Part shown: positions 1-64,000 of the stretch, in pieces | Numbering within the stretch: position 1 is the first letter of the stretch | How the letters are laid out: every line of letters begins with the position of its first letter | Notes under the pieces: generated by a model | What the model was told of the DNA's origin: nothing | The model's database searches: none | The model's input: the letters and a program-made list of their open reading frames with translations, nothing else | Assembly: GCA_000827325.1 (NCBI GenBank) | Contig: KN832874.1 | Span: 1,272,067 to 1,336,066 of the forward strand | DNA: 64,000 bases | Direction of reading: 5' to 3' | Source of the DNA: Oidiodendron maius Zn | Taxonomy: Eukaryota > Ascomycota > Leotiomycetes > Myxotrichaceae | Position numbers and translations under genes: made by a program

Positions 1-701
1 CAGCGGCATCCCCGACAGTAGAATAGTTCCCCCCCTGGTGAGGCGTGGCGAAGAATACCAGCAGGCAGGTTGCTTCAACGACAGATTTGTATGTCTGGTC
101 TAAAGTTGCCTCAACAAGTGCCTAATGAATAGAATTGATATTAGTACTATAATGCCTTGAATCTGCACTGTATGCTTACTTCTTTAACTACTAGGCCGCC
201 CAGGCTATGACAGATAAACACGAGCGGTCTGCTTGGTGCCTCCTAATAATCTCGTAAGCTTTACTGGGCTTGATTGTCTTCCTACTCTACTACAGCTCTA
301 AAAATCTTTTCGTCCGAACCGGGAGCGTACCTTCCGCTTAATACCCAGCCAGTGGAGGAGATTCTTGGCATGATCATCTAATTTGATAGCAGCTGCACCC
401 ATTGCGGGACTAGCATTATATGCGAACAGCATGATGCGAGCTGGTTTCGATAGGCGGGAAGGGAGGAAGTCTTTCAGCCACAGCTTTTGGCCGTCAGTCC
501 ATGTATTTCGAGCATGATCAGGACTGTTCTTGAAATTAAGTCCATGAACGGCCACAATGCTAGTAGGTAGAAATCGTTAGTCTTAGTTATGTACAGTTCA
601 GGGGAAGTAAGGGTCGGGCTGTACTCAATCTCCGGAGCATTCGAGATGCTGGCAGCCTGCTCGGCGCTGTCGAATATGACGGATAGTCCGGGACTAGACA
701 T
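1..701 (-). CDS. Alpha/beta-hydrolase (DUF676/PGAP1-like) N-terminal domain, NLR-type gene, partial at window edge
   Basis: The 5' part of a gene that leaves the window on the left. Four exons join in frame: 701-625, 559-331, 242-180 and 121 to the edge, with introns of 65, 88 and 58 bases bounded by GT and AG. The joined product contains DIVAVHGLNF, then NTWTDGQKLWLKDFLP, then FNYN-like FAYNASPAMG, then the lipase box VFICHSLGGLVV and FFATPHQGG. This is the serine-hydrolase-like fold found alone or at the N-terminus of fungal NLR-like proteins, where it precedes an NB-ARC or NACHT domain and repeats. The nucleophile serine of the GHSxGG-type box is present. No stop or frameshift is visible in the part shown, so it looks intact. 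What follows outside the window is unknown, so the NLR assignment is an inference from family architecture. Confidence 0.7.
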
Positions 702-2462
702 GCCGATTTCGGGTTGGGCGCCGGGATATCGCGTCTCAACAAACCTGTTACAGATGCTGTCCGTCTGGAAAGCGGGTTAGCAATGCCAGGAAACTGTATT
801 GAGTGAAGAACGTCAAGTCGTGCTCAGCTGAGCCAACACCCGGGGGCTTAACGAACGCGTTAAGGCACCCTGGTTCGTCGTCTAGCCACCATACTGTACA
901 CAATGAAATGTTAGGGACTCAATGTACGCAGGCACACTGTACAGTGTATACTGGGTGTATATACCAGTTTTCGCACACTATAGTGGCAAATCAATTTGCC
1001 AACTTCAACGCGATATTGAAATACAGTCACGCATTTTTGCCCCGTTCTTTGCATCCCTATCCTCACCTATCCATCCACATTTAGTACCTACACCATTTTC
1101 TCCCTGTGGAAAATTGGGTCGAGTTTACGACGGAATATCCTCGAGGGTGAAGCCAATTTTGCCAGCGGCTTTACGAGCTTGTCACTTCCAATATCATTAC
1201 TTGCTGCTGGTTAGGGTGTCTTGAGTTGTGCCTCGCCCGGCTTATCTGCGCTGGAGCTAGTTAAGGATGCTACCATGCCAGATTGCGTCGACGCGGATGC
1301 GACGAGTAGTTTCGCTCGTGAGCATGGAGCAATTAGCACATAGATATGAAAAATGGAGACAAAAGTGACCGTTTCGAGCGCGTGGAAATAACTAGAAGCA
1401 TTCAAGAAAACTTTGGCTTGCTGCCGGCTGCGCGAACTGGATTGCAAAACAACAGCAGAAAAGAAAACCAAGAGATATATATAGGCTCCTCGCACCACCC
1501 ACGCAAAATCAGAATACGCTCTGCGGCCCACCGTATACTTCCGGCGTATCGTTCTCCCCCAGGTCTTCACCGCCAAAAATGCCTTGTCATCGAGGCTGCT
1601 CCTCATGCAAGCAGATCTACCGTACATGCAAGGCCCTGAGATCTTCAATCCCGCGCGCTCATACCGGAAGATACCTATTTCCCATCTGCGCCCGCCATCT
1701 CTACTCCCTTGTAGGATAGTCAACACATCAAAATCTCCGTCACGATGCTCCAAAGATTCAAACTTCTTCATTTCAGATTTGGACTTTGTAAACTTGAACA
1801 TGCGAACGTTTAATTGAGATAGAATCATGAAGCTGTAACTAGACCCAGGGCTGAGAATCCAGCCCTGGCTTGTCGGTCTTACAGCGAGTTCTTGGATAAG
1901 TGTAGCTCTCGCACATAGCCAAAACACCTGGTGTCTAGTCGTAAGCGAATGATACCTATATGTTGGATCTGCAAAATCTTCCCAGCAATCTGGGGTAGCA
2001 CAATCAAATCTGAGTAGTTGGTTGATTCCACTCATTCCGTTACTGATAGCCCATGGTCATGAGGGGCATCTCTCTTGGATAATCATCAAATTCAGTGGTG
2101 TTAGGCATGACTCGGGCTCAGGCCGCCCAGATCCATGTGGCGCAATGCCAGTACTGCATGGGGCTGGTTTTGTGGAGATTATGGACAAAGGATATGCGTG
2201 TCTTTATGTGCCGGCGTGCCGTTTGTATGTAGAATGCGACCAGTTTATATGTCCCACGCCGATATCTAGGCTGGGAGCTAAGGATAACGAATGTTGGCTT
2301 ATCGCTGCGTCGGACCAAATTCAGCAGTTTGGAGGTATCGCCTCTGGTATTTCCATTTTGCTCAACCACACCAAGAGGCATTCTCCAATCTCCATCCATC
2401 CGACTGATTAAACACTAGAAGTACAATATTCACACAACTTCCAGCTCCACTTTCCTCACTCG
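702..2462. other. Mostly unassigned stretch between two minus-strand genes
   Basis: I recognise no gene here. The one long open frame, at 1211-2035 on the minus strand, is entered separately. The remaining open frames on both strands are short, overlap one another and show no family motif. Confidence 0.4.
1211..2035 (-). CDS. Unrecognised open frame of 274 codons
   Basis: An uninterrupted frame from an ATG to a stop, with no motif or family resemblance that I recognise. One hydrophobic run (AYIYLLVFFSAVVL) lies in the second half. The composition is not clearly protein-like, there are no obvious intron signals, and shorter open frames overlap it on the other strand. It may be a lineage-specific gene, an exon of one, or chance. 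It lies between the hydrolase-domain gene and the SAT4-like gene, both on the same strand, but shares no visible signal with them. Confidence 0.2.
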   Translation of the reverse strand: MSGINQLLRFDCATPDCWEDFADPTYRYHSLTTRHQVFWLCARATLIQELAVRPTSQGWILSPGSSYSFMILSQLNVRMFKFTKSKSEMKKFESLEHRDGDFDVLTILQGSRDGGRRWEIGIFRYERAGLKISGPCMYGRSACMRSSLDDKAFLAVKTWGRTIRRKYTVGRRAYSDFAWVVRGAYIYLLVFFSAVVLQSSSRSRQQAKVFLNASSYFHALETVTFVSIFHIYVLIAPCSRAKLLVASASTQSGMVASLTSSSADKPGEAQLKTP

Positions 2463-3705
2463 TTATCCGTCAGTTATGCTAGATCCTTGTAGGCTCTCTA
2501 GCCTGACGAAGTTCTGGCTTATATCATCGCCGGACTCACGGAAGGCAGCGTATGAGATCTGTTGTGTGGGCTCAGCGCTCTTGGCTACATTGGCTCCAGT
2601 AATTGATCCAGAGAAATCGTAAACAGGATTCGATCTCATATGGCGGTACTTAAGGAGCAGTTTTAGGCTGGGGAGGCTGACAACAATGCAAGCACAGCAC
2701 ATTTCAGCCGTACACCAAATATCTATAGGTAGAGATTGTGTTAGAGTGCATGTAATGAGAACACAGGAAAGCAGGAGACGTACTATCGGACGAAGTTTGC
2801 AGATTGAAGTTTTCAAAGAGGAAGCGAGATACACTCGTGGCTATAGTGATCAGGCCGAGAGAGAAGACACCTACCAGGGCCCATTTCTGACGGCGTGGAA
2901 AGTGTATATAGGGCAGGAGGAAGAAAGGAAGAATGAAGACTGGACATTCCATCATTAGAATAATGACAAGCTTGCGGGACATTGAACCTACCAATGCAGT
3001 CTGAGGACACATTAAAGGCGTAGTTGATGCGAAAGACCGCCCATGAGTTCCAGACAGAACCTTGCGATTCGCTGATTGACCTAGAATGGAGCCTAATTAG
3101 TGTTCCCATCAGACAATCAGAATTTGGGAATTCATACCAATTATTGCGAATTGGTAAACACCATACGGTATCGAGACAGAATGAGGTAATCCAGCATAAT
3201 GTTACATACAAGATGGTGATATACAATGCTATCCGAAGGCGTTTGAAGTGTACTTGGAACACTTTGCAGTAGAGAGCCAATAAACTCGCCTTGGGGAAAT
3301 AGAGCCCTATGTCAAAAAAGTAGTTTGACGCGAAGTATACCTTCCAACGTTGGTTAGCAGAGAGGGCTATAGGCGCAGACTTCAAGTTCAAGCCGATACA
3401 CACCTTCAGTAGTGGTACTGTTGTCACGGAATATTCATCCAAAGCTCCCATTCTATAAGTTATTGCACAGCATATAACCCATCCCAGCGCAAAGATCCAT
3501 CCTATAGCCACCAGCCAGTCCGAAAGAATCGGGGACCGTCTTTCTATACCGATGCGAATCCACGCCCTTAGCAATATGACCAGGCCGGCCACAGAAAGGA
3601 GGACCCCGTTAGCGACCTAGGGACAATTAGTATGCACGGAAACCGAGGAGGGATACCGCTGTAGCAAATCACATTTGTCGCTGCCTCTGAAAGGTTCCGA
3701 GCCAT
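2463..3705 (-). CDS. SAT4-type fungal rhodopsin-domain integral membrane protein
   Basis: A multi-exon seven-helix membrane protein of the fungal rhodopsin-like domain family (SAT4/CFEM-type 'integral membrane protein'). No biochemical role is established for most members. Reading the exons in order gives a start near MARNLSEAAT, then VANGVLLSVAGLVILLRAWIR, ILSDWLVAIGWIFALGW, VYFASNYFFDIGLYFPKASL, LYITILYVTLCWITSF, WNSWAVFRINYAFNVSSDC, FILPFFLLPYIHFPRRQKWA and GVFSLGLITIATSVSRF. It ends with IWCTAEMCCACIVVSLPSLK, which is the hallmark last helix of the family. A clean join is TCCGATA|AT before IWCTAEM. The C-terminal tail is about 55 residues. The first intron is the least certain join: ATG at 3705 is the only nearby start, and the donor is not strong. 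The gene appears intact. Confidence 0.75.
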
Positions 3706-4508
3706 GTCAATCCTGTCGTGTTCTGTCACAATGTTGTTGTGTCCGAGTGACGAGGGTCACTGCCCGCGACGAAAGCACCATTCACATCGAAGACCATGCG
3801 ACGACGACGACGGATGATGGTGAGAAAGACCCCCGAGGGCATCTGAGGGGGATTCAAGCAAGCGACAGACGCGTAGGACCTTCTGGAAGGGAATCTATCT
3901 CGAGATATGCAAAAGATGGGCGCGGTCGAGCCAAGCTTAAAATTTCCAAAACAGGGGGAAATAAGCACTAAAAACCCGGGAAAAGCGGCTTTTTCCGTCG
4001 CCCGAGAACGCCGGTTCAAAGATAAGGATTTGTTCCCGTCTACAAGGCTGGCACCGTGGATTTGACGACCAGTGTGGCTGCCAAGGCATATTACTCTGCT
4101 CACGGACAGTTTCAGGTAGAGATTTTCGATTCCATATAAATTGCGCATTATATCACGTGACTTACATGTAGACAAATCACGTGAAGATTTTATCGCCAAG
4201 TCACGTGCCGTCTGTGGCCGGGAAAATGGCCCCGCTCCAAAAATAGCAAACTTGATCGTTCACACTACTTACGTGGTAAGTTATATAGGAAATATTAAAA
4301 ACAATCGCTGTCTAGAAGGTAATCCCGCCGAATACTTTATAGAAAGCCAACAGTAAGTGAGCCAAAGACTATGCAGACAGTTTACTGGGCGCAGCAAGGC
4401 AGACACCAACAATGTATAACTTATACCCACACCTCCAACAATCCAACATTCCTGACCTCAATTTTCCCTAAAAAAAACCTCATTCTTTTTCTGCGTATAC
4501 GATCGACC
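3706..4508. other. Intergenic, divergent promoter region
   Basis: This lies between the SAT4-like gene (leftward) and the ankyrin gene (rightward). It holds three CACGTG E-boxes at 4154-4207, entered separately. No convincing gene: the open frames at 3675-3971 (+) and 3726-4199 (-) overlap each other and have no family match that I recognise. Confidence 0.5.
4154..4207. promoter_or_regulatory. Three CACGTG E-boxes spaced exactly 24 bp apart
   Basis: CACGTG occurs at 4154, 4178 and 4202, each within TCACGTG. The start-to-start distance is exactly 24 bp both times, while the bases between the boxes do not match. CACGTG is the core bound by bHLH factors such as Cbf1, Pho4 or SREBP-type proteins in fungi. 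The array is about 300 bp before the ankyrin-protein start codon. Which factor binds is unknown. Confidence 0.5.
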
Positions 4509-5604
4509 ATGGCGTCCTACATGCCGGATGGAGACCCGTTGTGCTTCACCATATCCACCATACTACACAATCGTAACCAGATTGACACCGATGAGTACCT
4601 TGACCGTATGCTGGCCCATTTATCTGGAAGTCGACATCCTGAGGACACTCCAACTTTGCGAATTCGCTACGACCCTTTGAGTATGGCAATTCAGAGTTGC
4701 TTGTTCGACGAAGACTTCTCGCCTATACAAGGTAAAGTTCAATAAATAAATTGTAAGAGGGTTTCATTCTAAGAGGCTGCTAGATACAACTCCGATCAAA
4801 CTTCTTCTCACGAACTGCTGGAACGGCTCGTTGGACTACGTAAAGCAGCATACTCAGCGCGTACTGCGATTACCTGAGTTGGGAGGCTTAGCGCGTCACA
4901 TTCTCATGGCCATGATCTGTATTTCCTGTGTCCGCCAAGATACTGGCCTTGCAGATTACAGCGTAAGCCTCATAGAAGACCCCCCCTCGTTTGTGTCCTC
5001 GATGGGAAGAACGATATGGAAAGCAGGTTGGACGCACCCAAATCCCGAGATCTGGAGTCGCCTTTTTGATCTCGGGTGGGCGTCGACGCTGAACTCTCAT
5101 AGCGAGAATATGTCCGTATTAGCAAGTCAAACTTTCATCCCTGGTGTGCCACAGGCCGATCTACTGGAGGTATTATTCAAACATGGACTTATATTATCGG
5201 ACGAGCTTCTCTGGGAGTCAGCAGCGAATATGGATGCTAATACAATGCGATACTTGGTGTCCAAGTTTGATGTTAGCCAGATGAATAGCAGTTGTGCACT
5301 CGCAGTAGCTGCTGCAGCCAATACACGGGTGTTGGACATACTCCTGGATAGCGGGATGGATATTAATTGGATGCATGACAATATGATGATGAAAGACCCG
5401 AGGGATGGGCATGACGGAATATTTCATACCGCACTGCATACGGCAGCAAGAAGGGGAAACCGAGAGTCCGTAACATTGCTACTTCAGAGAGGAGCAAACA
5501 GGGATATAAAGGACACTCGGGGGAGAACGGCAGCCGAGCGGGCTGTGCAATATGGACATAACGATATTGCGGAGCTTATTGAGACATTTACTCCGCGGGT
5601 ATAG
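4509..5604 (+). CDS. Ankyrin-repeat protein
   Basis: Two exons, 4509-4731 and 4784-5604, join in frame (GG|AT) to give 347 residues. The start ATG sits in a strong ACCATGG context. The first two thirds (residues about 1-260) carry only weak, diverged repeat-like helices such as EVLFKHGLILSDELL and VLDILLDSGMDINW. The last 60 residues hold a clear repeat, TALHTAARRGNRESVTLLL followed by QRGANRDIKDTRGRTAAE. No signal peptide, membrane segment or partner domain is seen. It is probably a cytosolic or nuclear protein-interaction module, and no specific function can be assigned. The upstream region holds the E-box trio. Confidence 0.75.
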
Positions 5605-6636
5605 TTGGCAACGAGAATTGCGTCGATGAGATAATACAAGCGGTTAATCTAAAGTATTACAGCTACTTACGCTCAGTACTTGCACATACATACACACTAT
5701 CCGTGCACGACGTTTGGCTTATGGCTGTCTCATCAATAACGTAGTTCAAACATGTCTATCTAGGAAACATAGGAGCTCCATGCTCCTGTAATGTGCAGCG
5801 GGTGTTTCCAATGCTATGTAGACTGTGCATTTGACTTTAAACCTTGAGCTACCCTAAAGATATTTTCTTGTTCTACTAGAGAAGAATATAGCTAGATTAT
5901 TATTAATAATATTATCTGTGATATTTTAGTAATAGTGTGTAGATAGTAGTGCCGTTATGCATGAAGATGTAGATAGTTTCGGTGTCAGTCTTTTTATTTG
6001 GTCAAAATATCGAAACCTTCGAGGCAATTCTTGAAATTCCGCCTAGTGCTGCCGGCGAGGAAGTCGTTCACTTTATTGGATACGGTTGCCTCGACATGTA
6101 ACTGAATTAGCTGACAGACGACGAGCGATATTGACTCATATACCTCATTCGCTATCTAAAATACCTAAATCTCCTAAACCTCCGGGCTAGATTAGGTACA
6201 ATGGATTTGGGACATGAGATGTGACAATCTTAAAATAAAGTCAGAGACCTTGCCATTGCAAGCTTTCTGGGTGAATCCAAGAATAGGCTGGTCCCAGAGT
6301 AGAGACTTTGATAAGCTCACGAACATAGTTGAACCTGCCGTACTCCATCTTCTTGGTAGCCAGCCTTCCAGCTATAGTTATGATTCGGTCAGTGCTTTTG
6401 GAAGATATTGACTTAGAAACCCTGCGGCCACGAATGGTATCTTTGTCCTAGGTAGTTCTGACTAGGTACTTCACAGCCTTGCGTAAGGACTTTCAGCTAA
6501 TGCCGAGAGATATGTGAGGCCACCTTGGGCGGCCTCACAAGTCACGTGTTGGTTAGTAAAGGTCAGGTGGCCGCACAGCAGTCCAATGCCGGGAGAGAAT
6601 TGGTGCCGTGCAGATAAAAAAAGGGAAGTCACTATC
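5605..6636. other. Intergenic, AT-rich
   Basis: About 1 kb between the ankyrin gene and the C2H2 factor. The stretch near 5880-5945 is very AT-rich. I see no gene; the open frame at 6214-6411 is short and unsupported. Confidence 0.4.
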
Positions 6637-8027
6637 ATGGATGACTTAATCGAGGGGGCCTCCCAAAATAATGATAAAATCCCCGCAGATTCCCAACTTT
6701 CCTTTGTTTCTTCTCATCACACTCTCCACATTGGTGGTGCCCCAGCCCCAAATTGGGGTACCCGAAGACTTTCATTCGTCTTTTTCCAACCTCAGGCGGC
6801 TAGTTGTCTTTGCATACATTTAACCTTGCAAGTCCCACCGTTTTACGGTCGGGTCGTAGGGCCCGGCCACTGCCGGCATCTCCCAGCACGATGTTCGACA
6901 GCTAGATGTTGCCGATGATATCCTTGATGTTTCTCTGGCCCTTGCTGCTGCTACTACAATTCCTGAAAATGTTGCTCACCTCGACTTCCGCCTCTCATCT
7001 AATTATTTGCTCCATGATACACCTTTACGCAACCCATTCTTCGATTTCGAGCTAGGTTGGCCTGGTCAAAGAATAACTGATGAAGCCGAGCAGTTTATGA
7101 ACCCCGGCGTGGTTCCCAGTTTGGCAGATTCTTCATGCTATTTGCCCGAATTTGACACACGTTCTCAAGATAACTTCTTTTACGCCCCTCCCGAAGACTC
7201 TCGTGGTGATCATCTACTGCCGCAGAGTCATGAATGGTGGATGGCTGTAGTTGGGCATGAATTCTTGCAAATACCTGGAGATTCAGCTAAGTTCACGACT
7301 CCTTCATTGCTTGCCTCCGAGTCAAGCCTAGACCCCGACCCAGTTGAGCTGCTGATGAACCTGATTGCGAGTCAAGATATACCTTCCGTGACATACAACT
7401 CCCCGTCACTGGACGGTAAAATGCAATTGGGGAAACCGAATAGAGCAGTAGATAGTGTCGAAGATGAGCGAGAGGGTAGCGCTACATCCATCCTAGCAAA
7501 TGAGACGGCAGTTTGCGAGTGGAAGAACTGTGTATCTAAGTTTCGAAGTCGTTCAGAACTTAGGTGCGTATATCTCACCACGAACTTTAAAATTTTGCGA
7601 CAAAATAACTTATATTTGATCCAGGAAGCACGCTCGTTCCCATACTCTCTGTGCGAAATTTTGCGAATGGGCTGAATGCAAACGGTTTGCCGAAAAGAGG
7701 GCAACCCTTAAGTCAGTTTGAGTAATTCATTCTCTCTAGTACTTAATACTGACTCTTGCTAGCAAACACCTCGACACACACATAAAACCACACGTCTGTC
7801 CAGAACGGGGTTGTATGCGTAGAGCTGCCACATTAAGAGACATCCAGCGACATACTTGTACTCATCGATCTCTTTCACGGTACTATTGCCCCACCCATGG
7901 CTGCAAGTATAGTCAAACTGGAAGCAAGCGTCCTTTCTCGAGGATCGACAACGCGGCACGACATATCAAAAAGGTGCATCCCCGAACTTTTGCAAAGCCA
8001 ATTCTCAACCTCACCCGCACTCTTTAA
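6637..8027 (+). CDS. C2H2 zinc-finger protein with four fingers (start uncertain)
   Basis: A probable nuclear DNA-binding protein. The main frame is open from 6860 and has no ATG before 7007, so a first exon must be spliced in. The likeliest start is ATG 6637 (MDDLIEGASQ), with an intron ending at the TAG at 6857-6859. After an acidic N-terminal half (for example DVADDILDVSLALA, ELGWPGQRITDEAEQ) come four C2H2 fingers. They are CEWKNC...KHARSH, CEWAEC...KHLDTH, CPERGC...RHTCTH and CPTHGC...RHIKKVH, each with CX4C and HX3-4H spacing. Two introns split the finger region, near 7565-7622 and 7711-7762, and both joins keep the frame. It ends at TAA 8025-8027. I cannot name target genes. Confidence 0.7.
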
Positions 8028-9143
8028 CCTTGGAACAAATGGACCCTTAGGGAGGCATCACAAACAACACAAAGCAACATTAATCATGTCAGTTCAGCAG
8101 CAAGAGCCAGAGACACATCAAGGATTTCATCGACTCATTGGTGATCTGGGCAGAGGTTCTGCGCCCTGCAAGATGTCCGCGAACCACGCCAATTACGCGA
8201 ATATTTCATATTACGGCCTGCTATTTTTCCACTCCTGGAATATTATAATCTGGGGCATGGATGATGGGGTTAAATGAAATATTCGCGTAATTGGCGTTTC
8301 GCGGACGTCTTGCAAGGGCGCGTCAACCTCTGCCCAGATCACCAGCGATACGAACCATCATCGGTAGGATCGGAGGATATATCCTTAAACGGAGGGATAG
8401 TCACTACCAGGAGGTGAACTACCTAAAGTTTTTACAGCAGGATCATTTTATACCAGCTCATTCAACCATTAAACAACTCATGCACTGTTGAAAATAGCAC
8501 TCGGTCAATGTTCGACACCATGGGAGACTAGCGAGACCTTTGTTTCGTTTCATTTCATTTCATTTCTTTTCTTTTCTTTTCAATCTCCTCCGCATTCTTG
8601 TAAAAGTCTCCAGCATCCATTGAGCTATACTCTTCCGATAGGTTGAGATTGCGTTGGTATCGAGTACCCATGTCTCATTTAAGGCTTTTAGTTAGATACT
8701 GAATTTAGACTCGTATTGCTATAATTAAACTCCAACGTATAGCTCTGCGTAGTAGCTCTTCCATACAACTCTATTGTCAGCACTGGGTGAGAGTGGAATT
8801 AATATTTATAGAAGTATGTGCGCTGATATGGAATGGCGTCTATGTTCCATAACCTGCCAAAGCACTGCACGCACAGTGCCTGCTCTCCCCCTATTAATCC
8901 CGTGCCGTGTGTTAGTGACTTGGCATTCGACGAGTGGCTGTGTCGTGCCGAGAGTAAGCCTGGTTTCGCCACTCTGGGCCAGAAAAGCGCTAGGTGGCTT
9001 ACTGAGCGCCGCAATGACGAAGCGATTTTTCTGCGGCGTGGGCAGACGATACGGTTTGCACACACATCTTGTCTCAGCAAGTCGTCTAATGAGCAGTTCG
9101 GGGAGCAGATGTAGACTAGTTGCACACCTCTCAGCATGGCGAT
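8028..9143. other. Intergenic with fold-back repeat and pyrimidine microsatellite
   Basis: This contains the large inverted repeat (8139-8344), and a pyrimidine tract at about 8547-8582 made of TTTCA units changing to TTTTC units. The rest, up to the GPCR start, shows overlapping short frames on both strands (8774-9187) without a family match, and is probably promoter. Confidence 0.45.
8139..8344. repeat. 206-bp fold-back inverted repeat, MITE-like
   Basis: The left arm 8139-8209 and the right arm 8274-8344 are near-perfect reverse complements of about 71 bases with a few mismatches and single-base gaps. They flank a 64-base spacer. The arms begin TGGTGATCTGGGCAGAGG and end at the spacer with GCGAATATTTCAT. 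No open frame is encoded, and I could not find a clear target-site duplication. It lies 110 bp after the stop codon of the C2H2 gene. It could be a miniature inverted-repeat element, a remnant of a larger transposon, or a source of hairpin RNA. Confidence 0.8.
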
Positions 9144-10344
9144 ATGTCACTGAGCGAGGGACAATTGCTCGCCATCTCTATCGCTGAACGCACTTGCTCG
9201 GCTGTGTCGCTTCTCAGCGCTGGAGCTGCTGTGCTGACATTCCTGACATGGAAGGCTTTCCGAACACCCATCAATCGACTAATCTTCTATGCTCTCTGTG
9301 GGAATATAGTGCTTAACATAGCGACTCTCATTTCGAAATCAGGCGTGGACCATGGGGTAGGAAGCCCTTTGTGTTCGTTTCAGGCATTTCTGATTCAGTG
9401 GCTCTTCCCCGCAGACGCACTGTGGGCACTCTGCATAGCGTGGAACGTCTATCTGAGATTCTTCTATCGATACGACTCTAAACAGTTGCGACGCTTGGAG
9501 TGGAAATATGTGCTATTCTGCTATGTCATGCCATTCATCCCTGCACTTACCCTCCTTTTCATACGTACACGAAGTAGGGGGCGGGTGTATGGCTCTGGAC
9601 TTGTAAGTTTACCGTTATTTAACAGATCGATAACTGCTTATACATCTTGGCCTCGATAGTTCGAGTGTTGGATTGCCTTGTCTTGGGATAGTCTGCGGAT
9701 TGCGCTTCTTTATGGTCCGGTCTGGCTTGTTATTGCTGTTATAACAATCATTTACACGCGCGTGGGTTTATATATTTACTCTCACCTCAAGCACCTCCGA
9801 GCGCTGGGGATGACTGGTGACTGGACCGAAGACGTAAACCGGATTGCAGATGCTTCGACGACTGAGATGCACGAGATGACATCAACGCCATTCCGCGCGT
9901 ATCATGGTCACAGCCAAGCAGACGAAACTAGCGCCTCGAGACAACAAACATCCTCTACACACTCGATCAACAGACGTGCGAGAGAGCTCGTAAGGGTAGG
10001 CTCCGATTCCAACATGGCAGCTTGGGCATATGCAAGATACAGTTTCCTATTCTTCATTGCATTGCTTGTAACATGGGTTAGAAAGACTCTGTTGTGGAGG
10101 ACCTTTCCCTGTCACTAACAACGCATTCCAGGTCCCATCTACGATAAACCGCCTATCCACCCTTATTAATCCCCAATACTTATCCTTCGGTATGAACTAC
10201 GCTGCGGCTTTCGTTATCCCGCTGCAAGGGTTCTGGAATAGTGTTATCTATTTTACTATCTCTCGGCGGGAATTCAAAGCTCTTTCTGGACACCGCGAGA
10301 CGAGTCAAAGTAACTCTGCACGAATCTTCCATCTAGGGCACTAA
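9144..10344 (+). CDS. cAMP-receptor-like (class E, Git3/Dicty_CAR) GPCR
   Basis: Three exons, 9144-9602, 9660-10076 and 10132-10344, join in frame and give 362 residues. Seven hydrophobic segments are visible: SAVSLLSAGAAVLTFLTW, LIFYALCGNIVLNIATLI, WLFPADALWALCIAWNVYL, YVLFCYVMPFIPALTLLFI, IALLYGPVWLVIAVITIIY, YSFLFFIALLVTW and MNYAAAFVIPLQGFWNSVIY. A hydrophilic third cytoplasmic loop of about 85 residues, rich in Ser and Thr, precedes helix six. This fits the fungal family related to Dictyostelium cAMP receptors, which couple to heterotrimeric G proteins at the plasma membrane in nutrient or developmental signalling. The CWIALS segment after helix four fits the family's conserved Cys-Trp region. 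The ligand is unknown. The gene appears intact. Confidence 0.85.
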
Positions 10345-10815
10345 TTATATAGCGAAAATTAAAAATACCAGATAATAGTTAGCAAAGACGGAAGTCTTAT
10401 GATTTTGTTAATTAATCTTAGTAACAAAACCCATAAGTTAAATGAAGTAGGCCATATGCGTGTTCCTTTTCCGTCACAGCATCGTGGGAGAATGTGCAAT
10501 GGTCAAGAAAGCCGGTCCAGCTCTCTGTTATAAGAAATAAGCATGCCCATCCGCGACATTTTATGTCTGCTTCACTTCAAGGTCAACGGGGAAGCAAAAA
10601 AACAGTCCTCTGTGGGTACCGGAGTTTGGTCGCCTTCCAACGAGACGAGATCTGTCTCTTTGCCAGCCTGACATACGAATCGCCCAGATTATATCATGAC
10701 AGTTCTTGTTGTAATATCTAGTCTTTTAAGTTCAGATGCTTGCCAGGCAAAATCGTCGCCTGGTGATAAAAATTATCCCACATATCAATACGGACCGTAT
10801 TCCTAGAATGGAGGT
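10345..10815. other. Intergenic between convergent genes
   Basis: The 3' flanks of the GPCR (rightward) and the Zn2Cys6 regulator (leftward) meet here. I see nothing in it beyond AT-rich stretches; the open frame at 10494-10721 has no support. Confidence 0.4.
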
Positions 10816-13000
10816 TTAAGGAATCCCCGGTCGAAGATCAAGACTGTCCCTATATTGAGCTGAGGAGATTTGTGCCTTCTCCTTTGCACTTCGAACTGAT
10901 TTTGAAGTCTGAGGGAGAAGCTCCAGGGTCTGCAGCAAGATTGACTGGAGGTGCTCGAAGGTACCCTGCTCAAGCGCGCCTGACTTGTAATCCCGTTCCA
11001 TCCCGTTCCACAAGAGTTGAACGGCTGCCACTACGTGATGGGGATAAGGGTCAATGGCAACCAACGGAACTTGGACAAAGTTGTTCTTCGTAGCTCCTTG
11101 TGGCCTGGGTAGGGAAAATTGATTGCTGAGTCCAAATACTAGGCAATTTATTATGTTGCCTTCCACGTCTGATTTCGTTATGGATAGTTGCTCCAAGATA
11201 TCCGTACGTCTTGCAATTTCAATGGCATCAATCATTATTAAGATAGATAGATGATAGTGAAGCATGAGTTCATCTTGAAGAAAGCAGCAGTGATTAGTAT
11301 TGTTATCCTCTTTGATGAAAGGATTCTGTAGCGGAGAATAACTCACACCAGCGAAGCTTTGTATGCTGAGATAGAAACTGGATACGGCGCTCACAGGTCA
11401 TCAGGAGAGGTCTGTATGTCACATTGAACTGTTTAATCGCATCGACAGCACTCGTGTACGCATGGTGCACAGTTTCCTCCTTGTGGCCCTCTCGAAGGGC
11501 CTCCTTAAGGACAGCAGCCATTTTCCACACGCGGAGCTTCCAAGCAGCACCCGCCGCAATGATGCGATTCGCATTTTCCTCTGAAACCACCATTCCGTGG
11601 ACGCGCCAGTCCTCGGTCTGCTCGTGGAAGATGTCCGTACATGACTTCACCAAGCGCCAAGAAGATTCCGACTCCCAGCCGAGGAGCCCTGACGAAAGCA
11701 GAGACTTGCTACTGAAAGTTAGGGAGGACGAGGTGTCAAAAGTAAGAGCGGCCCAGTATATCATGCTCTCGATACTCAGAAACTCTGATCGAATCTCATT
11801 CGGACTAGGGATGCGCGATGCTCGGTCTTGAAATGGAGAGACCTTCGAGCCGTTGAACTCAACACATCTTTGTCGAGCGCGGAGATGTAGTACCTGCTGT
11901 AAAGCAGTTTGTACAGCACAGAGAGCTGAAATTCCATCATCTTCTTCCTCTTCTGAAATCCCTACAGGTATAGGAACCATAGCAAAGAGATACAGACTCC
12001 ACATCGATCGATAGCACGGCCGATTAATGGCCTTGAGCAGGTCTTTCCGCAAGCCTCGCCAAAGGCCTTGGATTAGTTGAGTTTGTGCTGCTTTTTGTGC
12101 AGATGATCGAAAAGTGAGAGGCAGCCAACGAGCGGAAAACGTCTGAATTGCTTGGCTTAGGGTGCGATCGATTTGCTTCTCTCTTTCCACCTCCGCCTGG
12201 GTTGCGACCCGGTCAATTACATTCTTCTCCTGACTTTCCAAATCATTCATCCATTGATCGCATTGCCTACAAAGAGCAGATATGCTAATAGACAATTCAA
12301 GCGGCCTTTGCTCACTAGAGTCGGGTTCTAATTGTCCATGCTCTCCAAACCTGGGATACTATTTAGGTTCTTTCAAGGTAAGGAGAGCCATCTTACTTAC
12401 ACAAAAGGACAGCTATAATTCCCTAACCAGGAACCAAAGACTGCTTCAAAAATATCTTCATAAGTGGTACGTAGCCAGTCCGCCACGTCGGCACTTATGG
12501 GCATTGCAGGTATGCTCAACGCGGAATGTTCACGCCAGTCATCGTCAGATGCATGTTCCTCGGCACTGCGTTATTGAAATGTTAATAATCTAGCGATAGT
12601 AATCATTCAAATAATTTAATATACCTCTCAGAATAAGGGCTAAAATCAGGACTTCGTAATCTAGAAATGAGGCTGATGCCGACAAAACTTGCGGTTTGTC
12701 TTGACAGACGCCGGTGATCTGAAGGCGAAGATTGACTATTAGAGCTGGCAGAATGCCTGTTCATCCACTGCAAATCAAAACACGTATTAGAAATTTTCCA
12801 TAGGAAGAGAGACGGATCACAAGCAATCTGCTTACCTGAAAACTACAGGTAAGCTTTCGAGTAGCACACCGCGAGCAGGTGGAGAGGCCAGCCAAACCCA
12901 TGGCTGAGCGTCCTCTCATGGCGTCGCATGCGACGCGAGATTTTCTGCACGCATCGCAACTAGAAAATTGCTTACGGCGATTCACAGAACCAGTCTCCAT
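10816..13000 (-). CDS. Zn2Cys6 transcription factor, candidate regulator of the CGGATCCG genes
   Basis: A nuclear fungal-type binuclear zinc-cluster regulator. The first exon, 13000-12836, encodes METGSVNRRKQ followed by the cluster CDACRKSRVACD...CSRCATRKLTCSF. All six cysteines are present, with an unusually long middle loop (about 15 residues). Later exons carry VADWLRTTYEDIFEAVFG, LCRQCDQWMNDLESQEKN and a helical middle-homology-like region, including LLSSGLLGWESESSWRLV and WYELMLHYHLSILIMIDAIE. Joins near 12836/12767 and at the GTGAGT donor after LRW (near 11352) keep the frame. The start is the only ATG before the cluster. It is the nearest regulator to the dehydrogenase, MFS and PHB-depolymerase genes, all on the same strand. 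Its role there is inferred from position only, and its own promoter has no CGGATCCG. Confidence 0.8.
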
Positions 13001-13499
13001 GACGATGTAGTCGAGTGTGCAGAAGAGCGTTCGATTTGGAAACGGCAAAGAACTTTGTGGATACAGTTACGTCTTATTAATAACACCTGCCGCGTTCGGA
13101 TGCTTCCCCGCAAATTGGCCACTCGCGGGGAAAAGCAGTTGAGCCCGAGCTGCTAATGCGGCTCATTACCCAGCCTGGATTGGATCAGTTTTCATTTATA
13201 TTTTAAATAATTAGCCACCAGAGGAACTAAATACTTGAAAGTATTATCCGCTAGAATACGAGTCTTACTGGCTGGAAGAAGAGCAACGCAGGAAAGCTAC
13301 CATATACCTCAGTCATCACTCCACGAGAAAGGTTTGAATGCTTAGTGAAAGGGAATCTATTTACAAGTGATGTAGATTAACCTCTACCCTAGTAAGGTAT
13401 CAAGATAATACAACTGCTTTAGCCCAATAGAAACGAGATCCAAGACCCGATGATGAAGCTTCACCTTTCAAGTCCAGCAATATAATCATACGTGACAGA
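13001..13499. other. Intergenic
   Basis: About 500 bp between the Zn2Cys6 gene and the 3' end of the dehydrogenase gene, presumably the regulator's promoter. I see no CGGATCCG site and no gene. Confidence 0.4.
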
Positions 13500-14718
13500 C
13501 TAAAGCATGGGCTTTTGATCTTGTGCATCTGTGTAATTATAAAATCCTCGCCCGCTCTTTATCCCTAAGTGGCCATTCCGGATCATGCTTTGGAGATAAT
13601 CTCGTGGCTCATGAGGTACGCCAATTCTGGAGTCCGCATAGTGATTTTCAATGTCAAGCACAACATCTAATCCAACGATATCCATAAGTTCGCATGGCCC
13701 CTGTCGTGTCTTCAGCACATCTTTAAAAATTGCATCAATCTCTTGTGGCGTTCCGACGCCTTCAGCCAGAGCTAGAAGGGTTTCTCGTTTAATTGCAGCC
13801 CAAATCCTGTTGTAATATTAATATCTAGTAATTGCAAATGACTAAACCTCCTTCCAGATTCCAGATAGATTTACCTATTATATAAATAACCTATAGAGCT
13901 CTTCTTTACGTGAAATGGCCTGAAACCATGACTCGCACATTGCTTTAAGAGTAGAGCTATAAGAGATGGGTCTGTTTCGGGGTGGCCCATAATTTCAATT
14001 GCTAGAAAGTCGGCGTTAGGAAGTCAAATCTATGTAGTAAAATACTTTCATATCTCGATATAGATACATACCGGATGTCTCTGGTGGCCAGTCTAATTAT
14101 TTTCCGCGTCGAGTCAGCAATGTCTACAACTTTAGGTCAGTCTCCACAGAGATCACGTACAACAGTGTGCACTCAATGCCCTCTTGCTGTTGCGCAACTT
14201 CAACCCATCTAAAATCTCTGGGATCCCATAACTGCTGGAATTGGATGCGATGATGGTATCCTCTGGGGCATCTGCATCAAGCTGGGCGATTACTTTCTGC
14301 TTTAATGCTAAGATCTCAGGCACACACTATTTGAGAAGACAATGTTAAGTACCCCCACCTCTATCTTTCAGGGCCAAATCATACCTCAATCACCAGCCAT
14401 GCGTCTTGAAGTTTTGGTTTCAGCATATTCGGGTGTGATGTGGTAAGATCTCCCCAATTTCTATCATGATTAATCGAGGCCGCACGAAGCTGCTGCACAT
14501 ATCGCCGGCCATCTTGGAGCTGCCGCTCCTCTAGATCGACCAGGTGAACCGGGCCTCCTCTGCTTGACCACTTGAAGTTTTTTTCAATCAATATCAGCAT
14601 ATCTGATAAAACTAATACAAAACAAAGATCGGTTTCTCACCATGTAGGCTAGTCGCCTGCCCTGAGTGCCAGCACCGATGATCACAACAGACCCTCGCAG
14701 TTGATCGAGTGCTCCCAT
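13500..14718 (-). CDS. 3-hydroxyacyl-CoA dehydrogenase family protein
   Basis: Six exons, 14718-14641, 14570-14385, 14326-14161, 14092-14072, 14001-13875 and 13806-13500, join in frame to give 294 residues. The N-terminal NAD-binding fold has VVIIGAGTQGRRLAYM (GxGxxG), then VHLVDLEERQ with the acidic residue that selects NAD. The catalytic pair fits AHC (His) and AIEIMGHPET (Glu), and NSSS is also present. The C-terminal helical domain contains GYLYNRIWAAIKRETL, GPCELMDIVGLDVVLDI and GIKSGRGFYNY. The family oxidises 3-hydroxyacyl-CoA or related 3-hydroxy acids with NAD+. One exon is only 21 bases and lies between the catalytic residues. No C-terminal SKL-type peroxisome signal is seen. Three CGGATCCG sites lie 243-341 bp upstream. 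In this setting 3-hydroxybutyryl-CoA is a plausible but unproven substrate. Confidence 0.85.
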
Positions 14719-15528
14719 TTTAACATTCGTACGCAGTCAATGGTAGAAACACAGTTATTGACGTAATACAAAGCTGGTAATCCCCGTCCTCTCAAGCGTA
14801 ACGGGGAGGTTTACTGAAAGGCTCCTCGACAGAACAATGGGTAATCTTAACGTCGAAGGTGAAAATCAAGTCATAAATGAAGGGCAACTCTTATACTAAT
14901 TAAGATCCGTGTGCCAACTTAGTAATGATAGCATCTAGTGGCTAGACTATAGGTAACTATCGGATCCGCCGCGTTTAAGTGCGTGACATTGTATTGTTCA
15001 ACAGCGGAGTCGAAAGGAATTTTGCTGATTGGTCGAGGACATCGGATCCGAGTAATTACGGATCCGCCATAGCCAAAAAGGCGCCAAGCCCGAAACAGCC
15101 ACAATCTCGGTCAACTCGGGACCAAGTAACCAGATCATCCGCACACGTCTTTTGTCTTTGCCCACGATGATACTAATCGATTACTACCAGTGACATTACA
15201 ATTATTGACTTAGAACTAAAAGGATTAATTACAACGGACTACATGACTAATAACTCTCCTTTGATGAGCCTTGTAAATTGGGAAGTGGGCATTGGATAAA
15301 TAGAATTATGAAACTGGGGTAATAATGATACCTTAAGGTTTAGATTAGACTTTTATACATGACCCAATGCAAACTCAACAAAGTCTTCGTGAGAAATGTG
15401 GCAAAATTGATATTAGCTGGCTAAAATCGCTTCTAAAACAATGTACTCTTTCCGGACGAGAAATATTAGAGCTCGACTATAGACAATTTCTCATAACTCA
15501 GAACCTGTCAGCGGTGAAGCATCTCAGA
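14719..15528. promoter_or_regulatory. Promoter of the dehydrogenase gene with three CGGATCCG sites
   Basis: CGGATCCG occurs at 14961-14968, 15043-15050 and 15059-15066. The last two are 16 bp apart, and the third is in the longer context AATTACGGATCCG. No gene is seen between here and the end of the MFS gene at 15529. Confidence 0.75.
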
Positions 15529-17161
15529 TCAAGACTCTGCGCTAATCATTCCCTTATCTTCAGACTCTTCAACGTGAGAGGCTTCGTTAACTTGTGTATC
15601 AGCACCTTTTTCCAATTCATTAGACCCTGTATACTTTCGACTCTTCAATTTTTTTGCCACTCGAACTGAGTCGAAGATCGTATTCGAAGATTCAAATATC
15701 TCATCGATTTCCTCCAACGAATATTGTGCTGTTTCAGGAAAGAAGAAGTATATCGTTGGCACAAATGCCGCATTGAGACAACAATATATGAGGAAATATT
15801 TCCAAGCAATGTTAGTGAACGCAATAGGAGTCACTTCGGCGACGAGGAAGTTGAATAGCCAGGATACAGCCGTGGACAATCCACAGGTTGCCGCTCGCAG
15901 ATGAACTGGCGCAATCTCGCTTGCATAGAGAAATGGTATTCCGAGGAAACCCAAAACGTAGACGAAATAATAGAGGTATAGGAAAAAAACGCCTGCTTTG
16001 AGAGCCGCAGGGTTTTCAGGGTGAGATGCGACTCCAGAAAGGCAGGCGAAGCACAGTGACATTCCGCCGGCGCTCAACAGCATTAGTCTCCGGCGACCAA
16101 ATCGATCGACTGTAAACGCACAGCAAAAGGCACCGAGGATCATGGCGAACTGAGACGATGCGGCTAGGATTCCGGAAGTAGTGGAGCTGAAGTGAAGCTG
16201 CTGGGAGTAGATGGTCGGCGCGTAATATGCGATGGAATTTACACCACTCATCTGCAAGAACATCTGAGCAGTCGCAGCGAGAATGACACGATGGAAAGAT
16301 CGCTGAGGCCCCATTTTGAACATTGCGCTGAGATTGCTGCTTCCTGCCCGTTCAAATGACTGCCGGATGTTATCAATCTCGTGGTTCACGACTGGCCCAT
16401 GTGGATCATCGTCGTACAAGATGCTGAGTATCTCCCGACCTTCATCCCAGCGGTTCGTCTTGCAGAGCCAGCGGGGGCTTTCCGGCAATGTAAAAATAAA
16501 GGCACAAACCAGGATCGAAAGGAACAGAGTGAATGCCAATGTGAAACGCCATGAGACTGAGTTTGGTTGGGTGAATGACATCCCAAAGGCAATCCACAGC
16601 GCCAGTGCAATACCAGATGCACAAAATACGCCAAACGCAGAAACATGCTCGCCACGGCTCTCGGCTTTGGAGACTTCGGACTGCCAGACCGAAACAGTGG
16701 CAATGATCCCTCCAGTTCCCAGGCCTATGATTATTCGTCCCACAATGAATTGAGCAAAGCCAAAGGCAGATGCCTGTAAAATTGCCCCAACCCCTTGGAC
16801 AATACTGGCTATGAAAATGGTCTTCCGACGACCCAGGAGATCCCCGAGAAAGGTACAGCCAAGTGCTCCAAACACTCCAAACAACGTGTAAAGCGCAACG
16901 ACAGTTCCTATAGAGACTCATCAGAGTCTGCCTTCGTCCATGAGGGAAATATCACTCACCCTGGATTCTAGAGTTGTGTTGTTTCTGAGCACCCACTGTA
17001 TCAAGCGTATTCATCTGAGGAAATTGTTGATTGAATGTGACGTCCGCGAGGACGCCTCCAGCGGATGCTTGATTATAGCCAAAAATCATAACACCAAGGC
17101 AGGCTTCCGCCCATATTGTCAAGGACAATTTAGAGCCCCGAAGTCCCCAGAATCGCGCCAT
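15529..17161 (-). CDS. MFS sugar-porter family transporter
   Basis: Two exons, 17161-16960 and 16907-15529, join at GG|GAACTG and give 526 residues with twelve membrane segments. Sugar-porter signatures are present: GDLLGRRKTIF, GRIIIGLGTGG, PESPRWL, GVNSIAYYAPTIY, DRFGRRRLML and PETAQYSLEEIDEIF. Start ATG 17161 gives MARFWGLRGSKLSL, then a first helix FGYNQASAGGVL typical of the family. These are plasma-membrane proton symporters for sugars, but fungal members also carry other small polar molecules such as quinate or lactose, so the substrate cannot be read from sequence. Two CGGATCCG sites lie 250 and 294 bp upstream of the start. The gene sits between the dehydrogenase and the PHB depolymerase genes on the same strand, so import of the depolymerase product is one possibility. 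Confidence 0.9.
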
Positions 17162-17856
17162 TGTTTAATGGTCTCGAGCCCTCGTATTTTCAGATGACAA
17201 AGAGTGGAGAGGTAGAAGAGATGCAGTTCAGAAAATCTAGCTAAGGATCAACAGAATATAGTCCAAAAGCAACAGCTGCATTTGTAAACGATCTGGACTG
17301 TCTCGAAAGCCTACGAAGAATACTTGGGAGTGGGAGAGATATTTATCCAAGCTGAATGATGATCAAGCTTTCTCTCGACGTTTATTGCTCTTGGCCCACA
17401 CCCCTTATTACGGATCCGACAACATTTGGATTTTGTGTCGCTTTCCCCAAATTTCGGATCCGTCGCGGGAAGGATCCAGTCCAAAAGGGGCAAACGAGGT
17501 GGCGTCTAGTATCTATTATTGGCCAGACCGACTAAGAGGTGAGTAAAAGGTCTCCGCTTGTTAACTTAGAAAGGATGGTGGCTGACTGTTTACAAAATGC
17601 GGGGGATCAAGCTTTCCATTAGTGGGGGATCCCTTAGGAGATCCTGTCCCAGTCCATTGTCTCTATTTAGCACGGTCGAATGGAAGGTAGTTCTGCGGGA
17701 AATAGTTCTCGGTTAAATAACTGCATTAAAATCATATTTTCATTATATGAATATCATTGCTGAGATACGATAAAAGGCGACTTGTGACGTTGTATTCTGG
17801 TACCTGCTGCGAGACTGTCAATCTCGCGCTCCTCGGAAGGTTAAATCTTCCGCAAC
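17162..17856. promoter_or_regulatory. Promoter of the MFS gene with two CGGATCCG sites
   Basis: CGGATCCG occurs at 17411-17418 (context TATTACGGATCCG) and at 17455-17462, 44 bp apart. The remainder, up to the PHB depolymerase stop codon, holds no gene that I can see. Confidence 0.75.
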
Positions 17857-19180
17857 TTATAACAAGCACTGAGAGTAATATATAGTGTACGTAGTACAAA
17901 TTCCAACCGCACAAGTTGTTGGACCTGTCCAGCCTATCCCACCACACTGTCCGTACAGTGGCGCGCCAGTACTCGTGCTCCCCACAGCTGTGCTGGTACT
18001 TGTTCCTCCAGTGCCACCACCCGAGTTACCACCAATGATTTGATTGACCTGATTAACGATAGCAGCCATTTGGACCCCTATAGGAGGAAACACGTTTGGT
18101 TAGTACAGATGGGATGGTAAATCGTACCATGATGGCCGCACATGGAGCTGGTCTTACTCACCTCCAGTTTGGTCTGCATTTTCTCCATACCAGCCCACCC
18201 AGTCCCAGCATCCATTGGGATTAGGTATCTCCATTCCATCCCAGGCGCCGTGCTCTGTGTCATCAATAACTGCCTGAGGATACAGGATGATGATGTTGTT
18301 CGTGTCGGCCCACATGTTATATCCCGTGTTGTCAATATATTTAGACCCAATCTGGCTGTAGCCCTGGAGGCATCCGTGCACTGCGACATGTAGCTTGCAG
18401 ACAGTGGATGATTGTTGGCAGGCTGCAGGCACGTATAGGTATGCTGTTGTATCCATTCCGGAGGCGCCATAGGTCCCAGTCTGGCTGAAGGACACGACGC
18501 TACCGGATAATGTGCCTGTATTTCGCGGGTTCAGAGAACCGTACAACCACTGCAAAACTGCACCGGCACCGTCGTATCCACAGTTGCTAATATAAGGGGA
18601 GATAGACTCGCGACATGGGTTGTCTCCAGAACCGTCGAAGTCAGTTGGGAAAGTGTGCACAGCGCCACTGGTTGTAATGAAGGTGGTATTGGACGCGTCA
18701 TCAAAGTTAGACAATTGTGCTTTCAATTGATTCATCACATTTGGGCCGACAGTGGTATCCGCTGATCCGACTTGCATGTAGATTCTTCTCTGGTCGAGGT
18801 TTCCTACGGAATCAATTTGATTTCCGCTCCAGGCCTTCATGTTAGCGGTCGGGGTGGTTATGGATGGAACCTCATTGTACATGCAGTCAAGGTACTGTTT
18901 ATGTCACAGAATTAGACGGGCCAGTTTGTTCTTTCTGCAGAGTACGATGACTTACAGGTTGGTTTCGAGCACAGTCAAATGGTCCACCAGCAAAGACTCC
19001 AAAACCCGACTTGAAGGTCTCGGAGTAGGCCACCCCAAGTTGAACTGCCATAAACCCACCACTAGAGAGACCAGATACCGAGACCGAGTTGACGTCCACA
19101 TTGTATGTGCCAAGGCCGGCTGCAAGTGTTGTGGTCATGACGACGGATACCAATCCCAGAGCGTTTGTGATGCTGAACAT
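17857..19180 (-). CDS. Secreted poly(3-hydroxybutyrate) depolymerase with C-terminal CBM1
   Basis: Three exons, 19180-18956, 18894-18162 and 18077-17857, join in frame to give 392 residues. A signal peptide ([20 protein letters not shown]) leads into a single-domain esterase closely resembling the fungal PHB depolymerase of Penicillium (Talaromyces) funiculosum. Shared segments include [51 protein letters not shown] and [13 protein letters not shown]. The catalytic triad fits Ser in GLSSGG, Asp in GSADTTVGP and His in GAVHTFPTD. Such enzymes cut extracellular PHB into 3-hydroxybutyrate units. After [14 protein letters not shown] comes a Gly/Ser/Thr linker and a CBM1 ([16 protein letters not shown]... 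to YYSQCL), a module normally found on cellulases. Two CGGATCCG sites lie 279 and 538 bp upstream. The enzyme class is well supported; activity on PHB itself is inferred from similarity. Confidence 0.9.
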
Positions 19181-20268
19181 GGTGCCTATTGAAATATAGA
19201 AGTTATCTTAGTCGGTGGAATAGAAAGTATAATTGAATTATATTCACTTAAGGATAGCCAGCTTTTGAGAGCGTGAAGTTGAACTTTTTAACCTAGGTCG
19301 TCATGGGCAGAACCAGCTCAAGCAACTACAACCTAGGAAGAAGGTAGAAAATGTAACAATCCATAAGATTCAGATCTCACAACACTCTGCGAAGACTCAA
19401 AAGCGGGATATAGAATAAAAATTCGGAATCTCGGTCCAGAATGCAACCTGTCGTAATACGGATCCGGGAATTGCACCAGGAGGTAAATGGGCATTCTGAT
19501 CGGATGCAACCAAATTGAGGAAATAGAGATCGAAATGCATTCATCGAATCCATTTTGGGGCGCCTATTCCCGTCACTGCAATTATTTGTGGATATCAACT
19601 TAAAAATAACCAATTGAACCCCACTGTACTAACTGAGTTTCTGGATATATTACGAGTTGCCCGGATCTGACCCCCCCCCCCCCCTTGGTTAAATTTTGGA
19701 CCTTCTCTCTCTGTTGTCGGATCCGAACTTAAATGCGCCGCTTTGGAAAAGTTTATTACCCCGCAGTGTTAAAGTCTGTCTGAAGTATATTTAACTTCGC
19801 TAAGGTTAAGCCGCGAATTCCTAGTGTGGCCACCATGTGAAGCCGATGTGAGTAATCGATGGACTGCCGGGTACACGGTGAGTAAAAATGCCTCTGGCAA
19901 TTATCGAGCCGTAGCCCAAACTCTAGGCTGGTGGAGAGTAGAACCATAACTTAGATCGCATAGATCTCCGCGACAAAACTAGGTTCATAATTTGGTGGAG
20001 CTATCATGAGACAACCTCCTGGATATTCTTATGCTTATGAAGAGCAAAGTGTAGAACGAGCCAGGTAAACGGATCTGGATCTTTATTTATCTCTATAGTT
20101 AATCTAGCCTCTAGTAGCAACTATAAGAACAGAAGAGGTTTTTTTCAAACCCAAAATTTCCAAAAAATTATAGTAGAGGGGAAATGTATTATATTATTCG
20201 ACGAGAGGGTCCTTCAGGTTTGGAGACTGATCGAATCAGTGTTTAACTCAGGGTGAGGAATCTAGCCT
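19181..20268. promoter_or_regulatory. Promoter of the PHB depolymerase gene with two CGGATCCG sites and a C14 tract
   Basis: CGGATCCG occurs at 19459-19466 (context TAATACGGATCCG) and at 19718-19725. A run of 14 C lies at 19671-19684 between the two sites. The rest, up to the DHA2 transporter stop codon, is AT-rich and without a gene that I recognise. Confidence 0.75.
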
Positions 20269-22130
20269 TCAGCCGCCAGCCGTCATCTCTAATTGCAGCT
20301 TTTCGGTGCTCATAAGGAGGCCGCTAACAAAGCATAGTGCCCCAGCTGCAATCGGCATGATCCAGATCTTACTTATTGTTTTGACAATAGCAGCTAACGC
20401 AAGGGTCTGAACCTCGCCCGCATCCTGGAGAATAACAGATTCAATGCCACCGAGGGCAGTGCGGAGTTCAGCGTCAGAGAAGTTGAATGAAGCGAGTGCT
20501 GTTTTTAGCTCACTGAAGCCTACATTTTGAAAGATAGAGCCTGCTATGGATAGCGCAATTGTTATCGAGCCGATCTGCGCAACATTGATGAAGCCAATAC
20601 CAGCTGGAACTTCTGAAGGGAGGACCTTGACGACGATCACTGTGTATGCCGTCTGCAGCGAAATGCCCGCACCAATAGCAAGGAGGACCTCGTAGCCATA
20701 TATCTTACTAGCAGAAGTATGCGGGTTGATTGTGTGCATCAAAGCACCTCCAATAATCATGAGTGCTCCCGATGCCACGTAGTAGGGCATGTAACGGCCC
20801 ACCTTTGGGAGAGAGCCACCTCCAATCATAACAAAAGTAACCATCACAGCAATGAAAGGTAAGAGGCGGACAGCAGCATGAATCGCAGAGTCCCCCTTGG
20901 TGAACTGGAAGAAGAGGGGAACGTAGTATATCGTGACGAAAGTCGTTGTTGCAGAACAAGCTGTCGTGAGGTATAATAGGATATGTGTCCGGTGCTTGAG
21001 GAACTGAACAGGGAAGAGTCGGCGCTCGGGGGTGGTGAAGATGCAATAGACCTGTTGTAGGGCGAAGAGGACAAGGAAAACTCCGAAAAAGACCCAAAAT
21101 ACAATAGGGCCTGCAGAGTTCCATCGCCAGGTGGAGCCGGCTAAAGTCAAGACTACCTGGAAGAAGGTAAAGACGATGGCATTAAAAACGACTCCAACCC
21201 AGTCAATGTTGGCAATCTTTGTGCTGGCTGGGGTGTCCGGGCGTGGGTTGAAGCTCGGAAAGAGGAAGATGTATATTGGGGAGCAAACCGCTGCTAGAGG
21301 GAGATTGATGTAGAATGCCCATCTCCAGGTAGCGCTGCTGCTTGCAAAGCCCCCTCCGATTAGAGGACCTACAATGCATCCTGTGCCCCAGCAGAGGCCT
21401 AGTAACGCATTAAAAATAGGACGTTCCTTATGGTTTGTGAAGATAGATATATAGGTTAATGCGCTACAGATAGTTAGCTAAAGTCAGTCAGAGGGCTGAA
21501 GATACATACCCCATGTAAATCCCTGCTCCCCCCATACCAGCGATGATACGACCACATATCATAGCATTCATGTTTGGTGCGGCGCCGCAGATTGCACTTC
21601 CAACTTCGAAGACCACTATACCAGCAATGTAGAGGATTTTGATATTAAAGAGTCCATTTGCGACTCCAATAAGCAAGATTACAGAGACCGATCCCATAGG
21701 AAATCCGATTCCAACCCAAGGTAGCTTTTCGATTTCGCCAAGAGACTCGAGGATCGGGCCCTGGACATCCGCCGCGATAGTTGTGTCAAGGCCTGTGAAT
21801 AATTATTATCGAGTTAATGACTGCTATCAATAAGGACATACCATAAAGGAAAGCACCCAGGCAGAAGCCAAGGGTAATCAAGCCCCATCGAACATTCCCA
21901 AATGGACGCTTAAAGTCCGCAGAACCGGGAGAGTTACTTGTATCTCCATTTTCTGGATTCCCAGATGGACTGTTAATCTCACTCTTCTCTTCCTTGGCAA
22001 GATCTATGGAAGATTCGGGGGCCTGCGTTTCGTCTCTACCAGCTACAAGATGTGGAGACGTATTTCGTGTTGAACCGGTTTCTCCTTCTTTATCAAAAGA
22101 GGCTCGTTTTGTATCAGGAGTCTCAGCCAT
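20269..22130 (-). CDS. MFS multidrug transporter, DHA2-like (14 helices)
   Basis: At least three exons. ATG 22130 (MAETPDTKRASF) starts a hydrophilic N-terminal tail of about 75 residues. The first helix region reads WGLITLGFCLGAFLYGLDTT, joined across an intron near 21792-21842. Family features are LDTTIAADVQ, PWVGIGFPM, GRIIAGMGGAGIYMG, ERPIFNALLG, GPLIGGGFASSSATWRWAF, GSTWRWNSAG and the C-terminal IALSIAGSIFQN. This fits the fungal 14-spanner drug:H+ antiporter group, plasma-membrane exporters of toxic compounds or secondary metabolites. No biosynthetic cluster is visible beside it. Its promoter has no CGGATCCG, so it does not appear to share the control signal of the three genes to its left. 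Confidence 0.88.
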
Positions 22131-23613
22131 ATTGTATTCGCGAAAATCTTTCAAGAATTTATCCCATAGAAAAGGTATATTATGAAAGGAAAGTCAAAAT
22201 CCTGGCAAAAGCCATTCCAGGCGCTGTAAGGTTTTATCTTAACCCGTTCTTATGCTCCCACTCAAACACGTAGGTAGCGCTTAGAAGTTGAGCCGTCCAA
22301 TTGACTCCGTCCAAGCGACTAGCGCGGAGTTAAAGTCTTAATAATAATAAATTGCAGAATACGGCAAATGTAAAAAGTAAGCTGACGTTTGATAGAATAA
22401 TCATGAAATCGTAGATCCGCTCCATCCAATCAAGGCCCTATCCTGGTGTGATAGAGCAGCGGATTTTAAATCTCTGTAAATTAAACGTGAAGGATATTCG
22501 GATATTTCGGCCTGCGCAGATAGTCACTACATCCGTAACGGAGCCGTAACAGAACGAGCGAAGACGCACAATATAAATGGTACGGCTATACGTGAGGCAG
22601 CCACTCGCAGATTATCTTTCGATCTCCACACTTGGATTGCTTGTTGTGGATTGCTGAGTCTTCGTCAGAATATAATCGTTGGCCCGCTTCGACCTCCAAC
22701 ATCGTATTCGCTCGACCAGTAATTTTGAGCTCGCTACGGTTAGAGTCTCCGCAGAATAATATTACTTGAGCTGTACGAACACCAGCAAAAAAACCGCCAC
22801 ACGAAGCTGGAAATAGAGTGTTACAGTGATATTATATCGTAACAGCTTCTCTTTTTCAGCTATATTAGAAGCAAGCTAGCTATTCATGTTGTGAGGCAGG
22901 CCGGTTGTGAGGTCTGAAACACAAGTTGTAAGGTATGATGCGATATTCGTGCCGTGACAGATCAAAAAGGTCGCTAATTACAAACCAGCTGAGGCTAACT
23001 TATCTCCGATCGATCGGACCTACCGGCTTGTAAGATCATGTAAGCATAGTTGCGAGGCGCAACCTTGGCTGCCTTGGTACGGCGTAGGATGACCGTTTCT
23101 ACTGACACAAAAAATTTGGTGGGGTTGTGTTGTAAAGTCCATGGAGTTTCCGGGCTTAAATCTTTCCCAAGTAGGCTATGTTACGGGCAGGAGCCATCCC
23201 GATCCCCACCAGTATCATCAGCTTTAATCAGCTTTCGAACAAGAGCACCTGAAGAAGTCCTTGTAAATATAAACTTTGGAGTCTTTCAAGTTATACCAAT
23301 GGAGAGAAAGGCTAGCAAAAGTGTTGCGCCATCCCATACTGCTAAAATCATTCGCCAAATAGATAAGATACTGTCAAAGTAGATGTAGGGCTTGGTTATC
23401 TGAAATAAATCTACTAGTCGATATCTCAATTCGGAAGCAAAGTCTATAGAGGGAAGTATAGATGTCTCTTATGATATAGAGAGTCGGCATATCTAGAGTA
23501 CTGAGAGTACTTGAAAGTGACTCTCACATGTCAAATTTTTGATATCTGACGCAAAAGTTGGAGTCAGGGCAAACGTAGTAACAAGCCTGGTTAACATACG
23601 GATCACTCCCAGC
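22131..23613. other. Long intergenic stretch
   Basis: About 1.5 kb between two minus-strand genes. It includes a short duplicated unit, CCGTAACGGAGCCGTAAC, near 22530-22550. The open frame at 23050-23382 (+) has no recognisable family. I see no other feature. Confidence 0.4.
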
Positions 23614-24654
23614 TTATGTTTGCGAAGCAAATGCCTGTTCCGTCAGCCACTTCCCTGCTTCCATGAACCACTTCTCTGCTATTGGCCGCGCCAAGTCCGC
23701 TGTCTTCCCTCTCTTCAACCACCAATGCGTGAAACTGTGCTTCGCCTCCTTTACCAGCGTCCAGCGCAACCTGCCACCTTCCCTCTCGAAAGCATACCTT
23801 TCGCTCTCTGTCAACTCCTGCAGATTCGCCAGCCCTGCCATCATCCTCCTGGCCTCATCACCCAGCATGTCATACTCAGCACTAATTGTATAAATCCACT
23901 CTGGCAAGTCCTCTTTCTTTGCGTACAAGATGCTAAGCAGCGGATCCCTCTGATCCGTACCGCTTGGTAAATACATGTTATTAAAGATCGGTGCAATTGC
24001 GGCTAACCTATCGACATCCTTAGGGTTCTTGTACGGCCGTGAGGCGAGCTTATAAGCATAATTCACGCTCCAGTCAAGTGGCGCATACCACGGGATTGCG
24101 GCTTTAATCTTCCCTTGGAGAGCCGGTAGCTGGCATGCGGAGAGAGCTAGGTTTCCTCCCGCACTAAACCCGCCGATGGCAACGCGGGAGTGATCGATGG
24201 GAAGAGTCTGATCAGATAGGATGGCAGTTACGACAGCAGCCACGTCTTGGGTGGGCACGGGGAAGGCGATCCATGGGGTCAGGGAGTAATCGATGCTGAT
24301 GACCAGGAGATTGAAATGATTGGAGAAGAAGATGCAGAACTCATCATCATGTTCAGGACTGCCGAAAGCGAACCCCCCTCCGTGGATGTTGATATACAAA
24401 GGGAGGGACTCGCCGGATTGATAGGACTTGGGGAAGAAAACTCGGTGTTTGAGGTTCGGCCTGCACGTATAGACCTTCGAGAAGGTCGGCTTACCGCTTG
24501 GGCTAGGAGCGAGACCGAGTGGAACGACAAGTTTGCGAATCGACCATCCGACTGCTAGGAGGGTCTTGATCGCACATAAAATTACGAAATACCGAAACCG
24601 TGTATAAAGAGGGAGGGGGCTCCAAAAGAGAGGGGCTGCAGATGATTGCTCCAT
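23614..24654 (-). CDS. HSL-type alpha/beta hydrolase (esterase/lipase)
   Basis: A single-exon frame of 346 residues from ATG 24654. The N-terminus MEQSSAAPLFWSPLPLY is followed by a hydrophobic segment FVILCAIKTLLAVGW that may anchor it in a membrane. The hormone-sensitive-lipase family signature is clear: NIHGGGFAFGS forms the oxyanion hole, GGFSAGGNLALSA holds the nucleophile serine, SAEYDMLGDEA the aspartate, and KHSFTHWW the histidine. These enzymes hydrolyse short-chain or aromatic carboxylic esters, and the substrate cannot be predicted. It lies between the DHA2 transporter and the second Zn2Cys6 regulator. The gene looks intact. Confidence 0.88.
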   Translation of the reverse strand: MEQSSAAPLFWSPLPLYTRFRYFVILCAIKTLLAVGWSIRKLVVPLGLAPSPSGKPTFSKVYTCRPNLKHRVFFPKSYQSGESLPLYINIHGGGFAFGSPEHDDEFCIFFSNHFNLLVISIDYSLTPWIAFPVPTQDVAAVVTAILSDQTLPIDHSRVAIGGFSAGGNLALSACQLPALQGKIKAAIPWYAPLDWSVNYAYKLASRPYKNPKDVDRLAAIAPIFNNMYLPSGTDQRDPLLSILYAKKEDLPEWIYTISAEYDMLGDEARRMMAGLANLQELTESERYAFEREGGRLRWTLVKEAKHSFTHWWLKRGKTADLARPIAEKWFMEAGKWLTEQAFASQT

Positions 24655-25141
24655 ATGACGAGGCCTTCTTATAAATGGAGAGTCTAATAACAAAAGAAAC
24701 AGTGCTGCATTCACAACAACAAAGAAGATCGTCTGATTCGTATATCAAACCGAATTCAACATTACTGTCGAGAAGTTTCTCAACAGATTTTCACGTGTCA
24801 GCACATGTCAACCCGACGCGCTTTACCTAATCAGGCAACAATCCGATACCAACTGGTAACGCGCGCTCCGCACGGCTCCGCACGCCGAGGCCCTGAAACA
24901 GTAGATGATCAAGTATAAAGGGGGAAGGAGGGCAAAATTTTAGAGAGTGAAGTCTAAGAATCAACCTTATTGGCTGAGATGTAGGAACTGCATTTTGGTG
25001 CAGTTATTAGCGAGCCTCACACGACCATGCTGCTTTTATGAATCCGACGGGTGCTGCCCCAGGTGAGCGGCACCCAACTCCCTGATCTCGGTGAGCACTC
25101 GTGAAACTCATTTCCAGATTCCCGAATTGGAGAAACAGATT
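24655..25141. other. Intergenic
   Basis: Promoter of the HSL-type hydrolase and 3' flank of the Zn2Cys6 gene. I see no distinctive sites. Confidence 0.4.
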
Positions 25142-27404
25142 CTAGATGTTTCCATAGCAGCGTAAAGAGGCAAGATAGTCGCCGTTTCCTGAATCAACCC
25201 GTTCCAAAACCCCCTTTAAAATCTTTAACATCAACCCCGCGTACCAATTAGTCTTCTGAATCTCCTCGAGGATGATGACACATGTATGGAACTTGTTAAG
25301 CGCAAATCTGCGCTCGATATCGTGGCTCGATGACACTTGGAGCAGGTAATACTGCGTTACAGGGAGGAAAACACCTAGGCTGTTTATAGAGAAAGATGCT
25401 TCCTATCAGCACGACTAGATTGTGCCGCACATCATACGATGTGATTTGGTGGGTGGAAGCTTACGTTTCTCGTTGAACGTACGGCATCAGGTCTAGGCTG
25501 ACCATTATCTCTAGAGAAGAGACAACTTGTGAGGCTGCCACGTTGATCTTTTGCTTAGCTGTCCGGATCCATCCTTCTTGTTCTGATCCTTCGATGACAG
25601 GGTGAGCAAAGAGGTATTGTCGGAACATCGTCACATACACGCCACTTGGAAGGCATTTAGTCAGCATAGCGATAAGATCTCGCAGGACCGAATGGAAACT
25701 TACGAAATAAAAATTTGGCATTGGTGAGCTGCGAGTCTGAGCCATTTGTCAGATGAATGCAAATCCACGGACATAATTTGCAACCCCTTTTGTTCCACGT
25801 TTATCAGTTTACTTTCCCAACGACTGATCTCACGGCTTGTCGGATGGTTATCCTTGGTTTTGTTATACTTTCCCAAGATTTTGCATAGGATGGCAACTAA
25901 CTCCAGGTAGAGAATATAATATTCCACCCTCCTCTCTGAATTAGGCGAGATGTACTGCTGCTGGATCGGCAGCGGTAGATCTCTCAACTCTTGAAGGATA
26001 TATTGCGGATCCGGCACAGGGATATCATTATCCGTAGGGCTAATTCTCAAGCCCCAGCCGGTCTTAAGAGATCCCCACGCATTAACAGCGAGACAACACC
26101 ACCACATCCTAGCCCATAACGGTTTTTTGTGCATAGAAATTTCATCTTGATCATTGTTCACGGCATTCATCTCAGCCATCATTACTTGACAGCGGCTTAA
26201 GGCAGTACCTCCCAGATGCCAAAAAGCGAGAATGTCTTTATTCATCTGTGATCGGCACCCTGCCATTAGAAGAATAGACTGCGCAAAAATCTCCTCGTCG
26301 TGGAGGTAATTCATGTCGTATAGTTTCTAAAGTCAAGTTAGCTTGCTTTTCAAAGTCCCCTCGAGATAAGACGCACTTTGGCACGAGTATAGTACGCATC
26401 TGCCATATCGGCTCGCTTTCGGAACCCAGCTTCAGCTATTGTTTCTTCGTCCATGAGCTAAAGCTCAAAGACAAACGTTAGTGCCATCTGGGAATTTTGA
26501 AACAAGATTATTGCGGAGAGTTATTTCCTATACAGTGATCAAGGTGAAAACTCACATCAGATGCAGCGAGGAACACGCTCCAAAGCAGCATTAAGTTCAC
26601 GCTCATGGGACCTCCGTCTACATATCTGGTCAAAAAGTCTTTGGCATCAACAACAGGTAGCGTCAAGTGAACATGGACGAAGAAGCAACGAATCAATTTT
26701 TCACAAACTTGTATAGGCGGGATTAAGAAGACTCCCTTGGCATGTAAATATGCAACGTCCTCAGGTTCCAAGGTATCCTTGGCTTCCTGAGGAATTTGGA
26801 TCGAATGGCTGCAGGCGTCTCCAGATGCATCTTTAACGGTAAAATCGATCTTGATCTGCTGATTGTTGCAACATGCTGCTGTCTATGAGAACGATTCGCC
26901 CACATCACGGAATAGGACCACTCACCGAGCTGAAGTGGATAGCTACATTGGAAACTTGGTTCGCCGCACGTTTGCTGCCCTCGACTTCTTTCAAGAAATG
27001 AGAAAAGTTCATTCCCATTCAGCTCAGTCAGCTCGATTGAGCCCCGAGTTACATTTCTTGACGGTCGCATAACACCTTGGCCTTCTCTTGGCGCTTGGCT
27101 TCCTGATGCTATACTGCATCGAGGGCCATTTTTGCATAAGTTGAAACTTCGCTGCTGTGTTACCGGAGTAGTTCTTAGGCTGACGAGGTACGGATTAGGA
27201 CTGGTTCTGTTCTGAAGACAGCAGCAGAGAGGGGCCAACATGCCGTTTGTTGGGCCTCACGAAACAATCCTCAGAGGAACGGCCATCAGTGATACATGCT
27301 GAGCAGGGAGCGCCTCGGAGAATCACATCACATTTTCTTTTACGTTGGTGGCACGGCCTACAAGCTGCAGTAGAACGGCCATACGACTTTTCTGAAGCCA
27401 TCAT
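25142..27404 (-). CDS. Zn2Cys6 transcription factor with fungal middle homology region
   Basis: A multi-exon regulator starting at ATG 27404 (MMASEKSYG). The zinc cluster reads CRPCHQRKRKCD then APCSACITDGRSSEDCF, with all six cysteines. Later exons give a standard fungal transcription-factor region: DVAYLHAKGVFLIPP, LIRCFFVHVHLTLPVVDAK, FLAASDV, then DEETIAEAGFRKRADMADA, YYTRAK, LLMAGCRSQMNKDILAFWHL, and ARMWWCCLAVNAW in place of the usual RRLWW motif. The C-terminus is in a separate short exon ending at TAG 25142. The pattern resembles the CTF1-beta/FarB group that controls cutinase and fatty-acid genes, but that is only a loose resemblance. One CGGATCCG falls in its coding sequence at 26006, presumably by chance. 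Confidence 0.8.
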
Positions 27405-28770
27405 TAAGTCAGCTGTTGGTTTAGTCCTTCGCTGAAGAGGCAGAAGCGGCAGCGGCAGCAGCGGATGCTGGTCTGTTACGACGGAAGGCGAATGGTTGCT
27501 CTCGAAGTATATCGTACCAAGTTTGAAGGAGGAATCGAGCAAGCAGTAGAAGCCGGCTAAGGGATTAGAGTAGCTGATAAGGTGGAAAGGATCGAGATAC
27601 ACTAGTAGGAGGTTGAGCTTGTCTTTCGTTCCGCCTCTTTGCGGGGTCGGTAATCATTCGGCAGTTCCTGAGGTGGTGTAGGTCACGAGACCAGACAGGA
27701 CTTTGCAGGGATGTATCCATAATCTTCAAGCCTACCTGCTAATAACTAACCCACGAGACTTTATAGATGTGGAAAAGAGATTTGAATTGAAGATAACTTA
27801 ACTTTAGAAGCTATATTTCAAAATATGGGCTCGGAAGAGAGTATTGGCTAAATCGAAGGATGTGGAACCATGTGACTTTAATGTATAGTTGCCCTTTTAG
27901 ACTTCATTCATTCTTCACCGCTGCACATTCCTCGCGAAGCCCAGAGGTGAGGCTATGGTCTAGATACTATGGCTGCTTGTCTCAACAGGTCCTGCATCTC
28001 GCGCGGATTACTGAGCTAGGCCGGCTTGCAGCATCTCGGGCCGTGGCCCGACGAAACCCTTCTCGCATAATTTTATTCACAGGTCCACGGGCCGAGAATA
28101 TTCATGCATTAGCGTTTTCGCCTCAAAAAGAACTACGTTATGGTGCCGCGGCCCCGAAAACCCTATTCTTCTCGTGGAGCGGAATTCATTTGCAACGCAT
28201 ACGAGGTTGTACTTAGGAGGAACAGTGTGTTTACAACTTTACCTTGCTGTCATTGGCGGACAACCCATAGAGCTATACACGCCCCGCCCGCGGCACGTCA
28301 TCAGCAGACCTTATACTGTAGTAGCACCACAAGGATCAAGCTTGCCGCAGGATGACTTCAATTCATCTTGCATCTCCCCTATGAAGTACGAAGTATGGGC
28401 AGCGTATAACAGTCAGCGTATAAAAGTCAATAGACTTCGTTAGTGTCGACTACCCCTAGAACGCATGCAGCACATATGGTCACGCGCACGCGTACGAAGA
28501 AGAGAAGTTTATACACAGCTGAATAAATATGGGCGCTCCTTGGAACTCTACCGTAGCACATTAGTCTGTGGACTTTCTACCGAGCACGCTTATATATAAG
28601 GGCCCGAGTGTGTAGAATTGGTCTGCTTCCACTCACCTACATCTCATTACTCCCTCACATTTCTCCTATCGGCCTTGATTCTTCTTGTATTCCACAGTGC
28701 CGTTACCTTTCTGCTCCAAAACCCCTATAAGTCGCCACATTTTTGCCCTCAGGCCAGTTTATATTCCACT
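27405..28770. other. Intergenic, divergent promoters
   Basis: Between the leftward Zn2Cys6 gene and the rightward CoA-transferase gene. A TATA-like CTTATATATAAGG lies near 28590, about 180 bp before the CoA-transferase ATG. A 16-bp palindrome, TCGGGCC-GT-GGCCCGA, lies at 28036-28051. No gene is recognised. Confidence 0.45.
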
Positions 28771-30602
28771 ATGCCGGATTATAATGTTCAACAATCGGCG
28801 AAGAACATTTTGGTGAACAAGCTCGTGGGCGACGAGCGCCTTGGCTTCACACCAGACGTCAAGGCCGCGTGTGAGAAAGTGAAGTTCTCTGGCCATGATA
28901 AGCCCTTCTTTCCTACGCCAGTCAAGATGACAGAAACTATCTCAGTCATGTCCGCGCTCGTTGGCGCAGCCGCATCTGTTGTGGCGGCTGAAAGATATGG
29001 CATTGAGCAGGATGTCGAAGTTAACACGTGAGTGACTGGCCCTTTTCCTGTACTTCAGCCGTCGTCGGCATTGAAGAGTATCCTCGGCCTGACACACTCC
29101 ATGTCTAGTAACAAAGCTAGCACCTTTCTCCTGAGTTTTTTGATTCCTACCATTAGAGGCTCTTCCATTTTTCAGTCGCCGGCCTTCAAAGCTGTAGCCG
29201 CAAAGAGTGATCTCACGGACTATTTCAAGCCAATTCACCAGCAGGCCATGCTGATATACCAATGTAAGGATAACAAGTGGTTTCACCTCCATTCTTCCTT
29301 TGATGCTCGTCCTATGATGGAGATGCTTGGCATCCCAGAGCAAGATGTAACCCCCAGCGTGGCCACCAAGATATATGCCGAAAAGGTGGCCCAGTGGAAT
29401 GTAGACGATTTAGATCACGCAGTCAATGATGAGTATCACGGCGCAGGTGTCCAGTGCTACGATGGTCCGGATGAGTACTATAAAACGGAACAGGTATGTT
29501 GTAGCAGTATTGACACGTTGATGCGGGAGCCAGGACTGATTGTTGGGTATTTAGGGTAAAGCGATGAAGGATCGGCCAATTGCCGATATCACAACGCTCC
29601 TCGCGCCGAGAGTTCCGTGGCCAAAGGCACCTGCAGGATCGGAGTGCCGGCCCCTAGCAGGAATCCGTGTCATGGAATTTGCCCGCGCGGTCGCGGGCCC
29701 AACCATCTCGAAGATGCTTGCATTGCTCGGAGCCGATGTTATTCGGGTTTCATTCGACCAGATTCCCGATACCTCCATGGGCCTGCTAGACACTAACATG
29801 GGCAAACGAGACGTCTGCATCAACCTCAACATGGAGGAAGGCAAGGCCAAATTTCGACATCTCCTGAAGGATGCCGATGTCTTGGTGGATGGCTTCCGAC
29901 CTGGAGTCCTGGAAAGGAAAGGGTTTCATTCAACGGTGCTGCGAGAGGTGAATCCTTCTTTGATCTATGTGCGGGAGAACTGCTACGGTTGGGCGGGCCC
30001 ATGGGCTCATCGTTCCGGTTGGCAGCATATTGCCGACTCGGTGACTGGTCTTTGCGCCTTGCAAGGAGCCTTCTTTGGCTTGAAGGAGCCCGTTTGCCCT
30101 CTTCTACGTAAGTGCAACCCATCTCATCATGACGTTTAGCGCAAGCTGACCCTAAACCACAGCCAACTCTGACTACCAGACCGGAGTTTTTACGGCAGGT
30201 GCCATCATCCAAGCCCTGATTCGGCGCACTAGAGAGGACGTGACATTCGATATCAAATCTAGCTTGTCAGCATATAACATCTGGCTTATGAACTTGGGCC
30301 TGTATGACGAGCAGCAAAGTGCCGCCATCCGCGCGCTGAACGACGGGATCACGATTCGCCACTACCACTCAATATTCGAGATCTTCGTGATGTTCTCGAA
30401 GCCAATTGAGAAGAATCTACCTGGCGTCCTCCGCAACCCTAAGCACTTCATCACCATGTCCGGAAAGCTTTGGAACGAGGATGAGGACATCGTAATTGTC
30501 GGCCCGGCCTTCGGCTTGTCGAAGTCCACTCTAGGCTACTTATGTCCTTCTGGTCCTCCAGGTTGGTCGAATGATAATTCGGAGTGGAACCCTCGTGATT
30601 AA
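28771..30602 (+). CDS. Class III CoA-transferase (CaiB/BaiF family)
   Basis: Four exons, 28771-29027, 29109-29493, 29555-30107 and 30163-30602, join in frame to give 544 residues. The start is MPDYNVQQSAKN. The second half carries the family core: LAGIRVMEFARAVAGPTISK, LLGADVIRVS, MGKRDVCINLNMEEGKA, KDADVLVDGFRPGVLERKGF, VNPSLIYVRENCYGWAGPW and GWQHIADSVTGL. The first half is a related but diverged domain, as in other long fungal members. Family members move CoA between acyl-CoA and free acids, or racemise 2-methylacyl-CoA. No organelle signal is obvious, and the C-terminus does not end in SKL. Its substrate is unknown. Activation of 3-hydroxybutyrate would fit the locus to its left, but no shared promoter signal supports that. 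Confidence 0.85.
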
Positions 30603-31199
30603 TGGAACTTTTGACTTCAAGAAATGAGTGCTATCTGAAGGATATATATTAGCCCAAGGACATTGGATTTATAACACATAGATATGATTTGCATCCTGAC
30701 GCCAAAAGGGTTCAATCTAACCCTCGATGTAGTTTACAATATGGGGTTGTTCGTATATTCGTGTATGGTCGCCGTCGTCGTCTTCTACCTAGATATATTT
30801 ATCGGTAAATACCTGAGTACCCCCATACCCCCCTACAAATTATTTCGGATAGATATACCCTCACTAGACTAGGATGCAGTGAAACTAAGCTAGATTTATA
30901 TGGCGCTATATCTGCTTTTAGACTGTAATTTTCTTAACTCCTTGCTAAGCTAGCTCTTGAATTTTCAAATTTCTCTAAGTTTTCTTTTACTACCAGCGTA
31001 CTACTAGCCTCTAAGCGTTAGTCCTCAATTAATTCTACCTTTTATCCTTTTATCAACATGTCTCGGTCATCCCCTTTGGCTGCTTCCACGCTATTAGGCT
31101 ATACAACCACTAGTCCTCTACCAACAAGCCAAACCCCCCCGAAACAGCGAACTAGTCAGCGCACCGTATCTCCCAGAAGCTGTTTACACTACATACAAA

Positions 31200-31406
31200 G
31201 TTGGCGATTCTTTTGATACAATGGAAGAAGCTCGGACACATGTCTATATAGCGATACTTGATCGCTATAAGTCATGGAAGGTGGATAGGTTAGAGCAAAA
31301 GAGGACTATACTAAAGTGCTGGGGAAAGGAGAAATGCTCTTTCCTGGTTCGAATCAACCTAACAATGTCGACAAAACGTGCAACTATTACGATCAACGAG
31401 CTATAG
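31200..31406 (+). pseudogene. Possible MULE-type transposase N-terminal remnant
   Basis: The frame reads GDSFDTMEEARTHVYIAILD, then SWKVDRLEQKRTILKCW and KCSFLVRINL. The order (a 'FxxxEEAxxxxxxY' helix, a basic strand, then CxxFxxRI) resembles the FAR1/WRKY-like zinc-binding N-terminus of fungal Mutator-like transposases. Only about 65 codons remain and nothing of the catalytic domain is seen. It ends 10 bp before the 31416-31439 palindrome. The assignment rests on faint similarity. Confidence 0.35.
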
Positions 31407-31415
31407 GAATGCGTA

Positions 31416-31439
31416 TAATCGTCGGCGAGCCGACGATTA
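31416..31439. repeat. 24-bp palindrome sharing its arms with the element at 63.5 kb
   Basis: Arms TAATCGTCGGC and GCCGACGATTA are exact reverse complements separated by GA. The same arm sequence bounds the 72-bp element at 63468-63539, so this may be a solo end or an internally deleted copy of the same mobile element. Confidence 0.7.
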
Positions 31440-31868
31440 ATGGGGACTAATTGGATCCCGACCACTTAGTAACTATATTGCGGCAGCTTGGTGGCTATAT
31501 CCCGACTACCTTTCCGCTTAGGCGGCATCACGTGTAGCTACACTACCCTACGTATCTGGATGTGGCTGGTCTCATAGAATTCTAGTTGAATCAATCAGGT
31601 CATTTTGACCGCATTCTGGTAAAATACTGATAAAATCCTTGGTCAGAAGGAAGCACCAAATATATCCTTAACGGGGTGGGGGGGATGCACGCCCTTTTAC
31701 AATCGAACAAGCTCTCACTCATTCCCCAGTTCAGTCCATATACACAAACGCAATAGAGATCAATAACTTTTCATACATAGGCAGTTTTTGCGTATATTAT
31801 AATATATTTTTATGTTCGCTATTACTAACCAAGAGTGAGAGCATATAGAATGCATTAAGAACAGATGA

Positions 31869-34685
31869 TCATGGCAAGACCTGGCTCAACGGCAGAGTCC
31901 GTGACGAACTTCCGACATAGACTGTCTTGGGATAGCTTGTCACAACCCAGTTCTGCGACTTCGGGTCCCAGTTGCTCAGATCGCGTCTGGTCAGTTCGAA
32001 GGTCACGGTGGCTGTGCGACCAGGGAGGATCTCGATGTCGTCAAATCCACGCAGGAGGCGGACGGGGTCGGTTGGGGCGCCCAGATTGACATACTAAGAT
32101 ATGATGTTAGTATTTCTTTCATGAAGGATAGCGAAGAAGTATGAGTACGTACCAGTTGCGGGATTTCAGTGCCAGCAACTGAACCGGTGTTCCTAATCTC
32201 TGCGGTGACAGTGTAGAGAATGTCGTAGAGACCAGGGTTTCCGCCGGGCGCACCACCAGCTGGGGCGACCGGCTGTGGGGAGCTATCCTGAGATCCTGGA
32301 GGGACGTCTTCAGGCTGGCCTTCGGGAACAGGGCCTTCAAGGTATGGGTAGACGTAAAGAGGAATAGGATCGATGTTCTTGGGGAATTCATTTGCGGCGG
32401 GGTTGGTGTTGAGGGTGCCGAATGTGGGGGCGGAGGGTGTCTTTCCTTTGTTTGGAGTGTACTTGGGCGCCTTTTGCTTCACAACCCTAAGATCAGAGTA
32501 AGCAAAGGTAGTGTAGCTGAGACCGAAGCCGAATTCGTAGCTAGGTTCGATACCAGCAGCGTCGAAGTGGCGATAATCAATAAAGACTCCCTCGCTCAGC
32601 TGAATTTGCAATGGATCCGCAGCCGACTCGTATATAACGTCGGTGCCCCAGTCAGCTCGGTTCTTCCCCCAGGTGAAGACTGATTTGGCTTGCGGGTTAA
32701 CCTTGCCGTAGAGGACATCGGTGATAGAGTTTCCTGATTCTTGGCCTGGCAGACCAGCCCAAAGGATAGCTGTGACATTAGGGTTGTTCTTGTAGTCCTC
32801 CACAATGATAGGGCCGACAGTGTGCATAACAACAATGGTATTTGGGTTATGCTGAGCGACCCATGCAACCAAGGCATCGCCATTGCCCCACGCTGTGAGG
32901 TTATTACGGTCACCCTGGTTACCGTCAACAGTGATATAGCCTTCGCCACTGTCTGCATTCACGAAAACAATTGCGGCTTCAGCGCCCGTAGCTGCCTTGG
33001 CAATAGCGGTGAAGTCATAGTTGTTGCTGGCATTCTTCAGGCTTGTATGGTCCGCGGCGGCCTGCTGGGACAATGCGGTAATGGGGCTGATCAAGTATGG
33101 GAAGTTCGCAGTTCCGCTACCCCAACCCATTGCAAGTGTCCAGATAGGATAACCATTTGGAACTGAGCTGCAGCCACGGTCACTGCATGCATTGGGACCA
33201 GCTGGGTTGTCGTGAGCGTCATTTCCTATCACGGCAATACTCTTCAGCTTTTTGAGAGGAAGTGCCTTCTTGGTGTTCTTCAGAAGTACTGTTGACGCGC
33301 CGCCGATTTGACGAATAAGCTGCTTATGATTTGCCTGAACGTTGACATGCTTATTAATAGTTGTGATTCTGTTATTTGGGTCTTGAGCATAGAGAGGTCC
33401 GGTAGTAGCTAGGCTCCAGGAATCAAAGTTGACTGGGACGGAAGTCACATCACGGCCGACCTTGTAGTATGCGGTCATAATTCTAGTAACCATGTCGTCA
33501 AGTCTCCACTGGGGAATGGTCCCGTTGATGACTGCTGCGGTAAGGTTGCTACCCCAAAAGGTATCACCTGAAGCGAGACCTTGGTCTCCTGCCATAGTCA
33601 TGTCAAGGCCAGCGAGGGCACTTGCAACACCGGAATGCTGTGCCCACCAATCACTCATAACTATAGCGCGTGAGAATTGGCGTGGGACGGCTTGGGAGAC
33701 AACTTACCGAAGCCTTGGAAGTTTAGCTCTTCTTTCAGAATGTAGTTTAGAGTATAGCTATTTTGACATCCGTAACTATTGTTGATCTGGTTGTATGAGC
33801 ACATGATCGATCCTGCACCAGCGCGAACAGCATCTGCGAATGGCCTGCACAGGATGTTAGCATTGATAGAAATTGGTGTCACTCATCTCACGTACCAGAG
33901 ATAAAGCTCATGCAGGGTAATATCGTCGAGGTTAACGGAATACCCTTGCTGGTTGCTAACGCCATCCGCATCATTGGAAGCACCCGGGTTACGGTAATGC
34001 TCCTGCTCGTTCATGATGTAGTGCTTGGCACAGGCAATGACACCTGAGTCCTGAATTCCCTGAATTGTCTGAGCCATGCCCACTCCTGTCAGTACTGGGT
34101 CGGGGCTGAAGCCTTCCCAATTTCGACCGCCCTCTGGAGTACGGCCGAGCGGGCCAGCGACAGGTCCCAGTTGGGTGTCGACACCTTTACCTCGATGCTC
34201 AGCTCCCATTGCGGCACCACGGGCATACATGAGGCTTCGGCTCCAGGTTGCGGCCACATTCATTCCAGCTGGGAAGCCCGAGTTCCCATCAGCTGTGAAT
34301 AGTTAGACATGCTTCTCTTCAATAATTTGTGCTAATCAATCTTACTGTCGCGCACACCAAGCGGCGAATCCTGATTGCAGAACCCGGGGAAGCCAAGTCG
34401 TGGAATAGACCCGGTGTTTCCCACGCAGCGTCCTCCCTCCCACCCCACACCAGTCGTGAGATTGACCTTCTCCAGAAGAGTCAATCTGCTAACAAATTCA
34501 ACAGCTTTGTCGTAGGCATCAGCCCACGTGCGGCCGTTAGTTGGAACAGGAGAGGGATCCTGCCAATTGAAGTTTGAGTCGATCCATGGCGCAGGATATT
34601 TGGGCGGGGATGTCTGGCCAGAGACCTGTCCAGAAACGCAATTGGCCAGCAGAGCTGCAACGGCAATGAGTGAGTTCGACAACAT
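31869..34685 (-). CDS. Secreted GH3 beta-glucosidase
   Basis: Five exons starting at ATG 34685 (exon 34685-34346, next from 34292) and ending at TGA 31869-31871, about 860 residues. [19 protein letters not shown] is a signal peptide. GH3 domain 1 shows [72 protein letters not shown] and [15 protein letters not shown]. The nucleophile is the aspartate of [11 protein letters not shown]. The C-terminal domain holds [27 protein letters not shown] and [13 protein letters not shown], followed by an FnIII-like end with [13 protein letters not shown] and [17 protein letters not shown]. It hydrolyses cellobiose and other beta-glucosides outside the cell. Length and architecture match the large Aspergillus BGL1-type enzymes. 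A TATATA lies about 90 bp before the ATG. The gene is intact. Confidence 0.92.
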
Positions 34686-36472
34686 GGTCAATTGATGGCC
34701 ACCAGCGAAATCCGTCAAGCAAAGGGACTTGAACACTGGTCCTGTGAAGATATTTCTCGCGAGATGATCATCAGGATATATACTCACTCAGGGACGGGTT
34801 CTGCTGGAGCTCGGTTCCAGGGGGAGCTTGGATAGCTTGCAGTGGTTGGGATCAGCATTTACAAGCATCTTTCAGAGAAGGCATGAAAAAATAAGAGACA
34901 GCGCCGATGTCCCTCTGTCGCACAGGCCAAATCGGGGGACAAAGGCATCTCGGGTACCCTATGGGCTCGTAACGTTCTGGTGATAATCGGACCGACGAAG
35001 ATGCGGAGAAGGACCTGGAGCTGCAGTGCAGCTGTGGCAGGGTAGCTATGGTAAATTACACGATCCTGAGTGGTTCCTGGCTCTTAGGCGGCAGGGAGAT
35101 CAGCCTCCCGCGATCGGGAAGAGGCTGGTATACGATGCCATGCCCAGATGGCAGCTCAAAGGCCGCGAAATGCCGATTTCGCTCTATCACTTCATCTTCC
35201 ATCTAAGAGATTACTTGCCTTGTAAGACTGTGATGGCCCCTCGTGGCAACGTGCCCAGATCGGCCACCTCAACCACATTACAGCGCGATATTCAGGGACG
35301 GATCGCGCGGGGAGAAAAACGGCAATAACCCGGCACTATACCTGTAGCGGGGTTAGTGGCGTCAGCAGTACCTGGTGTACAAAAAAGCTTGGTGTGCCAG
35401 TGGTCTCCCTCACTTCTCGGCGGTATTAATTTCGGGCTCTGGACAAATTCCGGGGTTACTCTGGAGAAGATGGGATGACCAGGTGATTGGAAGAGTTTGT
35501 TTCCTCGGGAATGTCGCGACCGCGGAATGGCGGACAGCCCCTCAGAGTTCTCCGCAGTGGGAATGTGGGCCTGATATGAAGATCCGGCTCCTTGGTCGCC
35601 CTAAAGAGAGTAGCATCTTGAGCCATGGCACACACATGAGTTCTCCCAGCAACGAGCTGTCAGTCAGGTTTAACATGTCGATCAAAGGCGTGTATCGCTT
35701 GCTCAACCAAAGACACATTCTCTTCTCCTGCATGTAACCTTCTAGTCAGTCTCTGCCTACCGCGCACGATGTCTTCACGGGGAAACCCCACGTTCTGACA
35801 GCTCTCTACCCCGCATGGCGACCCCTGAACCCCTCAGTTCTACCCCTCTCCAAATTTTTATGTTCCCCATATAAACTTCTCATCCCAGGAATAAAGTGGG
35901 AGAGCTCCAACAGGATCTCGGCGCGCCGTGGCACCATTCTGGTAATATTATTCGGCCAGTTAGTCAGGAAATGAGGAGTAGTTCTCTATGATGGATCTGA
36001 CTGTGGCTCAACACAAGTTGGCCGATCGGCCCTTTGTACACTCAATACCTCGTACTGTAACGTCACGTATGAAAACATTTCTACATGGGCTCCTAGCTAG
36101 TAAGTCTAGATCCTAGCTCTTGCTGCGAGGTTGACCCACCTGTCATGAAATCACTGGAGCAGAATTGTCACGTCGCTCGCAGCCACCACCTTATTCACGG
36201 CCTGATATGCACCTACTCTATACAGTATCCAATACTCTGGTAATCAAATTCAATACCGTAAGACTTCAGTAATCTAAGACTCTAAGACTCTCTTCTCGAT
36301 CCAGTCCAGCAACCAATTTCATTTCCTGTACTGGTTACATTCTTTATTAAATATAAATGATATAACTCTCATTCACGACATAAAAATTCACTTTGGCACT
36401 ATAAGGTTTGATAGGAGTGATTTAAAATGTGATTTATCTTTGTATTTTCTATGACTTAAACTTAAATGCCAA
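34686..36472. other. Long intergenic stretch
   Basis: About 1.8 kb, presumably the beta-glucosidase promoter on the left and the 3' flank of the amino-acid transporter on the right. The open frames at 35026-35328 and 35375-35737 (+) match no family that I know. I see no repeat or RNA gene. Confidence 0.4.
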
Positions 36473-38441
36473 CTACACAGGTGCTGAGCAGCCAAAGGAC
36501 GTGGCCGCTGATGTCTTAAAGGCATTACGGATAGATAGTCCGGAGCCATAGATACCTTAATAAATATGCTTTAGCGCAACCCGGGAACATATATTTTCGT
36601 GATCTTGATTACTTACCAAGTCCTGCAGTGGCCAGGGCCGCCAGACAGAGCACGAAGTTGAACCACTTGAAGAGAAGGACTGCCTTGCTTCCCCCAAAAA
36701 GACCCTATAAATCTCATTGTTAGTCTTCGCTTGGATTCGGAAAGGATATTTAGCAGTATACCCTCTTCCATCGACTCCACTGAAACCAAGTATCAATTCG
36801 GTCTGGAGAACCAGGCAGATAGGGGTTATCGGCAGAAGTCGCATCGAGCTGTACGAGATAAAGGAAGCTGAAGCCTGTAGGGAATGAGTAGGTAAATTGC
36901 ATATTGGCGACAGCTCCGACTATGGGCATGGTGTGTCAGCAACGAATGATGATCTAGAATATGAGGAAGAATCATAAACGCACCCATGCCAGACAATGTT
37001 TGGATCTGAGGTATTGAGGCTCCAATCACGAATCCGACAACCCAGAAGGCGATTACCAAAGCAGTCCAGGCGAATCTTCCCCGGCGCGATAACAATGGGG
37101 GTCCATGAAAGAAATCTTCTATAAGGTTAACATATAAGATCTTCAGTCCGATATTGCCATATAAGCCACCAGCGATTACTCCCGAGATCAAGGACAGAAC
37201 ATTACCAACAGTCTGCCAGGAAGGATGGCTCACTCCCTGAAAGGCTACGGGTAAAGTAAATTGGCCTTGAAATGAATAGACGTATAGCCCATAGAATACG
37301 TAGACTACGAAAATTAGCGCCTGGGCTATCGAGAAAGCTTTCAAGAAATCCATGGGACGTCGCATTTCCGCAATTATTTGGGCAAATATTGTAGCCCCAC
37401 CATACGCATAGACGATGTTCATCACGCCATTAATCCGTTCAAAGAAAGGGTAGCTAGCAAATGCTGGCCTGCTCACTGGAGCGGCAGAAATTCCATATGC
37501 TGCGTTGGCAGCGGAGTAGTTAGGCGGAGAGTGAGCCACGAAACCAACTGAGAGGAAGACGACAAGTAAGTTCAACCAGATCGCAGAGCTAGCTAACCAT
37601 CCGTAGCGCTTCAGGGTTCGTATTTGATTGAGAACGATACCGACTAAGATCCAGATGATTATGGCGACAATGAAGCAAAGGGTCCCATTAGATGTCGCCT
37701 GAATCACCTGTACAAGGGATTGGGCGGACCCCAGAGAGGTGGTCGCAATATTAACGATCATGTGTATAAAGACAAGCCAGGTGACAAATATCCGTACGGC
37801 TCGTCCTACCACACGCTCGGCTATGTCGCTATAACTCTTCACAGGAAACCGATCGCTGTCCAGTTTAACATATAGCCACCAGAGTAAACCCCCACAGTAG
37901 AAGGCGGCAGCACCCATGAAGACGTAGAGTAATGTGCCTGGCACGTATCCGTTTTGACGAAAGGCATATGGGGCATTGAAAGGGCCCAAAATGTCTGTGG
38001 TACACAAGTAGAATGCTCCAGCCCAAGAAGCTTGTCGCAACGCTCTCCAGGCGTTGATCCTTTCGACATCGTCATCTGCAAGTCCTTCTGTCTGAATACC
38101 TTCACCGGCCGTCGTGGAGATGCTGGAACTTTCGAGTCGAGCATAAGAGGCAAACGATTGGCATTTGTTCGCGACTGTGCGCTTGCTAACACCGAATGAT
38201 AAGCAGGAACTCTTCTAGAAGTGTGCATGCTATCTCACGTAACTCCATCCTCCTCTCTCTCAGCAGCTCGTTGGGCAGCAGCAAAGAACACAAAGTCTTC
38301 AATTTGAGGTTTACGTTTCAAAGGCCCATGGTTGCTATAAATACGAAATGGGAGCGCTACTTCAACTTTTGCCCTCTGCTCATCTATTCGATCAAGACTG
38401 GGCGCGAGATGCGCAGAACTTTTGATGTCGTGCGAAGACAT
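36473..38441 (-). CDS. Amino-acid transporter, AAAP (Aa_trans) family
   Basis: The start is ATG 38441 (MSSHDIKSSAHLAPSLDR). The first exon ends after REEDGVT at a GTGAGA donor and joins at KRTVANKCQSF with the frame kept. A cytosolic N-terminal region with QIEDFVFFAAAQRAAERE is usual in this family. The transporter domain follows: WAGAFYLCTTDILGPFNAPY, FCIVAIIIW-type helices, NGVMNIVYAYGGATIFAQII, EMRRPMDFLKAFSIAQALIF, GVIAGGLYGNIGLKILYVN and FTYSFPTGFSFLYLVQLDA. The last exons give LFKWFNFVLCLAALATAGLG and IYGSGLSIRNAFKTSAATSF, ending at TAG 36473-36475. About eleven helices are present. It probably imports neutral amino acids by proton symport at the plasma membrane or vacuole; the substrate is unknown. 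The gene looks intact. Confidence 0.85.
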
Positions 38442-40346
38442 TTAGAGAATGAAACTTGAAGGAATTTTAGGAAGTCAGAGATGACATCTCATCGGCCATA
38501 GCTCTACATAAAATAAATAATACACTTGAAGCCATGGCAGCGCCATTGGTCGTTCCGATCCCACTTACGGAGATAGAAAACGTGCTCGGAAGCATGCTAT
38601 CGAAGACAGAGATAAGTCTATTTCATCGGTAAGTGTAAAAGACGCACTGATAGTGCAATCTGGCGTGCTCACTGGATGAATAATACTACGACCCTCACAG
38701 AAATCACCTGTCGCAGAAGGATGGGGTAATTCTCTGATAAGACTAGTATGGATGGGGCTAATATCAGCCAGAGTACTGAATGATCTTTCGGGTATAGCAT
38801 GGGAATTGTGGAGGGAAATAGACGTCGATCAACTGCTATTCACGACATAAGTCTGAGATTCTAGGTGATATTTTCTAGTTTTGTTGCCGGCGTCTGATAT
38901 CCACGTTCTTCATATGTTACGGTAAGAATACCTAGGATCAGTGTATATGGTAGATCTCTAGTCGCGGCGTGGCTTACGTGGGGCCTTGGCACTCTCCACT
39001 TCCGAGACTTGAAATCGGCTACACGACCCCCGGATCTGGTAACTGCCGCTCATTGTCCTTAATCCTCTTTAGGAATGTAAGAAGCTTGTGTACATATTCC
39101 ACGGTCTGTCTTCATTAGAGGTACATGGGATCACGAAGAAATACATACTATAGCACGGGCATATGAAATTCCAGAGCCATCAAGTCATAAAGTGGAGCAG
39201 TGAGCTGCATTTAACTAGCCTTTATGTTCAATTCTTTGGATATCGTCGCACATTGCACCACTAATAGTACCCTCCAAGCCACACTGACGTTACAGTAAGT
39301 ATGCCTCACAATGACTTTCTTACTCTTTTATAGCATTAGAAAGGGAGTTCATTCGGTAGAATTGCAAGTTGATTCTTCTAAGTAACATGACCCAAGGCGA
39401 AACCCTTCGTTGATCTAGCCTTCTACCAGTATCGTCTGTGTTGACTGTGTCAGGGCTTCAGGCATATATATCACGATGTCTTAGGTTAGTGGCAACATAC
39501 GCAATGGCATTACGACTGTATAGTCGTAAGGGCTTATATATGCTGCCACCTGAGCAGGTATATAATGAGTGTTGTGTTCTGTAGTCTAATCACCTCAGTT
39601 GTCTCTGCATCACTTAATATAACACTGAGTTTCACCTTGATTCCTGACTACGACCTGTGCACTATATGACCTCAGTTCAAGAGTCTGTCATGGAGGCCAA
39701 AATATTTAGAATTAAATTCCTTGAAGAACTCAATTTCTGACCTTAGCCTCCCAAGGCTCTTAGTTATGGAGGAAAGGATAAATATATTTAGAGGCTACCT
39801 TGCGCGACTGTGCACTTGTCAGACGGCGCAGCCAACATTTTTGACCTACCAGAGTGGGACAAATTAACGGGCTATTATTAACGTTAGTAATAATACATAT
39901 CCGTGTGCTGTTGACAGATATAAATAGATAATTATTATATTATAAAATACTTAAACTTAACCAATAGAATAGTATAGGTACCGACAATATTGACCCTGAT
40001 TTAACGAATAACAACTGGATTAACTGTTCTTACAAAGTCTTATAATGTGTTAACAACTGCTGCTTTAAGTCAAGCTACTATAACAATCTATAGCACATCG
40101 GGATGAATGAGTGGGATGAAGCGATGGGTAGAGCGAGAGGATTTAGGTTACGCCACCCATCATATGCATTAGTTACTAGAGCTACCGCCGAGTGATACAA
40201 TTATACACGTAAGATAATACTTAGTGCTACAAAAGCGAATCGTGGCGCCTCTGCAGTGTCATTATCATAATCGATATTGTGCGAGTGCTAGCCTACAAGC
40301 ACAAATGACATGAGGGGTAAGAGTGCAACATGTGAATGGGTCATGT
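38442..40346. other. Gene-poor AT-rich stretch
   Basis: About 1.9 kb with stops in all frames. The composition becomes very AT-rich at 39870-40080. I recognise no gene, RNA or repeat in it. It ends at the left target duplication of the SINE-like element. Confidence 0.45.
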
Positions 40347-40359
40347 CTTCAATAACAAT

Positions 40360-40937
40360 TATTATTATTATTATTATTTATACTCCGCTTGCCTAAGAGG
40401 CGCGGTACTCCTATGCTTTAATTCATATGGTAAACCTTGCTGACACAGACGCTCCTGCCGCTGGACAAAGCCCATATGCTGCTCTATTCGGCTAATGGCC
40501 CTGTGATATGACAACCCCTTTCCCTGTCTCTCACCCAGTTCTAGAGGCTATACTGGTCGCTTCGTTGCTTAGACGAGTCGCGGTTGCTAATAGTTCTCGT
40601 TGGCTGCATATATCTCAAAATTATCGGTTTCGACGCTTTTGCCATACAAGGTTGTAAAGGGCAAAGTGGGGGTAGCTAGAAACAGCAGGGGCGCGAATCC
40701 CTCCCTTGAATTCTAGCTAACCGAGGGCAATAGTAACGGTATTGCAATCGAGCACTCTTTAAACCATGGTGAGTAGCTAAACCAGAATGAACTGGCTTAT
40801 GAAAAGTCAGTAGTCATCCCCTAGGGTGAAGCCTAAGGGAGGCGGCCAGAGCTGGGCTCGAACCAGCGACCCTCACATTCAATCAAGTTGAAAGACTTTT
40901 GGGACTGCCGGGCGCACGACCACTGCGCCATCCGGCC
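40360..40937 (-). mobile_element. tRNA-derived SINE candidate with target duplication
   Basis: Read on the minus strand, the element begins at 40937 with a tRNA-like head of 94 bases (40937-40844), then about 460 bases of unrelated body, then an (AAT)n tail at 40378-40360. It is flanked by a perfect 13-bp direct repeat, CTTCAATAACAAT, at 40347-40359 and 40938-40950. The head contains an exact RNA polymerase III A box, TGGCGCAGTGG (40930-40920), and a B box, GGTTCGAGCCC (40864-40854). The acceptor stem (GGCCGGA/TCTGGCC) and the T arm (GCTGG/CCAGC) still pair. These are the defining parts of a SINE, moved by a LINE reverse transcriptase. No coding capacity is seen. The left boundary with the tail is ambiguous by a few bases. 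Confidence 0.85.
40844..40937 (-). tRNA. tRNA-like head of the SINE (not a working tRNA)
   Basis: The acceptor stem, D arm (GCGC...GCGC) and T arm fold, and the A and B boxes are intact. The anticodon region does not form a normal five-pair stem: only about three pairs can be made even if a 20-base intron is assumed. The loop would read GTCCCAA. The isotype cannot be assigned. Because it continues into the repeat body with no Pol III terminator nearby, it is best read as a promoter module rather than a functional tRNA gene. Confidence 0.6.
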
Positions 40938-40950
40938 CTTCAATAACAAT

Positions 40951-42012
40951 AAAACTAGGGAATAAATAGTTGTGAACATTATCAAGGTAGTATGTTACAA
41001 GTTAGCATATATAATCAATAGAGGTTTAGCGCAAGCAAAGAACACTTTACTAGTTGGGTAAAGTGGAACAGAATTATGTTCACTTAGCATGGAAGTGTTA
41101 AACGGGAGGGAAAAAAGCCTCCGATATCTCCGGCAATTCAGCAATTCAGTACTATAACAATATATGAGCCATCATCTCCCTCAGTAAGCATTTTTGACTT
41201 TTACAGGTACATTATATCTGGACCAAATCAGCATCACCGTCAGCATTCTCAGTCCTTTGATTCTGGGTCCTGAAAAACGGAATACCTCAGTTTGATAGGA
41301 ATTGTTGGTCTGTTCCCTAATGCTCAGCTTGTTTAAATTCTTGCTGCAGAATGTCAACTCTGCCATCTGGCAACGAATGGTGGTACCAAGGTGGCTAGTC
41401 GAAGATGCGGACCAATTAATTCGCATATCAAAGTATCTCGTTCAAAGTCCGTAATAGCACGATAGGCAATAATTATAATAGTTAAAATAAATGTAGTGTA
41501 TTGTAATATAAAAGCTCGGCCCATGAACTTATACGATACTTTATGCGCCCTGTTTGGCATGCATCACCCAAACTATAGATAAATTGCGATCTATACTTTA
41601 TTTAACGCAATTCCTGCAAATATCAGAGTACAATATATATAGCGTGTAGAGATGGTTGGGTAATATAACGACCCTATGAAGTAGATGTACTATACCGAAG
41701 TTCAGCTTAGCTTAGATAAACTTTCTGATTTGTGATAATTCCTTGGGGAAGCTACAGTAAAAGTTGTGCCCCAAGGTATCCGCCGTTACTGTTCTCTCAC
41801 CACCCCTCCCATTGCTCCCTCCACTTCCCACCCCGCCAGAGGTCATCTCATTTATACCGGCCACGGTCATGGCGCTATATATGGATGGTGTACAGCATCT
41901 TTTGATCAAGACATTACTAATGAGAGGGTTTGAAAACAAGCTAATAGCCTCAGCAGCCTCGTGAAGTGTCCACACTATCTAGAAAATCCGTCTCAAGACC
42001 ATTCAGTTCGAT
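40951..42012. other. Intergenic, AT-rich
   Basis: About 1 kb without a recognisable gene. The open frames near 41181-41560 and 41712-41975 overlap on both strands and match nothing that I know. Confidence 0.4.
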
Positions 42013-42270
42013 ATGCTCACCCCGAGAACAAATCACGTCGGCCGTTGTTGCTGTATTACTACAGCCATGCGAAAAGCACTCTTCAATAAACTAATCGAGC
42101 AGCCTTACCTATATCGATGTGAGATGGTGGACTTCCTCTATCGCAAGTTTGGTCGAAGGGCATCAGAGTGGACAATTACTCAGACTCTGCGCTCGATCGG
42201 CTGGACGAGACAAACTATCCGCTGTATCGTACAACAGCGCGTAACATGCAAGCAAGTCATGCACATGGCA
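42013..42270 (+). pseudogene. Tc1/mariner-like transposase remnant (N-terminal helix-turn-helix)
   Basis: The frame reads ITTAMRKALFNKLIEQPYL, then YRCEMVDFLYRKFGRRASEW, then TITQTLRSIGWTRQTIR. This is the second DNA-binding helix-turn-helix of fungal Tc1-type transposases, which typically read ...ALxxxLxEKPxLYxxEMxxFLxxEF...SxIxRALxxxGWxxKxxRR. Nothing of the DDE catalytic domain follows in frame; a shifted frame gives only ARNMQASHAHGNRALW before similarity ends. It is a short decayed fragment just downstream of the broken NLR gene's 3' end. Confidence 0.6.
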
Positions 42271-42569
42271 ACCGCGCTCTATGGAACACTTTTATGCCAT
42301 ACCCTGCTTGCTAGTTCACTGTCCCTAAACCCTTTCCACGCCTTGAGATATACTGTAGCGCAGTACGTTAGCAAATTCTGAGGATCAGGCGGCCAAAGAG
42401 TAGAAGTGAAGCCACTGGAATGTTCTAGGTTAACTTATTTAGTATCTTAACAACACCCAATAGTAGCATTTTAACGTCTGGGAACAATATATACACTCTA
42501 CCTTACATACACTCTGCCTGCCCCATGCCCCTCTATGAAAGCTATGAAAAATATATAATATGAATTATT

Positions 42570-45425
42570 TTACGGTACCAAAAATAGCTGTTGAAGTCCA
42601 AAAAAGTCTTCTGGCTCAGATGACCCATGAATCACCAAGAGCTGTTCTATCGCTTTATGTCCCTTCAGTGCAGCCAGTTGTAAGGCTGTCCATCCACATC
42701 TGCTCTCTATCTCTACTTCTAGACCCTTCTCGAGCAGCAGCTTGACAATCGCCTCGTGCCCGGACTCTACAGCCAACAACAGCGGCGTCTGGCCATTATT
42801 ATCCTTCAAATCGGTATCGACCTGGCTCGAGTCGAGCAGCAGCTTAACGACGCCCTCGTGGCCGCTCCCTGCAGCATATGACAGCGGCGTCCAACCATCA
42901 TTGCCCTTTAAGTCAACATCAACCTTGCCTGTATCGAGCAGCATCTTGACAACGCTCTCGTGCCCTTTCCCTGCAGCATAGGACAGCGGCGTGCGACCAT
43001 CTATGTTCTTTGAGTCAGCATCGACCTTGCCTGTATCGAGCAGCAGCTTGACGATGCCCTCGTGCCCTTTCCCTGCAGCATAGGACAGCGGCGTCCGGCC
43101 ATGTTTGTCCTTCAAGTCGGTTTCGACCTTGCCTGTATCGAGCAGCAGCTTGACGACGCCCTCGTGGCCGCTCCATGCAGCATATGACAGCGGCGTCAAA
43201 CCATTATTATCCTTTAAGTCAGCATCAACCTTGCCTGTATCGAGCAGCATCTTGACGACGCCCTCGTGCCCTTTCCCTGCAGCATAGGACAGCGGCGTCC
43301 AGCCATGTTTGTCCGGTGAGTCAGCATTGACCTCGCCCGTATCGAGCAGCAGCTTGATGACAGTCTGAACCCCAAAGTATGCAGTCAAATGTAGTCCTGT
43401 CATTCCTCGCCGAGCTTGCTGACTGTAATTGGAGTGCGATGAATTGTACTTGACTGCCAATAACCCTTGGCTCCATGCGTTAACTCTAGCTTCGCATATA
43501 AGACCGTTTACAACCGCTTGGCTCAACGCTTGGCTGAAAGTGGAAGCTTTGCGTGCATGGTGGCCCCAGTTTCGTGCAGCATACTCAAAAAACTGATTTA
43601 ATCGTAGTCGCTCCTCGAATTTGTTATCCGTTTGACAAAACCCACGCTTAAAGATATCAAAGGAGAGATAGCTGATGCAGGTTGTTGTGATATCGGCCAT
43701 CGCATTTGGGAACCAATGGCTCTGCGTCCGTTCGAAGTATTCCTGTGTTGTATAATGAACTAAACGTATGATACCACTCTCTTCATCAATAGTAACTAAT
43801 CCGGCACATACAGAAATCATATCTTCAATTTCTGGGAGATTGTCTTCGTCTAACTCTAACTCCCCTACTTCTACAGCAAGTGCATGCTGAAGTTCCAATA
43901 TACTTAGTGGTCTCTCTGTACAGGTAATCCATGATAGGACCTGCTTAGCAAGCTCCTCCTGGTCGGTAACTTGTCCTTCGATTCAAATCATAGCATCCTT
44001 ATACGCATGATCATACGCATTAGACCCAGAAGGTAATTTGTTAAGGGCAGCTCGGACAGCCTTTGGCGATCTCTTCCCGACCAGGGAGTCTAGGTGAAGC
44101 TGTGCAAGTAAAAACCTAAGCGAAGTAAGCGTTTGTATAGAAACAGGCTAAAAGAACTACATACATACCATCAACTGCCTTAACGATTTCAGTCTTGACT
44201 TCTTCTTGAAATTCCGGACTACGTCTGATAAAGGATGGTAGATTTGATATATAGCCGTCTATATATCTTCGTACATCATGCTCACTAGCTTGTATCTCTA
44301 ATGATATACTTCCCCGGAATTTTTCAGTGATTTCTGGTATAAATCTCGAAGTTGCAAAAAGAGTCGCTCCATACTTGGTCTGGAGGCTAAATAACTCTGA
44401 TAGGAACCTCTCCCGACAGTTATAAGATACTTGGCACTCATCAAGCGTATCAATAACAATAAAAACTCTCGAGTATATAGTAATTACTGACTGAAGAGCT
44501 CTCGAGATTTCATCAAAAGATAGCCGCGTCCGCTTGTCCTGATGGCTATTATAGAGAGATCTGATAGTGTCTGGCAGAGAAGACTGGCCCTGAGTTAGCT
44601 GCTTTAGCAGACTTGCAAGTAGATCTTCAACTTTCTGCTCATGTTGGCGCCGGAAGTTACAATAGAGGTATACAATACCTATATGCTTGTTATGTTGAAA
44701 GCGAGTAGTAAGATCTTCTACTACAATTAAGGTAAGAATTGTCTTTCCTGCCCCAGGAATCCCTGGACAGAATAGCGTCTGCTTATTCGTCTCGACCCAT
44801 GTTTGGTACTCTATAGAGTCAAGAAGCCACTGCCCAGTTCCTGCCTGTCGCCGAGCGATAAAGTCGTTTAGCTGATGAGCATAGTCAATCGGGGTGATCC
44901 AGTCGAGGATAGTTTGGCGGCCTTGATCTTCTTGGTGCTGTACTAACTTAACCACATTGTATCGAGTCAGCAGCCCGTTAAACGCATTAAGCAACCCAAT
45001 ATTTGTATTAATACAACTCCGAAGTTGGTCGATTTTCCCCGGCTCCCATTTAAACCTCTTCCACACTCTTTTGATTCTCTTACCAACACTCCCACTTTCA
45101 GAACTAAGTTCTGTATTTTCGTCCAGTATTCGTTACAACTCGTCAAGAACACTTCGGCAACCTTTGTCGATGTCTTCTAAGTCTCTCTTTTGGTCGTTAT
45201 TAAGCTCTCGTTTTGAAAGGGCAATGTCGGCATCTTGAAGGACAATCGAGAGGCTTCTGACACTATTTGATCATAACTAGTCAGGAGAGATCGACGTTCC
45301 ATTTAGGCAACATACTCATCTGAGATAGCCTTGAACTGACTCGGCGCGTCGATGAATTCCCTCCGAATCTTGTTGGCAAGCTCGATCGCCGCAAAAAAGT
45401 CACCAACGCTGAAACCAAAGCTCAT
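42570..45425 (-). pseudogene. NACHT-ankyrin NLR-like gene broken by two in-frame stops
   Basis: The start is ATG 45425 (MSFGFSVGDFFAAIELANK), an N-terminal domain usual in fungal STAND proteins. An intron near 45292-45360 joins to VRSLSIVLQDADIALSKREL. Then comes the NACHT NTPase: [17 protein letters not shown] (Walker A), [12 protein letters not shown] (Walker B) and TLFATSRF. A second intron (about 44112-44155) joins to MFLLAQLHLDSLVGK. The C-terminal part holds about eight ankyrin repeats of 34 residues (GWTPLSYAAGKGHEGVVKML and variants), ending at TAA 42570. TAA at 45133-45135 lies inside CRSVLDEL*RILDEN, and TGA at 43983-43985 lies inside YKDAMI*IEGQV. Both are in the otherwise continuous frame and fit a C-to-T change (CAA and CGA). 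NLR-like proteins act in self/non-self recognition and cell-death control. Introns hiding the stops, or assembly errors, are the alternatives. Confidence 0.8.
42740..43340 (-). repeat. Tandem 102-bp units encoding near-identical ankyrin repeats
   Basis: Within the NACHT-ankyrin gene, units of about 102 bases recur head to tail with high nucleotide identity. On the plus strand each shows GACAGCGGCGTCC, CTTGCCTGTATCGAGCAGCA and a TCGTGCC or TCGTGG block at the same spacing. Six or seven copies are near-identical and the outer copies are more diverged. Confidence 0.8.
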
Positions 45426-46621
45426 TGTGATATTGGCTCCCTCGTTATCCTACACTAGAAAATCGGACGGCAAGAGAGAGTATCGTCACACCGGATGATG
45501 AAACATCTTGTCTGCATTCAGCTCCACGAGGCTGGCGCTTCTCGGGCACAGCCGCATGAACCATGTTAGCCTTCCTAGCAACGCCGTGATTAGGCATTTG
45601 GGCTTCGGAGAAGGATACACAAAGACTCTAAACCCGGAAATAGAAGCTCGCAAAGCTAGAATTCTTAGAAGTGCTCTAAATGGAGTACACCAGGGTTCAA
45701 ATACAATTTCAGCGCTGCAACGTACAGTAAGGAAATTGCCCTTTCACAATCTGGCCCTCGCTTATTCTGCCAATAACTGGTCGCTTTTACAGAGCCGCTG
45801 AGTTAGACATTGCGGCTCTGCAGACACATACACCTTGGATAGTGTGTATGAAACTGAGCGAAATTCATCATCAATAACCTCAATAGTTGGCAATTAGGGA
45901 CCTGCGCTAAGTAGTCAATTGATTGGCAGAAATCCCGCCCTGTAAACTGCAGCCTCCGGCGCCTCCTGGGCGATCAATGCGGCAGGATGATGACCTACAC
46001 TGTAAGCCGGATCAAGCGCGACTATGAGATAAATGGTGTGCTACTCACCATACGCTGCATTTCGATGCCTCACAATTGAGGAACTATTCGAGCATTCTAG
46101 TGGCATTCGCCATGTCCAATGGCCACATGCATTACTAAGCAAATGTGCCAAAACATCGCCTATCGTGTTAACTCATCGGACGAAAAGAAGCCGGATAGCA
46201 GTACTTCAGAGGGTCAGAATGACTAGCTAGCGTAATAAGTAAAGTGATACTGAACTGTACAGTAATCATCTCACCAACTCGCTTTCTGCATCTGGAAATT
46301 TGGTACTGGTGGTATGCGTGAGACAATGACTAAAATAAGCGCTAACTCGTAGCGTATTTTGGATTTGCTAAATTGGAGAGTCGTTAACTAATCAAAACTC
46401 CTGGCTGCTATGGTTACTGATGCTTACAAGATGGAGCGCCTTGAGAGCCCATTGAACGACTGCTTAAAAGGGCTCTAGATCCTTCTATCATAGAGACATG
46501 GAACGATCAAGCTTCGCTAACTAATTTGCGAAATCATACTTATCCAATTACGCAAGATCCAGTTATCCAGCACTCATATCAGTGTACTCAATTACTGTCA
46601 ATACATCGGTATACCACAGTG
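45426..46621. other. Intergenic, divergent
   Basis: About 1.2 kb between the broken NLR gene (leftward) and the GMC gene (rightward). The open frame at 45508-45801 (+) lacks a family match. I see no other feature. Confidence 0.4.
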
Positions 46622-48650
46622 ATGGCAGAAGAAGTCTTGTCAAAGGCCTATGATTTTGTAATCATTGGCGGAGGCACCGCCGGCTTGACGCTGGCGGCAC
46701 GACTGAGTGAGGAGCCATCGATTAATGTTCTGGTGTTAGAGGCTGGAGAGAATAGAGAGAATGTACCACGACCTTGTCTTTTATGACCCTCTACTATTCT
46801 CACTTATGCCTGGCAGGATCCGCAAATTGATATTCCAGCATTAATGAGTCAACTTTACGAGAAGTGAGTCTGGTGCACAAACACGCCTTATTTAGTACAT
46901 AAGGGAATTTACCTATTGATGTCTGTAGCCCTGACTACGACTGGGGATTGAAATCCACGCCCCAGGCTGATTTAAATAATCGAATTACTGCCCAACCTCG
47001 TGGTAAAGTATTGGGTGGATCTACAGCAATAAACTTTTTGATGGTATCGTACCCAAGCAAAACTGATATTGATAACTGGGGGCAGCTTGGGAACCCGGGA
47101 TGGGATTATGAGACTCTATCGCCGTACTACCGCAAATTTGAAACATACAATGCGCCCGATGATTCACGAGCAGCCGACCTTGGGTCCGAAATCATCGATC
47201 CTTCTCTCTATGGCTCCTCTGGACCAGTTCAGATCACTCTTCCTCACGCCACAGGTCCGCTTGATCATGCCTGGAGGCCATCTTTTCTAGAACTTGGCCT
47301 AGGGGCAAAAGATGATCCAAAGCGTGGGACCACTCTTGGCGCATATACTGTTCTGAAGAGCATTGATTCAAATGGAAAAAGAAGTACGGCCGCTAGTGCA
47401 TTTTATTACCCAAACGCATCTAGACCAAACTTATCTGTGCTCACAAGTGCTCATGTGGAAAAGATTATATTCGATGCTAAAAGGACTAATAACGAAGTTA
47501 TTGCTACTGGTGTTTCATTTTCCGTCCTCGGACGTGAATATGTTTTACCCGTCACCGGTGAGATTATTCTGAGTGCAGGGACCCTCTTGAGTCCCCAAAT
47601 ATTAGAGCTCTCAGGAGTAGGTTCGAAAAAGATTCTAGAGTCAAATCATATCCCGGTAGTTGTTGAAAATTCTAGCGTCGGGGAGAATCTTCAGGTAAGC
47701 ATGCTCTCACCTACTAAACGTGGCAGCTAACCTTGTTTTAGGATCATGTTTTGGTTCCACTGCACTTTGAAGTAGTTGAGGGAATGACAACTGCAGAGAG
47801 TATAAAGCAACCAGGAGTGCTCGAATGGGCGTTAAACGAGTGGCAGTCTGGCCGTGGGGGACCTCTTGCAAGCGGCGTGAGCGGAACCGGATTTCTATCC
47901 CACGCCTCAATTATTCCTCACATTAAAGACGCTGCTACTGCTGAAACGATAATAGGACAGCTCGCAGGCACGTCCGTCCCAGATATGCCTACAAGACAAC
48001 TAGACATTCAAAAGCGACTGCTGCTTGACGACAAAGAAGCAGATCTCCAGTTCAATTTTGCGCCTACAGGCTTCTCGGTACATGACAACAGCGACAGACT
48101 GGGGTCATTATTTCAGCATAATGATCCTGGAAATTACGTTGGCGCAGTTGCGGCACTAACACATGCGTTTTCTCGCGGCAGCTGCCACATTAGCGGCTCT
48201 GACCCCAAGCTCAGCCCCACCATTGACCCAAAGTATTTGAGCCATCCTGCCGACCTCGAGATTCTTGCAGATGGGATTCTCTTTGTACAGAAAATTTTTG
48301 AAACTGGTCCACTAGGTGCGTTGATTAAAGACCGCCCGGATGGTAGCGGAAAGGTTTATCAGCCTTCCATGAAGCTAGAAGGCAGACTTGACAAGGCGAA
48401 GGCAGTTGAATGGACTAAAAGCATAACTGTTTCTTCATGGCATCCTGTTGGCACTTGCTCCATGCTTCCAAAAACCGAAGGGGGCGTTGTGGATACCGAA
48501 CTTAAAGTCTACGGAACGACTAACCTGCGGGTTGTGGATGCCAGCATTATCCCGTTAAATGTTCGAGGAAATATACAGACAACCGTATACGCTATCGCTG
48601 AACGGGCAGCGGATATCATTAAGAATGGATATCAGAAGAAAGCTGTTTAA
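46622..48650 (+). CDS. GMC-family FAD-dependent oxidoreductase
   Basis: Four exons, 46622-46762, 46817-46863, 46929-47694 and 47742-48650, join in frame to give 620 residues. The start is [21 protein letters not shown], so the FAD-binding GGGTAG lies within the first 25 residues and there is no signal peptide. Next come [12 protein letters not shown], then [14 protein letters not shown] (GMC signature 1) and [20 protein letters not shown] (signature 2). The C-terminus carries [11 protein letters not shown] with the catalytic histidine and [21 protein letters not shown] with the partner asparagine. These enzymes oxidise alcohols or sugars with FAD, passing electrons to oxygen or quinones. It is probably intracellular. 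The substrate is unknown, and no pathway partners are adjacent. The gene looks intact. Confidence 0.9.
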
Positions 48651-49035
48651 GCTAGAGATTGAAATGAATATCCGCATACTGGATGCTTAGCAAACTCGCT
48701 GGATTTCTGCAGTTCAGTTGAGAATCAAATAATAGCAATTTCTTCAATCATTCCTTTCAAATACACTGCATTCACACACTTTGACAGATAATGGTATCGG
48801 ATTAAAACCCGTACTGCGATAGAGAGCAGAATCCAATACATCGCAAATGGGCATCATAAACAACACTGCGTAGAGCTATGAATACGATATACAGGATTCT
48901 CACACCTACTGATTCTTTTGTAAGAAAGGAAGGACTTCTCTCCATTACATCTAGGAAGTCATTTGGCATCGCCCCCTTCTTTGCACACTAGGAGATCGCG
49001 TATTAGCATGTATACCCCTTGGCCTCTAGAGAGTC
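48651..49035. other. Intergenic
   Basis: 3' flank of the GMC gene. I see nothing in it. Confidence 0.4.
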
Positions 49036-49690
49036 ATGAAATTGCAACTCGAAGATAAATTTGAAGGCAAGGGTTTGGAGTACAGTAAAGCGGAATGGGA
49101 TGGTTTACTAGGAGAATACCGCGTGAGACCAAATATTCACCTCTCATCATAACAAGATTTTGAGCCAAAATAGGCCGTGAAGGATATCTTGTTTTGTGCT
49201 TCGCCTCTGAGCTTATTGCAGGGTACCCAGATGTCAAGGTCATTCTTACGAATCGATCAGCTGAACCGTGGTACAAGTCCGTTAATGAAACCATCTGGAT
49301 AATGTCTAACACATTGGCCGTCCACTTCGGACACCAGGCCGGATCTAATATATGCTAACGCGGGAGCAGGCTTATCAAAATGACCCATTCCGAAGGTTTG
49401 ACCGCTTGTGGTACTCGGCTCAGTTCAAAACAGTGGCAAAACTGATGGGTAGATATTTTGATATCTACTTCTACGGTACCTTTCCACAGGATAGAAAAAG
49501 GGTCTTTAATGACCACAATGAAAGGGTACAGAGCCTCGTAACCCCCAAGAGGCTCTTATAGTTCCATCCTAAAGATAGATAGGGTCCGCTATGCGAGTTT
49601 CTAGAGAAAGATATCCTGGCCTATGAATTTCCGAAGATCAATGAGACAGCTGCTTGGAAGGAAGCCTTTAGGACTGGCCAATTATGCAAA
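49036..49690 (+). pseudogene. Sulfotransferase-like (Sulfotransfer_4, P-loop) pseudogene
   Basis: Pieces of one protein appear in order but in shifting frames. They are MKLQLEDKFEGKGLEYSKAEW and LLGEYR (before an intron-like GTGAGA...ATAG), then FASELIAGYPDVKVILTNR and SAEPWYKSVNETIW, then FRRFDRLWYSAQFKTVAK, NDHNERVQSLVTPKRLL, GPLCEFLEKDILAYEFPKIN and ETAAWKEAF. This is the order of the fungal sulfotransferase-like P-loop family, often annotated as NAD-dependent epimerase. The N-terminal P-loop part is missing. Breaks are a frameshift near 49195, another between SNIC and the DPFRRF part (near 49350), and stops after KRLL (49559-49561) and KDR (near 49580). It cannot make the full enzyme. Confidence 0.7.
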
Positions 49691-49991
49691 AAGTCAAGAT
49701 TGTTAGCATCGGTTTGACTTTAATTATACCTATTTCTGTTGCATTTCTAGCTTCTCGAAATACACTGATTGTTCAATATGCCGTGCTGAACTTTAAATGT
49801 GTTTATAAATAATAAATGAGTGTGTTTAGCTCAGTTCTAGAGGCATATGCGCAAAATGGCATACCTCAAATTTGTTAACTACATATATAGACATTGAAAA
49901 TAGCCCGTAAATGAAGAAACATCATTTTCGCCAGATTATATCTCAGGACACTTGTCTCCATTTTTCGTAAATTTTTGTCAAACCTCTATCA
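49691..49991. other. Intergenic, AT-rich
   Basis: 3' flank region between the pseudogene and the 3' end of the sorbosone-dehydrogenase-like gene. No feature is seen. Confidence 0.4.
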
Positions 49992-51505
49992 TTAAACCGC
50001 CCCTATTAAACAGGCAATCAAAGCCAGCGCAAATGCAAAAACACTATTCTGCTCCAGATCCCTTGCGGCCGCATTGGGCTTCGTATTCGTTGGCGTAGCG
50101 CTACTGCCTGTAGGTGTCCCTGTTCCGGTCCCACTGCCTGCTTTGACCAATACATAGATTTCCCCCGTTGAATCCGAGCTCATAAATAATCTCTCTTGTG
50201 AATCAAGCGCCAAGCCTACAGGACGAAAGCAGTCATCTGGACAGTTAGTTAAGTTCGCATTAGTCAGGATGTCGACGGCGGCAGTCGTGCTGTCTGAGAG
50301 GGCTACAGGGGATCCGGAAGAGAAGGCGGTAGAGGTGACTTTGTAGCCGATTGGGTCAGTACGATCCCTACGGAAAGTTAGCCTTTTATTGGAAAACCAT
50401 AAAGATGTGAAAGTAGAGAGGCAATAGTTCGCGTACCAGCTTCCATGGAATGTTACATATGCTACCGTCCCATCAGGTAAGAATTTGATGTCTAGGGGAG
50501 CCATATGTGCCTGGAATGTCAACCTCGGAGGAACAAATTGAGTAGCGCATGTTGTATCATTGAGAGTACTATTCGGATCCATTGTGAATTGGCTGCCCAC
50601 GGTCAAATTTCCCGGATCGGGGATACTCGTATTCCACAGAGCATAACAGGACGGATAGCCGTAGTTGCCTCCCTGGTTCTCAGTCGAGGCGTTGAGAAAG
50701 CCGTGAAAATTCATCTCCTCGCCCGGATTGTCTTCGTGGATATCGACTCCATCCCGCTCGACCTGATCAGCGGAGTTTTCCACGCTGTAAATTCCTCCTG
50801 TCAATGGCTCTTCTGCTACGCCGACTGAATTTCTCAGGCCCCAGCCAAGTAATCTTCCCTCTGAGGTGAAATCGTAGGGTTGAGTTGTCGATGTCAAGTT
50901 GGAGGTGTCAAAGGCCTTAATCTGGGAGTGTCCGGAGCTAAGAGACGAGGCTTCAGGATCGATATTCGAATTACTCCCTCTGCAGACAATAAGTATTCCT
51001 GGCTCCTTTTGCGACATCAACAGTGTTCGCGTTGTATGATCATCATTGGTCATATTTGTAACCACTGTTTGGTTTGTCTCACTGACCGATACGCCGGCGG
51101 CATCGTACGCCCAGGAGAACACGGACTCGGAGGATGATGCATAGAGTGTCTTTCCATCGTTGGAGAGAGCGATACCATGATTTAGCTACATTTACTATTA
51201 GCTGCCATCTTCAGCACAGTAGAGCAGGGCTCGGAGCGTACCGCAGTTGAATTAACTATATTCGTCGTCTTCGAGACTCCTACATTCACGCCCCCACTAT
51301 CACTTAGGGCAAGGTGGATAATGCCCGCCCCTTGTTGAACTACAAGAAGGCCACCACTTCCATCGAATAAAATCCCCCGCGGGCTGTTCAGGCCAGATGC
51401 AACAACCTTAAACGACCAGCCATCAGCGGCAATAGGTGTCACGCCCAGCGTTGGCTGTGCTAGAAAGCCAAGAGCCACTATAAGATTTAGTCTTCCCAGC
51501 TTCAT
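49992..51505 (-). CDS. Glucose/sorbosone dehydrogenase-like beta-propeller protein, secreted and probably GPI-anchored
   Basis: The start ATG 51505 gives MKLGRLNLIVALGFLAQPTLG, a signal peptide. Three exons are likely, with introns near 51180-51245 (after the TTNIVNST part) and near 50365-50435. The body has propeller-type segments: SGLNSPRGILFDGSGGLLVV, LNHGIALSNDGKTLYASS, LLGWGLRNSVGVAEEPLTGG, NPGEEMNFHGF, NYGYPSCYALW, APLDIKFLPDGTVAYVTFHG and CFRPVGLALDSQERLFMSSD. This fits the soluble PQQ-type glucose/sorbosone dehydrogenase family, whose fungal members are mostly uncharacterised secreted proteins. The C-terminus has a Gly/Thr/Ser-rich linker, then NAAARDLEQNS and a final hydrophobic VFAFALALIACLIGAV, which suggests a GPI-anchor signal. 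Whether it binds PQQ is unknown. Confidence 0.8.
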
Positions 51506-52508
51506 GATTGGCGATTCTCTGGTAGGCGTCCTGCTCAGTTTGAGGTTAAAGAGGGAGAGGAGAGAAGCGAAAGACGAAGAACGAGAGGTATACACATGCA
51601 GTGCATGGTTTTATGAATGTAACTTCTGGAAGCAAAGCCCAGGGCGGTTCATATCTCGAATTCTAGTCCTCGGATCTTCAGACTTAGGTTGTTACGCATA
51701 AACCCTCAGCCACGCTGACTACGTCACTGCCAAGCTGGCGGCCTAGTAGTTGATTCTTCAGCATAAAATGAGACAAATGGTCGGCTCTGCTTCCCCGCAT
51801 CGCCCTTGCAGCAGCACAGAGATTCTTCGATTTAATTGGATAAAGCGGGTTTCATATTGCTTATGAAAATTATTAGTAAGCAACTTCCTAATTGGGGCAG
51901 TGGTGATAATTACCCCGCACTCAACCAGTGAAAGTCTCCTATCAAATACGAAAAATTCATATCAGAAACCCGTCAACCAAAGGGCGCGGGACTTTCATCT
52001 CGGAATTGGTGTTGTTAGTTGCAATGCCCGAATAAAGTTGCCAGCCTCTTTTATGGCCTTTGCTGAAACAGAATTTTGGACATGCAAGCAAGACTGCTTA
52101 CCCCGCTCTCGATGTCTATCTTTCTTCGAAAACATGTGACCCAGCGCCAATCTTTCTAAAATTTTCCTCGAGAAATTGGATTTGACGTGCCATAGATCAA
52201 GATAGTGGTACAGACATGTAATTTTTGGTAGTCCTATCATCAGACTCAAACGAGATTGAAAAACTCTGTATGCTTGGCGTTTAGTCAGCGACCAGCCACC
52301 TTTCTATGTTTCCAGACAGATCTGATCGTACATATCCATCCCGTTAAGCAATATCTAGTCTACTATTTGAGCACAAAGTGGTACTCTTCCGATTCGGTGC
52401 ATGCAGGCTCCGAACTTCTGACTTCACCTTTCCTCTAACCCTGATATTCATTCCCTAGCCCTCTGTCTGATTTTACGGAAATCCCACTTTCCTCCTATCA
52501 AAGCGACC
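51506..52508. other. Intergenic, divergent promoters
   Basis: About 1 kb between the leftward sorbosone-dehydrogenase-like gene and the rightward agmatinase-like gene. No gene is recognised; the short open frames on both strands are unsupported. Confidence 0.4.
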
Positions 52509-53923
52509 ATGCATATCCCTAACACCATAAACAAGGTGCTACTTCCTCTCGTGGCTGCCACGGTTTGTAGCGCACGAGAAATACACGAAGCGCAGAATAA
52601 CCTTGGATTTTCCCGCAGCTTCATTCAAGAATCCATATACAGAACCCCGGCGAAGTACAAGACTGCCAATGAGGATATAACAGAGATCCCCGGGCCAACT
52701 TTCTCTACCTTCGGCGATTTCCCTGATGACATCCAATACTCCGGAATAGTTACATTCGCCCATCTGAATGCGACCAATTGTTTTGCCCGCGAAGCTGACA
52801 GCAGTTTCGATATCGGGATTGTAGGAATCCCGTTCGATCTCGGAGTCACCTACCGCCCAGGTGCACGATTTGGACCCGCGGGTACTCGAATGGGATCTCG
52901 ACGATTAGCACCGTATATGGCTTACAGGTACGTGTCTTCTGGCTGAATACGATCCATCGTGTGACTCAACAGCGGGCAGCATGGATCACCTTGTGAACCC
53001 TCTCCGCGACTGGGCTACTGTTGTTGACTGTGGAGATATTGCAAATTCGGCATATGATAAACTGGAAGCACTTGGAGACCTCGAACGCGGCTGGAGAGCA
53101 ATTGGAACCAAAGCTTCGAAGAACAGAGAGAAGAGTGACAACGTCAGAATCATCGGCATTGGTGGTGACCACACAATCAGTGAGTCTCATGAGCTTTATG
53201 GAGGTCGTCGCCGCTGATAGAGGGTAGCTCTTCCTGCACTTCGCGCAATTAATGACACATGGGGCAAAGTCGCAGTGCTACATTTTGATTCGCACCTTGA
53301 TACCTGGGACCCTAAGCAGCTCGGAGGTGGTCTGACTAAGTACGCGGAAGTATCTCATGGCTCCATGCTTCATATCGCTCATGAGGAGGGGCTTTTGTCG
53401 GATAAAGGTAATATGCATATTGGCTCTCGGTCTATGCTATTCGATAAAACGTATGACTTGGAGAATGACAAAAGGTGCGGTTTCTCGTACATCCGAGCTC
53501 GTGAGATCGACCAGCTCGGGATTGAGAAGATAATCGAGAAGATTGTCCAGACTGTGGGTGATGAGTATGTGTATTTGAGCGTTGACATTGATGTTCTAGA
53601 TCCTGGTGAGCCTCCTATCCATAGCTTGCGTCTATCCTGCATTTGTATCCAGGGACCATAAACCTTAAGTGGAACATGGACTAATATTCCTTGCAGCATT
53701 CGCGCCAGCGACTGGTACTATTGAGCCGGGTGGATGGACGACCAGGGACCTGCTTAATATCATTGAAGGTTTATCGCGTGCAGGCGTGAGAATTGTTGGC
53801 GCAGATGTAGTCGAGTTCACTCCCGTATATGACAATTCAGCCGAGACGACAGCAATCGCCGTCACTCACATCATCTATGAAATCCTGCAATGGATGGTCA
53901 AGATCCCAGTTAGAAAATCGTAA
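52509..53923 (+). CDS. Agmatinase/arginase-family ureohydrolase with signal peptide
   Basis: Four exons, 52509-52927, 52980-53179, 53228-53605 and 53697-53923, join in frame to give 407 residues. The manganese-binding motifs of the ureohydrolase fold are all present: GIGGDHTI, VLHFDSHLDTWD and LSVDIDVLDPAFAPATGTIE. Other family landmarks are GIVGIPFDLGVTYRPGARFG and GADVVEFTPVYD. The family hydrolyses agmatine, arginine or other guanidino compounds to release urea. The N-terminus MHIPNTINKVLLPLVAATVCSA looks like a signal peptide, followed by a 70-residue extension before the fold, so the enzyme is probably secreted or vacuolar. Agmatinase is the commonest annotation for this secreted fungal group, but the true substrate is not established. 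The gene is intact. Confidence 0.88.
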
Positions 53924-54698
53924 ACTAGAGTCTACTAGAGAGAAAATAGAATGTCTCTCTTTACATATTCTTCAATTTCAAATGACTTCATGAAATAGAC
54001 TCATGAATTTATCAAGTTGATGTAAATTCCAAAGTTTCTCTTCTCGCCCCTCAATGTTGTTGCGAGTGTCTGTCATCTTGGCCGCGATATTATTGGCTGT
54101 TGATAGCTTAGTGTTATTAGGTGGGAAACTTGCAGCCTGCGCGACGAGGGGTCTAGTCTTTGCCTCCCTTTTGGTATAATCCCCATTCAAAAACCCGAGA
54201 ACGATGATCAATAGATCACACTTGCCCTCCAATTCAACGTTCAATTATTCGCCGTAACATCCTGATCCTTCGCATGAATGCTTCCGAAGCATGTGTGAGT
54301 GCGCCCGTGGGCCTGCAGACACAAGGCTTAACACGGCTGGACAGACCTTCCCACTCCGTCTGCGAGCGGCTCGTCTCCTCCTGTAAGATCGAAGCCTTAG
54401 TTGCACGTGGGATGCATAAACACAGCAATGCGGAGATTAGCAAGTAACTTGCCCTGTAGATAGATTTGATGCCTATATAATAGTGATATTTATCTGTGGA
54501 GAATTGTTTAGGTCGACACTGCGAACTTCAGTCGATCGGACTCTTGGCGTAAAATGCCCCTGGCCATTTTAGGTTCCGCACGGGCAGCAAAACGTTTGCC
54601 AATTTTAATCAACACTGTCGCTCCTATCCAGCCGTCCCTTGCGCAGGTTCCTCCATAACTGTTCAACAGCTGGCCAACTTCCAGAGGACAAAGGAACA
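53924..54698. other. Intergenic
   Basis: Between the agmatinase-like and phosphoesterase genes, both rightward. It contains the presumed phosphoesterase promoter. I see no gene or repeat. Confidence 0.4.
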
Positions 54699-56153
54699 AT
54701 GCGGCTTCACTTCCATGTCTTCGCCGCGCTCCTGGGAGCCGATGTTGTACTGGCCTCGCCGTCCCTCTTCAACAGGCCTGATCCGAAAGCACGGCCAGAC
54801 CCAAAGCCTCATCTCGATGACTCGGTAAAAGCTGCATTGCGCGCTTTGGGTCGAAGGGAGCTGCGACAACCTGGGTCTGTCCCGAATCCCCACTTGGATG
54901 TAGGGTGTGATACTATGCCTGAAATCGAGCATGTTGTTCTACTCATGATGGAAAATCATTCCTTTGATAATATTTTTGGCATGCTGGGTCGTGGAGATGG
55001 GTTTACGCTGGGCCGGCATGGACATCCAATCGAAACCAACTCTTATCCTAATGGTTCGGTTCAACATGCTTTCCCAGTGCCAAATACCTGTCAGCTACCT
55101 TCGCAGCCTAGCCAGGAGTGGTCAGCGGGCCATAACGCTTTCGACAACGGGACCAATTCGGGCTTCGTTAGTACCCCAATTACTCTAGGAGACTCACTTC
55201 TCGTCGGAGGAGTAGCCATGGGGTACTACACTGCCAAGCATTTGCCATACACCTATGACCTGGCATCTAAATTCCCAATTGGTGACCGATGGTTTAGCTC
55301 AGTTATGGGGCAGACATTTCCGAATCGCATGTATTTGATCGCTGGTACATCGATGGGGTTGACGGACAATTCTGTCGGCTTCTCTACAGTCGGCGTCCCA
55401 AAAGATGGAACGATTTTTAACTTGCTTGACAAGCACAACATTACGTGGAAGAACTACGTCTCGGAATTCCCCCTCGGTGCATCACCAGAATTATACACCT
55501 CAAGTGACAGCGGGACGGAAGCTGTCAATGTCCGTAACATCAGCCAGTTTTTATCTGATGCTGCGTCTGGCTCTTTGCCCGCTTTTAGTTTTGTCGAACC
55601 TGATTATTCGACGACGTCACAGGAAAATCCACAGAACGTAGCATTAGGGGAAGCGTTCATGGCAGAAATTATTAATGCGGTTGGCCACTCGCCTGCATGG
55701 AGTAAGACGCTTTTTATCTTAAATTATGACGAGTGGGGAGGATACTATGACCACGTTGTTCCACCGCCAGCTCTTCGTCCAGATAACGTCCTTCCCATCC
55801 TGGCACCAAACGAGCTGATGTACGAGGGATACCAACGCTACGGATTCCGCGTTCCTTCAGTAGTCATCTCACCTTACGCCAAGCGGAACTATGTCAGCCA
55901 CCAGCTCTACGACCATACTTCCGTCCTAGCATTCTTAGAACGCAAATATAATCTTCCAGCTCTTACCTACCGTGATGCTAATGCTAATGATTTGATGGAT
56001 TTCTTGGACCTTCAAGCCCTCGAGCGGAAAAGGCCGACGTTTCCGACATTTCCGAACCTGGTGAAGCCTGGGAACACGACCTCTGCTTTAGCATGCTCAA
56101 CCACTGGCCCCGGGACAATCCCTCCTCCCGGTTCAGTCAGTCCGAAACATTAA
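54699..56153 (+). CDS. Secreted phosphoesterase (phospholipase C / acid phosphatase family)
   Basis: A single exon of 484 residues from ATG 54699. MRLHFHVFAALLGADVVLA is a signal peptide, followed by a proline-rich stretch (FNRPDPKARPDPKPHLDD). The catalytic domain is that of the bacterial-type phosphoesterase family: EIEHVVLLMMENHSFDNIFG near the start, GQTFPNRMYLIAGT, then NYDEWGGYYDHVVPP and FRVPSVVISPYAKRNYVSH, and DHTSVLAFLERKYNLP. Members cleave phospholipid head groups or act as acid phosphatases outside the cell, and similarity alone does not separate the two. The C-terminus ends in a short Ser/Thr/Pro tail. No intron is evident and the frame is unbroken. Confidence 0.88.
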   Translation: MRLHFHVFAALLGADVVLASPSLFNRPDPKARPDPKPHLDDSVKAALRALGRRELRQPGSVPNPHLDVGCDTMPEIEHVVLLMMENHSFDNIFGMLGRGDGFTLGRHGHPIETNSYPNGSVQHAFPVPNTCQLPSQPSQEWSAGHNAFDNGTNSGFVSTPITLGDSLLVGGVAMGYYTAKHLPYTYDLASKFPIGDRWFSSVMGQTFPNRMYLIAGTSMGLTDNSVGFSTVGVPKDGTIFNLLDKHNITWKNYVSEFPLGASPELYTSSDSGTEAVNVRNISQFLSDAASGSLPAFSFVEPDYSTTSQENPQNVALGEAFMAEIINAVGHSPAWSKTLFILNYDEWGGYYDHVVPPPALRPDNVLPILAPNELMYEGYQRYGFRVPSVVISPYAKRNYVSHQLYDHTSVLAFLERKYNLPALTYRDANANDLMDFLDLQALERKRPTFPTFPNLVKPGNTTSALACSTTGPGTIPPPGSVSPKH

Positions 56154-56646
56154 CTTGTGATGTCTGAAAGTTCCTTCTTGTACCGACACATAGATATATG
56201 CAGACTATTTAGTCATATGTAGTCGTGTTGCAAATCTGGTTTTTTGACTATGCTGAACATCAAATAGTAATTGGGCCCGGCTCTAAATAAAATTCTTGTA
56301 CATAAACAGATACGTAAATTTGAAGCCATTATATTCAGGTGTCTTAATAGTAATTATCTTTTTTTCCAGCATGGTAGTTATCTAAGGCCGTGTATTATTA
56401 GATATACTGGGAATTGAGAATTCTATTCAAATCACGGTCTGTTAAAGCTCCAAGTGAACGGTAATATGCAACGTAATCCGGCCATTTAAGGGGACACCAA
56501 ACGAAAAAAAAAGGAAAAGACAAAAAAAATACAAACATAGGTAGAATCTTCAAATCCCATATCTTTCGAACCGCCTTCACTGACGACCATTCGAAGTTAA
56601 TTCGGTGCTAAACCGCCTGGCTTTCTCCCGTACACCATCTTTCTAA
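56154..56646. other. Intergenic
   Basis: 3' flank of the phosphoesterase gene up to the methyltransferase pseudogene, with A-rich runs near 56500-56530. No gene is seen. Confidence 0.4.
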
Positions 56647-57440
56647 TCAACCAGTCAGTATGGGTATGTAACAATAGTCTGCTGGGGTCGCCCATAGGTA
56701 AAAGGCATGTATGGAAGTGCTTTTGACATCTTCTCTCATGCCTGGCGGGTAGGCTCTTATTCCATCCACTGACCACCCCATAAGTCCCATAATTTTCAAG
56801 CTAATCCCGTCGAGTCCACTGAGCAGATCTTCCTGGGAGTACACAGAGACTTCCTTGAAGTACATTCCCTTAGCTCATGTACTTGTCGGCCAGTAGTACG
56901 ACTTTTCAACAACATCTTCGGAGCGGATTTCTTCCATCCATCGCTTGTAGTACTGTACATTTGTCAATGGCAGCCCGATTTCTTGCCTCCAGCAACCACT
57001 ATCTCGTTCCACTTATACAAAGCAGAGTCCTTAAAAGGCTCACCTATATACTAGAAAGGAAAACACCCGTCTTGCAATTCAAGGTAGCCACCAGGCTCAT
57101 GTGACTTGAAGGCCTCTTCTATCATCACTGACGGGTCTTTGAAGCAAGTAAGAATGACGCGGCCTTGGATAAAGTCAAACTTGTGACTGAAGATCCACTC
57201 GACTTCTGCATCGTTGATCTCGAAGCGACAATTGGGCAGGACACTTTATAATCAGTAGAGTCTTCGGTCTCGCAGAATCACAACTAGGCTTACTAGGCTG
57301 GCTGAATAGGGCTTAGATCAGTCCCGAGGACATTGGCAGAGGGATGATCTTCAGCTATAGAAATAGTAAGGACTGCGCTTCAATTCGAATGTTTGATATA
57401 TACCAAATTCAATAGCCCAAATTCCCGTTCCTAAATATAT
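56647..57440 (-). pseudogene. LaeA-like SAM-dependent methyltransferase pseudogene
   Basis: Read leftward, the pieces are LGTGIWAIEF, an intron-like GTATAT...CTATAG, AEDHPSANVLGTDLSPIQP, then LPNCRFEINDAEVEWIFSHK, FDFIQGRVILTCFKDPS, EPGGYLELQDGCFPF, YIGEPFKDSALYKWNEIVV, YYKRWMEEIRSEDVVEKSYYW, MYFKEVSVYSQEDLLSGLDG, and ISLKIMGLMGWSVDGIRAYP. This is the usual order of the fungal TAM/LaeA-type methyltransferases. The region before the GTGIWA motif is lost. Stops follow SPIQPA, CFPF, KKSGCH and WPTST, and there is at least one frameshift, so no complete protein can be made. Full-length relatives act as nuclear or cytosolic methyltransferases, some tied to secondary-metabolite control. The parent's function is unknown. 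Confidence 0.75.
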
Positions 57441-58670
57441 CAGTAATGCGTATTCCGTAAGAAACGGCTCAAGTGAGACTCGAGTTTGTCTGGACAGGCT
57501 TTTTCAGAAATTTCCCTATATATCCTTTATTAAACTGTTTTACAGCTACAATATTGCCAACATAATATTAACCTATTCAGGCTTTATTTGAAATTACGTC
57601 TATTATGTTGAAGCGCTGCCAGCAAACATGCTCAGCTTAACCGACCCTTGGCTATTACGCACATACGTCCTTCCCTGATTAGACAGCTCCTACATTCGGC
57701 AGTTGAGTTCCAAGTTCTATAAGATAATAAATACTGTACACCTGCCGAGAATTGGAGGATCTCTTATAATATAGGAGTCTTAGCAACGCCTAATCCGTGA
57801 CTCAAAGAGACTATTGTTAATTAAATCATCCATACCACACTGTCGGGAAGTCTTGTGCGTATTGGAAGACCAGGCTATAGGAGATACACGGAAGGCAAGA
57901 ATAGAACGATTGTATCACTACAGATTCCACGACGTTATAGAATAGAGATATATACCTGATCGCTCTATAGACAACAAATTTAAGTGTTGAACGTCTCGTA
58001 TAAGGTGAGAGGGGGAATCACCACCTCATTATAATGTCGCGGGCAAGACAAAGTAGAAGTTCTTTATTCACAACCTAATCGCTATCCTGTTAAAAGGGGG
58101 TCATTACCCATTATCTACACCTATCCTAATCATGTCTCAGCCCTTGCTCGAAGTACGAACCTGGCGGCGATCACCCCTTAATACTAACCGAGCGGCGTGA
58201 ATACACATCGACAGCCACGTCGTCGATCTAGCTGGAACAGTGCTACTGCTTTAGAAGGTGACCTGTTTCTTTAGTTATGATTTAAAACCTACTTTCCTTT
58301 CTCCATACAACTAAGAGACACTAAAAAGTACTATCGTAAGCCGCGAGTAAGCAAGGACCCACGTGATTGAGCTATAATCTTACCCTTCAGGCCAAGCTCC
58401 CCATAAAAAGACCCTCTTTAATCTCAGTCATATCTCGTCCTAAATTAGATACTCCGTACTTTATTGACATCTTCTAACATACTGCGTGGGGTCGTACACT
58501 AACACAGCCTCGTCTCACATAAGCTGTACCGTCGTATATATCACATGATATTTATCAAACTCGATCTGAAACACCCATGCATTCAGATCAAGATCTCGAC
58601 ACGACGACAATTAACCAGACTTCCATTCAAACTACGCCAGTCTACTTGTCGCCTTAATTAGGTAGTAAAC
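57441..58670. other. Intergenic
   Basis: About 1.2 kb of AT-rich DNA with stops in all frames, ending as the NmrA-like gene promoter. No gene or RNA is recognised. Confidence 0.4.
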
Positions 58671-59996
58671 ATGCGTCGCAATATCCTCGTCACAGGCGCA
58701 ACCGGAAAGCAAGGCGCAGCCTTAATTCGTGCGCTTGTGCAACCCCCCGTGCCTGATCCGGCAAATGAGTACTACATCTACGCGCTTACTCGCGACGATT
58801 CTACCCCCGGTGCGCAGTATCTGGCGCAGATAGGAGAGAATGTCTTATTGGTAAAAGGCGATCTTGATGCGCCGGAATCTATCTTCACGATATTCGAAGA
58901 TGCGAAATCAGAAGGTGGGATTTGGGGTGTCTTTGCTGTGCTAGCGTTCCCAGGTTTGGGAGTCGATGCTAGCGGCGAGGAGGCGCAAGGGAAGGTATGT
59001 GTCTTCTACTCCCAGATTGAGTGGAATTCAAGGGCTGTGAGATGTATAGTTACGATGCTAACGCGGAACCAGATGCTAGCGGATCTTGCGCACCAATTTG
59101 GAGTCAGGGCTTTTGTTTATTCAAGTGCAATGAGAGCAGGCCCGAAGTATGATGACGAAATGATGTTATCTGGACGAGCGAAGGTAAATATTGAGAATCA
59201 TTGCATGAAGTTAGGAGAGAAAGGGTTACCATGGGTGTAAGTATACTTTAAATTCTTGTACTGGCTTCCTAATTTCAATGATGAACGCTGACGCCATCAC
59301 GTGAGATAGCATTTTAAGACCCGGCTTTTTTATGGAGAATTTCGATAATTTTGTTGGATCGATCGCTGCATCTGTATTGAGGAAGGGTCTGCATGAGGAT
59401 ACTACTGTTGGCATGATTGTAAGAAGAGTCAATCCCAGGGTACCGAAAGGCTGCTGATATTGTACAGGCTTCTGAGGATATTGGAAATGTTGCCGCTGGC
59501 ATTTTCAGAGTCCGTATTCCATCCTGAACTTGACTGAATATCAGCTAGGTTGTTATCATGTTTCAATGCTCACTCGTAACAGAATCCAGATAATTACAAG
59601 CGCAGAATTCTTGTCGCTGTTGCTGAATTCGTAACAATGAGCCAGTTGGACGAAGAACATCAGCAGGCCACCGGCAAGCCGATGCCTGCTGTGCCAGCGG
59701 GATTTGCTTGGCTAGTCCTTAAAATGAACAAGGCAACTCAACAGCTGTAAGCGAACCCATCTCCATGACCATCAAGTACAATACCAAATTTCCTTAGGAT
59801 ATCATCTATCGAAAGAAATAACTATGATCGATTATCAGGCGCATACCCCTCATATGATACCGAAGTTAGGCTTGCGAATTCCGCGTACAAAATGAAGACT
59901 TATTATGAGTGGTTGGCGCAAGGGAAGGACTTAGAGAAGGAAGCACGGAATTGGAATCAAGTGTCTTTTTGGAAAATGGCGACTGGTCGTCTGTAA
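58671..59996 (+). CDS. NmrA-like family NAD(P)-binding protein
   Basis: A multi-exon gene. ATG 58671 starts MRRNILVTGATGKQGAALIR, the glycine-rich dinucleotide motif of an atypical short-chain dehydrogenase. Next come YIYALTRDDSTPGAQYLAQI, LLVKGDLDAPESIFTIFEDA and GIWGVFAVLAFPGLG. The first intron (58996 to about 59070) joins to MLADLAHQFGVRAFVYSSAM. Later exons give LRPGFFMENFDNFVGS, ASEDIGNVAAGIFR and DNYKRRILVAVAEFVTMSQL. The gene ends at TAA 59994-59996 after SFWKMATGRL. NmrA-like proteins bind NAD(P) without clear dehydrogenase activity and often act as redox sensors of regulators; others are reductases. The YSSAM segment lacks the YxxxK catalytic pair of classical enzymes. The partner is unknown. 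Confidence 0.8.
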
Positions 59997-60255
59997 GAAT
60001 TTATGAGATATGGGTTTCTGATACTCTAGGTCCGAGATAGAAGTTCGCCAAATTTTGTAATCCGAAATCAATATATTCTCTTTTTACTATACTCATCACA
60101 TAGACAAGGATCCTTGCATCTCGAACAACCCTCTTTCCCTTGGAGCAGTCGTCTCCAACACCAACCCTGCACACCTCCCCAGACCTGAGCCCGGCGAGCC
60201 CTAGGGGCAATTGCAGAATTTTGTTCCCGATCAGCAACTTGTCGAAGGCAGCAGC

Positions 60256-62766
60256 CTATTTCATCCATACCCATATCCAATCGAAGAAAATGCCAATGTT
60301 TTCTTTCGTGAATCCACTCTTAGGGAACTCCAGCCTCCCTTTTCTCACTTCGCTTGTAGCCTGGATCGCATTACATAGATCATTACTGCGCTCTGGTCCC
60401 CACCGCGAGATATAGAACCCATGCCTGCGAATTTTGTAGCCTAAGACCAATAGGACGAATGCCGGTACCTGTGTATATGAGTTAGCGTTGCGTAGAGTGC
60501 CGATCAGAGGTAGGTAAGATAGGAGGAAAACTTACCCCAATATAGTACACTATGAATCGTCGTGTGTCAAAAGGGTTCTCGAGAAATGTTCCGATGCCAT
60601 TGAACATAAGAATTATTATACCTGCAATCATACCGTACATGGCTTTGAGCCATTGTCCATGGGATTTATATGGATATCGCGGGTGGTCGCGATCGTATAT
60701 AGCCGCTTGAGTTGCAGAAATATTTACACGCATCTTGGTTTCTTTAAGTCTATATCATAAAATTAAGATTAGTCCTTAACTAATTAATTTAAGACTATCT
60801 TAGAGTAAAAAATAGGTGATATACGTCTTAAAGAAGCAAAGATAGGCAGCACAAATAAGGATATAGGTAATGAGTGCCGAAATAGTGCTATTCGATTCTA
60901 ACTCATATACTCTCTATACTAAAAGTTAGTAAATTATTTACAGCTCAGAAGGACCCGCTAATTGATACTCACTAATAAAGCAGTCCCAGAGCAACCAACA
61001 TAGCTTATTGTCGCCACTACACCTGATACCAATACTGCCTGGACTGGTACACCTCCCCTACACTCCCGAAGTCTCTTTGTAATCCATTCTGGGCCGGTTT
61101 GGCCATGCAATGCTAGTGTATGTAGGACTCTTGATGCTAAGTACAGACAACTATTGGCGCTAGTAAAAGAAGAGAAGATAAAAACAGCGTTAAAGAAGTG
61201 CGCTAAATTCGGGATACCGGCCTCTACTACTGCGATAATGAAGACTGACTTAGACCCAGGTGACTGCCCTACACCATTAATAAATGGGTGGTCCCTAGGA
61301 ACGACAAAAGAGGCTGTAAGCATCGCTAAAGAGTATAAGATAATAATTCGTATACTAATCTTTCTTGAACCCATCTTCAAACTCTCAGCATTAGCCAATG
61401 CTTTGCTCTCTGCTGCAGTAGAGGCGATAACCTCCATTCCAGTATACGAGAAAATCACATGGACACATGTGGTCCTATAGAGATTTTAGAATACAGAGAT
61501 TTTATAAATATAGCAAGCGAAAGTTAGAGATAACACGTACCACATATTAAGGAAGGTTCCGATTGTGCCATTGATGGATCGTTGCAAGTTGCCATCCTCA
61601 TCCGTGACAGCGTATATTGGGTTAAAGAACGCGTAGGGATGGTCCCAATCTATATCACCCCGAGTTAGTGATCTTCAATCGCACTTGTATGGGAGAGCTG
61701 AGGCTTACACTTGCGTCCTGGTGCTTGTCTGTAATATGCATCCGCCCTTGCTATACGTAATTGTTAGTTTTGAGAGATTTCTGAGATATTGCTGCTCGTA
61801 AGTCCTTACGTGTCATGACGTCTAGGATAAGCATCAATACAATAAGCATGGTGATAAATGTTAATTTAAAGCACCCAAAGAGATATTCAAACTGTCCGTA
61901 AACCTATTATGAATCATAAGCAACAAAATCAGTAGCAAGAACAGTAACTAGGTACTAGCCAAATTACCTTAACTGGAAGCATATTAACACAAATAACAAC
62001 GACTAAACATATCGATACCCATACTGCACTACTAACATATTCTCCAGCGTTCCAATCTAAATAGGTCCTCCCATCATCATACCTAAACTTGATGGTTTGT
62101 GAGACAGCAGTCAATTGGCCAGTAGCTCCAACGGTGCAGGCAAACCAAGACATCCATCCGATGGCAAACCCTACGCCACGATCTAGGAAACGGCGAGGAA
62201 ATTCCAAGGTCGGAAAATTAACAGGCATCAAGGATGCCATTTCACAGAGACACGACACCACGGATGACATGACTGTACCAATCAAGACATAGCATAGGAC
62301 TGCGCCACCAGGTCCAGCAACGGCTAGTGTTGTGCCTGATCCAAGGAAGAGTCCTATGTGGTTTTAGAATGGTTTGAGACGTCAACGACAAGCAGTATTG
62401 GAGTGCCTACCATTCCCAATTGTGTGGGAGAGGGCGATCATCTGTATTGATCAATCAGTACGCTCTCCCGCCAGAACCTCAAAAAACTAAGACTCCTTAC
62501 ATTAATTTGCCTTTCATTCAATGTTCTCCTGGATGCAAATTAATACGAGGATCACAAGGCCCGAATTGAACCGATCCATACCATAGTCGCACCCCTCTGC
62601 GGTCCTTCTGAACATTGACATTCTCATGCTTAAACGATGTAGTACTATAAGCTTCACAATCGGGCACAATGTTTGAATGAGTTGATTGCCAAAAGGACTC
62701 AGGTTCTAGGAACCCGTTGACGTAAGTAGTCACCACTTCTGGAAGCTCGTGATCCATGGCAGACAT
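60256..62766 (-). CDS. Amino-acid permease, AAT/APC family
   Basis: A gene of seven or more exons on the minus strand. The start is ATG 62766 (MSAMDHELPEVVTTY), or 62757. A 53-base intron after RRGVRL joins to WRTLNERQIN, then MIALSHTIGNG, then GLFLGSGTTLAVAGPGGAVL. This is the standard N-terminus of fungal amino-acid permeases. Then follow IGTVMSSVVSCLCEMASLMP, WMSWFACTVGATGQL, VWVSICLVVVICVNMLPVK, MIFSYTGMEVIASTAAESK, VFIFSSFTSANSCLYLASR and the late helices near MYGMIAGIIILMFNGIG. The C-terminus is LEFPKSGFTKENIGIFFDW and ends at TAG 60256-60258. About twelve helices are present. It is a plasma-membrane proton symporter for amino acids with unknown specificity. Several middle exon joins were not resolved base by base, but no stop inside an exon was noticed. 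Confidence 0.8.
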
Positions 62767-64000
62767 CAATTTGCTTGTGGGGAGTTGGTATACCGTCGTT
62801 ACATCAGAATACCACTTATTCCGAATAGCAGGCGAACATAAGGGCATGGAGCGCCGATCTGAAAGGACACGGCTATACAGACTTGGCGCAGATATATGTC
62901 GCGTGAAGGATAAGTCGGGGTAGGCAGCACACTGATCCAGCCGCAAATGTAAGAGTCTGCGTGCGCCTGTGATCAATTGGACAACGTACATCAGCTGAAC
63001 GTGGCGGCAAGAGATCAAATTGAGATGGTGCAAAGGATGATAACAGCTGCAGGTTGTCGGAGGAAAAGGCACCACAAAGTGACCAGAAGAAGAAATGCCG
63101 TAGCTAGAAGTTTGATTCATAAATTTCTAGCCAACAAGATTCCAAGGGACTGCTACTGCACCATAGAGCTTACAATGCTTTCCATGGCAAACACCAGGGT
63201 TATCTTCGGTGTCCGCTTTCGGTCATTCCAGATAAATGTGAAAGGTGATCAAGGGGCGGGAGCTGCGCCGCACACAGCGTCAGACGGGCAGCCTACCAAA
63301 GCCAAAATCGTTTTATTTTACATGGCGTCCCCTAAACATCCTTGCCGATCATGACCGCAGTATTGGTCCATTCGCGTGGTGATTTTCAGCTTTATCGCCT
63401 AACGCGTACGGAGTAGCATCTTCTTAAGAAGCCTGAGTTATCCGTTCGTCTGGCAGCCAATGGACACGCTAATCGTCGGCTACGTCGCATTCGGGGCGAA
63501 TGCGACGTAGGAGGCCGTCGAAGCGAGCCGACGATTAGCAGAGGGGTGTTTGACAAGTCAAATGCATTACTCAAATACGCGCTACATAATAAATGAGGAG
63601 CAATTAGCATTATTTGAATGATATCGGCTCCAACACTGCCACTCTACACAAAGGCCGTGTGTGAAAAATAAGATGATAAAGTAGTCAAATTGGTAGGAGG
63701 TTGCTGGAAAGGTCGGTGGAAGGAGGGGTTGCGTTGTTCTAGCTCAATAGGGTCAAATACAACCTTATCAATTATGTCAAATTCAGCTTTGTAACTTCTG
63801 CTACTGGAGTTTTATATTGCTGCCTTTACTCTACTCTACACCAGACCCTTCTCACCCGTCAAGTAGCATTTGCTTCGAACGTTTTAACCTTGTATGCTAC
63901 ATTCCGACAGGAGGATTCCTTGGCTTAGTTTCTTCTCGTCCTCGATTGACTGCGGTTCCGTGTCTGCGACGACGACCAGCTCCATCCGCTGTGCAGAAAT
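62767..64000. other. Right-hand intergenic stretch
   Basis: Upstream of the permease. It holds the nested inverted-repeat element (63468-63539). The open frames at 62977-63354 (+) and 63392-63610 (-) lack a family match. The last 150 bases might be the start of a gene beyond the window, but nothing can be claimed. Confidence 0.4.
63468..63539. repeat. 72-bp nested inverted-repeat element
   Basis: The outer arms GCTAATCGTCGGC (63468-63480) and GCCGACGATTAGC (63527-63539) are perfect reverse complements. Inside, TACGTCGCATTCG (63481-63493) and CGAATGCGACGTA (63497-63509) form a second perfect hairpin around GGG. The outer arm matches the palindrome at 31416-31439. It could be a miniature or internally deleted DNA transposon. 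Confidence 0.8.

Follow-up and report, generated by a model that had tools for sequence, protein, structure and literature searches.

A candidate fungal gene cluster for PHB use with a shared promoter motif

Genes at the locus

We analysed a stretch of 64,000 nucleotides, referred to as the window, in which four genes lie side by side on the minus strand:

10816..13000, minus strand: Zn2Cys6 transcription factor, 644 aa, 5 exons (splice model; Pfam Zn_clus)
13500..14718, minus strand: 3-hydroxyacyl-CoA dehydrogenase-family protein (HAD), 294 aa, 6 exons (PF02737 and PF00725)
15529..17161, minus strand: sugar-porter family MFS transporter, 526 aa, 2 exons (Sugar_tr 2.9e-93)
17857..19180, minus strand: type-2 PHB depolymerase with a C-terminal CBM1, 392 aa, 3 exons (2D80 match; CBM_1 9e-9)

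The splice models of all four genes were made by hand from the sequence, without RNA data. Each gene has introns, all of the GT-AG type, and gives a complete reading frame after splicing. An earlier note on this DNA had described four neighbouring genes on one strand, and this arrangement is confirmed with all four modelled in full. Its family assignments (Zn2Cys6, 3-hydroxyacyl-CoA dehydrogenase, sugar-porter MFS, PHB depolymerase) are borne out by the Pfam matches and by the matches to the solved structures 2D80 and 2D81.

Promoter motif and regulator

The motif CGGATCCG occurs seven times at the cluster, in all cases upstream of the HAD, MFS or depolymerase gene:

14961..14968, no strand: CGGATCCG, HAD promoter
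15043..15050, no strand: CGGATCCG, HAD promoter
15059..15066, no strand: CGGATCCG, HAD promoter
17411..17418, no strand: CGGATCCG, MFS promoter
17455..17462, no strand: CGGATCCG, MFS promoter
19459..19466, no strand: CGGATCCG, depolymerase promoter
19718..19725, no strand: CGGATCCG, depolymerase promoter

The distance from the ATG to the nearest site is 243 bp for the HAD, 250 bp for the MFS and 279 bp for the depolymerase gene. Across the 64-kb window we counted 8 occurrences compared to 0.53 expected, and none of 100 shuffles reached 8. The eighth site (26006) falls inside an open frame that matches Fungal_trans at the cut-off of this model, and was taken as chance. In the whole genome (45.9 Mb) the motif was found 551 times; the pattern read backwards, which served as the control, was found 418 times. 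At the genome rate 0.057 sites are expected per 4,765 bp, and the Poisson probability of seven sites is 4e-13. Both the motif and the stretch were chosen post hoc and hence we multiplied this value by the ~3.3e4 possible 8-mers and by 1e4 windows, after which ~1e-4 remains. The sharing of the motif by the last three genes thus holds, with seven upstream sites of a pattern that is rare genome-wide. Three further genes of the window were considered as cluster members, namely an MFS gene (20269-22193), an alpha/beta hydrolase (23617-24744) and a CoA-transferase III (29555-30136), and were set aside because none has an exact CGGATCCG upstream.

We also counted places where two sites are 0-121 bp apart, and found 5 genome-wide compared to ~0.8 expected for 551 randomly spread sites. 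Three of these pairs belong to the cluster and one lies inside an open frame. The remaining pair (C23), the sole other one outside an open gene frame, adjoins a relative of the regulator. No further relative was found genome-wide; this one aligns with the regulator at 489 positions with 33% identity and ends ~420 bp ahead of the pair, with a chance probability of ~9e-5. A second Cys triplet was looked for in the relative and was not found; the gene may have decayed. For the regulator itself the Cys pattern, read by eye, is CX2CX6CX16CX2CX6C, with a long loop. As the sole relative found in the genome adjoins a close pair, the regulator family can be tied to CGGATCCG, and the Zn2Cys6 protein is likely to be the regulator of the cluster. 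There is no CGGATCCG in the regulator's own 499-bp upstream region. A literature search for the motif as a transcription factor binding site returned a single paper, on a plant.

Depolymerase and transporter

The depolymerase aligns over residues 23-336 with 2D80 (E 5e-160) and 2D81 (E 1e-159), the PHB depolymerase of Penicillium (Talaromyces) funiculosus, and has its catalytic domain and triad in common with this enzyme. In the 2D80 alignment the triad S39, D121, H155 is kept (positions counted by eye), and PMC12345228 gives Ser39-Asp121-His155 for a Clonostachys rosea homologue. Compared to the solved P. funiculosus chain (318 residues), the enzyme of the window is extended by a Ser/Thr/Gly linker and the CBM1, which that chain lacks. 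This form is not new: PF00734 was found in 15 of the 120 best depolymerase homologues, including that of A. fumigatus. Among the Pfam models CBM_1 exceeded its cut-off and Esterase_PHB remained below its own; the identity of the enzyme is based on the 2D80/2D81 matches. A homologue (P0121, 72% identical) passes the type-2 scl-PHA depolymerase HMM NF050059 with 361.9 compared to 280 bits. The N-terminus is hydrophobic by eye and the protein is probably secreted. The genome holds another copy of the depolymerase gene (C11:1535550-1536628), whose main exon is 69% identical; the fetched 16 kb that surround it lack CGGATCCG as well as any significant match to HAD, the MFS or the regulator.

The transporter reached 313.6 bits against Pfam Sugar_tr and its homologue P0245 (74% identical) passes the sugar-porter model TIGR00879 (283.2 vs 237.8). 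Its PDB relatives are mainly sugar carriers. We propose that it may import 3-hydroxybutyrate or an oligomer.

Substrate of the dehydrogenase

The HAD protein scored 92.1 bits for 3HCDH_N and 70.6 bits for 3HCDH, both above the cut-off. The cluster dehydrogenase is by Pfam of the HCDH type and not an SDR family protein. For TIGR01963 (SDR-type 3-hydroxybutyrate dehydrogenase) the best value among the 16 candidates scored, out of 323 in the genome, was 151.8 vs 307 bits. Introns split the genes in this comparison, and of 14 control genomes four gave a value above the cut-off, so that an SDR-type enzyme may still be encoded elsewhere in the genome. No close HAD paralogue was found in the genome (best 36%, all six candidates scored).

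In the earlier note the 3-hydroxy acid was oxidised as its CoA ester to acetoacetyl-CoA. For the same cluster with the same purpose this would mean that an unlinked ligase or transferase makes the ester before HAD acts on it. The closest solved structures agree with such a role, as they are mostly CoA-ester enzymes and the best matches mostly 3-hydroxybutyryl-CoA dehydrogenases, both by sequence and by fold comparison of the predicted structure of the relative P0005; the fold comparison cannot separate substrates because many HCDH enzymes are similar in Z. Furthermore nearly all of the 121 aligned sequences retain the Ser, His, Glu and Asn that are catalytic in the family, and a family-III CoA-transferase fragment (29555-30136) lies 10 kb off. 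Set against this, PHB depolymerases release the (R) acid and CoA-ester enzymes of the HCDH family are (S)-specific, so that an epimerase would be needed. The cluster contains no CoA ligase, and CGGATCCG is missing near the CoA-transferase and from the flanks fetched for the six synthetase-like loci. The 3-hydroxybutyryl-CoA dehydrogenases, diketoreductase and L-gulonate 3-dehydrogenase (lambda-crystallin) share the sequence HFFNP, whereas the subfamily of the window HAD has HxYWPPE (HCYWPP in the window protein); the Asn position is Trp in 111 of the 121 sequences and a gap in the other 10. The HAD homologue P0005 was above the cut-off in none of 20 rows of NCBIfam models, which are prokaryotic (best 152 vs 312 bits).

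The neighbours of bacterial HAD relatives were counted by tblastn, which replaced a clustering of open frames that was noisy in GC-rich DNA. An acetoacetate decarboxylase adjoins the HAD relative in 15 of 80 loci (raw count), and all five neighbouring decarboxylases tested were far above the NCBIfam cut-off. Acetoacetate decarboxylase acts on the free acid. The decarboxylase-linked HADs occur at several places of the tree. Other bacterial relatives (25 of 80 loci) adjoin a propeller protein, which matches SMP-30/gluconolactonase weakly, below the cut-off. The fungal HADs form their own clade and group with neither neighbour type.

Given the missing CoA ligase, the (R)/(S) mismatch, the change from Asn to Trp and the decarboxylase neighbours, the CoA-ester step is poorly supported and we regard it as rather unlikely. 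It is more likely that HAD oxidises free 3-hydroxybutyrate to acetoacetate. The mostly CoA-ester nearest structures and the separation of the fungal HADs from the decarboxylase-linked bacterial ones stand against this revision.

The cluster could also serve the co-regulated catabolism of another ester or hydroxy acid, such as a plant-litter ester reached via CBM1, with a recruited or promiscuous depolymerase. CBM1 is a cellulose-binding domain, and the Sugar_tr and TIGR00879 matches as well as the propeller neighbours fit such a substrate. An A. fumigatus PHB depolymerase is reported (2018) to be active on two further polyesters. The window enzyme, on the other hand, matches a proven PHB depolymerase along the whole catalytic domain with the full triad, and bacterial HAD relatives have acetoacetate decarboxylase neighbours; we consider another substrate improbable.

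In favour of the free-acid route, PMC9426453 describes the fungal acetoacetyl-CoA synthetase Kbc1 as taking acetoacetate and scarcely 3-hydroxybutyrate. Our search for similar enzymes scored 14 of 36 genomic candidates. At six TIGR01217-like loci (two on C1, one each on C2, C3, C5 and C9) the fetched flanks, upstream included, contained no CGGATCCG. Membership of an acetoacetyl-CoA synthetase in the regulon is thus unsupported, and the activation of acetoacetate would fall outside it.

Linkage in other fungi

Linkage was compared by eye across the 120 best rows each of the HAD, depolymerase and MFS searches, with consecutive locus tags taken as neighbours. Among the matches listed, HAD and depolymerase are linked in 3 of 10 compared species: Malbranchea cinnamomea (tags 305/306), Emmonsiellopsis PD_5 (8435/8437) and P. 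egyptiacum, the last based solely on both contigs being equally long. If P. egyptiacum is left out, the chance of 2 in 10 is ~7e-6. The two genes are on different contigs in the other seven (P. maclennaniae, A. lucknowensis, A. keveii, A. hancockii, Cephalotrichum, Conoideocrella and A. alliaceus, where two assemblies may have been compared). Pairs from different strains (P. oxalicum and Fusarium) do not enter this count. HAD and MFS are linked in 2 of 6 species among the matches listed, P. maclennaniae (5088/5087) and P. angulare (N7478; 5206/5204), and unlinked in P. riverlandense, P. sp. IBT 16267x, Rhizodiscina and Fonsecaea pedrosoi (possibly two assemblies); P. roqueforti was left out (different strains). 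MFS rows of ~50% identity were dropped as paralogues. None was linked; in T. rugulosus and P. sp. DV-2018c HAD and the dropped MFS share a contig, ~900 to 1,150 tags apart. Many of the fungi with a HAD homologue do not appear among the 120 depolymerase matches listed.

The earlier note had named an absence of synteny in relatives as an argument against the cluster. Synteny is not absent, as HAD linkage recurs in some other fungi, but most comparable relatives lack it. This lack would suit an explanation without any joint pathway, in which a generic regulator motif meets a chance gene order. The density and rarity of CGGATCCG, the close pair beside the regulator relative and the recurrence of linkage in several lineages argue against coincidence, which we hold to be very improbable.

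Proposed pathway and comparison with known systems

The idea of PHB cleavage outside the cell, uptake and oxidation in one co-regulated catabolic cluster is supported because the depolymerase is near a proven enzyme, a rare motif recurs in all three promoters and linkage is found elsewhere in some fungi. With moderate confidence we read the locus as a pathway-specific catabolic PHB cluster of an ascomycete, whose HAD would act on free 3-hydroxybutyrate. Once secreted, the depolymerase would cleave PHB into (R)-3-hydroxybutyrate and small oligomers, and its CBM1 may anchor it on plant litter or on the surface of the polymer. The sugar-porter protein would then bring the acid, or a short oligomer, into the cell. 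There the HCDH-family enzyme, which is probably cytosolic, would oxidise free 3-hydroxybutyrate with NAD+ to acetoacetate; an unlinked acetoacetyl-CoA synthetase would activate the acetoacetate and thiolase would split the product. A Zn2Cys6 dimer on the inverted repeat CGG-AT-CCG would turn on the three genes with the inducer present. The motif-free promoter of the regulator, the missing linkage in most compared species, the HAD homologues of fungi with no depolymerase listed, the possible SDR-type enzyme elsewhere in the genome and the sugar carriers among the transporter's PDB relatives speak against this reading. Somewhat short of an even chance, and hence tentative, is the full fungal PHB regulon, with the HCDH enzyme as a free (R)-3-hydroxybutyrate dehydrogenase, the sugar porter as a ketone-body importer and a Zn2Cys6 family, with two members in this genome, that reads CGGATCCG.

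Fungi are known PHB degraders and the literature that we found covers depolymerases, not the subsequent steps. The locus proposes a transporter, a dehydrogenase and a switch together, and suggests what the members of a large HCDH subfamily of fungi and bacteria, as yet without a name, may do. If true, oxidation of free (R)-3-hydroxybutyrate would be a new activity for this HAD subfamily, replacing the work of the bacterial SDR. The motif and the regulator could aid in finding or expressing bioplastic-degrading enzymes. In agreement with the earlier note, our literature search found no fungal PHB-use gene set of this kind, and the cluster is probably new.

Bacterial PHB use proceeds by an extracellular depolymerase, uptake, an SDR-type (R)-3-hydroxybutyrate dehydrogenase and acetoacetate activation. 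The order of steps is the same as proposed here, whereas the window cluster is fungal and has an HCDH-family dehydrogenase in place of the SDR, a sugar-porter MFS and a Zn2Cys6 regulator. In fungi, the catabolic clusters for quinate (qut/qa) and proline (prn) are examples of those with their own local Zn2Cys6 activator. Such clusters are marked by linked genes that have palindromic CGG sites in common, and both features are present at this locus. All of them combine a linked transporter, enzymes and a local regulator with repeated CGG-palindromes in the promoters; the window cluster differs from qut/qa and prn in its substrate and in its site type, CGG-N2-CCG.

Gene models of the cluster

The cluster had earlier been described as four same-strand genes lying together, and this was borne out by the spliced models, all of which lie on the minus strand. 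The window corresponds to contig C5:1272067-1336066 in a fungal genome of 45.9 Mb.

Cluster genes (hand splicing, Pfam)
13000..10816, minus strand, Zn2Cys6 regulator
14718..13500, minus strand, HCDH-family dehydrogenase (HAD)
17161..15529, minus strand, sugar-porter family transporter (MFS)
19180..17857, minus strand, type-2 PHB depolymerase

In these hand-spliced models all introns show GT-AG and all four genes give complete proteins. The HAD model contains an exon of only 21 bases, the reading of which is supported by the conservation of its encoded motif across the HAD family alignment. Among the matches listed, HAD and MFS have their best named homologues mainly in Penicillium, and the depolymerase has its own in Aspergillus, Pseudogymnoascus and Penicillium. 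A seven-transmembrane receptor-like gene (9120-10343, plus strand; Dicty_CAR match in the first frame) adjoins the regulator. Elsewhere in the window we observed two successive frames, NPHP3_N/NACHT and then ankyrin-repeat (42573-45132, minus strand), whose product looks like a fungal NLR-type protein, and a TrAA12-like protein (49995-51185, minus strand), which we take to be a possible PQQ-dependent sugar oxidoreductase.

Shared promoter motif

The palindrome CGGATCCG, of the form CGG-N2-CCG with an AT centre, occurs 8 times in the window compared to 0.53 expected. Seven of these sites are located upstream of cluster genes (HAD 3, MFS 2, depolymerase 2), so that the motif sharing claimed for the last three genes holds; the nearest sites are 243, 250 and 279 bp from the respective ATG. 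All 7 CGG-N2-CCG sequences in the three promoters have the AT centre, as has 1 of the 9 remaining ones in the window, and every 9- or 10-mer common to the three promoters overlaps CGGATCCG. We found no site in the region upstream of the regulator. Across the whole genome there are 551 occurrences versus 418 for the backward-read control pattern. The window motif scan also covered a CoA-transferase family III fragment (PF02515; 29555-30136, plus strand) 10 kb off the cluster, which has no exact CGGATCCG upstream.

Close pairs of sites are far rarer. Genome-wide, a gap of 0-60 separates two sites at four places and a gap of 61-121 at one, and the backward pattern forms no pair at either spacing. 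Three of the five pairs are in the cluster; one, at C23:573159 on another contig, lies within an open frame directly after its ATG, and the last is at C23:128325/128384. When the genome was searched with the regulator sequence, and all 7 of 7 candidates were scored, the search returned only the regulator itself and one relative, at C23:126130-127602, with 33% identity over 489 aligned positions and RRKQFSSCD-CR-S-VACD retained. From the end of its last open frame to the pair is ∼420 bp. Thus the only relative found adjoins the only other close pair (gaps 0-121) outside an open gene frame. The two sites of this pair, between which lies a further site with one mismatch, are 178 and 237 bp upstream of an ATG, whose frame we read as forming one gene with the PRISE-like reductase frame that follows. 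The second Cys triplet of the relative was looked for and not found, and hence this protein may be decayed. Of the sequence evidence, this association on C23 speaks most strongly for the regulator family reading CGGATCCG. MFS and Abhydrolase_3 frames also occur near the relative and the pair (C23:120001-140000). We conclude that the cluster is real and non-random and that its genes are very probably co-regulated.

Linkage in other fungi

As a rough proxy for synteny we used the locus tags and contig sizes in the homologue tables.

Pairwise linkage of cluster gene homologues
HAD-depolymerase, Malbranchea cinnamomea, VTO42DRAFT_305/306
HAD-depolymerase, Emmonsiellopsis sp. PD_5, FQN50_008435/008437
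HAD-depolymerase, P. egyptiacum, contigs of equal length (765,914 bases) for the two genes
HAD-MFS, P. maclennaniae, N7477_005088/005087
HAD-MFS, P. angulare, N7478_005206/005204

Conserved synteny stood up in part: pairs are linked in these five species, and among the matches listed HAD and depolymerase are unlinked in 7 of the 10 species compared and HAD and MFS in 4 of 6. In P. maclennaniae the depolymerase (5273) is ten tags from a different MFS homologue (5263). The linked HADs are scattered across the HAD tree, in which many forks are weak, and fall in Onygenales and on three Penicillium branches. In bacteria, a HAD relative adjoins a weakly gluconolactonase-like propeller protein at 25 loci (L022, L026, L035, L045 and 21 more), and a carnitine-dehydrogenase-like gene is additionally present at L021, L024, L025, L029 and L043.

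Proposed steps after the dehydrogenase

The weak point of reading the cluster as one for PHB use is substrate chemistry. Oxidation of free 3-hydroxybutyrate to acetoacetate by HAD, followed by an unlinked acetoacetyl-CoA synthetase, would complete the pathway using components that were observed. According to PMC9426453, the synthetase Kbc1 of Cryptococcus neoformans is acetoacetate-selective and converts 3-hydroxybutyrate minimally. TIGR01217-like loci are present in the genome, with no single exon above the cut-off among the 14 of 36 candidates scored; at the locus on C3 the exon scores exceed it when added together (our own addition). None of the six loci whose flanks were fetched carries CGGATCCG there. 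A 3-hydroxybutyrate dehydrogenase of the SDR type may also be present: the best locus for the family PHB_DH reached 152 against a 307-bit cut-off, with 16 of 323 candidates scored and genes split by introns, and the cut-off was passed in 4 of 14 control genomes.

Depolymerase and comparison with known systems

Residues 23-336 of the depolymerase align with the solved PHB depolymerase of Penicillium funiculosum (E 5e-160), with S39, D121 and H155 in register in the alignment; these residues make up the triad that PMC12345228 gives for a Clonostachys rosea homologue of 2D81. The genome has one further depolymerase, on contig C11, with a main exon 69% identical. The C-terminal end is a CBM1 (Pfam), an architecture that is not new in itself, as PF00734 is assigned in 15 of the 120 best homologues. 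Bacterial relatives, many with fn3 domains, reach ∼65-70% identity among the matches listed (within P0158-P0240; Burkholderiaceae, Myxococcales and metagenome proteins), pointing to a possible transfer of the gene between bacteria and fungi. The literature searched, which covers few subscription journals, describes no cluster for PHB or 3-hydroxybutyrate in a fungus, and neither do the accessible passages of the reviews PMC13372988 and PMC11893044. The most likely purpose of the cluster is the use of PHB.
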